From assembly GCF_000377785.1 (NCBI RefSeq), contig NZ_KB898729.1, positions 62,001-126,000 of the forward strand: a DNA stretch of 64,000 nucleotides, read 5' to 3'. Of this stretch, positions 1 to 64,000 are shown piece by piece; within the stretch, counting starts at the first letter, position 1; every line of letters starts with the position of its first letter. The DNA is from Thioalkalivibrio sp. ALJ24. Its GTDB lineage: Bacteria > Pseudomonadota > Gammaproteobacteria > Ectothiorhodospirales > Ectothiorhodospiraceae. Made by a program: the position numbers and the translations under genes. Below the pieces are notes generated by a model, which made no database searches, had not been told where the DNA came from, and saw only the letters and a list, made by a program, of their open reading frames with translations.

Positions 1-454
1 CGATCTCGGCGGTCGGGAGCGGGCTGTACAGCGTGGCCATGGGGCCGTGGGTGGCCGCCTGCAGGCCGGCGAATTCCCAGGAGCCCAGATGCGGGGTGGC
101 CAGGAACAGGGCCCGCCCGGGCTCGCGCTGCTGCAGTCGCGCGTAGCGCGGCGGCGCCTCGGCCAGCGCCGCCAGGCGCTCGGGCCCGGCACTCCACAAC
201 CACGGCGATTCGGTCAGCGAGCGCGCCATAGCCTGCAGCGAACGCCGCGCGGTGCGGCGGTGCCAGGCCGCGTCCTTGTCGGGAAAACAGAGCGCCAGGT
301 TGATCCGCGTGAGCCGCGCCGAACGCGTGGGCAGCAGCCAGACCAGGGTGCCGAGCAGCCCGCCCAGCGCGTGATTGACCCGCAGCGGCAGGTGCCCCAG
401 CACCCGCAGGACCATGCCGATCAGGCGGTCGCGCAGCTGGCGTCGCTCAGCCAT
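1..454 (-). CDS. Lipid A biosynthesis acyltransferase, LpxL/HtrB type (3' part missing)
   Basis: About 151 N-terminal codons are visible and the gene runs off the left edge. The family transfers a fatty acyl chain from acyl-ACP to the lipid A precursor at the inner membrane. Support comes from the hydrophobic N-terminal stretch (about residues 11-41), the INLALCFPD segment near residue 51, and PHLGSWE with the HX4E catalytic pair (H122, E127). The start codon overlaps the end of ttcA by 8 bases, so the two are probably translationally coupled. Which acyl position it serves (LpxL or LpxM) cannot be told from the fragment. Confidence 0.85.
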   Translation of the reverse strand, partial: MAERRQLRDRLIGMVLRVLGHLPLRVNHALGGLLGTLVWLLPTRSARLTRINLALCFPDKDAAWHRRTARRSLQAMARSLTESPWLWSAGPERLAALAEAPPRYARLQQREPGRALFLATPHLGSWEFAGLQAATHGPMATLYSPLPTAEI

Positions 455-1268
455 CGGCCGGCTCCCCGCGGGGCACCGGTTCCGCGGCCCGGCCCCCGTT
501 TGAAGCGGCGCGAGCATCGGGGGCCTCGTCCGGACCCGGGATCCCGCCCTCGGTCATCAGCGGGCGCAGGGTGGTGCGCAGGTTGCGGAACAGTTCGCCA
601 AATTCGCCCTCCTCGCGCGCCAGCAGCGCCTTCATGTGCTCGCGCCGGGTCGGCATGGAGAAGCAGGCCGGGCAGTTGTCGAGGATGACCGGCAGTCCGG
701 CCGCCTCGGCAAAGTCGCGGGTCTGGCGTTCACGCACGTAGACCAGCGGCCGGATCACGCGCAGGTCGCCGGCGTCGATGCGGTAATGGGCCTTCATGGT
801 GCGCAGCTGACCGCCATGGAACGCGCTCATCAGGAAGCTCTCGGCGAGATCGTCCAGGTGCTGGCCCAGCGCCAGCACGTTGTAGCCGTGCTCGCGCGCG
901 GTGCGGTACATCAGGCCGCGTTTCATGCGCGAGCAGAAGGAACAGAACGAGTCATTCTCCATGTGCTCGCCGGCCAGCTCGGCGATCGGTTCGGAGACGA
1001 AGTGATACGGGATCCCGTAGCCGCCGAGGTAGTCCTGCAGGCGCTCCGGGTCGAAGCCGTCGATCTCCGGGTCGATGGTCACCGCGCCCACCTCGAAATG
1101 CACCGGCGCGCGACGCGCCAGCTCGTGCAGCAGCCACAGCAGGGTCAGCGAGTCCTTGCCACCGGACAGGCCGACCAGCACGCGGTCGCCGTCACGGATC
1201 ATGTCGAACTCGCGGATCGCCTGGCCGGCCAGACGGCGGATGGAGCGGGGTACGGACGGTATTTCCAT
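447..1268 (-). CDS. ttcA: tRNA 2-thiocytidine(32) synthetase TtcA
   Basis: A 273-residue ATP-dependent enzyme that thiolates cytidine 32 of certain tRNAs using a 4Fe-4S cluster. The PP-loop SGGKDS is at residues 35-40. The first CxxC pair is C109/C112 (FCSFCSRMKRG) and a further CPAC lies near residue 200; these are the cluster ligands of the family. The ATG at 1268 (MEIPSVPRSIRR) was chosen because the 51 upstream in-frame codons are Arg/Pro-rich and resemble no TtcA. The C-terminal tail after about residue 245 is low-complexity. The gene is followed with an 8-base overlap by the lipid A acyltransferase. Confidence 0.95.
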   Translation of the reverse strand: MEIPSVPRSIRRLAGQAIREFDMIRDGDRVLVGLSGGKDSLTLLWLLHELARRAPVHFEVGAVTIDPEIDGFDPERLQDYLGGYGIPYHFVSEPIAELAGEHMENDSFCSFCSRMKRGLMYRTAREHGYNVLALGQHLDDLAESFLMSAFHGGQLRTMKAHYRIDAGDLRVIRPLVYVRERQTRDFAEAAGLPVILDNCPACFSMPTRREHMKALLAREEGEFGELFRNLRTTLRPLMTEGGIPGPDEAPDARAASNGGRAAEPVPRGEPADG

Positions 1269-1383
1269 GCCCGCAACATAGGGACGGGGCGCGGCCCGCG
1301 CAAGCCCCGACGCCGGCCGCGAGGGGATGCACCGGCGGATGCGGTCCGCCGGGTGCGCAACAACCTGATCGGGCCGGCGCCGC

Positions 1384-1647
1384 CTACGCGGCCATGTGGC
1401 GGCGCGCCTCCTCCAGGTCATACGTATTCTGCAGTCGCAGCCAGTAGCCCTCGGTGGTGCCGAAGTAGCGCGACAGACGCAGGTCGGTCTCCGCAGTTAT
1501 GCCGCGGCGCCCCAGCGTGATGTCACCGATGCGCGTGGCCGGAACGCCGATCGCGTCGGCCAGGGCCCGTTTGGTCAGGCCGGCGGGCACCATGAAGTCC
1601 TCCCACAGGATCTCCCCCGGGTGCACATTGGGCAGTTTGTCGGTCAT
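1384..1647 (-). CDS. higA: HigA-type antitoxin (XRE family)
   Basis: An 87-residue helix-turn-helix protein that should neutralise the HigB toxin encoded 13 bases upstream and repress the operon. VHPGEILWEDFMVPAGLT at the N-terminus is the hallmark opening of HigA/VapI antitoxins. The XRE helix-turn-helix follows (LADAIGVPATRIGDITLGRR, about residues 30-49), and the C-terminus YWLRLQNTYDLEEAR is also typical. The ATG at 1647 has a good GGAGG ribosome binding site. In this family the toxin gene precedes the antitoxin gene, as here. Confidence 0.93.
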   Translation of the reverse strand: MTDKLPNVHPGEILWEDFMVPAGLTKRALADAIGVPATRIGDITLGRRGITAETDLRLSRYFGTTEGYWLRLQNTYDLEEARRHMAA

Positions 1648-1660
1648 GGTCCCGCCTCCT

Positions 1661-1942
1661 TCAGTGGTAATCGACGATTTCCACGTCATGGGCATTACCG
1701 TGTTCGAACCGGAAACACAGCCGCCACTGATCATTGATGCGGATGCTGTACCAGCCCTCCCGATCGCCCTGCAGCGCTTCAAGCCGGTTGCCGGGCGGGA
1801 TGCGAAGATCCTGCAGCCGGGCCGCAGCATCCAGCTGCCGGAGCTTTTTCAGGGCATTGCGCTGCATCTCCCGGGGCAACTTCCGTGACACATTGCCGTT
1901 CGCAATCGTCATGGTCTCGCGGTCCCTGAAGCTCTTGATCAC
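1661..1942 (-). CDS. higB: HigB-type toxin (RelE/ParE superfamily)
   Basis: A 93-residue mRNA-interferase toxin of the RelE superfamily, cutting mRNA on the ribosome in characterised members. Family features are the opening IKSFRDRET, the middle RKLPREMQRNALKKL, and the C-terminal WYSIRINDQWRLCFRF followed by DVEIVDYH. I place the start at the GTG at 1942 rather than the ATG at 1948. The AGGGG element abuts the ATG with no spacing but sits 6 bases before the GTG, and family members typically begin MIKSF. It is co-transcribed with higA 13 bases downstream. Confidence 0.92.
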   Translation of the reverse strand: MIKSFRDRETMTIANGNVSRKLPREMQRNALKKLRQLDAAARLQDLRIPPGNRLEALQGDREGWYSIRINDQWRLCFRFEHGNAHDVEIVDYH

Positions 1943-1970
1943 GGACATCCCCTGTCATCGCATCACGGTC

Positions 1971-1999
1971 AGTGTAACGAATACCGTTATCCATTTCAC
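1971..1999 (-). promoter_or_regulatory. higBA promoter with inverted-repeat operator
   Basis: On the minus strand GTGAAA (1994-1999) and TACACT (1971-1976) are 17 bases apart and resemble -35 and -10 boxes (4 of 6 matches each). The spacer holds a perfect inverted repeat, TAACG-AATAC-CGTTA, at 1975-1989. It lies between the two boxes, where HigA binding would block RNA polymerase. Autoregulation by HigA is known for the family; this particular site is inferred. Confidence 0.5.
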
Positions 2000-2213
2000 G
2001 GGGTGGTCAGCATGCCTCTGCGGCCCCGGATGCACGCGTGGGCCCGACATGGGCACCGGTGCCGACCGCGAGGGGATGCACCGGGGCGGTGCGGTTGCCC
2101 TTGAGCGCGCGGGCTCCTGCACCAGCTCGATTCACCCACGCGATCGGTCACGGACACCCGGGCGCCGTGGACGGGAGGGATCGCCGTGGCACCGCGCTTG
2201 CATGAGCCCCGGG

Positions 2214-2597
2214 ATGGACACCGCGCGGAACCTCGACATGTACGACCGCAAGACCCTGACCCTCGCCGGCGAGCTCAAGCGCGCCCTGCGCAGCGAGTTC
2301 CCGGCGGCGGGTCGGCTCTCGTTCGCCGACCCGGACTTCATGGAGGTCCTGCTGGACTATGCCGGTCGCAGCCGCTCGAGCATGGTGCAGGCGGCGGCGA
2401 TGACCCTGCGGGGGCATCTGAACGCCCCGGCGGCATCCCCGCTGCCCTCCGCCGATACGAACGCGGACACCAGACAGGACGAGGGGTCGGCCGCGGAGCC
2501 GGAACAGACATCAGGGAGCGCGGACACGGGCGAGGCCACCGAGCCCGCGAAGAAGGGGCGCCGGGTCTATCGCGGAAGAGTGATCGAGGACGACTGA
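2214..2597 (+). CDS. Hypothetical acidic protein with a short N-terminal domain
   Basis: About 127 residues, not recognised. The first half (MYDRKTLTLAGELKRAL to about residue 75) looks like a small helical domain. The second half is a low-complexity, Ala/Asp/Glu/Thr-rich tail ending in a basic KKGRRVYRGR patch and an acidic terminus. In-frame ATGs at 2202, 2214 and 2238 are all possible; none has a convincing ribosome binding site, and 2238 (MYDRK) is the best alternative. It stands alone between higBA and pip with no clear partner. Confidence 0.6.
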   Translation: MDTARNLDMYDRKTLTLAGELKRALRSEFPAAGRLSFADPDFMEVLLDYAGRSRSSMVQAAAMTLRGHLNAPAASPLPSADTNADTRQDEGSAAEPEQTSGSADTGEATEPAKKGRRVYRGRVIEDD

Positions 2598-2660
2598 CAG
2601 GGCACGCGTTTTTGGCCAGACTTGGGGCCTGTCCCCAACCGGTGTCCCGCGAGGCCTGCC

Positions 2661-3644
2661 ATGGACGCGCTCTACCCCCCGACCGAACCCCATACCACCG
2701 GCACCCTGGAGGTGGGCGACGGCCACCGCCTGTATTACGAGGAATGCGGCAACCCGGAGGGCATTCCGGCGGTGTTCCTGCACGGCGGCCCCGGTTCCGG
2801 CTGCGAGCCCTGGCATCGTCGGTTCTTTGATCCGGCGCGCTATCGCATCGTGCTGTTCGACCAGCGCGGCTGCGGGCGTTCCACCCCGCATGCCAGCCTC
2901 GAGGCCAACACCACGTGGCACGTGGTGGCCGACATCGAACGGCTGCGGGAGGAACTGGGCATCGAGCGCTGGGTGGTGTTCGGCGGCTCCTGGGGCTCCA
3001 CCCTGGGGCTGGCCTATGCACAGACCCAGCCCGGCCGGGTGCTGGGCCTGGTGCTGCGCGGGATCTTCCTGTGCCGACCGCGCGACATCCAGTGGTTCTA
3101 CCAGTCGGGCGCCGACCGCCTGTTCCCGGAGGCCTGGGCGGCCTATCGCGACCACATCCCCGCGGAGGAACGCGACGACCTGGTGGCGGCCTACCATCGG
3201 CGCCTGACCGACCCGGACCCGGCGGTGCGCGAGGCGGCCGCGCAGGCGTGGTCGGCCTGGGAGGGCCATGCCTCCTGCCTGATCCCCAACGACGACGTGA
3301 TCGACCACTTCGAGGACCCGGAGGTGGCCCTGAGTCTGGCGCGCATCGAGTGCCACTACTTCAGCCACGACACCTTCCTGGAACCCGACCAGCTGCTGCG
3401 CGATGCCGGACGCCTGCGCGACATCCCCGGCTTCATCGTGCACGGGCGCTACGACGTGGTGTGCCCGGTGGAGCAGGCGGTGGCGCTCGCCGAGGCGTGG
3501 CCCGAGGCGGATCTGCAAATCGTCCCGGATGCCGGGCATTCGGCCGCCGAGCCAGGGATCGCGCGGGCGCTGGTCGCCGCCACCGATCGCCTGACCCACC
3601 TGGCGGGCGGGCTGGAGCCGGGCAGCGGCAGGGCGCGGACATGA
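2661..3644 (+). CDS. pip: Proline iminopeptidase (alpha/beta hydrolase, S33)
   Basis: A 327-residue cytoplasmic peptidase that removes N-terminal proline from peptides. The oxyanion-hole motif HGGPGSG, the DQRGCGRS segment, the nucleophile elbow GGSWGS, the catalytic Asp in HGRYDVVCP and the catalytic His in DAGHSA are all present in family order. The ATG at 2661 ([11 protein letters not shown]) fits the family; the 13 upstream in-frame codons do not. The last four bases (ATGA) contain the start of dtd, so the two genes are translationally coupled. Confidence 0.95.
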
Positions 3645-4090
3645 TCAGCCTGATCCAGCGGGTCAGCCGCGCGCGGGTGGAGGTCGCCGGGGAGATCACC
3701 GGCGAGATCGACACCGGGCTGCTGGCGCTGGTGGGGGTGGAACCGGACGACGACGAATCGGCGGCCGAACGCATGCTCGACCGCCTGCTGGGCTATCGCG
3801 TGTTTCCGGACGAGGAGGGGCGCATGAACCGCTCGCTGGGGGAAACCGGCGGCGGCCTGCTGCTGGTGCCGCAGTTCACCCTGGCCGCGGATACCGGCAA
3901 GGGGATGCGCCCCAGTTTCACCACGGCCGCTTCACCGGAACGCGGCGAGGCCCTGTTCGGGCATCTGCTGCAGCGGGCGCAGCGGCGCCACACGCCGGTG
4001 GCCGCCGGGCGTTTCGGCGCCGACATGCAGGTGAGCCTGACCAACGACGGCCCGGTCACGTTCTGGCTGCAGGCCCGACCCCGGGGCTGA
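3641..4090 (+). CDS. dtd: D-aminoacyl-tRNA deacylase
   Basis: A 149-residue proofreading enzyme that removes D-amino acids (and glycine mischarged on tRNA-Ala) from tRNA. The N-terminus [15 protein letters not shown], the [12 protein letters not shown] segment and the C-terminal [10 protein letters not shown] containing the Gly-cisPro motif are diagnostic. The usual SQFTL motif reads PQFTL here, so the serine is replaced while the catalytic threonine is kept. It overlaps pip by four bases and converges on sucB with a 13-base gap. Confidence 0.95.
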
Positions 4091-4103
4091 ACCGCGCTCG
4101 GGC

Positions 4104-5474
4104 TCAGACGTCCAGCACCAGGCGCGCCGGGTCCTCGACGGCCTCCTTGATCGCCACCAGGAACTGCACCGCGTCGGCGCCGTCGACCAGGCGGTGATCG
4201 TAGGACAGCGCGACATACATCATCGGCCGGATCACCACCTCGCCGTCCACCGCCACCGGGCGTTCCTTGATCGCGTGCATGCCGAGGATCGCGCTCTGCG
4301 GCGGATTGACGATGGGCGTGGAGTACAGCGAGCCGAACACGCCGCCGTTGGTGATGGTGAAGGTGCCGCCTCGCAGCTCGTCGATGTCCAGGCGGCCGTC
4401 GCGCGCGCGTTCGGCGAAGTCGCGGATGCGACGCTCGATGTCCGCGACCGAGGCATGGCCGGTGTCGCGCAGCACCGGCACCACCAGCCCGCGCGGGGAC
4501 GACACGGCGATGCCGATGTCGGTGTAGTGGTGGTAGACGATCTCCTCCCCGTCCAGCGCGGCGTTGATCACCGGGAAACGCTGCAGGGCCCGGGTGGCCG
4601 CAGCCACGAACAGCCCCATGAAGCCGAGCTTGATGCCGTGGGTCTGCTCGAAGGCGTCCTTGTAGCGCCCGCGCAGGGCCATGGCCTGCGACATGTCGAT
4701 CTCGTTGAAGGTCGTCAGCATCGCAGTGGACTGCTTCGCTTCCAGCAGGCGCTCGGCGATGCGCGCCCGCAGGCGGCTCATGGGCACCCGCTCGGTGCCG
4801 CGCTCGCCGGCCGCACGCAGGGCCCCGGTGGACGCTTCCGCGCCGGCGCCAGCCGGCGCGCTGTCGCGTCCCGAGTCGTCGGCCGCCGGCCGACGGGGCG
4901 TGTCATCGCCCTTGCCCGCGGCCCCGGAACCGGCCGCCGCCTGTTGCGCGCGCTCCACGTCCTCGCGCTGGATGCGACCGTCGGGTCCGGTACCACGCAC
5001 CTGGTCCTCGCGCAGGCCGGACTCCTGCAGCAGGCGGCGGATCGCCGGGCTCGGCGGGGGCGGCGAATCCGTCTCTCCGTGCGCGGCGGACTCCGTGCCT
5101 TCATCCGCGTCAGTAGCCTCTTCAGCCTCATCGGCCTCATCGGCCTCATCCGCCTCGGCCGATGCGGGATCGGGGGCGGGCTCGACATGCTCCCCGGCGG
5201 GCGGGGCCTGTTCGGCGGCCTGTGCGGTGGCCGGCCCCAGATGGCCGAGGACGTCGTCGGCGTGCACGGTGTCGCCCTCGGCGACCGCCAGATCCACCAG
5301 GGTACCCTCGGCCGGGGCGTTGACCTCCAGCACGACCTTGTCGGTCTCCAGCTCGGCGATCAGTTCGTCCCGGTGCACGGCATCGCCCGGCTTGCGGTGC
5401 AGGGCGACCACCGTGGCGTCGGCCACGGATTCGGGGAGTTGCGGAACCTGGATCGGGGTGTGCTCGGCGGACAT
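4104..5474 (-). CDS. sucB: 2-oxoglutarate dehydrogenase E2, dihydrolipoyl succinyltransferase
   Basis: 456 residues; the core of the 2-oxoglutarate dehydrogenase complex of the TCA cycle. Domains are a lipoyl domain with the lipoyl-lysine motif ETDKVVLEV (about residues 43-51), an E1/E3-binding domain ([22 protein letters not shown], around 143-165), and the C-terminal catalytic domain with SYDHRLVDG. At 456 residues it exceeds the roughly 405 of E. coli, because the linkers are long, acidic and Ala-rich. It lies 34 bases downstream of sucA. No lpd (E3) gene follows, so E3 must be encoded elsewhere. Confidence 0.97.
5116..5160 (-). repeat. 9-bp tandem repeat in the sucB linker
   Basis: Five consecutive 9-base units based on GCCTCATCG (plus strand) encode a run of acidic Asp-Glu-Ala triplets in the linker between the lipoyl and E1/E3-binding domains of SucB. 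Units two and three are identical and the others differ by a few bases. Because each unit is three codons, gain or loss of units would change linker length without a frameshift. Confidence 0.85.
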
Positions 5475-5508
5475 CGGGTTTCCTTGCAGGGCTGGATGGC
5501 GGATGGAT

Positions 5509-8343
<2,835 letters not shown>

Positions 8344-8472
8344 GGTGGTTTCCTGATGCGCCCCCGGGGGCCGCGGGTCGATCTGCGGGGCGTAGATGCA
8401 CCCGGTGCGGGACGACCCCGCGGCTGGCGGTCCCGCAGACCCCGACTGTACCGCGTTTGCTACCATGCGCGC

Positions 8473-10668
8473 ATGGATGTCTCACCCCTTCTCGATGGTC
8501 TGAACCCGGCGCAGCGCGAGGCGGTGGCCGCGCCGTCGCAACCCGTTCTGGTGCTGGCCGGTGCCGGCTCCGGCAAGACCCGCGTGCTGGTCCACCGCAT
8601 CGCGTGGCTGATCGGCGTGGAGAACATCGCCCCGCACGGGCTGCTGGCGGTGACCTTCACCAACAAGGCCGCCAGCGAGATGCGCGGGCGCATCGAGGAA
8701 CTGCTGGACTATCCGGCCAGCGGGCTGTGGGTGGGCACCTTCCACGGTCTGGCCCACCGCCTGCTGCGCCAGCACTGGCAGGAGGCCGCGCTGCCGCAGA
8801 GCTTCCAGATCCTGGATTCCGACGACCAGCTGCGCATGGTCAAGCGCGTGCTGCGCGGGCTGGAGCTGGAGGAATCGCACTGGCCACCGAAGCAGGCCCA
8901 GGGCTACATCAACGCGCGCAAGGACGAGGGCTCGCGCCCGGAACACCTGCCGGACACCGGCGACCCGATCGCGCGGCAGTGGGTGCGTATCTACACCGCG
9001 TATCAGCAGGCCTGCGAACGCGCCGGGGTGGTGGACTTCGCCGAGCTGCTGCTGCGCTCGCTGGAACTGCTGCGCGACAACCCGGGGCTGCTGGAACACT
9101 ACCGCACGCGCTTTCGCCACGTGCTGGTGGACGAGTTCCAGGACACCAACGACATCCAGTACGCCTGGCTGCGGCTGATCGCCGGCGGCAGCCCGGTCTT
9201 CGCGGTGGGCGACGACGACCAGTCGATCTACGGCTGGCGCGGGGCGAAGATCGAGAACATCCAGCACTTCCAGAAGGACTACCCCGGCACGCAGGTGGTG
9301 CGGCTGGAACAGAACTACCGCTCCACCGCCAGCATCCTCAACGCCGCCAATGCGCTGATCCGCCACAACAGCGGCCGTCTGGGCAAGGAGCTTTGGACCG
9401 AGGACCTCGAGGGCGCGCCGGTGCGGCTGTACACCGCGCTGAACGAGCAGGAAGAGGCGCGCTTTATCGCCGAGACCATCGCCCGGCACATCGAGGACGG
9501 CGGCCAGCACCGCGAATGTGCGGTGCTGTACCGCTCCAACGCGCAGTCGCGCGTGCTGGAAGAGACCTTCATCGCGCGGCGCCTGCCGTACCGGGTGTAC
9601 GGCGGGCTGCGCTTCTTCGAGCGCCAGGAGATCCGCGACGCGCTGGCCTATCTGCGCCTGGCCGGCAACAGCGACGACGACCCGGCCTTCCTGCGCGCGG
9701 TCAACCAGCCGCCGCGCGGGATCGGCGAGAAGACCCTGGACGACCTGCGCGCGGTGGCCGCGGAACAGGACATCTCGTTGCTGCGCGCGGCGCAGCGGGC
9801 GGTGCAGGCGAACGCGCTGCCCGGACGCGCGCGCAACGCGGTGGCGGGTTTTCTGCAGCTGATCGAACAGATCCGCGAGGCCCTGACCGGCCAGCCGCTG
9901 GCCGAGCAGGTCGAGCAGGCCATCGCCCTGTCCGGGCTGCGCGAGCACTACGCGAAGGAGAAGGGCGAACGCGGCGAGGCACGCCTGGAGAACCTCGACG
10001 AGCTGGTGGGTGCGGCGCGGGCCTTCGACATGGAGGAGATCCGCGAGGAGGAAACCACCGGCGACCGCCTGACCGATTTCCTGTCGCACGCCGCGCTGGA
10101 GTCGGGCGAGGGGTCGGCGGACCCCGACGACGACGCGATCCAGATGATGACCCTGCACTCGGCCAAGGGCCTGGAGTTCCCGCTGGTGTTCCTGACCGGG
10201 CTGGAGGACGGACTGTTTCCCAACGCCCGCTCGGTGGACGAGCCCGGGCGCCTGGAGGAAGAGCGCCGTCTGGCCTACGTGGGCATGACCCGCGCGGAAC
10301 GCCAGCTGTACCTGACCCACGCCGAGACCCGCCGGCTGTACGGCCGCGAGGCCTCCAACCCGGCCTCGCGCTTTCTCAACGAGATCCCGGAAGACATGCT
10401 CGAGGTGCTGCGCCCGCAGTCCTCGCCCTACGCCTCCGGGCGCTTCGCCGCCGCGCGCCGGCGCACGGCCGGCATGGACGCGCAGGCGGAATCGGCCCGC
10501 GAGGAGGGCCTGGCGATCGGCACCCGGGTGCACCACGCGCGCTTCGGCGAGGGGCTGGTCACGGCCTTCGAGGGCTCGGGATCCTCGGCCCGGGTGCAGG
10601 TCAACTTCGCCGACGCCGGCGCCAAGTGGCTGGTGGTCGGCTTCGCCAAGCTGGACGTGCTGGCCTGA
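8473..10668 (+). CDS. uvrD: DNA helicase II UvrD
   Basis: A 731-residue superfamily 1A 3'-5' DNA helicase acting in mismatch and nucleotide-excision repair. Motifs are LNPAQREAV (Q motif), AGAGSGKT (Walker A), TFTNKAASEMRGR (Ia), VDEFQDTN (Walker B), GDDDQSIYGWRGA (III), EQNYRST (IV) and LHSAKGLEFPLVFLTGLEDG (V), with YVGMTRAE at VI. The C-terminal VHHARFGEGLVTAFEG tail is the UvrD/PcrA type, which separates it from Rep. The start at 8473 is chosen by homology; the upstream 39 in-frame codons are not family-like. It converges on pyrE with six bases between stops. Confidence 0.95.
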   Translation: MDVSPLLDGLNPAQREAVAAPSQPVLVLAGAGSGKTRVLVHRIAWLIGVENIAPHGLLAVTFTNKAASEMRGRIEELLDYPASGLWVGTFHGLAHRLLRQHWQEAALPQSFQILDSDDQLRMVKRVLRGLELEESHWPPKQAQGYINARKDEGSRPEHLPDTGDPIARQWVRIYTAYQQACERAGVVDFAELLLRSLELLRDNPGLLEHYRTRFRHVLVDEFQDTNDIQYAWLRLIAGGSPVFAVGDDDQSIYGWRGAKIENIQHFQKDYPGTQVVRLEQNYRSTASILNAANALIRHNSGRLGKELWTEDLEGAPVRLYTALNEQEEARFIAETIARHIEDGGQHRECAVLYRSNAQSRVLEETFIARRLPYRVYGGLRFFERQEIRDALAYLRLAGNSDDDPAFLRAVNQPPRGIGEKTLDDLRAVAAEQDISLLRAAQRAVQANALPGRARNAVAGFLQLIEQIREALTGQPLAEQVEQAIALSGLREHYAKEKGERGEARLENLDELVGAARAFDMEEIREEETTGDRLTDFLSHAALESGEGSADPDDDAIQMMTLHSAKGLEFPLVFLTGLEDGLFPNARSVDEPGRLEEERRLAYVGMTRAERQLYLTHAETRRLYGREASNPASRFLNEIPEDMLEVLRPQSSPYASGRFAAARRRTAGMDAQAESAREEGLAIGTRVHHARFGEGLVTAFEGSGSSARVQVNFADAGAKWLVVGFAKLDVLA

Positions 10669-10674
10669 CCCGGC

Positions 10675-11310
10675 TCAGACGCCGTATTCGGCGCGGTAGG
10701 CGCGCAGGGCCTCGAGGTGTTCCGGCGCGCGGCCGGTCTGCTCCAGCAGGGTGACCAGATCGGTCAGCCGCGCCACGCGCACCACCTGCATGCCCAGATC
10801 ACTCTCCACTTCCTGGATAGCCGAGCGCTCGCGCGCGCCGCGCTCCTCGCGGTCCAGGGCGATGGCCACGCCCACCGGCGCGGCGCCGGCGGCGCGGATG
10901 ATGTCCACCGATTCGCGGATGGCGGTCCCGGCGGTGATCACGTCGTCCACGATCAGCACGCGACCCTCCAGCGGGGCGCCCACGATATTGCCGCCCTCGC
11001 CGTGGTCCTTGGCCTCCTTGCGGTTGAAGGCCCAGGGGCGGTCCATGTCGTGGTCGCGGTACAGCGCCTCGGCCACGGCCGCGGCCAGCGGGATGCCCTT
11101 GTAGGCCGGGCCGAAGATCAGGTCGAAGTCGATCCCGGAATCCACGATCGCCTGCGCATAGAACTCGCCCAGACGGGCCAGATCGGAGCCGCGATTGAAC
11201 AGCCCGGCGTTGAAGAAATAGGGGCTGGCGCGGCCCGATTTCAGCGTGAACTCGCCGAAACGCAGGACGTCGCGCTGCAGGGCGTATTCGAGGAAGGCAT
11301 GGGCGGTCAT
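10675..11310 (-). CDS. pyrE: Orotate phosphoribosyltransferase
   Basis: 211 residues (E. coli 213). It converts orotate and PRPP to orotidine 5'-phosphate in de novo pyrimidine synthesis. The type-I PRTase PRPP loop is [32 protein letters not shown] at the N-terminus, the [11 protein letters not shown] loop and the [12 protein letters not shown] flexible loop are all conserved. The ATG at 11310 ([12 protein letters not shown]) gives the family length. The gene is divergent from xthA across 111 bases. Confidence 0.97.
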
Positions 11311-11421
11311 GACGGCTCCGTGGTCCATTCCGGGGTCGATTCCGGGTGAAAGGTCTCTATTCTGACACAGCGTCCGGGCGGGTCTTTTCGCCGACGGTGT
11401 CCGCGGGTATCGTTGCGCGCC

Positions 11422-12195
11422 ATGCGCATAATGTCCATGAACGCCAACGGCATCCGTGCCGCCGCCCGCAAGGGCTTCTTCGACTGGCTGCCCGCCACCG
11501 AAGCCGATGTGGTCTGCATCCAGGAGACCAAGGCCCAGATCCACCAGATCCAGGGCGAGCCCTTCCACCCGCCGGGCTATCACAGCGCCTACGTGGACGC
11601 GGTGAAACCCGGCTACAGTGGCGTGGCCATGTACAGCCGGATGCAGCCGGACGAGGTCATCACCCGGCTGGGCTTCGAGGAGGCGGACAACGAGGGGCGC
11701 TACGTGGAGATGCGCTTCGGCAACCTGTCGGTGGTGTCGCTGTACCTGCCGTCCGGTTCCTCGGGCGACCACCGTCAGGATTCGAAATGGCGCTTCCTCG
11801 ATTTCTTCCGCCCGTGGCTGGCCGAGCGCATGCAGGACGGGCGCGAATGGGTGATCTGCGGCGACTGGAACATCGCGCACAAGGAGATCGACCTGACCAA
11901 CTACCGTTCCAACCGCAAGAACTCCGGCTTTCTGCCCGAGGAACGGGCGTGGCTGGACCACCTGTTCGACGAGATCGGCATGGTGGACGTCTTCCGCCGG
12001 CTGGACGACCGCCCCGGGCAGTACACCTGGTGGTCCAACCGCGGCCAGGCCTGGGCGAAGAACGTGGGCTGGCGCATCGACTACCAGATCGCCACGCCGG
12101 GCATCGCCGCCACCGCGCGCGACCCGTTCATCTATACCGAGCAGCGCTTCTCCGATCACGCGCCGTTCTGGATCGACTATGACTACGCGCCCTGA
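11422..12195 (+). CDS. xthA: Exodeoxyribonuclease III family AP endonuclease
   Basis: A 257-residue Mg2+-dependent AP endonuclease / 3'-5' exonuclease of base-excision repair. Catalytic motifs are [11 protein letters not shown] (Asn), IQETKAQ (metal-binding Glu), GDWNIAH (Asp/Asn), RIDYQI and the terminal SDHAPF (Asp-His). The start is set at the ATG at 11422; a TTG three codons earlier is possible. The sequence is closer to the ExoA/CrcA-like branch than to E. coli XthA, so the symbol is by family. Confidence 0.92.
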
Positions 12196-12234
12196 CAGCC
12201 GCACCGGGCTCGCCGCCCGGCCCATGCCCCTTCG

Positions 12235-13638
12235 ATGAGCGCCACCGACGACGCGCAGGCCGCACCCCGCCGTGACTGGCGCGCGGCTCTGGCGGTGTAC
12301 CGCCACCCGCGTGTCATCGGCATGCTGTTCCTCGGCTTCGCCGCCGGGCTGCCGCTGCTGCTGACCGGCGGGACCTTCACCGCCTGGCTGCGCGACCTCG
12401 GGGTGGAGCTGTCGTCGATCGGCTTTCTCAGCTGGGTGGGCATGGCCTACAGCATCAAGGTGCTGTGGGCGCCGATCGTGGATCGCATGCCGCTGCCGCT
12501 GCTGACCCGGCTGTTCGGCCGGCGCCGCGCGTGGATGCTGCTGGCGCAGGCCCTGATCATCATCTCGCTCACGGGCATCGCGCTGACCGACCCCACCGAG
12601 CAGCTGTGGCTGGTCGCGGTTTGGGCGGTGATCACGGCGTTCGCGGCCGCGACTCAGGACATCGCCATCGATGCCTACCGCATCGAGGCGGTGAGCAAGG
12701 AACGCCAGGGGGCGATGGCCGCGGCCTACGTGACCGGCTACCGGGTGGCCCTGCTGACCGCCGGGGCCGGGGCACTGCACATCGCCGCGGTGGGGACCTG
12801 GGGCCTGGCCTACGGCACCATGGCCGCACTCATGCTGGTGGGCGTGATCTGCACCCTGATCGTGCGCGAGCCCGAGGTGGCCGAGCGCGACCGCAGGACC
12901 GCGCAGATCGAGCAGCGCGTGCTCGACTACATCAACAACACCTCGGACACCGGCTACTGGCGCGCCTTCAAGGCCTGGTTCATCGGCGCCTTCATCTGTC
13001 CGTTCGTGGAATTCTGGAAGCGCTTCGGCAGGATCGCCCTGCTGCTCATCGCGTTCATCGCGATCTTCCGCATCAGCGACATCTTCATGGGGGTGATGGC
13101 CAACCCGTTCTACCTGGATCTTGGCTTCAGCAAGGACCAGATCGCCAATATCGCCGCGGCCTTCGGCCTGGCGATGACCCTGGGCGGGGCCGCTGTCGGC
13201 GGGCTGCTGGTCGCACGCTTCGGCATCATGCGCATGCTGATCGCCACCGCGCTGCTGGCGCCGATCACCAACCTGACGTTCTCCTGGCTGGCCCTGCTGG
13301 GTCCGGAGATCTACGGGCTGGTATTCGCGATCATGGCCGACAACATCACCGGTGGCATGGCGATCTCGGTGTTCATCGCCTATCTCTCCAGCCTCACCAA
13401 CAGCGCCTACACCGCGACCCAGTACGCCCTGTTCAGTTCGCTGATGACCCTGCCGGGGCAGTTCCTCGCCGGCTTCACCGGGGTCATGGCCGAGTTCATG
13501 GGCTGGTTCTGGTTCTTCGTCAGCTCGGCGGTGATCGGCATCCCCGCGGTCCTGCTGGCGCTGTGGATCGCACGCGTCGCCAACCCCGACCGCATGCGGC
13601 AGCCCGGGCGGGAAGAGGCCGCCGAACGGACCGAATAG
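12235..13638 (+). CDS. ampG: AmpG-type MFS muropeptide permease
   Basis: 467 residues with about 12-14 hydrophobic helices. AmpG imports GlcNAc-anhydromuropeptides for cell-wall recycling. Typical features are the opening [23 protein letters not shown], the loop [14 protein letters not shown], the [12 protein letters not shown] segment and the [14 protein letters not shown] helix, which carries family-specific charged residues. It lies 39 bases downstream of xthA and may share its transcript. No beta-lactamase or ampD gene is nearby. Confidence 0.9.
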
Positions 13639-13681
13639 CCGACCCGCACCGGGCACCCGGCGCAGAAAACCGGCGGCGGCC

Positions 13682-13711
13682 TTGCCCCCGCACCCGAAAC
13701 CCGGTTGTATA
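13682..13711 (+). promoter_or_regulatory. Candidate promoter of the M48 peptidase gene
   Basis: TTGCCC (13682-13687) and TGTATA (13706-13711) are separated by 18 bases, 36 bases before the ATG at 13748. The match to a sigma-70 promoter is moderate and is the only one I see in the 109-base gap after ampG. Confidence 0.35.
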
Positions 13712-13747
13712 CGGGGTAACGGGGAGAGCAACGGGGGCGGCGACGGA

Positions 13748-15721
13748 ATGCGCTTCTTCGAATACCAGGACCGGGCACGCCGGCGGCTGACGCTGCTGCT
13801 GGGGCTGTTCGTGCTGGTGGTGGTGCTGATGGTGGCACTGCTCAATCTCCTGCTGCTGTACACCCTGGTCGAACCTTGGCACGAGCTGCAGCAGCTCTTG
13901 CCCACGGCCGAGATGCTCGCGGAGCACCGTGTTTTCCTGTTCTGGACCACTGGCCTGGCGATGCTGGTCATCGCCGCGGCCAGCCTGTGGCGCCTGTATC
14001 AGCTGCGCCGCGCCGGCGGCGGGCGCGGCATCGCGCACGAGATGGGCGGCGATCCGGTGGACGCCGAGCCCGAGGATCCGAAGAACCGGCGGCTGCGCAA
14101 CATCGTCGAGGAGATGGCGATCGCCTCCGGGCTGCCGGTTCCGGCGATCTTCGTGCTGGAACGCGAGCTGGGCATCAACGCCTTCGCCGCCGGCTTCACC
14201 CCGCATGACGCGGCCATCGCGGTGACACGCGGGGCGATCGAGAGCCTCGACCGGCAGGAACTGAAAGCGGTGGTCGCGCACGAGTTCGGCCATATCCGGG
14301 CCGGCGACATGCGCCTGAATACCCAGCTGGTCGGCATCCTCTTTGGCATCGAGATGATCGCGCTGCTGGGCCTGGGCATGCTGCCCGGGCGCCGCGCACG
14401 CAACACCGAGGACCACAAACGTGGGCCGATCTGGTTCAACTTCGCGCTGGTGGCCGCCGGTGCGGTTGGCCTGCTCGGCGGGCGCCTGATCCGCGCGGCC
14501 ATTGCGCGCGAACAGGAGCACCGGGCGGACGCCCACGCGGTACAGTTCACCCGCAACGCGGATGGCATGGCCGGTGCACTGCGCAAGGTGGCCGCGCGCT
14601 ACGCCGGGCTCAACGCCAGCCCGGCGATGGTCGGACACATGCTGTTCGCCAACGGCGCCATCGATCAGCTGCTGGCCACCCATCCACCGCTGAAGCAACG
14701 CCTGGAGCGACTGGGACAGCCGCTCGACGAGGAGGCTCTGGAACGCCTGGGCCGCGAGACCACCGACCGTGTGCGACGTGCGGTGACCGACCGCGAGCGC
14801 CGGCGCCGCGAGCAGGAAGCCGCCGAACAGAAACGGGAGGAGGAGGAGCGCAACGGCCCCCTCGGCAACGCCTTCGCGGCGCTCCCCGGTGGCATGGCCG
14901 CCGCCCTGCTGGCCGCTCTGCCGGGCGAGCTGGCGCGGTCCGCCCGCAATCCCCACTGGGTCGCCGAACTGGCGCTCTACCTGATCCTGCACCCCGACCC
15001 CGAGGTGCGCGAGGATCAGCTGCTGATGATCCTGGAGACCCGCGGTGCCGACAGCGAACAGCGGGTACGCCAGCTCGGCGCGATGATCCCGGCGCCAGCA
15101 CCCGAGCACCGCCTGCCGCTGATCGAGATGGCCTTTCCCGCCCTTGCCCGGCTGGGGCGCGACGAGCAGCGGGCGCTGGCCGGGCTCGTCAATCGCCTGA
15201 TCCATGCCGACGGGCGCCTGTCACCCACCGAATATGCCCTGGGACGCATGCTGGTCGAACACCTCGACGGGCGCCATGCCCGCCGGAACGACAGGGCGCA
15301 GCGCCGCAAGGCCGCCCCCGCGGAGAAGGACGCACGCCACCGCGACAACGCGGCTCGCTATCTGCTGGCGACCCTCGCGCTGCACGGCCACCCGGATGAC
15401 CCGGAGGCGGCGGAGGCCGCACTGATCGCCGGCCTGGGCCGCTTCACCGGCAGCCTGCCGTTCAGCGCCCCCATCCCCGAGGAACTGCGTCAGGCCAGCC
15501 AGTCCGCGGCCTGGGCACGCATCCTCGACCGCGCGCTGGAGCGCCTCGCCCGAATGCCGCGCAATGACCGCGAGCGGCTGCTTCAGGCCATGGACGATAC
15601 CATTCAGCAGCGCGGCGACCCCACCGCGGAACAGCGCGAGCTGGTACGCATGATGGCCGCCTCGCTGCACCTGAACGTGCCGCTGCCGGATGCCGGCGAA
15701 CTGTTCGACGCCGGCCATTGA
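13748..15721 (+). CDS. Membrane M48 family metallopeptidase with C-terminal extension
   Basis: A 657-residue membrane protease related to HtpX, which degrades damaged membrane proteins. Two helices span about residues 15-40 and 60-85. The zinc motif HEFGH is at 178-182, and [20 protein letters not shown] supplies the third ligand. Two further hydrophobic segments lie near 195-255. The cytoplasmic remainder (about 350 residues) is helical and charged. Its [20 protein letters not shown] stretch resembles a TerB-like helical domain, which would be an uncommon fusion. The start at 13748 precedes the first membrane helix; the 22 codons before it are Gly/Pro-rich. A strong hairpin follows. Confidence 0.88.
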
Positions 15722-15768
15722 AGGATTTCGGGCCCCGCCGCTCCGCCGGGCATCCACCCCAACGAAAG

Positions 15769-15796
15769 AAGGCCCGCATCTCGCGATGCGGGCCTT
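15769..15796. terminator. Bidirectional hairpin terminator
   Basis: A perfect 12-bp stem (AAGGCCCGCATC with its complement) closes a TCGC loop between the convergent M48 peptidase and porin genes. Short A- and T-rich flanks are present on both sides but no long U-tract, so termination in both directions is likely though not certain. Confidence 0.75.
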
Positions 15797-15837
15797 CCCG
15801 TTACAGCCGCTGGCTGAGACTCGCGCAGTGCGCGAGA

Positions 15838-16932
15838 TCAGAAGCTGTAGTGCATGCCGACCATGAAGACGTTGTTGGATCCCGTGGGGTCTTCATCATC
15901 ATCCACCGGTCCAAAGCCGACAGGATCACCGCCGGTATCACGCGCACGCTCCACCGGGATGGCGCCCGTGCCCTCTTCCTCGTAGTAGTACTCGGCGAAG
16001 AACATCAGGGCGTCGTTGAAGTGGAAGTCGTAGCCCAGGTGGAATACGTCCTCACCGTAGTTGTCGACGTTGGCCACCATGCCCTTGAAGGTGTGCTGAC
16101 CCCAGTCATAGGCGGCGTAGACATTCGCGGCGATGTCACCATCTTCGCCGTAGCCGTCATCGATGTCGGAATCGTAGTACTCGACCTTCGCGGACAGCGA
16201 CAGGTCGCCCATGGTGTGCATCGCGGAAAAGCCGTACAGACGCTCGTTATTATCACCGCGAATGTCGTCGATACCGATCGCGAAGGTGGTGTCCTCGATC
16301 GTGTAGGACCCGGTCAGCTGGTAGCGGTCGTCATCGCTACCGAGACAATTCCCATCATCATCAAATGCATCATCGCACGCTCCCGAATTCGCGCTGTAGG
16401 CGGCGCCAAAGGAAAAGCCGTTGAAGTCGGGGGAGTAGTAGAACAGGGTGTCGCTTTCGCGGAACGTGGTGTAGGTCGCGAAGCCCGACTGGAAGGAGCT
16501 GAACATGTCGACCGGGAACGCGATCGCGTTGTAGTACGGCATCCAGTCACGGCCATAGGCGAAGGTGCCGGCCACATCGGATTCGAGACCGATCTTGGCG
16601 ATGCGGATGTCCTCACCATCATCGTTGGAACGATCACCCGCAAAGGGATCCTGCACACGGCCATTGGCCAGGTCCAGCGGCATCTCGAGCTGGGCAAAAG
16701 CACCCAGGCCGTCGTTCAGGGGCATGTCGGCGGTAAAGCCCACCCGCGAGTAGGCGTCACGGAAGCCATCGTAGCTGCTTTCGCCTTCCGGATCGGCGGC
16801 TTCGTACTGGATCCGCAGGGAGCCGTAGAAATCCCAGTCGATCGGGCCGGCGCCTTCTTCCTGGGCCATCGCCATGCCGGGGGCGGCCAGGGTCGCGGCG
16901 ACTGCCGCGGCAAGCATCTTCCTGTTCATCAT
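15838..16932 (-). CDS. Gram-negative porin
   Basis: 364 residues including a signal peptide (MMNRKMLAAAVAATLAAPGMAMA, cleaved after AMA). The mature chain shows alternating beta-strand patterns and ends in HYSF, the C-terminal phenylalanine of outer-membrane barrels. Opening segments (DWDFYGSLRIQYE, SRVGFTADMPL, FAQLEMPLDL) are of the general trimeric porin family. The mature protein is very acidic with Asp-rich loops, as in halophile outer-membrane proteins. Substrate cannot be predicted. A second ATG at 16929 is equally possible. It is expressed from a strong-looking promoter about 140 bases upstream. Confidence 0.9.
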   Translation of the reverse strand: MMNRKMLAAAVAATLAAPGMAMAQEEGAGPIDWDFYGSLRIQYEAADPEGESSYDGFRDAYSRVGFTADMPLNDGLGAFAQLEMPLDLANGRVQDPFAGDRSNDDGEDIRIAKIGLESDVAGTFAYGRDWMPYYNAIAFPVDMFSSFQSGFATYTTFRESDTLFYYSPDFNGFSFGAAYSANSGACDDAFDDDGNCLGSDDDRYQLTGSYTIEDTTFAIGIDDIRGDNNERLYGFSAMHTMGDLSLSAKVEYYDSDIDDGYGEDGDIAANVYAAYDWGQHTFKGMVANVDNYGEDVFHLGYDFHFNDALMFFAEYYYEEEGTGAIPVERARDTGGDPVGFGPVDDDEDPTGSNNVFMVGMHYSF

Positions 16933-17068
16933 CTGTCTGTCCTCGCGCTGTCTTCGGGAAACTCGTCAGGGGCCGGGACCGACGGGGCCGCCCGGCAGGT
17001 GTGCGCCATCTGCAACTGCTGCGCGCGGAACATCGCGGACGATCGATTCCACTGCACACCAGAGTGCT

Positions 17069-17097
17069 TATATAAACGAAGACTAATTCGTTGTAAA
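17069..17097 (-). promoter_or_regulatory. Sigma-70 promoter of the porin gene
   Basis: On the minus strand TTTACA (17092-17097) and TATATA (17069-17074) are 17 bases apart, a near-consensus arrangement. Transcription would start near 17062, leaving a leader of about 130 bases before the porin ATG. The surrounding AT-rich patch stands out from the GC-rich background. The rest of the 361-base gap (16933-17293) holds only this promoter and the marR palindrome; I see no gene in it. Confidence 0.7.
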
Positions 17098-17244
17098 GGG
17101 CCCACACACATGTGCAGATTCTGTGTATTCCACGCGACACACAGGGGTACTCGCCGCCCGGGGACCGGCACCGGCAACGGGTAGCGCGAACGCACGGCGA
17201 CATGGTGCGGTCACAGCCCTGAAACCTTCGGATTGCGCCAGGAA

Positions 17245-17262
17245 TATTTTTGCGCAAAAATA
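17245..17262. promoter_or_regulatory. Perfect 18-bp palindrome, probable MarR operator
   Basis: TATTTTTGCGCAAAAATA is a perfect inverted repeat centred 40 bases before the marR start. MarR dimers bind palindromes of 16-20 bp, often overlapping their own promoter, so an autoregulatory operator is the simplest reading. Direct evidence is limited to symmetry and position. Confidence 0.6.
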
Positions 17263-17293
17263 ATGCCTCGATTCAGCCACCATCGGAAAACGC

Positions 17294-17809
17294 ATGTCGT
17301 CCCCCAGCGCCACCCGGAAACAATCTGAAGCCCCGACCGGTGGTGAAGAACCCTCCCGCTCGGTGATCCGCCAGCTGCGGGTGATCATTCGCGCGCTGCA
17401 GGGCCACTCTCGTTCGGTGGAACGGGCCTGCGGGATCAGCGCGTCCCAGCTGTGGGCGCTGTGGGAACTGCAGCGTACGCCCGGCCTGAACGTGAGCGAC
17501 CTGTCCCGGCGGCTGTCGGTGCATGCCTCCACCACCTCCAACCTGCTGGACAAGCTGGAGCAGCAGGGGCTGATCGAGCGCCGCCGTCCGGAGCGCGACC
17601 AGCGCATCGTGCGCCTGTACGTGACTGCGGCCGGCCAGGAACTGCTGGAACGCGCCCCGGCGGCCCCCCAGGGCGAGCTCAATCGGGCGCTGGAGGCGAT
17701 GCCCCCCGAGGAACTGGCCGAACTCGACCACAACCTGGCCCTGCTGGTGGAAACCATGCAGTCCACCGAGCAGCGCGCCGGTCTCAAGCCCTTCGAGGGC
17801 GGGGCCTGA
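17294..17809 (+). CDS. MarR family transcriptional regulator
   Basis: A 171-residue winged-helix repressor. The core (RQLRVIIRALQGHSRSVERACG ... LSVHASTTSNLLDKLEQQGLIERRRPERDQRIVRLYVTAAGQ, split here by the middle helices) is a complete MarR DNA-binding domain with the wing RRPERDQR. The N-terminal 20 residues are disordered and polar. It is followed after five bases by a membrane-anchored protein gene and lies at the head of the plus-strand operon of hydrolases and a symporter. The ligand is unknown. The palindrome at 17245-17262 is the likely binding site. Confidence 0.9.
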   Translation: MSSPSATRKQSEAPTGGEEPSRSVIRQLRVIIRALQGHSRSVERACGISASQLWALWELQRTPGLNVSDLSRRLSVHASTTSNLLDKLEQQGLIERRRPERDQRIVRLYVTAAGQELLERAPAAPQGELNRALEAMPPEELAELDHNLALLVETMQSTEQRAGLKPFEGGA

Positions 17810-17814
17810 GCGGC

Positions 17815-18243
17815 ATGCTCCGGCTCGCCGTCCACCCCGTCCGCTTCCTGCTGCTGGTACTGGCGCTCGTCCTGCTGGCCGGCCCGGCCCTGGCCGAGCC
17901 CCGCTTTGACGATCCGCCCGAGCACTCCGCCGATGGCGGCTTCACCCTGCACTGGGAAGCCCCCGGGGCGGTGGTGCTGGAGCGTGCCAGCGGCCCCGAC
18001 TTCGACGATGCCCGCGTCATCTACGAGGGCGGCGACGCCAGCCGCGTGATCAGCGGCCTGCCGGACGGCGAATATCGTTTCCGTCTGCGCGCCGCCGACG
18101 CCGACGAGGATGCCTGGAGCGACCGCATCACGGTCGAGGTCGAGCATCACAGCCTCGCGCGCGCCTTCGGTTTCTTCGCCGTCGGCGCCGCCGTGTTCCT
18201 GGTGCTGATCTTCGCGCTGCTGCGGGGCCGCCCGCGCGGCTGA
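17815..18243 (+). CDS. Exported, membrane-anchored fibronectin-III-like protein
   Basis: 142 residues, no named family recognised. A signal peptide (FLLLVLALVLLAGPALA, about residues 11-27) is followed by a single beta domain of about 85 residues, with FTLHWEAPGAVVLERASGPDF and SGLPDGEYRFRLRAADADEDAWS. The W-x-APG and the GEYRFRLRA strand resemble a fibronectin type III repeat. A C-terminal helix (FGFFAVGAAVFLVLIFALL) and an arginine-rich tail anchor it in the inner membrane, facing the periplasm. It is five bases after marR and 44 bases before the M20 hydrolase, so it probably belongs to the same transcript. Confidence 0.75.
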   Translation: MLRLAVHPVRFLLLVLALVLLAGPALAEPRFDDPPEHSADGGFTLHWEAPGAVVLERASGPDFDDARVIYEGGDASRVISGLPDGEYRFRLRAADADEDAWSDRITVEVEHHSLARAFGFFAVGAAVFLVLIFALLRGRPRG

Positions 18244-18287
18244 CTCCCATTCCCCGGGCCTGCGTGCCCGGCCAACCGGAGACCCTC

Positions 18288-19529
18288 ATGCACGATTTCA
18301 CCATCAACATGCCGCGCCTGCAGCAGGACATTAACGACCTCGCGCAGATCGGCCGCGATGCCGACCGCGGCCTGCACCGCCGCGCGTTCTCCGACGGTGA
18401 CCGGGCCGGGCGCGAGTGGTTCCGCCACCGCCTGGAGGCGGCCGGACTGGATGTCTGGCAGGACGGGGCGGCCAACCTGCACGGCCGCCTGCAGTACGAC
18501 GGCCGGCGGCCGGTGGTGGCGATGGGCTCGCATCTCGATACGGTGCCCGGCGGCGGCCCGCTGGACGGCGCGCTGGGCGTGCTGATCGGACTCGAGGTCC
18601 TGCGCACCACGCAGGAACAGGGCATCGAGCTGCAGTATCCGCTGGAGGTGATCGACTTCACCGACGAGGAAGGACGCTTCGGCGGGATGTTCGGCTCCCA
18701 GGCGATGGCCGGCAAACTGACCCCGGAAAGCATCAGCCATGCGCGCGACCTGGAGGGCGTGACGCTGGTGGATGCGATGGCGGCCTGGGGCCTGAACGCG
18801 GATGACGCACTGGTCGCCCGGCGCGACCCGAACACCCTGCACGCCTTTATCGAGACCCACATCGAACAGGGGCCGGTACTGGACCGGCGCGGCCTGAGCG
18901 TGGGGGTGGTGGAGGCCATCACCGGGCTGTTCAAGTGGGAGGTGCGGCTGAAGGGCCAGCCCAACCACGCGGGTACCACGCCGATGGACATGCGCGCCGA
19001 CGCGTTCCAGGGCCTGGCGGAGTTCGGCGGCGAGATCGACCGCCTGCTGGAGGAACACGGCAGCCCCAACTCGCGCGCGACCATCGGCCGCGTGGAGCTG
19101 TCGCCGGGGGCGCCGAACACCGTGCCCGGAACGGCGACCTTTTCGTTCGAGGTGCGCGACACCGACGAGAAGGTGCTGACCGCACTGGCGCACGCGGCGC
19201 GGCGCACGCTCTCCAGCCTGGCCCGGCGGCGCGACCTGATGTTCGAGTTCGACGTGCTCTCGGAGATCGATCCGGTGCGCTGCGACACCGGCATCGTGCA
19301 GACCATCGAGGGCCAGGCCGAACGCATGGGGCTGGAATACATCACCATGCCCAGCGGCGCGGCGCACGACACCCAGAGCATGAGTGCGATCACCCGCACC
19401 GGGATGATCTTCGTGCCCAGCCTGCAGGGGCGTTCCCATTCGGCCGCGGAATGGACAAACTGGGAGGACATCGAGACCGGCGCCAACCTGGCCCTGCACA
19501 GTGCGCTGGCACTGGCGGCCCCGCAGTAG
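18288..19529 (+). CDS. M20 family amidohydrolase, N-carbamoyl-L-amino-acid hydrolase / allantoate amidohydrolase type
   Basis: A 413-residue cytoplasmic dinuclear metal amidase. Metal ligands are visible: SHLDTVPGGGPLDG (His, bridging Asp), DEEGRFGG (Glu), ETHIEQGP (His) and RSHSAAEW (His). This motif set is that of the hydantoinase/carbamoylase branch, which hydrolyses N-carbamoyl amino acids, ureidopropionate or allantoate. The lid domain carries QPNHAGTTPMDMR. The ATG at 18288 has a CGGAGA ribosome binding site. The next gene encodes another C-N hydrolase, and a carbamoyltransferase homologue lies in the same operon. That favours an N-carbamoyl substrate, although allantoate cannot be excluded. 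Confidence 0.88.
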   Translation: MHDFTINMPRLQQDINDLAQIGRDADRGLHRRAFSDGDRAGREWFRHRLEAAGLDVWQDGAANLHGRLQYDGRRPVVAMGSHLDTVPGGGPLDGALGVLIGLEVLRTTQEQGIELQYPLEVIDFTDEEGRFGGMFGSQAMAGKLTPESISHARDLEGVTLVDAMAAWGLNADDALVARRDPNTLHAFIETHIEQGPVLDRRGLSVGVVEAITGLFKWEVRLKGQPNHAGTTPMDMRADAFQGLAEFGGEIDRLLEEHGSPNSRATIGRVELSPGAPNTVPGTATFSFEVRDTDEKVLTALAHAARRTLSSLARRRDLMFEFDVLSEIDPVRCDTGIVQTIEGQAERMGLEYITMPSGAAHDTQSMSAITRTGMIFVPSLQGRSHSAAEWTNWEDIETGANLALHSALALAAPQ

Positions 19530-19560
19530 CGCCACCCCAACCGATCGAGGAGCCCGCGGC

Positions 19561-20301
19561 ATGGCCGACGACAACGTTTCCCGCCTGACCGACTACGACT
19601 CCCTGGACCCGCTGCGCGAGCAGTACCAGGAGAGCCTGATCAGCAAGCCGGTGCTGCGCCGCGAACTGCGCGAGCACCATGTCGCCCTGCTGTGCATCGA
19701 CCTGCAGTACCTCGACGCCGCGCGCGGCCACGGGGTGTTCGCGGATTCGGCCGAATCCGGCATCCCGGTGGAGGCCCAGGAATACTATTTTCACCGCCTG
19801 GAGGAGACCGTCCTGCCGAACGTGCGCCGGCTGCAGGATGCCTTCCGCGACCAGGAGATGGAGGTCATCCACACCCGCATCCGGTCACTGACCCGCGACG
19901 GGCGCGACCGCAGCCCCGGGCACAAGCGCCTGGGGCTGCACGCGGGCCCGGGCAGCAAGGACGCCGAGTTCGTTGAACAGGTCGCGCCGCAGGGCGACGA
20001 GATCGTCCTCGACAAGACCGCGAGCGGCGTGTTCAACTCGACCAATCTGCATTACATCCTGCGGAACCTGGAGATTTCCGCCCTGTTCATCGTTGGCGTG
20101 TACAGCAACGAATGCGTCTCCACCGCGGTGCGTGACGCCTGTGACCTGGGCTTCTACGTGACGCTCATCGAGGACTGCTGTGCGACGGTGACCCCCGAGA
20201 TGCAACGCGCCACCATCACCACCATCAAGGACCGTTACGCCCGCGTGATGACCACGGACGAGGCGATCCAGGAGATCACGAAGGTGCGGGAGGCGTCGTG
20301 A
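19561..20301 (+). CDS. Isochorismatase-fold cysteine amidohydrolase
   Basis: A 246-residue enzyme of the cysteine-hydrolase superfamily that includes nicotinamidase, biuret hydrolase and ureidoacrylate hydrolase RutB. The triad is complete: Asp in LLCIDLQYLD, Lys in VLDKTASGVF and the nucleophilic Cys in YSNECVSTAVRDACDLGF. The N-terminal 40 residues are an extra helical segment. The likely job is hydrolysis of an amide or carbamoyl bond. Its last bases (GTGA) contain the start of the symporter gene, so hydrolysis and transport are coupled in expression. The exact substrate is unknown. Confidence 0.87.
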   Translation: MADDNVSRLTDYDSLDPLREQYQESLISKPVLRRELREHHVALLCIDLQYLDAARGHGVFADSAESGIPVEAQEYYFHRLEETVLPNVRRLQDAFRDQEMEVIHTRIRSLTRDGRDRSPGHKRLGLHAGPGSKDAEFVEQVAPQGDEIVLDKTASGVFNSTNLHYILRNLEISALFIVGVYSNECVSTAVRDACDLGFYVTLIEDCCATVTPEMQRATITTIKDRYARVMTTDEAIQEITKVREAS

Positions 20302-21782
20302 CCGCCCTCGAGGAGCCCATCCTCCCGACCTCCGTCGCCTGGGGGCTGCTCGCGGCCTTCAGCATTCTGTGGGTCGCGCTGGGCGCCTGGCTGGGACGCC
20401 GCAACTACACCGCCGCCGACCACATGCTGGCCGGGCGCAACGTGGGGCTGGCCCTGGCCAGCGCCACCGCGATGGCCACCTGGGTCACCGCCAACACCAC
20501 CATGACCGCCCCGCAGCTCGCGCTGGAACTGGGCGTGTGGGGCATGCTGGGCTACTCGCTGGGCGCGCTGGGCCTGATCCTGTTCGCCCCGCTGGCGCGG
20601 CGCATCCGCGAGCTGATGCCGCACGGCTTTACCTCCGGGGATTTCATCCGCCTGCGCTACGGGACCTTCACCTGGCGGGTGTTCCTCGGTGTATCCCTGA
20701 TCTACGCCTTCGGCTGGCTGATCTCCATGGCGATGGCCGGCGGGGTGCTGATCAACGCCCTGGCCGGGATCGACTACCGCGTGGGCATGACCGTGATCCT
20801 GACGGTGTGCGTGATCTACACCCTGCTGGGCGGGCTGCGCGCGGTGATCGGCACCGACTTCATCCAGACGGTGATCATCATCGGCGGCGCCGCTTTCCTC
20901 GCCTGGATGACCATCGACCGGGTGGGCTTCGAGGCGATCCATTTCGATCTGATGGAAGAGCGTCCGGAACTGCTGAGCCTGCTGTTCCCGGCGGCGATCA
21001 TGTTCCTGTTCAACAACCTGCTGTTCGGGGTGGGCGAGATCTTCCACTCCAACGTGTGGTGGTCGCGCGCCTTCGCCTTCGGCCGTAACGTGGGCTTCCG
21101 CGCCTACCTGCTGGGCGGGCTGCTGTGGCTGCCGATCCCGATCGTGGCCGGCTTCGTGGCGCTGGCCACCCCGGCGCTGGGCATCAACGTGCCGGCGGCG
21201 GACATGGTCGGCCCGCTGGTGGCCGCCGAGGTGCTCGGCCTGACCGGGGCGATCGTGGTCTTCATCGTGGTGTTCGCCGCGCTGGCGTCCAGCCTCGACT
21301 CGCTGCTCGCCGCCACTTCGGACCTGGTCACCCGCGACATCTACCGCGGGCACATCCATCCGCAGGCCTCGCAGGAGGCGCAGCTGCGGGCGACCAAGGT
21401 GATCGTGGTGCTGCTGGGGCTGCTGACCTGGCTGGCCGCCAGCTATCGCGGCGAGGTGCCGGTGGTCGGTTCGCTCGCGGCCCTGCTGTATTTCACCGGC
21501 GCCTTCGTGGCCAGCGCGATCTGGCCCATCGTGGCCGGACTGTACTGGCGCCGCGCCAACCCGCAGGCGGCCGCCTGGGCGATGCTGCTGGGCTCCGGGC
21601 TGGGTCTGGCCAGCTACTTCATGATCGGCTGGTACGTGGCCGCCCTGGTAGGCGCGGCGGTCTCGCTGGTGGTGATGGTCGCCGGCACCTGGCTGTTCCC
21701 GCGGCCGTTCGACTGGGACCGGCTGGCGCGCGATGACCACGACGCGCCCGCCGGCCGCGACACCCCGGAGGTGGCGACATGA
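20298..21782 (+). CDS. Sodium:solute symporter (SSS family)
   Basis: A 494-residue membrane protein with about 13 helices, related to proline, pantothenate and urea-type Na+ symporters. Family marks are the N-terminal RRNYTAADHMLAGRNVGL loop, ATAMATWVTANT in the first core helix, GFTSGDFIRLRYG and the helix AALASSLDSLLAATSDLVTRDIYR, which carries the Na+-site Ser/Thr residues. It starts at GTG 20298, overlapping the amidase stop by four bases. The 40-codon ORF after it overlaps by four bases too. The substrate is probably the compound acted on by the neighbouring hydrolases. Confidence 0.9.
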   Translation: MTALEEPILPTSVAWGLLAAFSILWVALGAWLGRRNYTAADHMLAGRNVGLALASATAMATWVTANTTMTAPQLALELGVWGMLGYSLGALGLILFAPLARRIRELMPHGFTSGDFIRLRYGTFTWRVFLGVSLIYAFGWLISMAMAGGVLINALAGIDYRVGMTVILTVCVIYTLLGGLRAVIGTDFIQTVIIIGGAAFLAWMTIDRVGFEAIHFDLMEERPELLSLLFPAAIMFLFNNLLFGVGEIFHSNVWWSRAFAFGRNVGFRAYLLGGLLWLPIPIVAGFVALATPALGINVPAADMVGPLVAAEVLGLTGAIVVFIVVFAALASSLDSLLAATSDLVTRDIYRGHIHPQASQEAQLRATKVIVVLLGLLTWLAASYRGEVPVVGSLAALLYFTGAFVASAIWPIVAGLYWRRANPQAAAWAMLLGSGLGLASYFMIGWYVAALVGAAVSLVVMVAGTWLFPRPFDWDRLARDDHDAPAGRDTPEVAT

Positions 21783-21901
21783 CGATCCCGGTAACCGCAC
21801 TGGCGACCATCGTGATCATCGCGACCACGGTCGCGACCCTGACCCCGATCCTGCTGATCGCCCTGTTCATCCGTGACTGGAAGAGAGGATGCCTCTGGTG
21901 A
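21779..21901 (+). CDS. 40-residue single-helix membrane protein, probable symporter accessory subunit
   Basis: The sequence opens MTIPVTALATIVIIATTVA, continues as one hydrophobic helix to about residue 31, and ends RDWKRGCLW. Its ATG overlaps the symporter stop (ATGA). Its own TGA overlaps the GTG of the carbamoyltransferase-like gene (GTGA). Small one-helix partners encoded directly after SSS transporters are known in other bacteria, so an accessory subunit is the best guess. The double overlap argues strongly that it is translated. Confidence 0.75.
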   Translation: MTIPVTALATIVIIATTVATLTPILLIALFIRDWKRGCLW

Positions 21902-22968
21902 ATCCCGATGACCCGCTGAACACCCTCAAGCCGCGGGACGGTGCCGCCGGCACCGATCGCCCGCGCGCCCTGCTGGAGGCGGTGGAGGAAAACCCCGACC
22001 CGCTGCTCAAGCTGGCCGCCTCGCACGTGGTCTCCAGCCGGCAGTTCACACGCGAGGAGCTGCTGCAGCTGTTCCGCCTGGCGGCGCAGTACGAGACCAC
22101 GCCGGCGCTGGTGCATCTGCCGCTGGCCGGCAAGATCCTGATCAGTGCGTTCTACGAGCCGTCCACCCGCACGCGGCTGTCGTTCGAGAGCGCCTGGCAC
22201 CGGCTCGGGGGATCGGTAATGTCGATCACCGATCCGAAGAGCACCGGCATCGCCAAGGGCGAATCGCTGGCCGACATCGCGGAGATGTTCAACAACTACG
22301 GCGACGTGCTGGTGCTGCGTTCCTCGGACGGCGAGGCCGTGCACGACATGCTCGAGAACCTGCGCATCCCGCTGGTCAACGCCGGCAACGGGATCGACGA
22401 GCACCCGACCCAGGCGCTGGCGGATGTGTACACCCTGGCCAAGTGGCGCCCGGAGGTGTTCCTGCCCGACTGCCCGCCGGAAAAGCACATCAAGCTGGGG
22501 GTCGTCGGCGTGCCTTCGCGCATGCGCACGGTGCGCAGCCTGCTGAGCATGCTGAGCCTGTTCCCCGAGGCGATCGACGAGATCGTGGTGATCTCGCGCG
22601 AGGAGGAGAACTTCGACCCCGAGCAGCGCGAGCTGCTGGAGGGCGCGGGCCTGAAGCTGCGCGTGGTGAACGACCTGGACCCGGTGCTGCCGGAGCTGGA
22701 CGTCGTCTACATCAACGCCATCGCCTGGGTCGGCGACACCTTCGAGTCCATGGGCGAGGGCCTGAACCTGAACCGCGAGTCGCCGCTGAAGGAGGGTGCC
22801 GTCATCATGCATCCGCTGGCGCGCGGCGCGGAGCTGTCGACCGATCTCGACGACACCCCGCACAACTGGTACTTCGCCCAGGCGCGCGGGGCGGTGTTCG
22901 TGCGCATGGCCCTGCTGACCACGGTGGTGCGCCGGATCAGCGCGGTGATGGACACCCCGGAGGGCTGA
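21898..22968 (+). CDS. Divergent aspartate/ornithine carbamoyltransferase homologue
   Basis: 356 residues. Carbamoyl-phosphate-binding features are intact: STRTR (89-93), the 80s-loop Lys (TGIAKGES, K120), HPTQAL (169-174) and RTVRSL near 210. The HPLPR motif reads HPLAR (305-309). The aspartate-binding MTR-x-QKER loop of PyrB is replaced by INAIAWVGDTFESMGEG, so aspartate is probably not the substrate. I choose the GTG at 21898: AGAGG lies 9 bases before it but abuts the ATG at 21889. It overlaps the small membrane protein gene by four bases and precedes an AsnB-type gene. It is likely a transcarbamylase for another amino acid. Confidence 0.85.
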   Translation: MNPDDPLNTLKPRDGAAGTDRPRALLEAVEENPDPLLKLAASHVVSSRQFTREELLQLFRLAAQYETTPALVHLPLAGKILISAFYEPSTRTRLSFESAWHRLGGSVMSITDPKSTGIAKGESLADIAEMFNNYGDVLVLRSSDGEAVHDMLENLRIPLVNAGNGIDEHPTQALADVYTLAKWRPEVFLPDCPPEKHIKLGVVGVPSRMRTVRSLLSMLSLFPEAIDEIVVISREEENFDPEQRELLEGAGLKLRVVNDLDPVLPELDVVYINAIAWVGDTFESMGEGLNLNRESPLKEGAVIMHPLARGAELSTDLDDTPHNWYFAQARGAVFVRMALLTTVVRRISAVMDTPEG

Positions 22969-23059
22969 CCCCCCGATTGTATGATTGCCTGACTGACCGC
23001 GAGCGGCGCGGCGACCCGGCCCCGCTCGCCCCCGATGGATAACTCAAGGAGACACCCCC

Positions 23060-25081
23060 ATGTGCGGCATTGGCGGCATCTTTCACGCCGACCCGGAACG
23101 TCCGGTCGATGCACAGACCCTAGTCAACATGGCCGCGATCCAGTACCACCGCGGCCCCGACGGCTTTGGCTACAAGATCCAGGATGATCGCGGCGTGGGC
23201 TTCAGTCACGCGCGGCTGTCGATCATCGACCTCGACGAGAACCGCGGGCGCCAGCCGTTCACCATGAGCAACGGCGAGATCATGACCGCGGTCAACGGCG
23301 AGCTGTACGACTACAAGCGCATCCGCACCGATCTGACCTCGCGCGGGGTGAAGTTCCGCACCAAGAGCGATTCCGAGATGGTGATGCACCTTTACCAGCG
23401 CGAGGGGCTGGAGGATGCGCTGAAGTACTTCCGCGGCGAGTTCGCGATCTCGCTGTACGACCGCAAGCACGACCGCCTGGTGCTGGCACGCGACCGCTTC
23501 GGCATCAAGCCGCTGTACTTCACCGAGACCGCCGGCGGCAGCTTCGTGTTCGGCTCCGAACTGAAGGTCCTGTTCGCCAACCCCGACGTGCAGCGGCGCT
23601 TCTCCGACGACGGCCTGTACCACCAGCTGATGCAGACCATGGTGCCGGGCACCACCGCCTTCGAGGGCATCCACCAGGTCAAGCCCGGCCACGTGGTCAT
23701 CGTCGAGCGCGCCCACGGCAAGCTGAAGATCCGCCAGGAGAAATACTGGGACATGGACTTCCCGCTGGCCTCGGAGCGCCCGCCGGAAAGCGAGACCGAC
23801 GAGGAGTACTGGATCGAGGGGGTGCGCGACAAGCTGATGGAGGCCACCCAGCTGCGCCTGGAGGCCGACGTGCCGGTCGCCTGCTACCTCTCCGGGGGGA
23901 TCGACTCCTGCATCACCCTGGGCCTGGCCTCGGCCAGCCAGCAGGCGCCGGTGAAGGCCTTCACCATCGGCTTCGACAACGACGACTACGACGAGACCGC
24001 CATCGCCCGCGAGATGGCCGAGAGCGTGGGCGCCGACCAGGACATCATGTCGCTGGACGCCGACCACCTGTACGACAACTTCGAGGAGGCGCTCTGGCAC
24101 GCCGAGCGCACCATCTACAACACCCTGGCGGTGGCCAAGCTGCTGATGAGCCGGCACGTGAACCGCGCCGGCTACAAGGTGGTGGTGACCGGCGAGGGCT
24201 CGGACGAGCTGTTCGGCGGCTACCCGGCGTTTCGCCGCGACATGTTCATGCACGGGCTGGACACCCTGCCGGAGGCCGACCGTGCCGCCTGGCAGCAGAT
24301 GCTCAACGAGTCCAACGAACTGGTCTCCGGGGCGATGCTGGCCGAGGACGAGGTCTCCGACCCCGACTTCAACCGCATGATGGGCTTCACCCCGTCCTGC
24401 CTGCAGCCCTGGCTGGCGGCCGCCGAGCACGTACCCGGCCTGCTGCATCCGAAGCGGCGCAAGCGCATGAAGGACTACAAGCCGGGCAAGGCCATCGCCG
24501 ACGCCCTGGACGACGACATGCTGGAAGGGCGGCATCCACTGGACAAGGCCCAGTACGTGTGGATCAAGACCATGCTGGAGGGCCAGATCCTGACCTGGGG
24601 CGGCGACCGCATGGACATGGCCAACTCCATGGAGGCGCGCCCGCCGTTCCTCGACCACCACCTGGCCGAGTTCGCCGCGCATCTGCCGCCGACCATGCGC
24701 ATCAAGGGCCGCAACGAAAAGTACGTGCTGCGCGAGTCGATGAAGGGCCTGCTGCCCAAGGTGCTGTACGAGCGCGAGAAATTCCCGTTCATGGCGCCAC
24801 CGGCCCACACCGACCCGACCAAATGGGCGGCGATGAAGGCCCTGGCGGATCGCTACCTGTCGGAGGACAAGGTCGCCGAGGCCGGGCTGCTGGACCCCGA
24901 GGGGGTGCGTCAGGTGTTCGAGATCCACGAGTCGGAAGAGACCCCGGCGGCGACCCAGGTGCAGCTGGACGCGGTGATCAACCACATGATCGGGGTACAG
25001 GTGCTGCACGAGCAGTTCGTGGCCACCGACATCCCCGCGCTGGCGGCGCAGAAGGCCCGCGAATTCGGCTGGAGCGCCTGA
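23060..25081 (+). CDS. AsnB-type glutamine-dependent amidotransferase
   Basis: 673 residues, longer than E. coli AsnB (554). The class II glutaminase domain begins with the catalytic Cys2 (MCGIGGIF), followed by YHRGPDGFG and VNGELYDY. The synthetase domain has the ATP pyrophosphatase loop YLSGGIDS, GEGSDELFGGYPAF and EARPPFLDHHLAEFAA. The ATG at 23060 has an AAGGAGA site. Such enzymes make asparagine, but relatives amidate other carboxylates, for example in N-acetylglutaminylglutamine amide synthesis. The operon next to a transcarbamylase and amidases suggests a role other than asparagine supply. A 91-base gap separates it from the upstream gene. Confidence 0.9.
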   Translation: MCGIGGIFHADPERPVDAQTLVNMAAIQYHRGPDGFGYKIQDDRGVGFSHARLSIIDLDENRGRQPFTMSNGEIMTAVNGELYDYKRIRTDLTSRGVKFRTKSDSEMVMHLYQREGLEDALKYFRGEFAISLYDRKHDRLVLARDRFGIKPLYFTETAGGSFVFGSELKVLFANPDVQRRFSDDGLYHQLMQTMVPGTTAFEGIHQVKPGHVVIVERAHGKLKIRQEKYWDMDFPLASERPPESETDEEYWIEGVRDKLMEATQLRLEADVPVACYLSGGIDSCITLGLASASQQAPVKAFTIGFDNDDYDETAIAREMAESVGADQDIMSLDADHLYDNFEEALWHAERTIYNTLAVAKLLMSRHVNRAGYKVVVTGEGSDELFGGYPAFRRDMFMHGLDTLPEADRAAWQQMLNESNELVSGAMLAEDEVSDPDFNRMMGFTPSCLQPWLAAAEHVPGLLHPKRRKRMKDYKPGKAIADALDDDMLEGRHPLDKAQYVWIKTMLEGQILTWGGDRMDMANSMEARPPFLDHHLAEFAAHLPPTMRIKGRNEKYVLRESMKGLLPKVLYEREKFPFMAPPAHTDPTKWAAMKALADRYLSEDKVAEAGLLDPEGVRQVFEIHESEETPAATQVQLDAVINHMIGVQVLHEQFVATDIPALAAQKAREFGWSA

Positions 25082-25118
25082 ACTCACCAGGAGGCCGGGA
25101 AGGCCCCGAAGGAACACC

Positions 25119-27272
25119 GTGACCGAAGACACCGGGGATACCCATGCCCTGCGCCTGCAGGCGATCGCGGACACCACTCAGGAGGTGTTTGTCCTGCTCG
25201 ACAGCAACGGGCGGATCGAGTACGTCAACGCCGCGCTGAAGCGTGTACTGGGTTATGAGCCCCGGACCCTGCTGGGACTGCCGCTGCACGAAACGTTCGC
25301 ACCGGCGGAACACATGGACGCGATCCGCGCGGGTTACGAGGATTTTCGACATACCGGCACCGGTCCCGTGGTGGGACGGGTGCATGAACTGGAGGCGGTG
25401 CACGCGGACGGCTATCGGGTACCCGTGGAGCTGTCGGTCTCGGCCTTGTGGCTGGACGGGGAGTGGCATGCGGTCGGCGTCATGCGCGACATTTCGGCGC
25501 GGCGGCGCGTGGAACAGGCCCTGCGTACCGAGCGCGAACGCAACGATGCCCGCGCGCGTCTGGAAGCCACCGTCTTCAATGCCACCAGCGACGGCGTCCT
25601 CATTACCGACGGGGACGAGCGCATCGAGGCCGTCAACCGGGCGTTTGCCGAGATCACCGGATATCCGGAGGATGAAGTCCTCGGCCGGACCCCGAGCTTC
25701 CTGAAGTCCGGGCGGCAGGATGCAGCCTTCTACCGCGAAATGCGGGAGGAGCTGGAAACGGTCGGCGAGTGGAACGGGGAACTCGTCAACCGCCGCCGTG
25801 ACGGCAGTGTCTACCCCCAGTGGACCCGCATCAACGCCGTTCGGGACCCGCAGGGCCGGGTCCGCCACTATGTCGCGGTCTTCTCCGACCTCACCGATCT
25901 GCGCGCCTCGCAGGAACGCATCGAGCGCCTGGTCCACCGCGACCCGGTCACTGACCTGCCCAACCGCCTGCTGTTTCGCACCCGCCTGGAACAGGTGCTG
26001 GCGGCGCAGGGCCGACGGGGCGACGGGGCGGCCGTACTGCACCTGGGGCTGGACGGCTTCAAGCACGTCAACGAGAGCCTCGGTCACCGGTTCGGCGACC
26101 GGCTGCTGCGGGCCATGGGCGAACGACTGAACTCAATGATCCGCCCCACGGAGACCCTGGCGCGGCTGGGCGGGGACGAATTCGCGATCATGGTAGATGG
26201 AGAGGAACGCGCGATGCTGCTGGCCGAGGCCCTGCTGCGCCAGGTCGCGCAGACCCTTGAGCTGGACGGCGAAACCCTGTTCCTGACCACCAGCGTGGGC
26301 ATCGCCTGCAGCCCGCGGGATGGCCACGATGTCGAATCGCTGATGCGCAATGCCGCCGCGGCCGTGCACGAAGCCAAGGCCGCCGGCGGCAACGCCTGGC
26401 GGGGCTATTCCCGCGAACAGACCACTCTCGCAACCGATCGCGTGCGGCTGACCGGGCGGCTGCGCGAGGCGCTCGACGCCGATGAGCTGGTCCTCCACTA
26501 CCAGCCACAGGTCAGCCTCGCTGACGGCCGGATCATCGGAGTGGAGGCCCTGGTCCGCTGGCAGCATCCGGAATCCGGCCCGATCTCGCCGGATCGCTTC
26601 ATTACGGTGGCCGAACAGAGCGGGCTGATCGCCGCGCTCGGCGAACAGGTCCTGCAGAAGGCCTGCCGTCAGGCACGGGAGTGGCGGGACAATGGCGTGG
26701 GCTTTGGCCACGTGGCGGTCAACATCTCCCCCGCACAGATCCGCCGCAGCACCGTCGCCGCCCAGGTGTCCGGGGCACTGGAAAAAAGCGGCCTGCCCCC
26801 GCACTGCCTGCAGGCGGAGATCACCGAAAGCATCGCCATGGACCGCCGCGGCGAGGCCCCAGGATTCCTGCAGGCCATGCAGGAGCTGGGCGTACGCCTG
26901 GCGATGGACGATTTCGGCACCGGTTACTCGTCGCTGGCGTATCTGCGCGACCTGCCCTTCGACACGCTCAAGTTGGATCGCATTTTCGTGAAATCGCTGC
27001 CCAATTCGTCATCGGACGCCGCCATCGCCGAGGCCATCTGCACCCTCGGTCGCCGCCTGGGACTGGAGGTTCTGGCCGAGGGCGTGGAAACCCCGGCGCA
27101 GGCCGACACCCTGCGCGGCTTCGGCTGCACCTCGGCCCAGGGCTTCCTGTTCTCCCGGCCGGTCCCGGCCGAACAGCTGCCCGCCACCCTTCAGCGCCTC
27201 ACGGATCAACTGCCCGCCGGTCCGTCTCGTGGTCAGTCTTCGTCTGCCACCTCGGGCTCGGTACGCGAATAG
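25119..27272 (+). CDS. PAS-PAS-GGDEF-EAL cyclic-di-GMP enzyme
   Basis: 717 residues. Two PAS domains (about 7-125 and 145-260) precede a GGDEF domain (RLGGDEFAI, with HLGLDGFKHVNE) and an EAL domain. The EAL part keeps VEALVRWQHP, VNISPAQ, EITES, MDDFGTGYSS, KLDR and AEGVET, so phosphodiesterase activity is likely. The GGDEF motif is also intact, so cyclase activity cannot be excluded. It starts at GTG 25119 with GAAGGA upstream. No transmembrane segment is visible, so it should be cytoplasmic. It lies 37 bases after the AsnB-type gene and overlaps the convergent gene by 40 bases at the 3' end. Confidence 0.92.
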   Translation: MTEDTGDTHALRLQAIADTTQEVFVLLDSNGRIEYVNAALKRVLGYEPRTLLGLPLHETFAPAEHMDAIRAGYEDFRHTGTGPVVGRVHELEAVHADGYRVPVELSVSALWLDGEWHAVGVMRDISARRRVEQALRTERERNDARARLEATVFNATSDGVLITDGDERIEAVNRAFAEITGYPEDEVLGRTPSFLKSGRQDAAFYREMREELETVGEWNGELVNRRRDGSVYPQWTRINAVRDPQGRVRHYVAVFSDLTDLRASQERIERLVHRDPVTDLPNRLLFRTRLEQVLAAQGRRGDGAAVLHLGLDGFKHVNESLGHRFGDRLLRAMGERLNSMIRPTETLARLGGDEFAIMVDGEERAMLLAEALLRQVAQTLELDGETLFLTTSVGIACSPRDGHDVESLMRNAAAAVHEAKAAGGNAWRGYSREQTTLATDRVRLTGRLREALDADELVLHYQPQVSLADGRIIGVEALVRWQHPESGPISPDRFITVAEQSGLIAALGEQVLQKACRQAREWRDNGVGFGHVAVNISPAQIRRSTVAAQVSGALEKSGLPPHCLQAEITESIAMDRRGEAPGFLQAMQELGVRLAMDDFGTGYSSLAYLRDLPFDTLKLDRIFVKSLPNSSSDAAIAEAICTLGRRLGLEVLAEGVETPAQADTLRGFGCTSAQGFLFSRPVPAEQLPATLQRLTDQLPAGPSRGQSSSATSGSVRE

Positions 27273-28825
27273 ACGTACGCCACGCCACTCAGGCGGCGAT
27301 TCAGCTCCTGGAAGCCATCGAGCACCTCCCAGGCCGGATAGGGCAGACCGGCCTGGGCGCGCTTCGCCCGGATCAGCCAGCGGCTGTTCTCCTGCTTGCG
27401 CTCGAGGATCTTGCGGCCCAGCTCGGGACGTTCGCGCATCAGCATCCGCGCCACGGTGTTCATCTGCTGGGAGAGCCGGTTGGCGGCCTCCTCGAGCAGC
27501 GGATGCGCGGAGGCCACCGCCTCGGGGTGGTCGCGCACCAGGCGTTCGACATCGTGGTAGAGACCGGGCCCCAGCGTGCGCACGATCACCGGAAGCTCGC
27601 GCATCAGATCGTCCAGCGTCTCCTTGAGGATCTGATCCTCCTCGTCCAGCGCATCGTCGGGGATCGCATCCAGGAACTCCACCAGCTCGTCGCGGGCCTG
27701 CAGCACGTGCCAGCGGCGTTCGTCCATCTCCCGTCGCAGGACCGGCGGCGCATCGCCCTCGGAAAGGGCGTGCATCGCCCGGTCGCGGAGCAGATGCAGC
27801 TGGTCGAAGACCTTGAGCGTTTCGCGCAATACGGCATTGATCGCCAGCGCCGGATTCTGCTGCAGGAGCGGATCGAGGCTGGTGGGCGCGGAGGGCTCGG
27901 CGGCCACCGGATCGGGAACCAGCGAACGGACCATATGCCCCAGCACCGCTGCGAAGAGGATCGCACCGCTGGCCACCAGATTGAACAGCGTATGGCCCCA
28001 GGCCGCCTGCTGCGGGAGCGTACCGGGGAGGATCTCCGGTGATTCCAGCGGGAGATGCAGCAGCACGGCGGCCAGAACGACCACCAGCGGCCCTTTGACC
28101 AGCAGGCTGGCCAGCCCCAGACGGCGCCCCTGAAGATCCCCCCACCCGGCGATCAGTACCGTGAGGACCAGACCGATGTTCGCCCCCAGGACCCACAGTA
28201 GCAGCATGGTGAGATCCACCTGGCCGGTGGCCACCAGTGCCAGGGCAAGCGCGATCGAAGCGGTCGCGCTCTGCATCAGCAGGGTGAGCAATGCGGCCCC
28301 GATCAGGAACAGCAGCGGTAGTTCACCCAGCGCGGCGAACAGATTGACCACGGCCGGATCACTGCCAAGCGTGCGCGCGGCATCGCCCAGCAGCCCCATC
28401 CCCAGCAGCATGAAACCGAAGGCCAGCAGGGCCTGCCCGATCCCGCGCGGGCGCGGCGCCTCCACGTAGAGGAACAGGATCGCGCCCGCGGCCACGAACA
28501 GGCCGGCAAACGCCTGCAGGTCGAAGGACAGCACCTGGATCAGCGCGGTCGTACCCAGCTGCGCCCCCAGCAGGACCGCGAGCACGTTCTCCCAGGCGAC
28601 GTTCCCGCGCCGGGTCATCTGCACCGACAGCAGCGCCGCGGCCGTCGACGACGGCATCACGACCCCGCCAGCGATACCACCGATCCATGCCCGCGGACGG
28701 GTGCGCGTGAACCCCTGCAGCCAGTCGATCAGGTCGCCGCCCATCACGCGTGCGAACCCCTTGCGCAGAAAGCGCAGGCCGAACAGGATCAGCAGGACGC
28801 CGGCGACGAGATTGATGGTTTCCAT
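27233..28825 (-). CDS. Na/Pi cotransporter II-related protein with PhoU-like domain
   Basis: 530 residues. The N-terminal half has about nine helices with the paired NptA repeats: GVVMPSSTAAALLSV and LLMQSATASIALALAL carry the QSSS-like motif in degenerate form (MPSST, QSATAS). The cytoplasmic C-terminal half is helical and PhoU-like. The family imports phosphate with sodium, although the altered motif leaves the substrate open. The ATG at 28825 has a GAGG site; a TTG one codon upstream is less likely. Its last 40 bases overlap the end of the convergent GGDEF-EAL gene. Confidence 0.85.
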   Translation of the reverse strand: METINLVAGVLLILFGLRFLRKGFARVMGGDLIDWLQGFTRTRPRAWIGGIAGGVVMPSSTAAALLSVQMTRRGNVAWENVLAVLLGAQLGTTALIQVLSFDLQAFAGLFVAAGAILFLYVEAPRPRGIGQALLAFGFMLLGMGLLGDAARTLGSDPAVVNLFAALGELPLLFLIGAALLTLLMQSATASIALALALVATGQVDLTMLLLWVLGANIGLVLTVLIAGWGDLQGRRLGLASLLVKGPLVVVLAAVLLHLPLESPEILPGTLPQQAAWGHTLFNLVASGAILFAAVLGHMVRSLVPDPVAAEPSAPTSLDPLLQQNPALAINAVLRETLKVFDQLHLLRDRAMHALSEGDAPPVLRREMDERRWHVLQARDELVEFLDAIPDDALDEEDQILKETLDDLMRELPVIVRTLGPGLYHDVERLVRDHPEAVASAHPLLEEAANRLSQQMNTVARMLMRERPELGRKILERKQENSRWLIRAKRAQAGLPYPAWEVLDGFQELNRRLSGVAYVYSRTEPEVADED

Positions 28826-28903
28826 CAAGGCACCTCGGGATGGTTGGCTCCCGGTTCAAGGGTATCGGGGCCTTGCCGGTGGCGCAGGGCGGGCCAAAAG
28901 GAA

Positions 28904-28941
28904 ACGGGCCGTTTCCGCGTACGACTCGGAAGACGGCCCGC
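28904..28941 (-). terminator. Terminator after the TorF-like gene
   Basis: On the minus strand a 13-bp stem (CGGGCCGT plus TTCCG with their complements, one bulged base, 9-base loop) is followed by a TTTCCTTTT tract. It lies 25 bases after the stop codon at 28967. The left arm also forms a smaller perfect inverted repeat at 28900-28916. Confidence 0.65.
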
Positions 28942-28966
28942 CAGCGGATACCCTGTTGGCCGGGTG

Positions 28967-29626
28967 TCAGAAGGTGAAAGTGTACCCCGCGGCCAGCAGG
29001 TCGTCCGCGCCGCTCTCGTCGCGCGAGGCGTAGGTCAGCGAGAAGGTGCCGTAATCGGAGGCGTAGGCCGCACCCAGCTCCCAGAACTTCGCACCGTTGT
29101 CGTCGGCCGGATCGTCATAACCCAGGGTGCCGAAGAGCTCGGTGCGCGGAGCGACCTCGTGCTCGGCCCCGAGCGACCAGACCCGGCTTCCCTCGGCGTC
29201 GCGGTCATCGGCATGGGCGACGTAGGCCACCTCGGCCGACAGCATCTGCCAGCCTACCCCGAAGAACACCTCGCCCTCGTCTTCGTCGTCGAGGCTGGAG
29301 TGATACGCGTATTCATAACCGAACTCGATTCCCACCGGGCCGGCATCGAAGCCGTAACCGACGAACGGAATCACCTCGGTACCGTTGCCACTGCCGAGGC
29401 TGGAAGCCTCCCAGCCGGTGAAGATGCCATTGGCGAACCCGAGCTCGAGACCGCCCTGCACCACCGGGTCGTTGTCGGACGCGCTGGCGCCGTCGTCGAT
29501 ATAGTCGGTGAACACGCCGACGTGGAACTCGGCGTCCACGGCCTGGGCCGCCGGGGCCCCGAAGACCAGGGCGCCGGTGATGGCGGCGGCCAGCAGGCCG
29601 CGCCGGAAGTTGCGATGCTGCGTCAT
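28967..29626 (-). CDS. TorF-like outer membrane beta-barrel protein
   Basis: 219 residues with a signal peptide (RRGLLAAAITGALVFGAPAAQA, about 8-29). The mature part starts EFHVGVFTDYIDDGASASDNDPV, the pattern of the TIGR02001/TorF family of putative porins. It continues in alternating strands and ends AAGYTFTF, with the terminal phenylalanine needed for barrel insertion. The chain is strongly acidic. It lies downstream of mgtE with a hairpin between, so it may be partly co-transcribed; a link to cation uptake is only positional. Confidence 0.82.
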   Translation of the reverse strand: MTQHRNFRRGLLAAAITGALVFGAPAAQAVDAEFHVGVFTDYIDDGASASDNDPVVQGGLELGFANGIFTGWEASSLGSGNGTEVIPFVGYGFDAGPVGIEFGYEYAYHSSLDDEDEGEVFFGVGWQMLSAEVAYVAHADDRDAEGSRVWSLGAEHEVAPRTELFGTLGYDDPADDNGAKFWELGAAYASDYGTFSLTYASRDESGADDLLAAGYTFTF

Positions 29627-29664
29627 GTCGATGTCCCTCTTGTTTTGCGTAGATCGTCGGGGTC

Positions 29665-29694
29665 GTGCCGCCGGTGGTGGGCCACCGGCGGCAC
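29665..29694. terminator. Stable hairpin between mgtE and the TorF-like gene
   Basis: GTGCCGCCGGTGG and its exact complement form a 13-bp stem with a TGGG-type four-base loop, 18 bases after the mgtE stop. No U-tract follows on either strand, so it may slow RNA decay or partly reduce read-through rather than act as a full terminator. Confidence 0.5.
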
Positions 29695-29711
29695 GCCGGG
29701 TTATTGCCGGA

Positions 29712-31097
29712 TTACACCGGCATGTGGCCGCTCAGCAGCCAGGCCGCCATGCCGAAGTAGACCGCCAGACCGGTGAAGTCCTTGATGGTGGTGATGAACG
29801 GGTCGGCACCGGGCGCGTGGTCCACCCCGATCTTCAGCAGCACCCACGGCAGCAGGAAGCCCAGGATCGAAGCGGTGAACACGGAGAAGAACAGCGCCGT
29901 GCCGACCACGAAGCCCAGCTCCGGGATGTCGTTCGGTGCCCCCTGCCAGAAGTGGGCAATGATCCCGGCCAGCACGGCCATGATGACCCCCATGGCCAGA
30001 CCCACGCCCCCTTCACGCAACAGATGGTTACGGAAGAAGCGGCTCAGGTTGATATGCCCCAGCGCCAGCCCGCGGGCAAAGATCGTGGTCGACTGGGTAC
30101 CCACATTACCGCCCATGTCCATCACCAGCGGGATGAAGATCGCCAGCGCGACCACCGCTGCCAGGGTGTCCTCGAAGAAATCGATCACCCCGCCCACGGC
30201 CAGACCGCCCGCCAGCGTCACCATGAGGAAGGCCATGCGCACCTTGACCGCGTAGCCGATCCCCCCGGAGGTGAGCTTCTCCGAACGCACGACATCCTTG
30301 TGGTGCAGCAGGTCGCCGATCCCCGCCTTCTTGTAGAAGTCCTCCGAGGTGTCTTCCTCGAGCACGTCCATCGCATCGTCGATGCGCAGCACGCCCACCA
30401 GCACGCCGTCGGCATCCAGCACCGGCAGCCAGGGCAGGTCGGTACGCTGCAGCAGGCGCGCGGCCTCTACCTTGTCGCCATCCGGCGTGGTGTAGAAATC
30501 CTCCATTTCGAGAAGTTCGCCCACCGGCTGTTCCGGTTCGGCGCGGAACACCCGACCCAGGCGTACGAGGCCGCGGTAGTGGTGTTCGCGGTCGGTGATC
30601 AGCAGCGCCGCCCCGACATCCTCGGGCATCCGGCGGTCCTCGCGCAGGCGCGCGGTGACCTCGCCGACGGTCTCCTCCGGGGTCACCCAGAACAGCGGGC
30701 GCCGCATGACCCGGGCCACGGTGTCCTCGTCCTGGCGCCACAGGGCGTGGACCTTGTCGCGCTTCGGTGCCGGAAGCGCGTTCAGCAGATCGGAGGACAG
30801 GGATTTGCTGGCCAGGTTCAGGGCACGCGCGAGGGTGTAGGCCGGCAGGCGCTGCACCAGTTCACGCGCCTCGGTCTGCGGCATGTTCTCCAGCAGGATC
30901 GCCTGCTCTTCATCGTCCATCGCGAGGAAGACGGCGCGGCGCTCGGCGGCGTCCACGCCTTCCAGCAGGGTCCAGCGGGTACGCGGGTCCAGTTCGGCCA
31001 GGCGTTCGGCCGTGATCGCCGGCACCGGGTGCATCAGTTCGGCCCGGGCGCGCTCCAGCTCGCCCGCATCGATCATTTCAAGAATGGTGTCGTTCAT
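29712..31097 (-). CDS. mgtE: Magnesium transporter MgtE
   Basis: A 461-residue Mg2+ channel/transporter. An N-terminal helical Mg2+-sensing domain (about 1-125) is followed by two CBS domains (about 130-250) and a five-helix membrane domain. The membrane domain contains PLVMDMGGNVGTQSTTIFARGLALG, the MgtE signature with the pore residues, and ends GADPFITTIKDFTGLAVYFG. The ATG at 31097 has an AGGAG site. A long leader lies upstream with a 33-codon ORF and a possible pairing between that ORF and the region before the mgtE ribosome binding site, suggesting Mg2+-dependent control. Confidence 0.95.
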   Translation of the reverse strand: MNDTILEMIDAGELERARAELMHPVPAITAERLAELDPRTRWTLLEGVDAAERRAVFLAMDDEEQAILLENMPQTEARELVQRLPAYTLARALNLASKSLSSDLLNALPAPKRDKVHALWRQDEDTVARVMRRPLFWVTPEETVGEVTARLREDRRMPEDVGAALLITDREHHYRGLVRLGRVFRAEPEQPVGELLEMEDFYTTPDGDKVEAARLLQRTDLPWLPVLDADGVLVGVLRIDDAMDVLEEDTSEDFYKKAGIGDLLHHKDVVRSEKLTSGGIGYAVKVRMAFLMVTLAGGLAVGGVIDFFEDTLAAVVALAIFIPLVMDMGGNVGTQSTTIFARGLALGHINLSRFFRNHLLREGGVGLAMGVIMAVLAGIIAHFWQGAPNDIPELGFVVGTALFFSVFTASILGFLLPWVLLKIGVDHAPGADPFITTIKDFTGLAVYFGMAAWLLSGHMPV

Positions 31098-31131
31098 TGC
31101 AATGCTCCTCGTACTTGTAAAGTAAAAGTCA

Positions 31132-31240
31132 CGCGGGGCAACGCAAAAGACAAAACATTCCCGTGACCGCCGACGGCGGCCCCTTTACCGGACCCCCTTC
31201 AGCGATGTGAACATTTTTACTTTTTCATTACTGCCCCGCG
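31132..31240 (-). promoter_or_regulatory. Possible attenuation-type RNA pairing in the mgtE leader
   Basis: In the minus-strand RNA, CGCGGGGCA (31240-31232, inside codons 16-18 of the leader ORF) is exactly complementary to TGCCCCGCG (31140-31132), which lies about 35 bases before the mgtE start. Between them sits a GC hairpin (GGCCGCC-GTC-GGCGGTC type, about 31164-31182). Ribosome position on the leader ORF would decide whether the long-range pair can form. This is inferred from sequence only. Confidence 0.4.
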
Positions 31241-31286
31241 ACGGGATTAAAGGTCGCGATCCGGGGTCGTCATCGTCCTGTGGCAT
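31185..31286 (-). CDS. Putative 33-residue leader peptide of mgtE
   Basis: The peptide begins MPQDDDDPGSRPLIPSRG and ends in a basic tail, SLKGVR. An AGGAGG ribosome binding site lies five bases before the ATG, better than that of many genes here. The stop is 87 bases before mgtE. Four aspartates followed by proline at the N-terminus form the type of nascent chain known to destabilise translating ribosomes at low Mg2+, as described for E. coli MgtL, which contains EPDP. No homologue is recognised; translation and function are inferred. Confidence 0.5.
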   Translation of the reverse strand: MPQDDDDPGSRPLIPSRGSNEKVKMFTSLKGVR

Positions 31287-31509
31287 ACAGGCCTCCTGTT
31301 TTGACTGTGAACGCAGTTCCGGGACATGCGGCCGCAACGGCCACGCGCATACGCACGCGCCGACATCGGCAACGGTCCGAAGGGGGCTGGGACGACACGG
31401 CAATGGCCACACGGGCTCGGATGCGCAGAAGCCGCGCGTGACGCAGAAGGCCGGTTCGGGAAGAGAGAGCCCGGAGGGGGCTTCAGGAAGGGGACAGAGG
31501 ATTTCGACC

Positions 31510-31545
31510 GTCCCCGGAGTCACACATATCGCTGACACCGGGGAC
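31510..31545. other. Strong hairpin in the 690-base gap upstream of mgtE
   Basis: GTCCCCGG and CCGGGGAC form an 8-bp stem. It is extended inward, past an A-A mismatch, by GTCA/TGAC around a 10-base loop. It lies in the gap between the AraC gene and mgtE (31098-31787). Apart from the leader ORF, this hairpin and a candidate promoter, I see no gene in that gap. Base composition there is more AT-rich than the surroundings, especially 31621-31740. It could be part of a long mgtE leader RNA. Confidence 0.45.
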
Positions 31546-31683
31546 CGTCGTGGCCCGATCAACGGGCGAGGAGGCTCCGATGGCAACGATATGCATGCTC
31601 GCTCCGGTCACCGACCCGGCGATCATGCAAGTATCGACAACAACAACCCATCATCGGGACCTCTGCTCTGGAACACGGGATCA

Positions 31684-31711
31684 ATTTTACATATCCGGGG
31701 CCGGAACACAA
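31684..31711 (-). promoter_or_regulatory. Candidate distal promoter for the mgtE leader transcript
   Basis: On the minus strand TTGTGT (31706-31711) and TAAAAT (31684-31689) are 16 bases apart in an AT-rich patch. If used, it would give a leader of nearly 600 bases before mgtE that includes the hairpin at 31510 and the leader ORF. The -35 box is poor, so confidence is low. Confidence 0.3.
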
Positions 31712-31787
31712 ACCCAAAAACAAAATTTCTGCGTGTCCGGAGCAAACGGTGGCGAAGAGAACGCGGGCATGCGAGCACGCAGATCCG

Positions 31788-32714
31788 TCAGTGTCTGCCG
31801 AAACGGCGCATCCACTGGCGCAGGCGACCGGGGCCGAAGCCGTGGACGCGCTTGAACGCCTTGCGAAACGCAGGCTCGGAGGCATACCCCACCTGCTCCA
31901 TGACCCCGGCCACGGATTCCCGGCCATCCCGCAGCAGGCGTTCGGCGAGCACCATCCGCCACTGGGTGAGGTACTCGATGGGGGACTGGCCCACCAGCGC
32001 GTGAAAGCGCTCGGCAAAACTGCTGCGTGACATCGCGGCCTCGCCGGCCAGACCCTCCAGCGTCCAGGCCGCCTCGGGGCGGGCGTGCAGCGCATCCAGC
32101 GCACGCCGGATCCGCTCGTCGGCCAGGGCCGCCATCAGGGAACCGGGAGGCGGTTCCCCGGCGCGGCAGACATGGTGGCGGACGGCCATCACGAACAGGG
32201 TATCCGCGAGGCGATCCAGCACGGGGCGATAGCCGGGCGGGCGCTCCATCAGTTCAATGAACATCAGTCGCGCCAGATGCCCGAGGCGCTCCCCCGCCTC
32301 GGCGTGGCGAATGATGACGCAGCCGGGCAAGCCGGACAGCACCGGGTTGCGGCGGCCGGAATCGAATTCGAAATGGCCGCACAAAAGCTGCGTGACCGCG
32401 GCATGATCCGGGTCCTCGCCGGTCACCAGGTTCAGGTGGTTGGCGGGATCCTCCCAGGAATCGCGGCTGGACAGCAGGTGCCAGTCATCGTGGGGCAGCA
32501 ACAGCAGATCCCCGGCCTCCAGACGCCGCACCGGGGCATCCACCATGTGGAGGTAACAGCCGCCTTCGCCCACCAGATGGAAGCTTGCGTTCCCCGTCCC
32601 CGAGGTGCCCAGCTGCCACTCGCCGCACAGGCGGGGGTTGGTGTCGATCCGCGCCCGCAGGTTGTACGCGGCCAGCACGGTGGAGAGCACATCGTCGACG
32701 GGCATCGGGTCCAT
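31788..32714 (-). CDS. AraC family regulator with cupin sensor domain
   Basis: 308 residues. The N-terminal cupin-like domain (GTSGTGNASFHLVGEGGCYLH, then LEAGDLLLLPHDDWH; about 1-190) is of the AraC cupin_6 type. The C-terminal double helix-turn-helix is complete, with LAGEAAMSRSSFAERFHALVGQ and GYASEPAFRKAFKRVHG. It is divergent from the DoxX/precursor/DUF692/DUF2063 operon across 185 bases and is its likely regulator. The ligand is unknown; oxidants, aldehydes or metals are seen for relatives. Confidence 0.88.
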   Translation of the reverse strand: MDPMPVDDVLSTVLAAYNLRARIDTNPRLCGEWQLGTSGTGNASFHLVGEGGCYLHMVDAPVRRLEAGDLLLLPHDDWHLLSSRDSWEDPANHLNLVTGEDPDHAAVTQLLCGHFEFDSGRRNPVLSGLPGCVIIRHAEAGERLGHLARLMFIELMERPPGYRPVLDRLADTLFVMAVRHHVCRAGEPPPGSLMAALADERIRRALDALHARPEAAWTLEGLAGEAAMSRSSFAERFHALVGQSPIEYLTQWRMVLAERLLRDGRESVAGVMEQVGYASEPAFRKAFKRVHGFGPGRLRQWMRRFGRH

Positions 32715-32899
32715 GGCGGGTTGCTCCGGATTTGCTGCACACAGGCCCAGCCTAACCCGACAGTCGCGCAGAAACCGTCAGGGGAACCACGGATACCGGT
32801 TCCGGACGATCGAGCATAAACCCTGGCCCCGTGGACCTCCCGGTTTCCACTGCACCGATCCAGACTTCAGGTAACGGATCGACGCAGGGAGGAACCAGC

Positions 32900-33520
32900 A
32901 TGGAAACCACACGGACCCTGGCCATCGGTGCCCAGCGGGCACTGGACACCACCCGCGGGGCGGATTTCCTGGCCCCGCTGCTTCTGCGGCTCTATCTGGC
33001 GCCCGTCTTCTGGATGGCGGGAACCAACAAGCTGGACGGCCTGCTGCCGTCCGAACAGGTGGTGATGTGGTTCGGCAACCCGGACTGGGGGCTGGGGATG
33101 CCGTTTCCGTACCTGATGGTCCTGCTGTCCGCCTACGCGGAGATCCTCGGCGCGCTCGCCCTGCTCCTGGGACTGGCCACCCGCTGGGCCACCATCCCGC
33201 TGATGATCACGATGGTGGTGGCGGCCGTCACCGTGCATCTGGAGCACGGCTGGCAACGCATCTCCGACCCGATGATGTGCCTGTTCAACTGCGACGGGAT
33301 CGCCGAGGCGCAACAGCGCCTGGACCGGGCGAAGTCGATCCTGCAGGAACACGGCAACTACGACTGGCTCACCGAGGCCGGCAACTTCGCAATCGTCAAC
33401 AACGGCATCGAGATGGCCGCGACGTACTTCGTGATGCTGCTGGCGCTGTTTTTCATCGGAGCCGGCCGCTATCTGAGTCTTGATTACTACATCCGCCGCC
33501 GGTTCATGCACCGCGGATGA
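32900..33520 (+). CDS. DoxX family membrane protein of the RiPP operon
   Basis: A 206-residue inner-membrane protein with four or five helices. Characteristic segments are LLLRLYLAPVFWMAGTNKL, MPFPYLMVLLSAYAEILGALALLLGLATRWA and AATYFVMLLALFFIGAGRYLSLDYYI. DoxX-type proteins accompany DUF692/DUF2063 operons that make Cys-modified metallophore peptides and are thought to help maturation or electron transfer at the membrane. The stretch between helices two and three (SDPMMCLFNCDGIAEAQQRLDRAKSIL) is an extra loop with two cysteines. The ATG at 32900 follows GGAGGAA. The precursor gene follows after 68 bases. Confidence 0.88.
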   Translation: METTRTLAIGAQRALDTTRGADFLAPLLLRLYLAPVFWMAGTNKLDGLLPSEQVVMWFGNPDWGLGMPFPYLMVLLSAYAEILGALALLLGLATRWATIPLMITMVVAAVTVHLEHGWQRISDPMMCLFNCDGIAEAQQRLDRAKSILQEHGNYDWLTEAGNFAIVNNGIEMAATYFVMLLALFFIGAGRYLSLDYYIRRRFMHRG

Positions 33521-33527
33521 GAGCGAA

Positions 33528-33544
33528 AGCCGCCGCAAGCGGCT
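33528..33544 (+). promoter_or_regulatory. Small intergenic hairpin before the RiPP precursor gene
   Basis: AGCCGC-CGCAA-GCGGCT forms a six-bp stem seven bases after the DoxX stop and 45 bases before the precursor ATG. It has no U-tract. It may protect or separate the precursor mRNA, which is usually needed in excess over the modifying enzymes. Confidence 0.35.
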
Positions 33545-33588
33545 ATAACCACCGAGGGCCCCGGGCTCGCAATCGAGAGGAAACCACC

Positions 33589-33888
33589 ATGAAAGACGAA
33601 CTGTTCTCCATGAAATCCCTGGCCGGTGCGGCCGGCGCCGCCGCAGTCGGCCTGGCCATGTCCACCACGCCCGCGTTCGCCTCGGCCGATCTGGATCACG
33701 GCTATCAGCAGGCCGGCGGGTACACCCAGCTCGCCGAAGGGGCCTGCGGTGAAGGCACCTGCGGGGCCAGCGACGACGGCGACAAGGACAGCGAAGGCGC
33801 CTGTGGCGAAGGCACCTGCGGCGGCTCGGACGAATCCGACGACAAGGATTCGGAAGGCGCCTGCGGGGAGGGAACCTGTGGCGGCTGA
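33589..33888 (+). CDS. HvfA-type Cys-rich RiPP precursor
   Basis: 99 residues. A signal peptide (about 1-33, ending AFASA) is followed by a short spacer and three copies of [10 protein letters not shown] separated by Asp/Ser-rich linkers. The cysteines are C53/C58, C72/C77 and C92/C97. In related systems DUF692 (MNIO) enzymes convert the Cys of EGxC repeats to heterocycles that bind copper or other metals in the periplasm. The gene lies between DoxX and DUF692 genes, and its 3' end overlaps the DUF692 start by 11 bases. Repeat number and linkers are readily visible; the modification is inferred from the family. Confidence 0.88.
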
Positions 33889-34765
33889 GCGTCTCGCTCC
33901 GGTCTGCCCGGCCCGCGTCAGCGGCGCCGGGCTCGGCCTGCGGCGGGGCCTCCTGGCCCCGCTGGCCGAGGCGCCGGAGGCGAGCGACGCCCCGGGGTTC
34001 TTCGAGGCCGCGCCGGAAAACTGGATGCACCTGAGCGGGCGCCTGGGCCGGGTCTTCCGCCAATATACGGAAGCACACCCGTTTGCCTGTCACGGGCTGT
34101 CCCTGGACATTGGCGGACCGCGCCCGCTCGACCGGGAATTCCTGGCAGCACTGCGGCGCTTTCTCGACACCCATGGCATCGACGACTACAGCGAACACCT
34201 GTCGTCCTGCGGCGACGGCTCGGGCCATCTCTACGACCTGATGCCACTGCCGTTCACCGAAGAGGCCGTGCACCACGTGGCGGACCGCGTCCGCACGGTT
34301 CAGGATGTGCTCGGTCGGCGTATGGCCCTGGAAAACGTGTCCTACTACACGGCCCTGTGGACCGACCTCGACGAAGCGACGTTCATCCGCGCCGTGCTGG
34401 AGGAGGCCGACTGCGATCTCCTGCTGGATGTGAACAACATCGTGGTCAACAGCGTGAATCACGGCTATGACGCCGCGACCTTCCTCGATTCGCTCCCGCT
34501 GGAGCGGGTGCGGTACATCCACATCGCCGGGCACGACGACGAAGCCCCGGACCTCAAGGTCGACACCCACGGCCAGCCGGTGGGAGACGAGGCCTGGGCC
34601 CTGCTGGCACGCGCCTTCGACCGCCTGGGACCGGTGCCGACCCTGCTGGAGCGGGATTTCAACCTGCCGCCGCTGGAGGAACTGCTGGCGGAGGTCGAGG
34701 CCATCCGGCAGTTGCAACAAGCGGTGCCGCGGCAGGACCGACTTGCCGGGGTGGAACATGCCTGA
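33878..34765 (+). CDS. DUF692/MNIO peptide-modifying enzyme (HvfB type)
   Basis: A 295-residue TIM-barrel-like multinuclear non-heme iron oxygenase. Family segments are [71 protein letters not shown] and YIHIAGHDD with the metal-binding His, Asp and Glu residues, then DTHGQPV. I set the start at GTG 33878, preceded by GGGGAGGG. The first downstream ATG would remove the N-terminal barrel strand. It overlaps the precursor gene by 11 bases and the DUF2063 gene by eight, so all three are coupled. Its predicted job is modification of the EGxC cysteines. Confidence 0.9.
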
Positions 34766-35522
34766 CACGGACGCCCGGGCGCTCCAAGAGGCCTTCGCCC
34801 GCCACCTGCGCGACCCGGACCGATACCCGCCGCCGGAGGGGCTGGAGGACCGCCGACTGGCGATCTACCGGCGACTGTTCATCAACAATGTGGCGGGCCT
34901 GCTGGGGCGCGGCTTTCCGGTGCTGCGCAGGACACTGACGGAAGACCCGTGGCTGGCGCTGGTGCGCGATTTCTATCGCGACCACGGCTGCCGCACGCCG
35001 TATTTTCCGCAACTGGGCAACGAATTCGTGAGCTATCTGTCCGACGGGCGTCCGGCCGCCGCCGGCGACCCGCCATTTCTTGCGGAGCTGGCGCACTACG
35101 AGCGCGTGGAGACCGAACTGTTCTACGCCGACGAGGAGCCGGACGAAGCCTGCGACCCCGAAGGCGACGTGCTGGCTGACATCCCTGTTTTCTCGCCCGC
35201 GGCCCGCCTGCTGGCCTACCGCTTCCCGGTCCATCGGATCGGGCCGGAGTTTCGCCCGGAGGCCCCGGGCGATTCACCCACCCTGCTGCTCGCCTGTCGC
35301 GCACCGGATGATCGCATCCGCTTCGCCGAGCTGAACCCGCTGGGCGCGCGTCTGCTGTGGCGCATCATCGAAGAGCCGGCGGCGGGCCACGAGCAGATCC
35401 GGCGCGTGGCCGGCGACTTCGGACTCGAGGCCACCCCCGAGCTGACGGCCAGCGGTCACGATCTGCTGACGCATTATCGCGGCCTCGGGGCCATCCTCGG
35501 CACGCGGGCAGCCATGGACTAA
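34758..35522 (+). CDS. DUF2063 peptide-recognition partner (HvfC type)
   Basis: 254 residues. The N-terminal DUF2063 domain ([60 protein letters not shown]; about 5-100) is the conserved partner of DUF692 enzymes and is thought to bring the precursor to the enzyme. The C-terminal half (about 130-250) contains [13 protein letters not shown] and is specific to this type. It starts at ATG 34758, overlapping the DUF692 gene by eight bases. The stop overlaps the convergent kinase gene by a few bases, so the operon ends here. Confidence 0.9.
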
Positions 35523-36397
35523 GTCCAGGCCGCCACCGCGCTGCGGTAGAACCCGGGGTCGGTGGTGGTGGCGCCCTGCAGGGTGCACACGCGGGCGGCG
35601 AATTCGAGCGCCCGGTGCAGGGTGCCTTCCCAGCCCCAGCCGCGGCGCAGCCCCAGGATGGCGACGCTGGCGAAGGCGTCGCCGGCGCCCACGGCATCCT
35701 GCATGCCCTCTACCACCGGGGCGCGGGCGCTCACGGGCTGACCGGCCCGCGGATGAATCTCGGCGCCGTCGGCGCCCAGGGTGACGATCAGCGCGGACTG
35801 GATGTCGCAGGCCTGCAGGCAGTGATCGGCGCGCTCCGCCGCCGGGGTGTCCGGGAACAGCGTGGCCAGCTCGTCGGCGTTCAGCTTGACCACGTCGGCA
35901 CCGCGGAGCAGGTCGCGCACGTCCTGCGGGTCGTACCACGGCTCGCGCAGGTTGGCGTCGACAAAGCGGCGTTCGCAGCGCCGGCGCAGGGCCGCCAGCT
36001 GCTCGCGGTTGCCGCTGCGCAGGGCCAGCGTGCCGTGATAGAGCAGCGGGATGCGGGCGGGCACCGCGGGATCCACCGCCGCGGGCAGGTCGTCATAGGC
36101 CTGGTCGGGCAGGATGTGGTAGGCGGGCTCGCCGGCCTCCACCGTCACCTGCACGGCGCCGGTGGGGGCCTGCGGATGCGTAAACAGCGCATCCTCCGCC
36201 AGGCCGACCTCGCGCATGGCCTCGCGCACGCGCGCGCCGGCGGCGTCGTTTCCGAGACCGCCGACGAACAGCACCGGCTCGCCCAGCTGATGGAGATTCC
36301 AGGCCACATTGAAGGGCGCGCCGCCCAGGACCTCGCGACCATCCGGGAAACGGTCGAACAGCACCTCGCCGAAGACAACGTCGGGGGCATCGGCCAT
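35519..36397 (-). CDS. PfkB family sugar kinase, fructokinase-like
   Basis: 292 residues. PfkB signatures are GGAPFNVAWNLHQLG near the N-terminus and DAVGAGDAFASV with the catalytic Asp near the C-terminus. The opening VVFGEVLFDRFPDG resembles fructokinases and related ribokinase-fold enzymes; the exact sugar cannot be told. The ATG at 36397 follows a strong GGAGGG site. It lies 29 bases after the diguanylate cyclase gene and may be co-transcribed with it. Its stop overlaps the end of the convergent DUF2063 gene. Confidence 0.88.
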   Translation of the reverse strand: MADAPDVVFGEVLFDRFPDGREVLGGAPFNVAWNLHQLGEPVLFVGGLGNDAAGARVREAMREVGLAEDALFTHPQAPTGAVQVTVEAGEPAYHILPDQAYDDLPAAVDPAVPARIPLLYHGTLALRSGNREQLAALRRRCERRFVDANLREPWYDPQDVRDLLRGADVVKLNADELATLFPDTPAAERADHCLQACDIQSALIVTLGADGAEIHPRAGQPVSARAPVVEGMQDAVGAGDAFASVAILGLRRGWGWEGTLHRALEFAARVCTLQGATTTDPGFYRSAVAAWT

Positions 36398-36426
36398 GCT
36401 CTTTCCCTCCTTGCGTTCGTGACGGG

Positions 36427-37707
36427 TTATCCGGAGGAGACCGCGACGATGCGATCCCGGCCCTGACGCTTGGCCGCCAGCAGGGCCTTGTCCGCGAGTT
36501 CGAACGCGCTCCCCTCCGGGGCGTCCGCGCGGATATCCGCGACCCCGCCGGAGATGGTCACCTTCAGCCGCTTGCTGCCCGCCTTCACCTGGATGGAGGC
36601 GACCTCGCGGCGCAGGCAATCGGCCAGGTCGCGGGCCGCCTCCAGCGGCTGGTGCACGACCATCACGAATTCCTCGCCGCCGTAGCGGGCGACGAAATCG
36701 GGTTTCTGGACACCTTCCGCCAGGACCTCGGCGACCGCCCGCAGGATTCGGTCGCCGGAGGTATGGCCGTACTCGTCGTTCACGCGCTTGAAATGATCGA
36801 TGTCCCAGACGATCAGTGACACCGGGCCGGCGTCGGGCCGCAGCTCGGCCATGCGCTGATCGAACGCGTTCCGGTTGAGCAGACCGGTGAGCTTGTCACG
36901 GCTGGCCTCGTCACGGGCCTCCGACAGGCGATCGCGTAGATCGGCGACCTGGCGCGCCAGCTGCTGACTGCGCGTGCGAAGGGCACGATTGCGTTCCATC
37001 GCCGCCAGCAGCTCGGCCTCGCGGGTGTCGCGGAAATCCTTCACCCGGTCCGCGACGCCGTCCAGACCGTCGATCACCTCGCGGCGCATGGTGTCGATAT
37101 CGGTGATGTCGATCACGCGCCCCTTGATGGTGCTGACATCGCCGGTGATGTTCTTCTGCAGCTCACGAATGGATTCCTTCGTGCGTTCGGAATGATCCTG
37201 ATCGGCGGACAGGGCCGAATCGACGTCGTTCAGGCGCGAGCGGATCTCGCTCATCACCTCGGTCAGCTGTTCGCGTTCGGCCAGGGCCTGGCCGCAGTTC
37301 TCCTCCAGCGCGGAGAAGACTCGCGCAAGGTTGCGCCGGACCAGGTCGGTGTCGCCGCGCTCCGCCGACTGGCGCACACCGGCGAGGTCCTCGGCGAGAA
37401 ACGGGAAGGTGCCCAGGCCGGTCTGGACCGCGGACAGCACAGCCTCGTCCATCGCTTCGCGCTGATCGTGCTGACGCATGGTGTCCGCCAGACGCGCGCT
37501 CATGCGATCAAGTGCCCGGGTATCTTCGGGATCCTCCTCGATGACACGGGTGAGGTCATGGACCGCGCCCTCGAGATCGGGCTCCCGGGCCGACAGCACG
37601 GCCAGCGAGCGCAGGGCCACGCGGCGCAGCGCGCGCATGCGTTCGCGCTCGTTCTGGAGCGCGGTTTCGAGCTCGATGACGGTCCTGCGCAGGTCGTTGT
37701 CGGCCAT
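36427..37707 (-). CDS. Diguanylate cyclase with long helical N-terminus
   Basis: 426 residues. The C-terminal GGDEF domain (about 265-426) reads RYGGEEF, which is active-type, with DKLTGLLNRNAF and VWDIDHFKRVNDEYGH. The N-terminal 260 residues are almost entirely helical and charged, and the last part is probably coiled coil; no named sensor domain is recognised. There is no signal peptide or membrane helix. The N-terminal RVALRSLAVLSAREPDLEGAVHDL segment resembles that of cyclases with a helical dimerisation module. It lies 73 bases after the EEP-fold gene. Confidence 0.9.
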   Translation of the reverse strand: MADNDLRRTVIELETALQNERERMRALRRVALRSLAVLSAREPDLEGAVHDLTRVIEEDPEDTRALDRMSARLADTMRQHDQREAMDEAVLSAVQTGLGTFPFLAEDLAGVRQSAERGDTDLVRRNLARVFSALEENCGQALAEREQLTEVMSEIRSRLNDVDSALSADQDHSERTKESIRELQKNITGDVSTIKGRVIDITDIDTMRREVIDGLDGVADRVKDFRDTREAELLAAMERNRALRTRSQQLARQVADLRDRLSEARDEASRDKLTGLLNRNAFDQRMAELRPDAGPVSLIVWDIDHFKRVNDEYGHTSGDRILRAVAEVLAEGVQKPDFVARYGGEEFVMVVHQPLEAARDLADCLRREVASIQVKAGSKRLKVTISGGVADIRADAPEGSAFELADKALLAAKRQGRDRIVAVSSG

Positions 37708-37780
37708 GGGTCTCCCTCGGTCGGGCGCCCATTACAGCCGATGGACGCCGCGAACGCCACCGCCGACGGTGCGGGCGAGG

Positions 37781-38644
37781 TCAGGCCGGGGCCTGGCGCA
37801 CATCCAGACGCTCGCCCAACGGCAGCTCGATCTCGACTCCCACCGGCAGGTGATCGGAAAGGGCGACGTTATAGACCCGCATGTCGGAGACGTGCAGGTC
37901 CGGGGTCAGCAGGATATGGTCGAAGACACGCTGCGGATCCCAGGCGGGATAGGTGGCGGGACAGGCCATGGGTTCCATCAGCCCGGTGCGCGCGACCAGG
38001 CGGCGGATCTCGGGGCTGTCCTGCTGGCAGTTCAGATCGCCCATCACCACCGCGTGCGGCTGGTCCTCGATCCGTTCGGCAACGTAATCCAGCTGCTGGC
38101 GACGCGCGCGCCGACTCAGTGCGAGGTGCAGCAGGAACAGCACCAGCTCCTCGCCGTTGCCCATCGCATATCGCGCTTCCACCGCCCCGCGTCCGGGCAA
38201 CGGCCCCGGCAGGCTGTGCATCTGCACATGCACCGGCTCGACCCGCGAGAACAGCGCGAGCGAATGCTTGGCGATCTGACCCAGGTCGCGGTTGATACGG
38301 GTGTAGGCGTGCGGGAACTCGGCGCGTTCCGACAGCCAGTTCGAGAGATCCACGAAGCGCGAACGCAGGCTGCCACCATCCAGCTCCTGCACCCCGACGA
38401 TGTCGAAATCGCGGATGAAGCGGGCCACCCGCTCGAGGTTGGTCATGCGGCCCCCGTAGGGCAGCACGTGTTTCCAGCTGTTGGTCACGTAATGATGCAG
38501 GCGCGACGAGTGGATCCCGACCTGGGCGTTGAAGCTCAGCAGGCGCAGCCGCTGCCCGCCTGATTCGGGCTGCCAGGTCAGTCCCTGGGTGGCTTCCGCG
38601 GCGGTTTCTTCCTCGCTGGCGCCGGAGGCGTGTTCCGTCATCAT
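37781..38644 (-). CDS. Endonuclease/exonuclease/phosphatase (EEP) family protein
   Basis: 287 residues. The EEP fold is shown by RLLSFNAQVGIH (Asn), DIVGVQELDGGS (metal Glu), AVVMGDLNCQQDS (Asp-Asn) and ALSDHLPVGVEI (Asp-His). The N-terminal 30 residues are disordered and Glu/Thr-rich. Members include phosphodiesterases, nucleases and lipid phosphatases, so the substrate is open. Two ATGs in a row (38644, 38641) precede the gene. It lies 40 bases downstream of the acetolactate synthase gene on the same strand. Confidence 0.85.
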   Translation of the reverse strand: MMTEHASGASEEETAAEATQGLTWQPESGGQRLRLLSFNAQVGIHSSRLHHYVTNSWKHVLPYGGRMTNLERVARFIRDFDIVGVQELDGGSLRSRFVDLSNWLSERAEFPHAYTRINRDLGQIAKHSLALFSRVEPVHVQMHSLPGPLPGRGAVEARYAMGNGEELVLFLLHLALSRRARRQQLDYVAERIEDQPHAVVMGDLNCQQDSPEIRRLVARTGLMEPMACPATYPAWDPQRVFDHILLTPDLHVSDMRVYNVALSDHLPVGVEIELPLGERLDVRQAPA

Positions 38645-38684
38645 CGCGCGGTCCTCCTCCCGTTGTCCGTTACGGGACGCGTAT

Positions 38685-40331
38685 TCAGAAGGGACAGACG
38701 AGATCCCCCAGACGTTCCGTGAGTTTGAGGTTCTCCGAATAGTCTACCGGACAGTCAATGACGGTCACCCCCGGGCGGTTCAGCGCCCCGCGCAGGGCCT
38801 CCTCCAGGCTGTCGCCCGGCTGGATGCGGATGCCCTCGGCGCCGAACGAACGGGCGAGGGCGACGAAATCGGGATTGCCGAAGTCCACCGAGGCCTTGCG
38901 CCCGTATTCGCGGACCTGTTTCCACTCGATCAGACCATAGGCGCTGTCGTTCCACACCAGCACCACAAAGCTCTGCCCCAGGCGCACCGCGGTCTCCAGC
39001 TCCTGGACGTTCATCAGGAACCCGGCGTCCCCGGTAACCGCGACCACCTGACGTTCCGGGTCCAGGGCCGCAGCGGCGATCGCTCCCGGCAGCGCGATGC
39101 CCATGCTGGCGAAGCCGTTGGAGATCAGGCAGGTATTCGGCAGTTCGCAGCGGAACATGCGCGCCATCCACAGCTTGTGGGCGCCCACGTCACTGATCAC
39201 CACCGCATCCAGCGCGGCCGCGGTGCGCAGGTCCCAGATGATCTTCTGCGGCTTCATCGGCACACCGCGATCTTCGCGGTGCTCGTTCATGTCCTCGATC
39301 AGCATCTGCCTCAGCGGCCGCAGCACGGTCTCCTCGCGCGGACTGACGCGCGAGGCCAGATCGCGCAGGCAGCTTTCGAGGTCGCCGATCACTTCGGCGC
39401 GGACATCGTAATGCCCGTCGATCTCCGCCGGGGAGGCGTCGATATGGATCAGAGTGCACTCGCCTTCCGGATGCCACAGGGACGGGGGATATTCGACCAG
39501 GTCGTAACCGATGCACAGGATCACGTCCGCGCGGTCGAATCCGAAATGCACGTAGTCGCGACTCTGCAGCCCCACGCTGCCCAGCGCGAGCGGGTGCCGG
39601 AACGGCAGCACGCCCTTGGCCATGAAGGTATTGGCGACCGGGATGTTCAGGGTGGCGGCGAAATGCGCCAGGGCTTCGCTGGCGCCCGAGCGGATGACCC
39701 CGTTGCCGGCCAGGATCAGCGGATGGCGGGCGTTCTCCAGCAGCCGCGCGGCGGCCGCCAGCGAAGCCTCGGCGGGCACCGCCGGGGCACCGGAATGCAC
39801 CGGCAGCGGCGCCTCCGGACAGGGCTGAGAGGCGACGTTCTCCGGTAGCTCGATGAAGCTGGCGCCCGGCTTGCCCCCCTCGGCCCACTTGAAGGCCTTG
39901 CGCACGACCTCGGGCAGGATCTCCGGCTCGACCACGCTGGAGGCGTATTTGGTCACCGGACCGAACAGGCCCCGCAGGTCCAGGACCTGATGGGATTCCT
40001 TGTGCAGGCGGTGGGTGCTGGCCTGGCCGGCGATGGCCACCAGCGGGGCGTGGTCCATGTTGGCATCGGCCACGCCGGTGATCAGGTTGGTCGCGCCCGG
40101 CCCCAGGGTCGCCATGCAGACCCCGGCCCGGCCGGACAGCCGGCCGTGGACGTCGGCCATGAAGGCCGCACCCTGTTCGTGGCGAGTGGTGATGAACTGG
40201 ATGGGCGAGTCCTCGAGCGCATCGAGGACCGCCATGTTTTCCTCACCGGGCAGGCCGAACACCCGTTCGACCCCTTCCTGCTCCAGGCACTGCACCAGCC
40301 GCCCGGCGGTGGTAGGGACGGGTTCGGACAT
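38685..40331 (-). CDS. Thiamine-diphosphate acetolactate synthase-type enzyme
   Basis: 548 residues in three ThDP-enzyme domains. FGLPGEENMAVLDALED and the catalytic Glu in TTRHEQGAAFMAD are in the N-terminal domain. ThDP/Mg binding is GDAGFLMNVQELETA with NDSAYGLIEWKQ. It condenses two pyruvates to acetolactate in characterised relatives. No small regulatory subunit or ilvC lies nearby, so a stand-alone catabolic (AlsS-like) enzyme, or another ThDP lyase, is more likely than the biosynthetic IlvB. It follows dsbA by 13 bases. Confidence 0.88.
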   Translation of the reverse strand: MSEPVPTTAGRLVQCLEQEGVERVFGLPGEENMAVLDALEDSPIQFITTRHEQGAAFMADVHGRLSGRAGVCMATLGPGATNLITGVADANMDHAPLVAIAGQASTHRLHKESHQVLDLRGLFGPVTKYASSVVEPEILPEVVRKAFKWAEGGKPGASFIELPENVASQPCPEAPLPVHSGAPAVPAEASLAAAARLLENARHPLILAGNGVIRSGASEALAHFAATLNIPVANTFMAKGVLPFRHPLALGSVGLQSRDYVHFGFDRADVILCIGYDLVEYPPSLWHPEGECTLIHIDASPAEIDGHYDVRAEVIGDLESCLRDLASRVSPREETVLRPLRQMLIEDMNEHREDRGVPMKPQKIIWDLRTAAALDAVVISDVGAHKLWMARMFRCELPNTCLISNGFASMGIALPGAIAAAALDPERQVVAVTGDAGFLMNVQELETAVRLGQSFVVLVWNDSAYGLIEWKQVREYGRKASVDFGNPDFVALARSFGAEGIRIQPGDSLEEALRGALNRPGVTVIDCPVDYSENLKLTERLGDLVCPF

Positions 40332-40344
40332 GCGCCCTCGCGGC

Positions 40345-40974
40345 TCAGCCGCGCGCTTCGGTGATCAGGTGGTCGACGATCTCCAGCATCTGCTCGTGAC
40401 TGGTGGTCATGCTGGCAGAGACCACCGCCTCTCCGTTGACCACCATGGACGGCACACCCTCCAGGCGGTACTCGCGCACGCGTTCGCCGGAGCGCCCGAC
40501 CTTGCGCGCCACCTCTTCCGAGCGCATCGCCTCGCGGAAGGCATCGGCATCCTGGTCCATCTGGTTCACGAAACGCAGGATCGCGCTCTCCGAACGCATC
40601 TCCCGCCCCTGCTCGTGGATCGCGTCGTAGAAGGGCTGGTGGATGGCGTCCACGATATCCAGTTTCTCTGCCGCGTAATAGACCCGCGCGTGCAGCGCCC
40701 AGACGTCGTTCATCGGAGCCGGCATATATTCGAATTCGATGTCGTCGGACCGGCTGGCCTTCCATTCCTTCAGCAAGGGCTCGAACGAATAGCAGTGCGG
40801 GCAGCCGTACCAGAAGGCCTCGACCACCTTGATCCGCCCTTCATCCAGCCCGTAGTCCACCGGAGAATCCAGGCGCATGAAGTTGCGCCCCTCGGCGAAA
40901 TCGGCCAGCAGGCGGCCGGACGCCAGCATGGCGCCCGTACCGGCCAGGGTTCCCAGAAACTGGCGACGCTTCAT
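40345..40974 (-). CDS. dsbA: DsbA family thiol:disulfide oxidoreductase
   Basis: 209 residues. The thioredoxin-fold active site is FWYGCPHCYSF (C58/C61), with the DsbA helical insertion between and the cis-proline loop EGVPSMVVNG. The N-terminus MKRRQFLGTLAGTGAMLASG carries RRQFLG, close to a twin-arginine motif, so export could be by Tat. DsbA makes periplasmic disulfides, including in apocytochromes. The start overlaps the stop of ccsB (ATGA), which ties it to cytochrome c assembly. Confidence 0.92.
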   Translation of the reverse strand: MKRRQFLGTLAGTGAMLASGRLLADFAEGRNFMRLDSPVDYGLDEGRIKVVEAFWYGCPHCYSFEPLLKEWKASRSDDIEFEYMPAPMNDVWALHARVYYAAEKLDIVDAIHQPFYDAIHEQGREMRSESAILRFVNQMDQDADAFREAMRSEEVARKVGRSGERVREYRLEGVPSMVVNGEAVVSASMTTSHEQMLEIVDHLITEARG

Positions 40975-42146
40975 CACAGTTCTCCGTAGGAGTGCAGACC
41001 GGACAGGAACATGTTCACGCCCAGGAAGGTGAAGGTCGTGACGAACAGGCCGATGACCGCCCACCAGGCCATGACCGGACCGCGCCAGCCTTTAGTGAAG
41101 CGCATGTGCAGCCAGGCGGCGTAGGTCAGCCACAGGATCAGGCTCCAGGTCTCCTTCGGGTCCCAGGTCCAGTAACCGCCCCAGGCCTCGGCCGCCCACA
41201 TCGCACCCAGCACGGTGGCGATGGTGAAGAACGCGAAGCCGATCGCGATCGACTTGTACATCACCCCGTCCAGCGCATCCTTGCCCGGGATGCGGGCCAG
41301 GACACGGGAGTCCGGACGGGTGCGTTCCATGCGATGGCGCACCAGATAGGCCACGCCCAGCATCGCCGCGATCGCGAATCCGCCGTAACCGACGAAGTTG
41401 GTCGGCACGTGGATCTTCATCCACCAGCTGTTGAGCGCCGGGACCAGCGGTTCGACCAGGTGCGCATCACGATCGAACATGTACCACAGCAGGAAGGTGG
41501 TGGAGGCCGCGACCACCAGCATCACGAAGGCCCCCATGCCGCGCTGGCCGGTACGCTGTTCGTAGTACAGGTACATCAGCGCGATCATCGCGACCATGAG
41601 CACGAACACCTCGTAGAGGTTGGCGACCGGGATGTAGCCCCAGCTCGGGTCGTGCAGGTAGATCTCGCGCCAGCGCACCATCAGGGCCATCAGGCCCGCA
41701 CCCGCCGCGATCCAGGCGAAGGCGGCGCCAACCCGGTAGGGGAAGTCGGAGCGCGTGAACAGACCCAGGGCGTAGGCGACCGTGGACAGGTAGACCATCA
41801 CGCTCATCCACATCACCCCGGCCTGGCCGGAACCGATGTAGTTGAGCCAGAAGACACTCTCGCCACGGGCGAGGTCATCCCCGTACAGCCACACCCCGAA
41901 CAGTGACAGGGCGGCGACAATGATGGAGAACAGCTGCCAGGATCGCCAGAACCACCCCAGCCAGGCGCTCATGCCCGCCGCCAGGATCAGCCCGCCGGTA
42001 TCGTAGCGGTCCATCATGTGGCCATACATCGCGTAAGCGGTGACCGCCACCGCGAGGACCAGGGCCATGTAGGCCCAGTCCCGCAGAAGGATCCGCTGGA
42101 AGAGTCCGGGCCGTTCGAAATCCAGAGCCTCGTGGGGTACTGACAT
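40974..42146 (-). CDS. ccsB: Cytochrome c biogenesis protein CcsB/ResC (System II haem handling)
   Basis: A 390-residue inner-membrane protein with about ten helices. The haem-binding WWD-type motif reads WAAEAWGGYWTWDPKETW (about residues 310-327). Conserved histidines lie in MKIHVPTNF and near the end in SGLHSYGEL. With ResB it carries haem to the outer face and ligates it to CXXCH apocytochromes. The ATG at 42146 (MSVPHEALDFERPG) was chosen over an extension of 32 codons that looks random. It overlaps dsbA at ATGA and follows resB by 26 bases. Confidence 0.95.
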   Translation of the reverse strand: MSVPHEALDFERPGLFQRILLRDWAYMALVLAVAVTAYAMYGHMMDRYDTGGLILAAGMSAWLGWFWRSWQLFSIIVAALSLFGVWLYGDDLARGESVFWLNYIGSGQAGVMWMSVMVYLSTVAYALGLFTRSDFPYRVGAAFAWIAAGAGLMALMVRWREIYLHDPSWGYIPVANLYEVFVLMVAMIALMYLYYEQRTGQRGMGAFVMLVVAASTTFLLWYMFDRDAHLVEPLVPALNSWWMKIHVPTNFVGYGGFAIAAMLGVAYLVRHRMERTRPDSRVLARIPGKDALDGVMYKSIAIGFAFFTIATVLGAMWAAEAWGGYWTWDPKETWSLILWLTYAAWLHMRFTKGWRGPVMAWWAVIGLFVTTFTFLGVNMFLSGLHSYGEL

Positions 42147-42172
42147 GGGGTGTTCCTCCGACTGCGTGCGAC

Positions 42173-44263
42173 TTATTCGTTCTTGCTGGACGCAGAATCC
42201 GTGGTGTCGCTGTCGCCAACGTTCTTCTGCTCGATGATCCACCGTTTAAGATGCGCAAAGCGCTTCTCGAATTCCACCCGGTGGCGGTTGCTGGTACCGG
42301 CCATTACCACCTGCGTGCCGGTGCCGTTGTCCGCGGGGCGGGCCATCACCCAGACCCGCTGGTAGGACACGTAGAACATCAGGAAGATCCCGATGATCAG
42401 CATCAGGCTGCCTGCATAGACGGTGCTCTCGCCCGGCGCCTTCGCGATCTGCAGGCCGGAGGCCTCGCGATGTTCGAAGTCGTCCAGGCGGAAGAAATAC
42501 GGCGAGCCGTAGAAGTGGATCGCGTTGATCGCGGAGACCGCGTCCTCCAGCCAGCGTTGTTCGGCCTCGGTGATCGCGACCACACCCTCTTCCTCGAGCA
42601 CCTCCATGTACAGGCTCTGCAGACCGGCGTTGAGCACCTGGAACAGCAGGCCGCCCATCTGCTCGCGCTGGCCCTCGGGGATGCGCTCCTCGATCGCGGC
42701 ATCCACCGCGGGGTATCCCCCCTCGGCGAAGGTCTGCATCAGCATGGCGACGGTGCGTGCGATCGCCTGCTGACCCCCTTCACCGCCCATCAGGTCTCCC
42801 GAGTTGCGCGCGGACCTTTCGGCCACCGCCATGCGTACTTCCGGGTCGTGGAGCATGGTCAGGTAGGTACGGAACCGGTCCATGGAGTCGTCGGCATCCG
42901 CCGGGATGAACAGATAGGAGAACTCCTGCGCCGGGCTCTCGCGCACGCCGCTGAGGAAATACTTGGCGCCTTCCTGCGGTATCGGGTTCTGGTAGTTGCG
43001 GTAGTAAAGACCCGCACCGGTCTCGTCGACCAGGCGCATATCCACCCGCGGGCCGAGGAACACGTTTACTTCCTCGCCTTCCTCGTCGAGCAGTCGCTGG
43101 GTGTTCACCTTGGAGAAGTCGATGAATTCGAGGGTCAGCTGACGGCCATCCGGGGTCGGGATCTCGCGCTCGTCAAACACCCGTCCCGGGAAGTCCACGC
43201 CCCGCAGGGCGCCGGGGCCCAGCGGGACCGCCTCCATCTCGACGCGCGTGCCGCCGTCGGCGAAGCTGGACTGATAGATCGCGTAGCCGTTGTAGATCAG
43301 CGGGTCATTCACGCTGATGGTCGTCTCGTAGGGCTCGTCGCGCTCCGGGTCATGGATCACCAGGTCGCTCTCGTAGGACTGCTCGGCACCGGTGGAGAAG
43401 CGCTCGATGCGGAACTCCTTGAGCTCGACGCGGAACGGCAGGTCCTGAACCAGGTAGCCCTCGCGCACCGGCAGGAACACCACGTTGGCCGACGCCCCCT
43501 CGGGGATCTCCACACTGCCACGGAACGAGGGATTGCTGACCGGAACGCGCGAAATCTCGGGAACCTGGGATTCCGGGATGGAACGGGTCTCGATCTCGAC
43601 GTTGCCCATCCATTCGTTGACCTTGAGCAGGAACTGGCCGTCCACCAGCGCGCCGACACAGATGACCACGATGCCGACGTGCGTCAGCACATACCCCAGC
43701 CGGTTCCAGCGGCCCTTCATCGCGGCCACCACGGTTTCGCCGTCGCGGGTCTTCTCGCGCGCCCGGAAACCCTGTGCCTTGAGCACGCGGCGCGTGTGGG
43801 CGAGGAAATCTTCCTGCGACTGATCCAGCTCTCCCGACGCGCTGCTGGGGAACGAACGCAGGGATTTCTCCTTCACCTGCAGGTTGTAACGGCGCAGATC
43901 CTTGAGGATGCCGGGCGCCTGACGATAGACGCAGACGGCGGTGGAGACCACCAGGAAGGCCACCACCAGCAGGAACCAGGTGGCCGAATACACCTGGTAG
44001 AGCCCCATGCCGGCAAAGATCTCGTGCCAGAAGGGGCCGAACTGGATCAGGTATTCGGTGTAGGGCTCGTTCTGCACCAATACGGTGCCGATCACGGAGG
44101 CGATGGCCAGCGCCACCAGCAACGTGATCGCGAGGTTCATCGAGCCGAGGAACTCGACCAGGATCCGGGAACGCCGCGGGGGTCGGGCCTGACCGCGGGA
44201 CGAGGAGGAGCCCGACGGACTGGGGTTTTCGGACTTGCCGGCGGACGAGTGGTGATCTGCCAT
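42173..44263 (-). CDS. resB: Cytochrome c biogenesis protein ResB/Ccs1 (System II)
   Basis: A 696-residue membrane partner of CcsB. Four helices are visible: about 42-62, 90-112, 180-200 and a last near 630-650. A large periplasmic domain lies between helices three and four. Recognisable are SMNLAITLLVALAIASVIGTVLVQNEP and ALVDGQFLLKVNEWMGN. The first 35 residues are Ser/Gly/Arg-rich and disordered. Length fits the proteobacterial ResB type. The ATG at 44263 is preferred to a TTG two codons earlier. Presence of System II in a gammaproteobacterium is less common than the Ccm system. Confidence 0.93.
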   Translation of the reverse strand: MADHHSSAGKSENPSPSGSSSSRGQARPPRRSRILVEFLGSMNLAITLLVALAIASVIGTVLVQNEPYTEYLIQFGPFWHEIFAGMGLYQVYSATWFLLVVAFLVVSTAVCVYRQAPGILKDLRRYNLQVKEKSLRSFPSSASGELDQSQEDFLAHTRRVLKAQGFRAREKTRDGETVVAAMKGRWNRLGYVLTHVGIVVICVGALVDGQFLLKVNEWMGNVEIETRSIPESQVPEISRVPVSNPSFRGSVEIPEGASANVVFLPVREGYLVQDLPFRVELKEFRIERFSTGAEQSYESDLVIHDPERDEPYETTISVNDPLIYNGYAIYQSSFADGGTRVEMEAVPLGPGALRGVDFPGRVFDEREIPTPDGRQLTLEFIDFSKVNTQRLLDEEGEEVNVFLGPRVDMRLVDETGAGLYYRNYQNPIPQEGAKYFLSGVRESPAQEFSYLFIPADADDSMDRFRTYLTMLHDPEVRMAVAERSARNSGDLMGGEGGQQAIARTVAMLMQTFAEGGYPAVDAAIEERIPEGQREQMGGLLFQVLNAGLQSLYMEVLEEEGVVAITEAEQRWLEDAVSAINAIHFYGSPYFFRLDDFEHREASGLQIAKAPGESTVYAGSLMLIIGIFLMFYVSYQRVWVMARPADNGTGTQVVMAGTSNRHRVEFEKRFAHLKRWIIEQKNVGDSDTTDSASSKNE

Positions 44264-44429
44264 GTTCAAACCTGCGTTGTACGCCCCGGAAAATGGAGGA
44301 GCGCGGTCGGGATTTCAATTTCCACGGTTTTTCTCGCGGCGGCCCCGTCGACGCTCGAATGCCGCGGGATCAGACGCCCCGCAATCCGACTTCATTCCCC
44401 GGAAGAGGTTCCCCCCGGCTGCCGGGCAC

Positions 44430-44463
44430 GAAAAAGGGGGCGACCCCCGCCGCCCCCCTTTTC
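44430..44463. terminator. Terminator after cytochrome c4
   Basis: AAAAAGGGGGCG and its near-complement CGCCCCCCTTTTT form a 12-bp stem with one bulged C. The A/T ends act as U-tracts in both directions. It lies 47 bases after the cytochrome c4 stop and upstream of resB, so resB probably has its own promoter in the following 170 bases. Confidence 0.75.
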
Positions 44464-44509
44464 GCGTCTTCCGAAACCCGGTGCGCCATGCACCGGGACC
44501 GCGCCGAAA

Positions 44510-45133
44510 TCAGTTCGGCTGCAGTCCGGCCATGTACTGCGCCACGGCTTCCATGTCCTCGTCGCTCATGTTGCGCAGGATCCCGCGCATCATCTGGCCG
44601 GCGTCGTTGCTCCGCTCGCCGTCGCGGAAATACTGCAGCTGATCCAGATTGTAGGTCGCGTGCTGACCGGCGACCTTCGGGAACATCGCTTCGGGGTTGC
44701 CCTGGCCTTCGGCACCGTGGCAGGCGATGCAGGCGGCAACGCCGTCGGACGGGATACCGCCGCGGTAGATCTGCTCGCCACGCTCGACCAGCTCTTCGTC
44801 GGCCGTCTCGTAAGTTGGTTCTTGTTCGGCGTAGAACGCAGCGAGATCCTTCATGTCCTGCTCGCTGAGATCGGCGACCTCGCCCGCCATCAGGTCGTTG
44901 TGCCGCAGCTCGCCTTCCTGGAAGTCCTTCAGCTGCTTGACGGTGTACTTCGGATGCTGCCCGGCCAGCTTCGGCCACTCGGGGTTGGTGCTGTTGCCGT
45001 CGGCCTGGTGACAGGCGGCGCAGGACTGCGAAAGCTCCTGACCACGCTGGGGATCGCCCGCCTGGGCCGCCGAAAGCGGGAGCAGCAGGGAGACGGACAG
45101 GGCAGCAAAGAGAGCGGAAAACTTGTGGTTCAT
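44510..45133 (-). CDS. Diheme cytochrome c4
   Basis: 207 residues with a signal peptide (MNHKFSALFAALSVSLLLPLSAAQA). Two class I haem domains carry CAACHQADG and CIACHGAEG, with axial methionines expected in NDLMAGEVADLSEQDM and GQMMRGILRNMSDEDM. The two-domain arrangement and the GILRNMSDEDMEAVAQYMAGLQ terminus are typical of cytochrome c4, an electron donor to terminal oxidases in the periplasm. It is upstream of the System II maturation genes. The gene is divergent from engB across 148 bases, which contain TTATAG-type promoter elements. Confidence 0.95.
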   Translation of the reverse strand: MNHKFSALFAALSVSLLLPLSAAQAGDPQRGQELSQSCAACHQADGNSTNPEWPKLAGQHPKYTVKQLKDFQEGELRHNDLMAGEVADLSEQDMKDLAAFYAEQEPTYETADEELVERGEQIYRGGIPSDGVAACIACHGAEGQGNPEAMFPKVAGQHATYNLDQLQYFRDGERSNDAGQMMRGILRNMSDEDMEAVAQYMAGLQPN

Positions 45134-45281
45134 GGTGGAGAATCTCCTGCTTGTATATGCGTGCCGGGCCTCGACCCGTTCCTTGTGCCCCGTGTAGAAG
45201 GGCGATCAGAATCAGGGGCGCAGTTTATAGCACAACCCCACGTAAGCCACAAAAGTTTCCCACCGTCCCACTCGGACCAGG

Positions 45282-45926
45282 ATGATTTCGATCATGCAAC
45301 CGCGTTTTCGTGAAACCGCCTTTTCGCACGGGGTCTCGCGCCTCGATCAGCTCCCCGACGACCGCGGGATCGAGATCGCCTTTGCCGGGCGCTCCAACGC
45401 CGGCAAGTCCAGCGCGCTCAACCGCCTGTGCGGGCGCAAGGGGCTCGCACGGGTCGGCCGCACGCCCGGCCGCACCCAGGAGATCAACGTGTTCACCCTG
45501 CCGCCGGCGGAAGACTGGCGGCTGATCGACCTGCCCGGCTATGGCTACGCCAGGGTCTCCGCGAAACAGCGCGAACACTGGGACCGCCTGCTGGGCGGCT
45601 ACCTGCAGAAACGCCAGTGCCTGGCCGGGCTGGTGCTGATCATGGACGTGCGCCGGCCGCTCACCGAACTGGACTGGCAGATGCTGGATTGGGCCGGGGC
45701 GCGACGCCTGCACTGCGTGCTGACCAAGGCCGACAAGGTGTCCCGTCAGGAGGCGCAGCGCCAGTTGCATGCCGCGCACGCGCGCCTGGAAGAGGCGGGG
45801 ATCGACGCATCGCTGCAGACCTTTTCGGCCCTCAAGGATCAGGGGGTGGAGGATCTGCGCGGGCTGCTGACCGAGTGGATCGAGGAAGAAGGCGAGAACA
45901 CGGCCATGCCGGATCAGACGGCCTGA
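45282..45926 (+). CDS. engB: Ribosome biogenesis GTPase EngB/YihA/YsxC
   Basis: A 214-residue GTPase needed for large-subunit assembly. G motifs are GRSNAGKSS (G1), GRTQ (G2), DLPGYGYA (G3), TKADK (G4) and SALK (G5). The start is uncertain: ATG 45282 (MISIMQPRF) has AGG next to it, whereas ATG 45294 (MQPRFRETAF) has AGGA about 11 bases upstream and an E. coli-like N-terminal length. It is monocistronic; a set of hairpins follows the stop. Confidence 0.95.
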   Translation: MISIMQPRFRETAFSHGVSRLDQLPDDRGIEIAFAGRSNAGKSSALNRLCGRKGLARVGRTPGRTQEINVFTLPPAEDWRLIDLPGYGYARVSAKQREHWDRLLGGYLQKRQCLAGLVLIMDVRRPLTELDWQMLDWAGARRLHCVLTKADKVSRQEAQRQLHAAHARLEEAGIDASLQTFSALKDQGVEDLRGLLTEWIEEEGENTAMPDQTA

Positions 45927-45976
45927 ACGGCCCGGTCCGGACGCCACTCGAGGAACCGGCCAGTCGGGAAGCCGAT

Positions 45977-46013
45977 AAAAAAGTGCCCCGATCCCGGGGA
46001 GGAGGATCGGGGC
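45977..46013 (-). terminator. Strong terminator of the SCO operon
   Basis: GCCCCGATCC (45985-45994) pairs with GGATCGGGGC (46004-46013) in a perfect 10-bp stem with a 9-base loop. On the minus strand it is followed by six U residues (A-run at 45977-45982). It ends minus-strand transcripts from the SCO genes and may also stop engB read-through by the hairpin alone. Confidence 0.8.
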
Positions 46014-46019
46014 AACCAC

Positions 46020-46089
46020 GACCTCGACAGGGGGAGGCGAGGTCTGCCCGCTCAGGGAGAGAAGCGGGGAGCGCCAGGCCATGGCGCTC
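46020..46089. repeat. Two further hairpins in the engB-SCO gap
   Basis: GACCTCG/CGAGGTC (46020-46044, 11-base loop) and GAGCGCCA/TGGCGCTC (46069-46089, 5-base loop) lie next to the terminator at 45985-46013, making three inverted repeats in about 105 bases. No gene is seen in 45927-46176. Their role is unknown. Confidence 0.6.
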
Positions 46090-46176
46090 GTCAATTCAGA
46101 CGATAGTGGCGCGGTGAAGTTCCCGGCCGATTCGCTCGTAACCGGAAGATTTTCACATCCTGCGATGCGCCCGGGC

Positions 46177-46815
46177 TCAGCTGTCCCGCGCGTGCTCCTC
46201 GACGGTCCGAACCAGCTCGTCCGCCGGGGTCCCGTGGGGGTGGATCTCGAGCAGGTCGCCTTCGGGGCCGACCAGATAGGTCGACGAACTGTGGTCGATC
46301 ACGTAGCCCATGGCCGACTCGCTTTCGGTCCGTTCGTAGAACACGCCGTACTGCTCCACCGCCGGCTCGAGGTCTTCGTGCGATCCGGTGGCGCCCTGAA
46401 TGGCCGCGTGGAAATGGTCGGTGTACTCGGCCAGGTGCTCGCGGTCGTCGCGCTCCGGATCCACGCTCACGAAGACCGCGCGGACCTGCCCTTCGAGGTC
46501 ATCCGGCAGCCGGTTCAGGGCCTGACCGATCCACCCGAGACTGACGGGACAGGCATCGGGGCACGAGGTGTAACCGAAATAGAGCCACACGTACTGCCCC
46601 TCGAAGTCCCGCAGATCGAAGCCCTCGTCACCTGCAGTGGAAACCGGCAGCTCGAACGGCCCGCCGCTCACCCGCTCCGCCACCGGGATATCCTCATGAC
46701 TCGCGGCCTCGCCAGAGGGTGGTTCCCCCGGGGCAAGCCAGACATAGATCAGGAGGGCGGCCGCGGCGATGGCGGCCAGGATCCACAGGGTGGTCGTGAC
46801 GGAAAGTCGGGACAC
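46177..46815 (-). CDS. SCO1/SenC/PrrC family copper chaperone
   Basis: 212 residues, anchored by an N-terminal helix (about 10-26) with the thioredoxin-like domain in the periplasm. Copper ligands are GYTSCPDACP (C85, C89) and H175 in YVIDHSSSTYLVG. SCO proteins insert copper into the CuA site of cytochrome oxidase or act as thiol reductases. The gene preceding it (25-base gap) encodes another anchored periplasmic protein. The acidic stretch after the helix (EAASHEDIPVAERV) is a linker. A strong terminator follows. Confidence 0.93.
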   Translation of the reverse strand: MSRLSVTTTLWILAAIAAAALLIYVWLAPGEPPSGEAASHEDIPVAERVSGGPFELPVSTAGDEGFDLRDFEGQYVWLYFGYTSCPDACPVSLGWIGQALNRLPDDLEGQVRAVFVSVDPERDDREHLAEYTDHFHAAIQGATGSHEDLEPAVEQYGVFYERTESESAMGYVIDHSSSTYLVGPEGDLLEIHPHGTPADELVRTVEEHARDS

Positions 46816-46840
46816 GGTACGGATTCCTCGGTTCGGTTGA

Positions 46841-47347
46841 TCAGTGATCGCGGGCCGTTACGAAGCGATACTGCACCCGCGCGGCATCCCCGTCGCCTTC
46901 CGGCAGGACGGTCGCCGCCCAGGTCATCGCCTCGGTGGTGCAGATCGGCAGGGTGGTGGTCCCGGCGTATTCGCCCGGGCCCACGCGCTCCAGGCGCGGG
47001 CGCTGAAAGCCCATGTACATTTCCACCCCGGCGAAGTCCAGCTCGATCCATTCGGGTTCGCTGCCACCGCGGCCGTCATGGCGCAGATGCAGCTCCAGTT
47101 CCCGCAGCATGGGGACCGGACGCGGGGTGATCTCGAGGGTCATCTCGCCACCGTCGGGGTGCTGCACGGCGCAGGGGCCCGCATTGAGGTCGCAGATCTC
47201 CGGGGTCACCACCACGACGTCATCGCCGCCGCCACCGCCCGCCAGATAGCGATCCGCCGCCACCCAGACGGCCGCCAGCAGCAGCCCGGCGACCAGCCAT
47301 GGCGCAATGCGGTTGAACCGGCGTGCCAGTGATTCGACGTCCGCCAT
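46841..47347 (-). CDS. Hypothetical membrane-anchored periplasmic protein next to SCO
   Basis: 168 residues. A single N-terminal helix (APWLVAGLLLAAVWVAADRYL, about 15-35) is followed by a glycine run and a beta-rich periplasmic domain. That domain has three cysteines (TPEICDLNAGPCAVQ and LPICTTEAMTW) and a methionine cluster, VEMYMGFQRPRLE. Cys and Met residues near a SCO gene suggest a role in copper handling, but I do not recognise the family. It is 25 bases upstream of the SCO gene and shares its transcript. It starts 21 bases after the polA stop on the same strand. Confidence 0.75.
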   Translation of the reverse strand: MADVESLARRFNRIAPWLVAGLLLAAVWVAADRYLAGGGGGDDVVVVTPEICDLNAGPCAVQHPDGGEMTLEITPRPVPMLRELELHLRHDGRGGSEPEWIELDFAGVEMYMGFQRPRLERVGPGEYAGTTTLPICTTEAMTWAATVLPEGDGDAARVQYRFVTARDH

Positions 47348-47368
47348 GATCCGCCTCCCGGATAGCCC

Positions 47369-50080
47369 TCAGTGGGCGTCGTCCCAGTTGTTGCCGACAC
47401 CCACGTCCACGACCAGCTCCACGTCGAGCTCGGCGGCCCCGCTCATGGCCTGGCGCACCAGCGCGGTCAGGTCCTCCACCGCCGCATCGGCCACCTCGAA
47501 CACGAGTTCGTCGTGCACCTGCATGATCATGCGCGCGTCGATCCCGTTGTCCTCGAGGTCGTGCGCGACCCGCACCATCGCGCGCTTGATGATGTCGGCG
47601 GCCGTCCCCTGCATCGGGGCATTGATCGCCACGCGCTCGGACTGCTGGCGCCGCGCGCCGTTGCGGCTGTTGATCTCGGGCAGGTACAGACGGCGGCCGA
47701 ACAGGGTCTCGACATAGCCATTCTCTCGCCCGGAGGCCCGCGCCCGCTCCATGTAGTCGTGCACGCCGGGATAGCGATTGAAGTAGCGGTCGATGTATTC
47801 GCGCGCCTCGCCCTGCTCGATGCCGAGGTTGCGGGCCAGGCCCCAGGCGGACATGCCGTAGATCAGGCCAAAGTTGATCGCCTTGGCCGCGCGCCGCTGC
47901 TCGCCGGTGACTTCATCCGGGGCCGGCCCGAAGACCTCGGCGGCGGTCGCGCGGTGGATGTCCTGACCCTCGGCGAAGGCCTTCAGCAGGCCGGCATCCT
48001 GCGACAGGTGGGCCATGATGCGCAGCTCGATCTGCGAGTAGTCCGCCGCCAGCAGCTGGTGGCCCTCATCCGCGATGAACGCGCGGCGGATTCGCCGTCC
48101 GGCCTCGGTGCGCACCGGGATGTTCTGCAGGTTCGGCTCCGAGGAGGACAGCCGCCCGGTGGCCGCCCCCGCCTGATGATAGGAGGTGTGCACCCGCCCG
48201 GTCTCCGGGTGGATGCGCCGGGGCAGGGTCTCGGTGTAGGTGCTGCGCAGCTTGGAGAGTCCGCGGTGTTCGAGGATCAGCCGGGGCAGGGCGTAGTCGT
48301 CCGCCATCTGCTCCAGCACATCCTCGGCGGTGGAGGGCTGACCCTTGGGCGTGCGCCGCAGCACAGGCAGGCCCAGGCGCTCGAACAGGATCTCCTGGAT
48401 CTGCTTGGGCGAGCCGAGGTTGAACTCGCCGCCGGCCTCCGCGAACGCCTCGCGCTCGATGCGCTCCATCTCGGCCAGAAGCTCCTGGCTCTGCTCGCCG
48501 AGCCGATCCGGGTCCACCTTCACGCCGGCGCGTTCGATGTCCGCCAGCACCGGGACCAGCGGCATCTCGATCTCGCGGTAGACGAAAGCCGGACCTTCCG
48601 CCTCCTGCAGACGCGGCTGGAACAGCGCATCCAGCTGCAGGCAGATGTCGGCATCCTCGCCGGCGTAATCGGTGGCGATGCCGATGTCCACCTCGGCGAA
48701 CGGGATCTGCTTCGCCCCCTTGCCGGCCACGTCCTCGTAATGCGTGGTCTGGTAGTCCAGGTGGCGCTCGGCCAGGGAGTCGAGGTCGTGGCGGTTCGCG
48801 CCCGCATCCAGGCAGAACGACTCGAGCAGCGTGTCGTCGACGATGCCGCGCAGGGTGATGCCGTGATTGCCCAGCACGTTGCGGTCGTATTTCAGATGAT
48901 GGCCCAGCTTGCCGTGGCGCTCCGACTCCATCCACGGCTTCAGGCGCTCGAGCGTCTGCTCGCGCGGCAGCTGCGGCTCGGCATCCGGCCCGGTGTGGGC
49001 CAGCGGCAGGTAATACGCGGTGCCCGGTTCGAATGCGAAGGACATGCCGACGATCTCGGCGCGCATCGCCTCCAGACTCGTCGTCTCGGTATCGAAGGCG
49101 ACGCGCTCGGCCTGGTCCAGGCGTTCCAGCAGCTCGGCCAGCTCGGCCTCCTCGCGCAGCGTCCGGTAGTCCCCTTTTGCCGGCGCCTCGCCCCCGTTGT
49201 CGGCACCGCCGCCGGCGGCCGCGGCCTCACCGCCTTCCAGCTCCGTGCGCCAGCGGGTGAAGCCGTAGCGACGCACCATCTCCAGCAAACGCTCGTGATC
49301 CGGCTCGCGGATATCGAGATCGTCGGGGCCGACGTCCAGCTCGACATCACGCCGGACCGTGATCAGCTCGCGCGAGGTGGGCAGACGGTCGGCCGCGGCG
49401 CGCAGGTTCTCGCCGATCTTGCCGCCGATATCATCGGCCTGCTGCAGGATGGAGTCGAGATCGCCGTACTTCGCGATCCATTTGGCCGCGGTCTTGGGCC
49501 CGACCTTGTCCACGCCCGGGATGTTGTCGACGCTGTCGCCCATCAGCGCGAGGTAGTCAACGATCCGCTCCGGCGCCACGCCGAACTTCTCCTCCACGCC
49601 CTCGCGGTCCAGCGTGACCCCGCTCATGGTGTTGACCAGCGTGATGCGATCATTCACCAGCTGGGCGAGGTCCTTGTCGCCGGTGGAGATCACGACGTCA
49701 TGCCCGGCGCGGGCCGCCTGGTCGGCCAGGGTCGCGATGACGTCGTCAGCCTCCACGCCCTCTACGCTCAACAGCGGCAGGCCCATCGCCTGCACCAGTT
49801 CGTGCAGCGGCTCGATCTGGGCGGCCAGCTCTTCCGGCATCGGCGGGCGGGTGGCCTTGTATTCCGGGTAGATCTCGTCGCGGAAGGTGGGGCCCTTCGC
49901 ATCGAACACTACCGCCATGTGTTCCGGGCCGTAGTCCGCGCGCAGCTTGCGCAGCATGTTCGCCACGCCGTACATCGCCCCGGTCGGGGCGCCATCCGGC
50001 GCGGTGAGCGGCGGCAGGGCATGGTAGGCCCGGAACAGATAGGACGAACCGTCGACCAGGACGAGCGGGGCTTGCGACAT
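47369..50080 (-). CDS. polA: DNA polymerase I
   Basis: 903 residues with all three domains. The 5'-3' exonuclease is at about 1-290 (VDGSSYLFRAYHALPPL, VFDAKGPTFR, GDSVDNIPGVDKVGPKTA). The proofreading 3'-5' exonuclease is at about 320-500 with the active DxE motif, FDTETTS. The polymerase is at about 510-903, with DYSQIELRIMAHLSQD, RRAAKAINFGLIYGMSAWGLA and QVHDELVFEV. It fills repair gaps and removes Okazaki primers. A short Ala/Gly-rich linker at about 285-300 is not conserved. The start at 50080 has a weak ribosome binding site. Confidence 0.97.
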   Translation of the reverse strand: MSQAPLVLVDGSSYLFRAYHALPPLTAPDGAPTGAMYGVANMLRKLRADYGPEHMAVVFDAKGPTFRDEIYPEYKATRPPMPEELAAQIEPLHELVQAMGLPLLSVEGVEADDVIATLADQAARAGHDVVISTGDKDLAQLVNDRITLVNTMSGVTLDREGVEEKFGVAPERIVDYLALMGDSVDNIPGVDKVGPKTAAKWIAKYGDLDSILQQADDIGGKIGENLRAAADRLPTSRELITVRRDVELDVGPDDLDIREPDHERLLEMVRRYGFTRWRTELEGGEAAAAGGGADNGGEAPAKGDYRTLREEAELAELLERLDQAERVAFDTETTSLEAMRAEIVGMSFAFEPGTAYYLPLAHTGPDAEPQLPREQTLERLKPWMESERHGKLGHHLKYDRNVLGNHGITLRGIVDDTLLESFCLDAGANRHDLDSLAERHLDYQTTHYEDVAGKGAKQIPFAEVDIGIATDYAGEDADICLQLDALFQPRLQEAEGPAFVYREIEMPLVPVLADIERAGVKVDPDRLGEQSQELLAEMERIEREAFAEAGGEFNLGSPKQIQEILFERLGLPVLRRTPKGQPSTAEDVLEQMADDYALPRLILEHRGLSKLRSTYTETLPRRIHPETGRVHTSYHQAGAATGRLSSSEPNLQNIPVRTEAGRRIRRAFIADEGHQLLAADYSQIELRIMAHLSQDAGLLKAFAEGQDIHRATAAEVFGPAPDEVTGEQRRAAKAINFGLIYGMSAWGLARNLGIEQGEAREYIDRYFNRYPGVHDYMERARASGRENGYVETLFGRRLYLPEINSRNGARRQQSERVAINAPMQGTAADIIKRAMVRVAHDLEDNGIDARMIMQVHDELVFEVADAAVEDLTALVRQAMSGAAELDVELVVDVGVGNNWDDAH

Positions 50081-50218
50081 CTCGGGATCCGGCTGGGCTT
50101 GCGGGGCCTTATTCTAGCAGCCCCGTGGCGGCGCCCGAGGGATGCCGGTGCGATTTGTGCACCCGTCGGGGCGGGGTTAGTCTAGGCGACCCTGAGTGCA
50201 ACCGACGCGCGCGCCTCG

Positions 50219-50944
50219 ATGAACGATCACGACCGAGCGGAACACCCCGGGCTGCGGCCCATCGACGATTCCTCGCTGACCCGCGAGAGCTGGAAGATCT
50301 TCCAGATCATGGCGGAGTTCGTGGAGGGGTTCGAACGTCTGGCGCATATCAAGCCCTCGGTGAGTGTCTTCGGTTCCGCGCGCCTGGCGGGCGACCATCC
50401 GGACTACCTGCTGGCCGAACAGATCTCGCGCCAGCTGTCGGACGCGGGCTTCGCGGTGGTCAGCGGCGGCGGGCCGGGCATCATGGAGGCCGCCAACAAG
50501 GGCGCGTTCGCCGGACATTCCCCCAGCATCGGGCTCAACATCCAGCTGCCGCACGAGCAGCACGCCAACCCGTATCAGGACATCGGCCTGGGGTTCCGGC
50601 ACTTCTTCTCGCGCAAGGTGATGTTCGTGAAGTACGCCTCCGCCTACGTGGTGCTGCCGGGCGGGTTTGGCACGCTGGACGAGCTCGCCGAGATCCTGAC
50701 CCTGGTGCAGACCGGCAAGACCCGCCGCATCCCGGTGGTGCTGGTCGGCAGCAAGTTCTGGGAAGGGCTGCTGCAGTGGTTCGAGGACGCGCTGGTCACC
50801 CATGGCACCATCGATGCCGAGGACCTCAATCTATACTCGGTGGTGGACACCCCCGAGGAGGTCGTGGACGTGATCTTCGAGTACTACGAGGCGCGCAGCT
50901 TCGAACCCTCGGCGGAAGAGAAACAACGACTCATGGAGCTGTGA
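50219..50944 (+). CDS. LOG family protein (TIGR00730)
   Basis: 241 residues. The Rossmann-like family signature PGGFGTLDE and the preceding SGGGPGIMEAANKGA, with Arg and Lys of FFSRKVMF, are conserved. LOG proteins release cytokinin-type bases from nucleotide monophosphates, and bacterial members may be nucleotide 5'-monophosphate nucleosidases. The longer N-terminus (about 45 residues before SVSVFGSARL) places it in the larger group. It is the first gene of a plus-strand group with DUF2782; the stop overlaps the next start region (TGATG). Confidence 0.9.
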   Translation: MNDHDRAEHPGLRPIDDSSLTRESWKIFQIMAEFVEGFERLAHIKPSVSVFGSARLAGDHPDYLLAEQISRQLSDAGFAVVSGGGPGIMEAANKGAFAGHSPSIGLNIQLPHEQHANPYQDIGLGFRHFFSRKVMFVKYASAYVVLPGGFGTLDELAEILTLVQTGKTRRIPVVLVGSKFWEGLLQWFEDALVTHGTIDAEDLNLYSVVDTPEEVVDVIFEYYEARSFEPSAEEKQRLMEL

Positions 50945-51339
50945 TGAATCCGCGCACCCGCGCCACGGCGCTGTCCGCCACCCTGCTGGCCCTGATGTTC
51001 GCCACCGGACCGGCACTCGCCCAGGACTTCGAGGACACCCCGCCGCCGCCCGACATGCCCGACGAGGCCGAAGGCGACGAACCCGCCCCGCCCCCGGTCC
51101 TGGACGATCGCGCGCGCCAGCTGCAGGAACTCGAGGAGGCGGACATCATCATCATGGAACGCGACGGCGAGACCCGGCGCGAATACCGCGTGGACGGCGA
51201 TCTGGTGATCGTGGAGGTCACCCCGGCCGCCGGCCCCACTTACTATCTGGTCGATGTGACCGGGGAGGGCGACCTGCAGCGCCGCGACGATCTGTCCCCG
51301 GGCTTCGTACCGCCCCGCTGGAGGATCCTGGAATGGTAG
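50944..51339 (+). CDS. DUF2782 periplasmic protein
   Basis: 131 residues with a signal peptide (ALSATLLALMFATGPALA, about 9-26), then a Pro/Glu/Asp-rich linker (about 30-55). A small conserved C-terminal domain follows: ADIIIMERDGETRREYRVDGDLVIVEVTPAAGPTYYL, split as IIIMERDGETRREYRVDG and LVIVEVTPAAGPTYYLVD. It ends in FVPPRWRILEW. DUF2782 genes next to polA and a homoserine-kinase gene are typical of Pseudomonas and relatives; the function is unknown. The next gene overlaps its end by seven bases. Confidence 0.85.
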   Translation: MNPRTRATALSATLLALMFATGPALAQDFEDTPPPPDMPDEAEGDEPAPPPVLDDRARQLQELEEADIIIMERDGETRREYRVDGDLVIVEVTPAAGPTYYLVDVTGEGDLQRRDDLSPGFVPPRWRILEW

Positions 51340-52112
51340 ACACCCCCGCCACCGTGGAACTTCCGGCCGCCGACGCTGTGGCACTGGAGCAGGCCTTTGC
51401 CGCCGCCCGCGCCGCCGGTGCGGCCCTGGGCCTGCCCGGCGGAGGCGACGCCCCGCAAACGGCCGGCGACCGGGCGTGCTGGACGCTGGAGCCGGGCAGC
51501 GTACCGGCCCTTGATCTCGACGAACCCGCCCTGCAGGAACTGGGGCGCCTGGCCGCCCGCTGGCAGGCGTGGCATCCGGCCGATGCCCTGCCCGCCTCCA
51601 CGGGCTGGCGGCGCGGGGTACTGCAGCAGCAGCTGCGCGAACGCGCCGAGGGCCGGGACGCTGCACTGGACGAGGCCGGGCGCGAGCAGCTGGAACGCGA
51701 GCTCCACCACCAGAGCCTGTACCGCTTCGAGGATCTGCCGGTCGCGGGCAGCTACTGGAGCGCGGTGCGCCGGCACGGCGAGCAGACCGGGCTCGCCGGC
51801 CTGGTGATCCCGCCCGCGCCGCTGCCGGCCTTCTGGCAGCTGGCGCGCATCGCCCTGACCGTGGCGGTGGACGCGCAGGGCGAACTCGACCGCGACCGCT
51901 ACCGGGCGCTGCTGGACGGCTACCACCGGGAGCGTCCGCTGAGCGCGATCGAGCGCGGCGCGGCGCCCACCCTGCTGCGCATGGCGGCACTGGATGCATG
52001 GCTGGGGCGCATCGAATCGGGCGATGCCGATGCGGGGCCGGATGCGCGCCTCGCCGGCCTGCAGGGTGCCGGCACCCGGGTGCAGTCGGTATGGGTACGC
52101 CAGGCGGCCTGA
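51333..52112 (+). CDS. Probable degenerate homoserine kinase (ThrB, APH fold)-like protein
   Basis: 259 residues. The C-terminal segment QLARIALTVAVDAQGELDRDRYRALLDGYHRERPLSAIERGA, read in pieces ALTVAVDAQGELDRDRYRAL and LLDGYHRERPLSAIERG, plus LLRMAALDAWLGRI, parallels the end of APH-type homoserine kinases. The catalytic HGDLFRDN loop and metal Asp are absent, and the N-lobe is short and Ala-rich. In Pseudomonas a true thrB sits in this position beside DUF2782 and polA. It may be a decayed paralogue or a pseudokinase. The reading frame is intact. Confidence 0.6.
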   Translation: MVDTPATVELPAADAVALEQAFAAARAAGAALGLPGGGDAPQTAGDRACWTLEPGSVPALDLDEPALQELGRLAARWQAWHPADALPASTGWRRGVLQQQLRERAEGRDAALDEAGREQLERELHHQSLYRFEDLPVAGSYWSAVRRHGEQTGLAGLVIPPAPLPAFWQLARIALTVAVDAQGELDRDRYRALLDGYHRERPLSAIERGAAPTLLRMAALDAWLGRIESGDADAGPDARLAGLQGAGTRVQSVWVRQAA

Positions 52113-52492
52113 GGGCCCCGCGCGCGGGGCCCGGAGCCCTGTTCTTCGGCACGGTTCTCGGCGTGATCATCGCTGGTGCGCCCGGGCTCGCCGCGCAGGC
52201 CTCCACCGAGGTCCATCGCTGGGTGGACGACGACGGGGTGGTGCATTTCTCCGACGAGGCCCCTGGCGACAGCCGCAGTGAACGCATCGAGATACAGGAA
52301 CCCATGGGCGCAATTCCGCTGGAGAACGCCCGCGAGATCCTGGATCGACCGATCCGCCGGCCGGGCGAAGACCCGGCGCAAGCCGAGGAAGACACCGCCG
52401 AGGCGGACGGAGAAGCCGACGACGCTGACGATGACGCGCCGGAATACACGGTTGAGGACGTCCCCGTGCCCGTGGAGATGGTGGATTTCTGA
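52091..52492 (+). CDS. DUF4124 secreted or anchored protein
   Basis: 133 residues. A signal-like helix (ALFFGTVLGVIIAGAPGLAAQ, about 16-36) is followed by VHRWVDDDGVVHFSDEAPGD, the DUF4124 motif (W-x-D-x-x-G-x-x-H-F-S-D). The remaining 80 residues are an acidic disordered tail. DUF4124 genes commonly lie between glnA and ntrBC in pseudomonads. Here ntrBC follows but glnA is absent from the window. The start at 52091 overlaps the preceding gene by 22 bases; no in-frame alternative closer to the helix is evident. Confidence 0.75.
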   Translation: MGTPGGLRAPRAGPGALFFGTVLGVIIAGAPGLAAQASTEVHRWVDDDGVVHFSDEAPGDSRSERIEIQEPMGAIPLENAREILDRPIRRPGEDPAQAEEDTAEADGEADDADDDAPEYTVEDVPVPVEMVDF

Positions 52493-52506
52493 GGCTCCGC
52501 GCCGGA

Positions 52507-52557
52507 TGCACCGCCATCGGGCAATTGATGCCCTATAATAGGGCAATGAATGCACCA
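52507..52557 (+). promoter_or_regulatory. Palindromic promoter region upstream of ntrBC
   Basis: GCCCTATAATAGGGC (52530-52544) is a perfect 7+7 inverted repeat whose core is a consensus -10 box, TATAAT (52534-52539). No good -35 box is visible. Two copies of TGCACC (52507-52512 and 52551-52557), which resemble NtrC half-sites, flank it. The layout fits a promoter overlapped by an operator, with possible NtrC autoregulation, which is known for ntrBC in other bacteria. It is inferred here. Confidence 0.5.
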
Positions 52558-52646
52558 ATACGGAACACCTCGCCAGGCAGCGGCCTCGAAGGCCGGCCGA
52601 CTTCCCGCCCGGTGCTTCTGGCGCGCTTCGTGCTTGGTATCGAGCG

Positions 52647-53749
52647 ATGAGCTCGCAAACCCCCAGCACTGTCGACCCGCTGCCCACGCCCCCGTGGTGG
52701 GACGACCTCTCCACCGCGGTGCTGGTCACCGACGGCGAACTGCGCCTGCAGGCGATGAACGGATCCGCCGAGGTCCTGCTGGGGCTCAGTCGCGAGCGCA
52801 TCCTGGGCCACTCCCTGGGGCAGTGGCTGCACCTGGACCGCAACCTGGCGACCCGCCTGCGCAGTGCCCTGACCCTGGACCAGCCGATCACCCTGCGGGC
52901 ACGACAGATGGAACCTGTGCGGGCCGACAGCTTCCTCGCGGACGTAATCATCACGCCCCTGCACGGCCCGGGCGACAAGCCCGGACAGCTGCTGTTCGAG
53001 CTCAGTGCGATCGACCGCCACGAACGCATCTCGCGCGAAGAACAGCTGCAGAAACAGCAGGCCATCTCGCGCGCGGTTACCCGGGGCCTGGCCCACGAGA
53101 TCAAGAACCCGCTGGGCGGCCTGCGCGGTGCCGCGCAGTTGCTGGCGGCGGAGCTGGACGATCCCGATCTGCGCGAATACACCCGCATCATCATCCACGA
53201 GGCCGACCGCCTGCGCTCGCTGGTGGACCGCATGCTGGGGCCCAACAACATGCCGCGGCGCGAACCGGTCAACCTGCACGAGATCCTCGAGCACGTGCGC
53301 GGCCTGATCAGCGTGCAGCTCCCTCTGGGTGTCAGGATCCGCGGCGACTACGACCCGTCGATCCCGGAGATCCAGGCGGATCGCGACATGCTGGTGCAGG
53401 CCATTCTCAACCTGGTGCAGAACGCCCTGCAGGCGCTGGGGGACGAGGGCGAGATCGTGCTGAGCTCGCGCATCCTGCGCCAGTACACCGTGTCCGGCCA
53501 GCGCCACCGGCTGGTGGCGCGCCTGAGCGTGCGCGACAACGGCCCGGGCATCCCCGAAGAGGTGCGTGAACGCATCTTCTTCCCCATGGTGACCGGCCGC
53601 GCCAGCGGCACCGGCCTGGGCCTGCCGATCGCACAGAGCCTGGTGCAGCTGCACAACGGGCTGATCGAATGCCATTCCCGGCCCGGCGCCACCCGCTTCG
53701 ACATCCTGCTGCCGATCGAAGACCCGCCCGTCGCGGAGGAACCCCGAAC

Positions 53750-53753
<4 letters not shown>
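52647..53753 (+). CDS. ntrB: Nitrogen regulation sensor kinase NtrB
   Basis: 368 residues. An N-terminal PAS domain (about 18-125) is followed by the H box GLAHEIKNPLGGLRG with phospho-acceptor H150. The HATPase domain shows NLVQNALQAL (N box), VRDNGPGIPEEV (G1) and GTGLGLPIAQSL (G2). With NtrC it controls nitrogen-assimilation genes in response to PII. It is cytoplasmic. Its stop overlaps the ntrC start (ATGA). The start at ATG 52647 agrees with the family length. Confidence 0.95.
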
Positions 53754-55234
<1,481 letters not shown>

Positions 55235-55244
55235 CGCGCCATCG

Positions 55245-56219
55245 CTAGTCGGGTACGCCGCAGCCGGAGAAGCCCTCATTCAGCTGCAGCCGCCCGGTCA
55301 GCTCGCTCACGTGGCCGATCCCGTGGCGGTCCATGTAATCGTTAATGCCCGCCAGGATCTTCGGCAGGCACAGCGGATCGTAGAACAGACCGGTACCCAC
55401 GCCCACGGTGCTGGCCCCCGCCAGCAGGAACTCCAGGGCATCCTCGGCGCGGGTGACCCCGCCCTGACCGATGATCGGGATGCCGTGGGCCTTCGCCACC
55501 TGGTGGACCTGGTGGACCTTCAGCAGCGCCACCGGCTTGATCGCCGGGCCCGACAGTCCGCCCTGGTTGTTGCCGATCACCGCGCGGCCGCTCTCGGCAT
55601 CCACCGCCATGCCCATCAGGGTGTTGATCACCGCGAAGCCGTCGGTACCCGCTTCGATGCAGCGCCGGGCGTTCTCGGCGATGTCGGTCTGGTTGGGCGA
55701 GAGCTTGGTGATCAGCGGTTTCTGCGTGACCGAGCGGCAGGCCTCGACCACCCGCGCGGACATGTCCGGGTCATTGCCGAAGGCGACCCCGCCTTCCTTC
55801 ACATTGGGGCAGGAGATGTTGATCTCGATCGCGTCCACCGGGGAATCATCGAAGGCCCGGGTGACCGCGATGTATTCCTCGATGGTGGACCCGGAGACGT
55901 TGGCGATGAAGCGCGTCTCGTCGTAATCCAGGCCCGGCAGGATACCGCCGACCACCTGTTCGACCCCGGGGTTCTGCAGGCCGATGGCGTTCAGCATGCC
56001 CTCCGGGGTCTCGTACACCCGGTGCGGGGGGTTGCCGGGCCGTGCGGCCCCGGTGGTGCCCTTGAGGCACACCGCGCCGGCATCCCGGTTGGAAAAGCCG
56101 GCCACCCGGGTATATTCCTCGCCGAACCCGACACAGCCGGACAGCAGCACCAGAGGCGTGTTGAAATGCAGCCCGCAGAATTCCAGGGAGAGCCGCGAAT
56201 CGTCGCGCGCTTCGCTCAT
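55245..56219 (-). CDS. pyrD: Dihydroorotate dehydrogenase, class 1B-like catalytic subunit
   Basis: 324 residues, an FMN-binding TIM barrel. The catalytic residue is a cysteine (C137 in INISCPNV), as in class 1B, not the serine of class 2. Further support is KGTTGAARPGNPPHRVYE, KLSPNQTDIAENARRCIEAG, NTLMGMAVD and GQGGVTRAEDALEFLLAGAS. It oxidises dihydroorotate in pyrimidine synthesis. Class 1B enzymes usually need a PyrK partner with Fe-S and FAD, and none is adjacent. The start ATG overlaps the divergent trmL ATG within CATG at 56217-56220, leaving no intergenic space. Confidence 0.9.
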   Translation of the reverse strand: MSEARDDSRLSLEFCGLHFNTPLVLLSGCVGFGEEYTRVAGFSNRDAGAVCLKGTTGAARPGNPPHRVYETPEGMLNAIGLQNPGVEQVVGGILPGLDYDETRFIANVSGSTIEEYIAVTRAFDDSPVDAIEINISCPNVKEGGVAFGNDPDMSARVVEACRSVTQKPLITKLSPNQTDIAENARRCIEAGTDGFAVINTLMGMAVDAESGRAVIGNNQGGLSGPAIKPVALLKVHQVHQVAKAHGIPIIGQGGVTRAEDALEFLLAGASTVGVGTGLFYDPLCLPKILAGINDYMDRHGIGHVSELTGRLQLNEGFSGCGVPD

Positions 56220-56682
56220 GTTTCACATCGTCCTGTATCAGCCCGAGATCCCGCCGAACACCGGGAACGTCATTCGTCTGGCCGCCAACACCGGGGCGGC
56301 CCTGCATCTGATCCACCCGCTGGGCTTCAGCCTCGACGAGAGCCGGCTGCGCCGCGCGGGGCTGGATTACCGGGAATGGGCCCGGGTCCGCGAGTATGAC
56401 AGCCTGGCCGCCTGGCGGGAATCCGTGGCCCCGCAGCGGGTGTTCGCGATCACCACGCGCGGGAGCTGTCGCTTTGATACCCCGGCGTTCGCCGCGGGCG
56501 ATGCCTTCCTGTTCGGCCCCGAGAGCCGCGGCCTGCCGCAGCAGGAACTGGACGCGATCCCGGAGGAGCGGCGCCTGCGGCTGCCGATGCAGCCCGGCAG
56601 CCGCAGCCTCAATCTCGGCAATTCGGTCGCGGCGGTGATCTACGAGGCCTGGCGCCAGCTGGACTTCGCCGGCGGCGAGTAG
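56218..56682 (+). CDS. trmL: tRNA (cytidine/uridine-34-2'-O)-methyltransferase TrmL
   Basis: A 154-residue SPOUT methyltransferase that methylates the wobble base of tRNA-Leu isoacceptors. The N-terminus FHIVLYQPEIPPNTGNVIRLAANTG, read as MFHIVLYQPEIPPNTGNVIR, is nearly invariant in the family. The knot region has FLFGPESRGLP and LPMQPGSRSLNLGNSVAAVIYE. The ATG must be at 56218, so the gene overlaps the start of divergent pyrD by two bases. It converges with gpsA. In many gammaproteobacteria trmL also lies near secB-gpsA. Confidence 0.95.
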   Translation: MFHIVLYQPEIPPNTGNVIRLAANTGAALHLIHPLGFSLDESRLRRAGLDYREWARVREYDSLAAWRESVAPQRVFAITTRGSCRFDTPAFAAGDAFLFGPESRGLPQQELDAIPEERRLRLPMQPGSRSLNLGNSVAAVIYEAWRQLDFAGGE

Positions 56683-56718
56683 GGCGGCCAGGCTTCTCCG
56701 GTTCAAGGCTTCAGGGGT

Positions 56719-57708
56719 TCAGGCGTCCTCGGCGACCGGATCGCGCTCCAGCAGGCGGCGCACCGCGTCGTGCACCCGCCGGCCACGATAGAGCACCGCG
56801 TGTACCTCCTCGCAGATCGGCATCTCCACGCCGGCGGCATGCGCGCGTTCCACCGCCACGCGCGCGGTCTCGACCCCTTCCACCGACTGACCCACCCGCT
56901 CGCGTGCGGTCGCCAGGTCGTAGCCCTGGCCCAGCAGCAGACCGACCCGGCGGTTGCGCGACTGGTCGTCGGTGCAGGTGAGCAGCAGATCGCCGAGGCC
57001 GGACAACCCGGTCAGGGTCTGCGGCCGCGCGCCGAGGGCCTCGCCCAGGCGCTGCAGCTCGGCCAGACCCCGGGTCAGCAGGGCGGCGCGCGCATTGGCG
57101 CCGAACCCGGCCCCGTCGGCGACCCCGGAGGCCACCGCCAGGACGTTCTTGAACGCGCCGCCCAGCTCCACGCCGATCACGTCGGGGTTGCCGTAGATGC
57201 GCATGGAACCGCCGTGGAAGGCATCGGCCAGGCGGCGCCGGCGCTCCGGATCGGCCGAGGCGGCGGTCAGGGCGGTGGGCTGGCCGCGCGCAACCTCGGC
57301 GGCGAACGAAGGCCCGGAGATCAGGGCCGCCGGCTGTCCGGCCCCCAGTTCCGCCTCGGCCACCTCGTGCAGCCAGGCCCCGCTGGAGGTCAGGCCCTTG
57401 GTGGCCCAGGCCACCGCCTGCCCAGGGCCGAGCCGGGGCTGCAGCCAGCGCAGGGTCTCGCGGAAGGCGCCCGAGGGTACGGCCACCAGCACCAGATCGA
57501 CGTCGTCGACGACCTCCGCGTCGGCACTCACCCGCAGGTTGCGCGGGAAGGTCAGCCCGGGCAGGTAACGGGGATTCTCGCGCTCGCGTTCCAGTCGCTC
57601 GGCAGTCTCCGCCGACCGGCCCCACAGGCGCACCTCGTCATGCAGGCGTGCGGCATGCACCGCCAGGGCGGTTCCCCAGGAACCCGCGCCCAGTACCGCG
57701 ATGCGCAT
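56719..57708 (-). CDS. gpsA: NAD(P)+-dependent glycerol-3-phosphate dehydrogenase
   Basis: A 329-residue enzyme making sn-glycerol 3-phosphate for phospholipids. The nucleotide fold starts LGAGSWGTAL (GxGxxG at about 7-12). ISGPSFAAEVARGQPT and GGAFKNVLAVASGVADG (catalytic Lys) are diagnostic. GLGDLLLTCTDDQSRNRR and the C-terminal MPICEEVHAVLY complete the second domain. It follows secB by 13 bases at the end of the rhodanese-grxC-secB-gpsA operon, which is a common gene order. Confidence 0.97.
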   Translation of the reverse strand: MRIAVLGAGSWGTALAVHAARLHDEVRLWGRSAETAERLERERENPRYLPGLTFPRNLRVSADAEVVDDVDLVLVAVPSGAFRETLRWLQPRLGPGQAVAWATKGLTSSGAWLHEVAEAELGAGQPAALISGPSFAAEVARGQPTALTAASADPERRRRLADAFHGGSMRIYGNPDVIGVELGGAFKNVLAVASGVADGAGFGANARAALLTRGLAELQRLGEALGARPQTLTGLSGLGDLLLTCTDDQSRNRRVGLLLGQGYDLATARERVGQSVEGVETARVAVERAHAAGVEMPICEEVHAVLYRGRRVHDAVRRLLERDPVAEDA

Positions 57709-57721
57709 CGCCGGGGTCGGC

Positions 57722-58252
57722 TCAGGCGTTCTGGCTGGCGGTGACGCTGGCGCCGTTGCCGCCGCTGGCCTGGCCTTCCTTCTGCTCCTTCAGATGCTTG
57801 GCATACAGCGCGTCGAAATTGACCGGCTGCAGCAGCAGCTGCGGGAAACCACCCTTCAGGACCAGATCGGCGACCGTCTCGCGCGCGAACGGGAACAGCG
57901 CATTGGGGCAGTAGGCGCCCAGCAGCTGATTGCGCTGTTCCTCCGGGAAGCCGCGCACGATGAACACGCCGGCCTGCTTGATCTCGACCAGATAGCCGGT
58001 CTCGCCGTTGGACTCGGTGGTGACCGTCAGGCCCAGTTCCACCTCGTAGACTCCTTCCTGCTCACCTACCGGTCGCGCCTGGGTGTTGAGCTGGATGCCG
58101 GTCTCGCCCTTCCATTCCTTGAGGAAAATCTCGGGGGCGCCGGGGGCCTCGAAGGACAGGTCCTTGATGAAGACCTTCTGCATGGAGAATTCGGGGCCGC
58201 CGGAGCCCTGGCCGCCCTGCGCGGCCGCGTCGGTCTGATTGTCTTCAGCCAT
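57722..58252 (-). CDS. secB: Protein-export chaperone SecB
   Basis: 176 residues (E. coli 155). SecB tetramers keep exported proteins unfolded and hand them to SecA. Conserved parts are FSMQKVFIKDLSFEAPGAPEIF, read as QKVFIKDLSFEAPGAPEIF, then VYEVELGLTV and LGAYCPNALFPFARETVADL with GGFPQLLLQPVNFDALY. The N-terminal 20 residues are a Gly/Gln-rich extension and the C-terminal 15 are polar. It lies 17 bases after grxC and 13 before gpsA. Confidence 0.97.
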   Translation of the reverse strand: MAEDNQTDAAAQGGQGSGGPEFSMQKVFIKDLSFEAPGAPEIFLKEWKGETGIQLNTQARPVGEQEGVYEVELGLTVTTESNGETGYLVEIKQAGVFIVRGFPEEQRNQLLGAYCPNALFPFARETVADLVLKGGFPQLLLQPVNFDALYAKHLKEQKEGQASGGNGASVTASQNA

Positions 58253-58269
58253 GGTGCGTTCGGATCCTT

Positions 58270-58560
58270 TCAGGTGTTCGTGGAATCGCCGGCGTCCACG
58301 CCCCCGCAGGCCTCGATCAGGCGGTCCAGCTCGCCGGACCGATCCATGGCCTGGAGTTCGTCGTAGCCGCCGATGTGGGTATCCCCCAGGAAGATCTGCG
58401 GGACACTGGTACGTCCGTTCGCGCGCTGCTCCATCTCGTGGCGCAGCCCGGAATCGCGGTCGATGCGGTATTCGTCAAACCCCAGATCGCGCTGGTTGAG
58501 CAGCCGACGGGCGAGGATGCAGAACGGGCAGTGCCCGGTGGCGTAGACTTCGAATCGCAT
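58270..58560 (-). CDS. grxC: Glutaredoxin 3
   Basis: A 96-residue thioredoxin-fold protein with CPFC (C11, C14) and the glutathione-binding TSVPQIFLGDTHIGGYDEL segment with its cis-proline. It reduces protein and glutathione disulfides. The C-terminal extension IEACGGVDAGDSTNT adds a third cysteine. Its ATG overlaps the rhodanese stop by one base (TAATG), so the two are translationally coupled. Confidence 0.95.
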   Translation of the reverse strand: MRFEVYATGHCPFCILARRLLNQRDLGFDEYRIDRDSGLRHEMEQRANGRTSVPQIFLGDTHIGGYDELQAMDRSGELDRLIEACGGVDAGDSTNT

Positions 58561-58988
58561 TACTTTTTCTTCAGCGGCATGCCGGCATTCTGCCAGGCCT
58601 GGACACCGCCGGAGAGGTTGACCACGTCCTCGAAGCCGGCCGAGGTCAGCTGACTGGCCGCCATCGACGAGCGATTGCCACTCCGGCAATAGACCACCAC
58701 CGGGCTCGATTTCCACCCCTCGATGTCCTGCATGCGCTTTTGCAGCTCGCCCAGCGGGATGTGCTTCGCGCCACCGATCCGTCCCTCCGAGACTTCCTTG
58801 TGCTCACGCACGTCAAGGATCAGGGCGTCGTCCTGGTTCATCACGCGCACCGCCTCGGTGGGTCCGAGCTCGCGGTACTTGCGCGTCAGGCGTCGGAACT
58901 CGGCGAAGATGATCAGCGCGAGCACGGCCACCAGGGCGCCGGTCAGGATGGGGTGGGCAGCAAGGAATTCGGGCAGACGTTCGAACAT
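58560..58988 (-). CDS. Membrane-anchored rhodanese-like protein
   Basis: 142 residues. One N-terminal helix (HPILTGALVAVLALIIFAEF, about 12-31) anchors a single rhodanese domain with ILDVREHKEVSEGRIGGAKHIPL and the active loop YCRSGNRSS (C101). Such domains carry sulfane sulfur as persulfide. The domain probably faces the cytoplasm, where the glutaredoxin partner works. It is the first gene of the operon with grxC, secB and gpsA. The ArsR-type gene next to it, 19 bases upstream on the same strand, may regulate it. Confidence 0.93.
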   Translation of the reverse strand: MFERLPEFLAAHPILTGALVAVLALIIFAEFRRLTRKYRELGPTEAVRVMNQDDALILDVREHKEVSEGRIGGAKHIPLGELQKRMQDIEGWKSSPVVVYCRSGNRSSMAASQLTSAGFEDVVNLSGGVQAWQNAGMPLKKK

Positions 58989-59007
58989 TCGGGAGACCGG
59001 TCGGGAT

Positions 59008-59328
59008 TCAGGAACGACAGAAAACGTCCTGCATCATACCGATCAGGCGCAGGGTGCGGGAGTCCCCCACGCGATAGTAGACACGATTGGCGTCCTTGCG
59101 GGTGGCCAGAATCCCCTTGTCGCGCAGGATCCCGAGGTGCTGGGAGATGTTGCTCTGGGAAGTCCCGACCTGGTCCACGATTTCCTGTACGCTGACCTCC
59201 CGGTCACCCAGAATGCACAGGATTTTGAGCCGCAGCGGATGGGACATGGCCTTGAGCGAGCGCGAAGCTCGCTCGATGTCCTCGTCCTGCGACATCAGTT
59301 CGTCTTCGGTGCATGTATCGTCGCTCAC
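59008..59328 (-). CDS. ArsR-family regulator resembling persulfide sensors SqrR/BigR
   Basis: A 106-residue winged-helix repressor: SHPLRLKILCILGD, recognition helix TSQSNISQHLGILRDKG, wing RKDANRVYYRV. With the GTG start at 59328, which has an AAGAGG site, the cysteines are C6, C38 and C104. SqrR of Rhodobacter has C9, C41 and C107, so all three spacings agree exactly. No ArsR or SmtB metal motif is seen. A later ATG at 59295 would lose C6. It lies 19 bases before the rhodanese gene, so sulfide or persulfide control of sulfur-carrier genes is plausible. Confidence 0.85.
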   Translation of the reverse strand: MSDDTCTEDELMSQDEDIERASRSLKAMSHPLRLKILCILGDREVSVQEIVDQVGTSQSNISQHLGILRDKGILATRKDANRVYYRVGDSRTLRLIGMMQDVFCRS

Positions 59329-59400
59329 GGCAGCCTCTTGATCGTGGGGGCAAGGCCCCTGGCACTGGGTGAGAATATTAGAACGCAAACGTACCCCGAT

Positions 59401-60579
59401 ATGCGGATCCACGCAATCTTGTCCCTGTCCTTTTCGTGGATTGTCCTGCTGGTGGCGGGTCTGCTGACCGCCCTGCCGGCCCAGGCACTGGAGCCCGAGG
59501 CCGAACTGGAGGCCACCCTGGAGGCGATCCGAGACATCGAACGCTCGCTGGACGAGCGCCGCGAGGCGGTGGCCGACCTCGAGGAACGCATCGCCGCCTC
59601 GGCACGCGGATCCAGCGAACAGCGCGAACGGCTGGGGGAACTGGAAGCCCGGCGCCAGGCGCAGGAACAGGTGATCGCGGACCACGAGGAGCGGGTGGAG
59701 GCACGGGAGGCCGGATTGCGCGAACAGCGCCGCGAGGCCGCTCATCTGCTGCACGACCAGTGGCTGCAGGGTCGGCACCCGCAGCGGAGTCGGGCCGATG
59801 CCGACCGCCAGCGGCATCACGACGTTTATCACGCTTCGATCCGCGATGCCCGCCAGGAGGCGCTGGCGGCGCTGCAGGAACGTCTGGAGGACCTGCGGGC
59901 GGCACGCGCGGAGCTGGCCGAGGAACGCGAACGCCTCACGCGGCGCGAGGCCGAGGCGCGTGAGGCGATGGAGGCACTGGAACGCGAGGAGGCGGCCCGC
60001 CGGGCGGCCCTGGCCGATCTTGAAGCCGCCATGCAGGACGAGACCCTGGAACTGGAACGGCTGGAACGCAACGCCGAGACCCTGGACGCGGTGATCCGTG
60101 AGATCGAGGAGGAACGGCAGGCGGCGCGCGAGGCGCCGGACGATGGGGAGACCCGGGGCGCGGTGAATCCCGATGTGGCCTTTGCCGCGCTGGAGGGCGA
60201 ACTGCCGCGGCCACTCGAGGCCCCGGTGGTGCGCACCTTCGGCTCCAGCCGCGACAGCGGGCTCGGGAGCCGCTGGCAGGGGGTGGTTCTGGACGCAGAA
60301 ACCGGTGCCGCCGTGCGCGCCGTGCATCAGGGGCGAGTGGCCTATGCTGACTGGATGCAGGGATACGGCTTCCTGGTGATCCTGGAACACGGGGAAGGAT
60401 ATCTGACGCTGTACGGGAACCTGGACGAGATCATGGTGCGGCCGGGCGAGGATGCGGATGCCGGCGAGGCCGTCGGGCGGGCCGGGGAAGGCAGTCCGGG
60501 CATCGCGCCCGGGCTGTATTTCGAGGTTCGGCGAGAGGGCCGCACATTGAACCCGGAGGACTGGTGGCCGTCTCAATAG
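59401..60579 (+). CDS. envC: EnvC-type murein hydrolase activator (degenerate LytM)
   Basis: 392 residues with a signal peptide (LSLSFSWIVLLVAGLLTALPAQA). A coiled coil of about 220 residues (about 30-250) is followed by a C-terminal M23/LytM domain. The zinc ligands are replaced: RWQGVVLDAETG (His to Trp), LYGNL (His to Asn) and LYFEVRREG (His to Tyr), as in E. coli EnvC. It therefore should not cut murein but activate amidases at the septum. It starts at ATG 59401, 72 bases from the divergent ArsR gene, and is upstream of the S41 peptidase, a common pair. Confidence 0.92.
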   Translation: MRIHAILSLSFSWIVLLVAGLLTALPAQALEPEAELEATLEAIRDIERSLDERREAVADLEERIAASARGSSEQRERLGELEARRQAQEQVIADHEERVEAREAGLREQRREAAHLLHDQWLQGRHPQRSRADADRQRHHDVYHASIRDARQEALAALQERLEDLRAARAELAEERERLTRREAEAREAMEALEREEAARRAALADLEAAMQDETLELERLERNAETLDAVIREIEEERQAAREAPDDGETRGAVNPDVAFAALEGELPRPLEAPVVRTFGSSRDSGLGSRWQGVVLDAETGAAVRAVHQGRVAYADWMQGYGFLVILEHGEGYLTLYGNLDEIMVRPGEDADAGEAVGRAGEGSPGIAPGLYFEVRREGRTLNPEDWWPSQ

Positions 60580-60705
60580 TCAGCAACGGGAAAAGGCGCG
60601 GCGGCAGGCGTCCGCGGTGTTCGCGGATTGTGTGTACTTGAACGCGCGTTTCCCTAGAATGGATCGTCAGGGATCCGCAGACAGACTCGGACAAGGTATA
60701 CATCA

Positions 60706-61977
60706 ATGAACAAGCTTTTCCATTCCGGCTACGGCCTGCTGACCGGGCTGGTGCTGGGCATCATGCTGAGCGTGTCCGTGGGCGTCTATGCGGGCCGCGA
60801 AGACGCCTCGGGCCTGTCGGCCCTCCCGGTCGAGGACCTGCAGCGCTTCACCGACGTCTACATGCGCATCAAGCGCAATTACGTGGAAGAGGTCGAAGAC
60901 AAGGAGCTGCTGGACAACGCCATCCAGGGGATGCTGACGGGTCTGGACGAGCACTCCACGTATCTGGACGAGGACGACTTCCGCGACATGGAGGCCGGCA
61001 CCTCTGGCGAGTTCGGCGGGCTGGGGATCGAGGTCGGCATGGAAGACGGCTTCGTCAAGGTCATCGCCCCGATTGACGACACGCCTGCCGACCGCGCCGG
61101 GATCGAGGCAGGCGACCTGATCGTGCGGCTCGACGGCGAGTCGGTGCGCGGCATGGACCTGTCGGATGCCGTCAGCCGGATGCGCGGCGAGGAGGGGACC
61201 GACATCACGCTGACGGTGGTGCGTGACGGCGAGGATCAGCCGCTGGAGATCACCATTACCCGCGACATCATTCAGGTCGAATCGGTGCGTTCGGAAATGC
61301 TGGAAGATGGCTACGGCTACGTCCGCGTCAGCAATTTCCAGACGCGCACCGCACAGGACCTTGTCAGAGCGATTGAGGAACTGAAGGACAAGAACGGCCT
61401 GCGTGGGCTGGTGCTGGATCTGCGCAATAACCCGGGCGGGATCCTTAACGGCGCGGTGGGCGTCTCGGACGCCTTCCTCGACGGTGGCCGCATCGTGTAC
61501 ACCGAAGGACGCCTGGACGAAGCCCAGGTCGATTACGACGCCTCGCCCGGTGACGTGCTCAACGGCGTGCCAATGGTCGTTCTGGTGAACCGCGGTTCGG
61601 CCTCGGCCTCCGAGATCGTTGCCGGCGCGCTGCAGGACCACGGGCGGGCGATCATCATGGGTCAGAACAGCTTCGGCAAGGGGTCGGTACAGACGATCCT
61701 GCCGCTGACCGAACAGACCGGGATCAAGCTGACCACCGCTCGCTACTACACGCCGGACGGGCGTTCGATCCAGGACGAGGGGATCGAACCGGACATCCGT
61801 CTGGACGAGCGCTTGAGCGTCTCGCGGGACGAAGAGGACGAGACTGATGCGATGCGCGGTTTGCCCGACGACCTCGACGAGGACGAGGATGATGAGGAGA
61901 GCCTGGCGGAGCGTGACTTCGGCCTGAACGAGGCGCTAAACCTGCTGAAGGGTCTCAACATCTACAACGCGCGATAG
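60706..61977 (+). CDS. S41 carboxy-terminal processing protease (CtpA type)
   Basis: 423 residues. An N-terminal membrane anchor (LLTGLVLGIMLSVSVGVYA, about 11-29) is followed by a PDZ domain (about 100-185, with FGGLGIEVGMEDG). The S41 catalytic domain has VNRGSASASEIVAGAL (Ser near 300) and SFGKGSVQT (K325), the Ser-Lys dyad. The C-terminal part is strongly acidic (DDLDEDEDDEE). It cuts substrates at their C-terminus in the periplasm. Its partner EnvC is encoded upstream; a DJ-1 gene follows after eight bases. Confidence 0.93.
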   Translation: MNKLFHSGYGLLTGLVLGIMLSVSVGVYAGREDASGLSALPVEDLQRFTDVYMRIKRNYVEEVEDKELLDNAIQGMLTGLDEHSTYLDEDDFRDMEAGTSGEFGGLGIEVGMEDGFVKVIAPIDDTPADRAGIEAGDLIVRLDGESVRGMDLSDAVSRMRGEEGTDITLTVVRDGEDQPLEITITRDIIQVESVRSEMLEDGYGYVRVSNFQTRTAQDLVRAIEELKDKNGLRGLVLDLRNNPGGILNGAVGVSDAFLDGGRIVYTEGRLDEAQVDYDASPGDVLNGVPMVVLVNRGSASASEIVAGALQDHGRAIIMGQNSFGKGSVQTILPLTEQTGIKLTTARYYTPDGRSIQDEGIEPDIRLDERLSVSRDEEDETDAMRGLPDDLDEDEDDEESLAERDFGLNEALNLLKGLNIYNAR

Positions 61978-61985
61978 GAGGCGGC

Positions 61986-62528
61986 ATGACAAGCGTCCTG
62001 GTACCCGTCGCCGAGGGTTCGGAAGAGCTCGAGGCGGTGACCATGATCGATCTGTTCCGCCGCGCGGGGTTCGAGGTGACCGTGGCGGGCCAGTACAACG
62101 CCCCGGTCACCTGTTCGCGCGGCACCCGGCTGGTTCCGGATTGCGGTCTGGATGACCTGGGGGACCGGGCCTTCGACCTCATCGCGATCCCGGGTGGCCT
62201 GCCGGGCGCGAATCATCTGCGCGATGATGAGCGGCTCATCCGGCGGCTGCGCGATCAGGCCGCGGCCGGTCGACCGTCGGCCGCAATCTGTGCCGCCCCC
62301 AAGGTGCTGGCCCGCGCCGGGCTGCTGGAAGGTCGGCGCGCGACCTCGTTTACCGGCGCCCTGGATGGAACCGGTGTGGAATCGACCGGCACGGCGCTGG
62401 AGGTCGACGGACCGGTGATTACCGGCCGCGGGCCCGGGGTTGCGATGGATTTCTCTCTGGCCGTGATCGAGGAGCTGGCCGGCCGCGAGACTCGAGAGGC
62501 GGTCGAGGGCCCGCTCCTGCGGGCCTGA
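61986..62528 (+). CDS. DJ-1/PfpI family protein (YajL-like)
   Basis: 180 residues. The nucleophile elbow AAICAAPKVL puts the conserved cysteine at C102, and the assisting glutamate is in EGSEELEAV. The length and MTSVLVPVAEGSEE opening match the DJ-1/YajL/ThiJ subgroup, which is linked to oxidative or carbonyl stress. A strong AGGAGG site lies before the ATG at 61986, eight bases after the protease gene. A 16-bp hairpin follows the stop. Confidence 0.92.
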   Translation: MTSVLVPVAEGSEELEAVTMIDLFRRAGFEVTVAGQYNAPVTCSRGTRLVPDCGLDDLGDRAFDLIAIPGGLPGANHLRDDERLIRRLRDQAAAGRPSAAICAAPKVLARAGLLEGRRATSFTGALDGTGVESTGTALEVDGPVITGRGPGVAMDFSLAVIEELAGRETREAVEGPLLRA

Positions 62529-62556
62529 GGCGGTTCGGACGAACGACGTGTCCGTA

Positions 62557-62593
62557 CATGAAAAAGCCCGGCATGGCGCCGGGCTTTTTCATG
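62557..62593. terminator. Strong bidirectional terminator
   Basis: A perfect 16-bp stem (CATGAAAAAGCCCGGC with its complement) closes a five-base loop between the DJ-1 gene and the convergent small gene at 62613. The AAAAA/TTTTT parts of the arms give a U-tract on both strands. Confidence 0.9.
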
Positions 62594-62612
62594 CTGCGGG
62601 CTGGCGCGACGC

Positions 62613-62909
62613 TCAGTCGGCGCGGCGCAGAAACGGGCGCTGGCCCGACTGCACGGCCCGCCGGATGAAATCGGCACGGCCGCTCTCACGCTGGTTGACC
62701 TCGTCGGCGCACTGCGACGGCTCGTAGGCAGCCGCGGACAGCATCACTTCCAGTTCGGCCACGTCGACCTTGGGCTGGGTCAACTGGTCGGAGGTGACGT
62801 TCAGGTGAGGGCCCACCTCCCAGAACATGCGCGGATGCCACATCTTGTTCTGCACCCGCGGCGAATTGAAAAGTTCGACGCAGCGCTGATTGATCTGTTG
62901 CTGATCCAT
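62613..62909 (-). CDS. Hypothetical 98-residue protein
   Basis: Not recognised. The sequence begins MDQQQINQRCVELFNSPRVQ and contains NKMWHPRMFWEVGPHLNVTSDQL, read as KMWHPRMFWEVGPHLNV. It then has acidic VDVAELEVMLSAAAYEPSQ and ends basic, RPFLRRAD. No signal peptide or membrane helix is present; it has two Cys and several His and Trp residues. The ATG at 62909 has a GGAG site. It lies 74 bases downstream of glmS and between two transcription stops, so it may be transcribed with glmS or alone. Confidence 0.65.
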   Translation of the reverse strand: MDQQQINQRCVELFNSPRVQNKMWHPRMFWEVGPHLNVTSDQLTQPKVDVAELEVMLSAAAYEPSQCADEVNQRESGRADFIRRAVQSGQRPFLRRAD

Positions 62910-62983
62910 GGAATACTCCGGTAACGGTTGGCGAATCGGACGGGAATCTAGCGAAGGCGGCGCACCAATACAAGCCGGGAGGG

Positions 62984-64000
<1,017 letters not shown>

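Follow-up and report, generated by a model that had tools for sequence, protein, structure and literature searches.

Results

Gene content and order of the unit

The 64,000-nucleotide window analyzed here (Thioalkalivibrio sp. ALJ24, contig NZ_KB898729.1) contains a unit in which genes for a MarR regulator, an FN3-like protein, an M20 amidohydrolase, an isochorismatase-fold hydrolase, a Na+ symporter, a 40-aa protein, a transcarbamylase and an AsnB-type amidotransferase follow one another. Its features, in window coordinates, are:

17245 to 17262, no strand: perfect 18-bp palindrome TATTTTTGCGCAAAAATA, predicted and likely MarR operator
17294 to 17809, + strand: regulator of the MarR family, opening the unit (Pfam MarR, E 6e-17)
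17815 to 18243, + strand: 142-aa FN3-like membrane protein (AlphaFold, Foldseek)
18288 to 19529, + strand: M20 amidohydrolase, proposed N-carbamoyl-L-amino-acid hydrolase for decarbamoylation (NCBIfam, nearest solved structure, residues)
19561 to 20301, + strand: isochorismatase-fold cysteine hydrolase, proposed amidase removing a 1-amide (Pfam, residues)
20298 to 21782, + strand: sodium:solute symporter (SSF), proposed solute uptake (Pfam SSF, 108 bits)
21779 to 21901, + strand: 40-aa one-helix protein, proposed small symporter partner (alignment, co-occurrence)
21889 to 22968, + strand: transcarbamylase of a new clade, proposed glutamine N-carbamoyltransferase (motifs, tree)
23060 to 25081, + strand: AsnB-type class II glutamine amidotransferase/synthetase, proposed alpha-carboxylate amidation (TIGR01536, motifs, tree)

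A preliminary description of this DNA had listed the six genes from M20 to AsnB and proposed that they serve a carbamoylated amino-acid amide osmolyte such as N-carbamoyl-glutamine amide (CGA). ORF positions and profile searches agree with its gene positions, order and strand, and the five junctions, four of which it had described as overlaps or short gaps, measure 31, -4 (GTGA), -4 (ATGA), -13 and 91 bp. Absent from it were the MarR and 142-aa genes, which lead into the unit and are followed by spacers of 5 and 44 bp, respectively. Scans for promoters and terminators gave no match. A GGDEF/EAL gene lies 37 bp downstream; we did not count it in the unit because its full-length likeness is limited to the nearest relative (L054, 83%).

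A transcarbamylase without the aspartate side-chain ligands

The unit's transcarbamylase is the genome's third, besides PyrB and ArgF, and belongs to a clade separate from both. All 17 of its NCBIfam transcarbamylase matches fall under the cut-off, the best being asp_carb_tr (TIGR00670, 193 bits versus a cut-off of 237), and a Foldseek search returns the ATCase fold (best match 1ml4, E 1e-25). The motifs EPSTRTR, EHPTQA, MRTVRS, YINxIxWxG and HPLARG are kept in all 38 aligned members of the clade. The enzyme shares with PyrB the fold, the carbamoyl-phosphate site (STRTR, HPxQ) and an Arg167-type motif, but it differs in the ATCase side-chain loop, where TRIQ aligns with N-A/S-I-A-W, a tryptophan appears and the equivalents of Arg229 and Gln231 are lost; it also lies outside any pyrimidine operon. 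We take Arg229 and Gln231 (E. coli numbering) to be the ligands of the aspartate side chain. The corresponding PyrB motif LR[LI]QxER is kept in 9/9 extracted PyrB sequences, whereas a regular-expression search finds RxQ anywhere in only 1 of the 38 transcarbamylases, and there outside the side-chain loop; the sequence of that loop is YINxIxWxG in every one. Loss of Arg229/Gln231 alongside retention of Arg167 and the carbamoyl-phosphate motifs thus points to a substrate that has an alpha-carboxylate but lacks a side-chain carboxylate. Alignment and tree set the transcarbamylase homologue of the preliminary description apart from the housekeeping enzymes ATCase and OTCase. A plasmid search returned only transcarbamylases below 60% identity (best, 37%).

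The AsnB-type enzyme is linked to the transcarbamylase

The AsnB-type protein passes TIGR01536 (422 bits, cut-off 267) and fails the NAGGN model TIGR03104 (302 bits, cut-off 570). Its Cys2 nucleophile and SGGIDS motif are invariant in 12 chosen sequences, and its clade stands apart from the NAGGN amidotransferases on a long stem with 100/100 support. We compared 80 named loci from other genomes, 78 of which extend 400 bp or more beyond the transcarbamylase gene and 65 of which have full flanks. In all but one of those 78 (77/78) the transcarbamylase gene is followed on its own strand by the AsnB-type gene, and we thus do not regard the gene order as due to chance. A class survey found the AsnB-type gene beside or with the transcarbamylase gene in 21/21 examinable carriers, out of 23 carriers. 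Both genes are also present in Thiorhodospira sibirica, about 700 kb apart, and in trees each clusters with its Thioalkalivibrio and Ectothiorhodospira relatives.

Among the nearest known parallels is the NAGGN operon, described in an excerpt of PMC8070244 as asnO-ngg-peptidase, MarR-regulated in Pseudomonas aeruginosa (PA3458-PA3461). Both systems have an adjoining hydrolase gene and a MarR-type repressor (putative here), and both would yield a neutral, glutamine-derived solute by N-terminal blocking and AsnB-like C-terminal amidation. In NAGGN the blocking involves acetylation and a peptide bond, whereas here we propose a carbamoyl group supplied by the transcarbamylase. The two amidotransferases also differ in clade and in their score against TIGR03104, and this same genome encodes a NAGGN amidotransferase elsewhere (C3:260132, TIGR03104 907 bits). 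No Ngg-type acetyltransferase/ligase lies beside the unit's AsnB-type gene, whose neighbors hold no GNAT protein by Pfam.

Paired hydrolases

The M20 protein scores 528 bits against NF006771 (cut-off 399) and 365 against TIGR01879 (cut-off 204). Among solved structures its best relative, over the full length, is the N-carbamoyl-L-amino acid hydrolase 3n5f (377 bits), ahead of allantoate amidohydrolase 1z2l (298 bits), consistent with the carbamoylase-type identity claimed before. Residues His-82, Asp-93, Glu-128, His-191, His-384 and Arg-290, comprising the metal ligands and the carboxylate-binding Arg, are kept and are invariant in 16 chosen sequences. Unlike the L-carbamoylase, the unit's enzyme is not in a hydantoin pathway and adjoins enzymes proposed to make its substrate. 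Its second-best NCBIfam match is ErtE (N-carbamyl-L-glutamate amidohydrolase, NF058540), at 391 bits under a cut-off of 520; the context of ErtE is presumably ergothioneine breakdown. In a close M20 relative the Arg binds the substrate carboxylate (excerpt of PMC10952681), and its invariance fits removal of an amide before decarbamoylation.

The isochorismatase-fold protein (Pfam Isochorismatase, 124 bits) has Asp-47, Lys-152 and Cys-185 invariant in 12 chosen sequences, and its best solved relative is the cysteine hydrolase 6xix (E 7e-20). The two hydrolases occur together in 41 of the 65 full-flank loci, never singly, and a more distant M20 protein (42-47%) is found nearby instead in 10/80 loci. 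Two enzymes that would add groups are thus matched by two that would remove them, inherited jointly, which we counted for the CGA reading. Both hydrolases are absent from the other 24/65 loci, an absence that we counted against it. No allantoinase over the cut-off was found in the genome; one match (169 bits versus 358) lies beside PyrB and was read as a dihydroorotase.

A symporter module of variable composition

The SSF symporter, for which no NCBIfam model exceeds its cut-off, is encoded in 56/65 full-flank loci, and the composition of the module varies. The 142-aa protein has an N-terminal hydrophobic segment, an FN3-like domain and a C-terminal transmembrane helix (AlphaFold pLDDT 92). 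Its best Foldseek matches are FN3 domains (best E 1.8e-4); no Pfam family exceeds the cut-off for it, and a PKD-domain model was hit by 2 of the 15 sequences in the FN3-like set, at E 8.5e-4 at best. The FN3-like gene accompanies the symporter in 51 of the 56 loci and occurs in none of the nine without it. The 40-aa gene is present in 38/56 symporter loci and only once without a symporter, in T. sibirica. No NCBIfam family exceeds its cut-off for this protein, and we regard the reading frame as a real gene since Pro-23, Asp-33, Leu-39 and Trp-40 are invariant in 15 chosen loci.

Regulatory features

The MarR gene is likewise placed in Thioalkalivibrio and Ectothiorhodospira loci, and it follows the AsnB-type gene in L092, L122, L169 and L175. 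Even when one mismatch is allowed, ATTTTTGNNCAAAAAT occurs just once in the entire genome of 2.8 Mb. The full 18-bp palindrome recurs in 8/18 Thioalkalivibrio-named loci with marR, seven of these eight centered on GTAC, and from this pattern it is likely to be the MarR operator. Five stretches surrounding NAGGN genes, searched at E 1e-4, contained nothing that matched the unit's MarR. A PII gene sits immediately upstream in each of the seven loci whose gene order is of the spirochaete type.

Carriers include the species in which CGA was discovered

CGA was reported from Ectothiorhodospira marismortui (PMC1224877, a 2005 review), and the portions cited of that review and of a 2020 phototroph genome survey (PMC7824335) name it as a compatible solute without genes. 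The type strain, DSM 4180 (PMC7824335, PMC8877833, in part), carries MarR-M20-isochorismatase-transcarbamylase-AsnB (L073) with no symporter gene beside the cluster, and has exactly three transcarbamylases: ArgF, PyrB and that of the unit. The discovery species, the one producer on record here, thus holds the cluster and no other spare transcarbamylase. According to the cited part of PMC7824335, neither T. sibirica nor E. magna has genes for making betaine or ectoine; T. sibirica carries the unit's two synthesis genes and E. magna the whole enzyme set (L079).

Named carriers, among them Idiomarina, Kangiella and Pseudoalteromonas, are mostly marine or halophilic taxa. The preliminary description had held that a cluster mainly in non-halophiles growing on ureides or hydantoins would speak against an osmolyte; named carriers are instead mostly saline taxa, and ALJ24 has no allantoinase over the cut-off. 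BCCT transporters are enriched in carriers (16/23, versus 62/346 other genomes of the class). For the solutes of Thioalkalivibrio, the part cited of PMC9062515 gives glycine betaine and, from earlier work, sucrose, and its salt transcriptome text omits the unit's genes; "carbamoyl" has no match in the excerpts of PMC9062515 and PMC8092127. Searches of the open-access PMC literature, for the compound and for transcarbamylases in connection with osmolytes, yielded no paper assigning genes to CGA, in line with what had been presumed.

Discussion

The comparative evidence (gene content, gene order and joint inheritance, active-site residues, the range of carriers and a palindrome that is unique in the genome) suggests that the unit probably makes CGA as a salt-protecting solute, which many carriers would also break down and most would take up. 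From this evidence we infer the substrates and products, the step order, the cargo and the inducing signal of the following scheme. The transcarbamylase would carbamoylate L-glutamine at its alpha-amino group, with carbamoyl phosphate as the donor, and the AsnB-type enzyme would use ATP to activate the free alpha-carboxylate of the resulting N-carbamoylglutamine and amidate it with ammonia from a second glutamine, giving CGA. When salt falls, the isochorismatase-fold enzyme would strip the 1-amide first, and the M20 enzyme would next split off the carbamoyl group, yielding CO2, NH3 and free glutamine. Uptake in most carriers may proceed through the Na+ symporter together with the two small proteins of its module, a proposal drawn from gene linkage, and MarR would repress the unit via the palindrome upstream of its own gene.

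We count for the CGA reading the linked synthesis genes, carriage by the discovery species, the lost aspartate ligands, the paired hydrolases, the likeness of the M20 enzyme to an L-carbamoylase, the lack of an allantoinase over the cut-off and the BCCT enrichment, along with the betaine- and ectoine-less carriers T. sibirica and E. magna, the unique MarR palindrome and the upstream PII genes. Counted against it are the missing "carbamoyl" match in the excerpts of the two Thioalkalivibrio papers, a broken transcarbamylase frame in an Ectothiorhodospira genome (G044), the score of the AsnB-type protein above the cut-off of the general asparagine-synthase model and the lack of a PRK09431-type asparagine synthase B over the cut-off among the scanned paralogues of this genome. 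To our knowledge there is, moreover, no report of CGA from many carriers, such as Idiomarina, Kangiella and Pseudoalteromonas. Comparison supports the osmolyte interpretation first put forward, and each test able to break it that could be run went its way.

We assign glutamine as the substrate because CGA is the only compound of its kind known. Asparagine and other neutral amino acids are also compatible with the residues, which speak only against an ATCase-like binding of a side-chain carboxylate. The same chemistry could therefore yield the N-carbamoyl amide of such an amino acid, as an osmolyte or nitrogen store, and the carriers range far more widely than the single species named for CGA in the cited part of PMC1224877. 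We consider this unlikely: the only such solute named in the cited excerpts derives from glutamine, and the species it comes from has the cluster. Were the unit instead an operon for ureide salvage or catabolism, its symporter would import an N-carbamoyl compound for the hydrolases to degrade, with the transcarbamylase running in reverse to form carbamoyl phosphate. In favor of this, one of the models that the M20 enzyme passes bears the name allantoate amidohydrolase, and the closest relatives of the isochorismatase fold are cysteine hydrolases of the biuret type. Such an operon is nevertheless quite improbable, as the transcarbamylase and AsnB-type genes remain where the hydrolases are missing, E. 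marismortui has no symporter gene beside its cluster, allantoinase is not found over the cut-off, an ATP-using amidotransferase would have no role, and named carriers favor saline habitats.

The AsnB-type protein, passing TIGR01536, could also be the asparagine synthetase of the cell, or it could make glutathione amide, a compound inferred for most Ectothiorhodospiraceae (excerpt of PMC8877833), with unrelated neighboring genes in either case. Its near-constant linkage to the transcarbamylase and its separate, long-stemmed clade make this very improbable, and E. mobilis and E. marismortui, in which the same excerpt reports that no glutathione reductase was found, keep the gene. To the idea that the transcarbamylase is a second aspartate carbamoyltransferase, placing the unit in pyrimidine or arginine metabolism, we give hardly any weight: the fold and best NCBIfam match are those of ATCase, but the enzyme scores below every NCBIfam cut-off, the side-chain loop that PyrB sequences keep is lost throughout the clade, and PyrB and ArgF are encoded elsewhere, here and in E. 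marismortui.

The unit provides a concrete candidate gene set for CGA, including that of the discovery species' type strain, and predicts CGA in many marine genera. More tentatively, CGA or a close N-carbamoyl amino-acid amide may be a widespread, overlooked nitrogen-rich solute of marine and haloalkaliphilic Gammaproteobacteria and of spirochaetes. Its synthesis would then take two enzymes, a neo-functionalized transcarbamylase and an AsnB-type amidase-synthetase; its uptake would use a Na+ symporter in three parts (SSF, FN3-like anchored protein, 40-aa helix); and PII in spirochaete-type loci, or a single-site MarR repressor in Thioalkalivibrio, would tie it to nitrogen status. If the CGA reading is correct, CGA would be a second amide-capped glutamine osmolyte besides NAGGN, transcarbamylases would gain a new substrate class, and genes now called aspartate carbamoyltransferase, asparagine synthase and allantoate amidohydrolase would need renaming.

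Gene Layout of the Unit

The preliminary description had proposed a six-gene operon (18288-25081) for an N-carbamoylated amino acid amide osmolyte, encoding an M20 amidohydrolase, an isochorismatase-fold amidase, a Na+ symporter, a 40-aa membrane protein, a transcarbamylase, and an AsnB-type protein. All six genes are present as described in the window (G000:C6:62001-126000 of the 2.81-Mb, 20-contig host genome), and two further genes lie upstream in the same direction. Counted from the MarR gene, the intergenic gaps along the unit are 5, 44, 31, -4, -4, -13, and 91 bp. The neighbors listed here fall between 13520 and 31166 of the window.

13682-15721, M48 peptidase, outside the unit
15838-16932, minus strand, porin, outside the unit
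17294-17809, plus strand, MarR regulator
17815-18243, plus strand, 142-aa protein
25119-27272, PAS-PAS-GGDEF-EAL protein, 37 bp downstream of the AsnB-type gene
27233-28828, minus strand, Na/Pi cotransporter, outside the unit
28967-29626, minus strand, Gcw_chp protein, outside the unit
29712-31097, minus strand, MgtE, outside the unit

The PAS-PAS-GGDEF-EAL gene is not kept in place in the other loci compared, except in Thioalkalivibrio halophilus (L054). In its model (pLDDT 92; best Foldseek FN3 match, E 1.8e-4), the 142-aa protein has an FN3-like domain and then a C-terminal helix. The small membrane proteins at 17815-18243 (FN3-like, anchored) and 21779-21901 (the 40-aa helix, with an LW end) accompany the SSF symporter, and the three may form a three-part transporter.

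The Transcarbamylase and the AsnB-type Protein

Three OTCace_N proteins are encoded in the host genome, namely ArgF (adjoining ArgD), PyrB, and the transcarbamylase of the unit. All 17 NCBIfam matches of the latter fall under their cut-offs, the best being TIGR00670 (193 bits versus 237). The best PDB matches of a 15-sequence profile are ATCases, and ATCases are also nearest to its AlphaFold model (pLDDT 84; 1ml4, E 1e-25). The ATCase loop YxTRIQ aligns to YIN-A/S-IA in the transcarbamylases of this type, with a Trp following, and the equivalents of Arg-229 and Gln-231 (E. coli numbering), which in ATCase bind the aspartate side chain, are thus Ala/Ser and Ala, respectively. The RTVRSL motif is retained and holds Arg-167, which in ATCase contacts the bisubstrate analogue PALA; Arg-229 is turned into the active site (available text of PMC6056424). 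The five motifs EPSTRTR, EHPTQA, MRTVRS, YINxIxWxG, and HPLARG are invariant across 38 aligned transcarbamylases. When 12 of these were placed in a tree with 9 PyrB, 10 ArgF, and one other sequence, they grouped as a single long-stemmed clade (95/93), the exact sister of which is not fixed because long branches meet (program warning).

The AsnB-type protein scores over the TIGR01536 cut-off (422 versus 267) but under those of the NAGGN (302 versus 570) and XrtA (379 versus 817) models. Separate NAGGN-type (907 bits) and XrtA-type (1075 bits) enzymes are encoded in the host genome. Given the NAGGN-type enzyme, the host may have a second solute system of the amide-capped glutamine kind.

G000:C3:260132-261904 (L178), NAGGN-type amidotransferase of the host genome

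In a tree of 25 proteins, 12 chosen AsnB-type sequences group with the Thiorhodospira sibirica orthologue (100/100 support), separate from the NAGGN enzymes. In this and the transcarbamylase tree, T. sibirica lies near Ectothiorhodospira marismortui and Thioalkalivibrio, with L093, L104, L120, and L131 branching outside the other members. Joint descent of the two genes would give such matching placements.

Co-occurrence of the Genes

Loci were compared for the best 80 of 209 confirmed, named transcarbamylase relatives, presence meaning an orthologue over set thresholds. The co-occurrence search agrees with the proposed operon: among the 78 loci that extend 400 bp or more past the transcarbamylase, the AsnB-type gene follows on the same strand in 77. 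The distance is at most 240 bp in 71 loci; in 7 others the two hydrolases sit in between, and it is 2.0-2.7 kb (this list of 78 includes one locus with less than 400 bp downstream). The sole exception is T. sibirica, whose AsnB-type orthologue (1274 bits) is elsewhere on the same contig. There (L080 and L164, contig C4), ~700 kb separate the AsnB-type gene from the transcarbamylase and 40-aa genes; no other locus examined has the pair split. In a survey of the class, the two genes adjoin in 21 of 23 carriers; of the others, G079 meets a contig end and G356 is outside the loci compared.

Among 65 fully flanked loci, 41 contain both hydrolases and 24 neither, and the symporter is found in 56. 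Every one except T. sibirica has the symporter and/or the hydrolases. The FN3-like protein occurs in 51 of the 56 symporter loci and in none of the 9 without; the 40-aa protein, which can escape detection (absence here means no orthologue over thresholds), is found at 38 symporter loci and at a single locus without a symporter (T. sibirica). In 10 of the 80 loci (e.g. L109:13103-14320, L120:6607-7809, and L131:6566-7789), a more distantly related M20 protein (42-47% identity) lies near the cluster, often beside it, on either strand, where the two hydrolases are missing.

A Possible Order of Hydrolysis

The M20 protein (18288-19529) scores over the models NF006771, named allantoate amidohydrolase (528 versus 399), and TIGR01879, hydantoinase/carbamoylase (365 versus 204), and under the ErtE cut-off (391 versus 520). 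By profile, its best solved relative is the N-carbamoyl-L-amino acid hydrolase 3n5f (377 bits), with allantoate amidohydrolase 1z2l at 298 bits. No allantoinase over cut-off was found in the host genome. In a related enzyme, Arg-291 holds the substrate carboxylate (available text of PMC10952681). Its counterpart here, assigned through the RD motif, is an Arg that is invariant in our M20 set; a free carboxylate would thus be needed, and we infer that the M20 enzyme would work after amide removal. The isochorismatase-fold enzyme (19561-20301), in which Asp-47, Lys-152, and Cys-185 are invariant, would strip the amide first, with the M20 enzyme acting afterwards.

Distribution and Salt and Nitrogen Signals

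With the window's protein as query (E 1e-60), the transcarbamylase is found in 46 of 116 related genomes. Within the genus, 24 of 30 genomes have it, the other six being 58-80% complete; so do all 17 genomes from the family's other genera and 5 of 69 from the rest of the class. Even samples gave 23 of 369 genomes (19 of 271 genera) for the class and 2 of 398 for the phylum, one being the host itself. The closest named relative is that of T. halophilus HL17 (L054; 97%), and on this basis we assign the host to Thioalkalivibrio. Of the best 80 of 209 relatives, 54 carry a genus name: 20 Thioalkalivibrio, 10 Idiomarina, 7 Ectothiorhodospira, 4 Kangiella, 3 Aliidiomarina, 2 Pleionea, 2 Pseudoalteromonas, and one each of Thiorhodospira, Thiohalobacter, Thiohalophilus, Aliikangiella, Ketobacter, and Candidatus Tenderia. 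The remaining 26 are MAGs named above genus, Leptospiraceae included. We take the genus-named carriers to be mostly marine, halophilic, or haloalkaliphilic. In G044 (Ectothiorhodospira group, single contig; L049:9651-10681), the transcarbamylase frame is in two overlapping pieces, which may reflect decay or sequencing error.

Salt exposure was approximated by BCCT transporters, which reflect habitat only indirectly. In the class sample, they occur in 16 of 23 carriers versus 62 of 346 non-carriers (odds ratio 10.5, P 3e-7), by genus in 12 of 19 versus 48 of 252 (7.3, P 7e-5), and without the host's own family in 12 of 19 carriers versus 62 of 346 (7.9, P 3e-5), counts from which shared descent is only partly removed. 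A PII nitrogen-regulatory gene lies directly upstream in the same direction, just before the FN3-like or symporter gene, in all seven loci of the spirochaete-type order symporter-transcarbamylase-M20-isochorismatase-AsnB (L089, L091, L110, L111, L113, L130, and L133; Pfam P-II, 102 bits in L110), with no other case among 114 loci searched.

Regulation

An 18-bp palindrome, TATTTTTGCGCAAAAATA, lies 31 bp upstream of marR, and the genome contains no second site at up to one mismatch of the inner 16 bases. Among 18 Thioalkalivibrio-named loci with marR, the full palindrome is found in 8 (seven with a GTAC center) and a shorter or altered one in 6; in 4 it is missing among the two best palindromes listed. 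None of 7 Ectothiorhodospira loci has it. The NAGGN operon of Pseudomonas aeruginosa is repressed by a MarR-type protein (available text of PMC8070244), a parallel in logic only: five stretches surrounding NAGGN genes contain nothing that matches the window's MarR.

Proposed Link to N-Carbamoyl-glutamine Amide

Locus L073 is NZ_FOUO01000006.1 of E. mobilis DSM 4180 and contains MarR, M20, isochorismatase, transcarbamylase, and AsnB-type genes, with no symporter gene within 10 kb. N-Carbamoyl-glutamine amide (CGA), the proposed product, is reported from E. marismortui (available text of PMC1224877). The strain that yielded it was presumably DSM 4180 itself. The DSM 4180 genome encodes three transcarbamylases, ArgF, PyrB, and the unit's type, which would thus be the sole free candidate if CGA synthesis runs through carbamoyl phosphate and an enzyme of this family. 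In the available texts, DSM 4180 is the type strain of E. marismortui (PMC7824335 and PMC8877833), with accession FOUO00000000 (PMC8877833). PMC7824335 (available text) lists no annotated osmotic-stress genes for T. sibirica and neither betaine nor ectoine synthesis for E. magna; each of the two has both proposed synthesis genes. The searched text of two Thioalkalivibrio papers (PMC9062515 and PMC8092127) does not contain "carbamoyl"; the former gives glycine betaine as the main solute of T. versutus D301, with 184 salt-responsive genes.

The osmolyte reading put forward in the preliminary description stands as the best explanation of the unit. Its product probably belongs to the class of N-carbamoyl amino acid amides and is more likely than not CGA itself.
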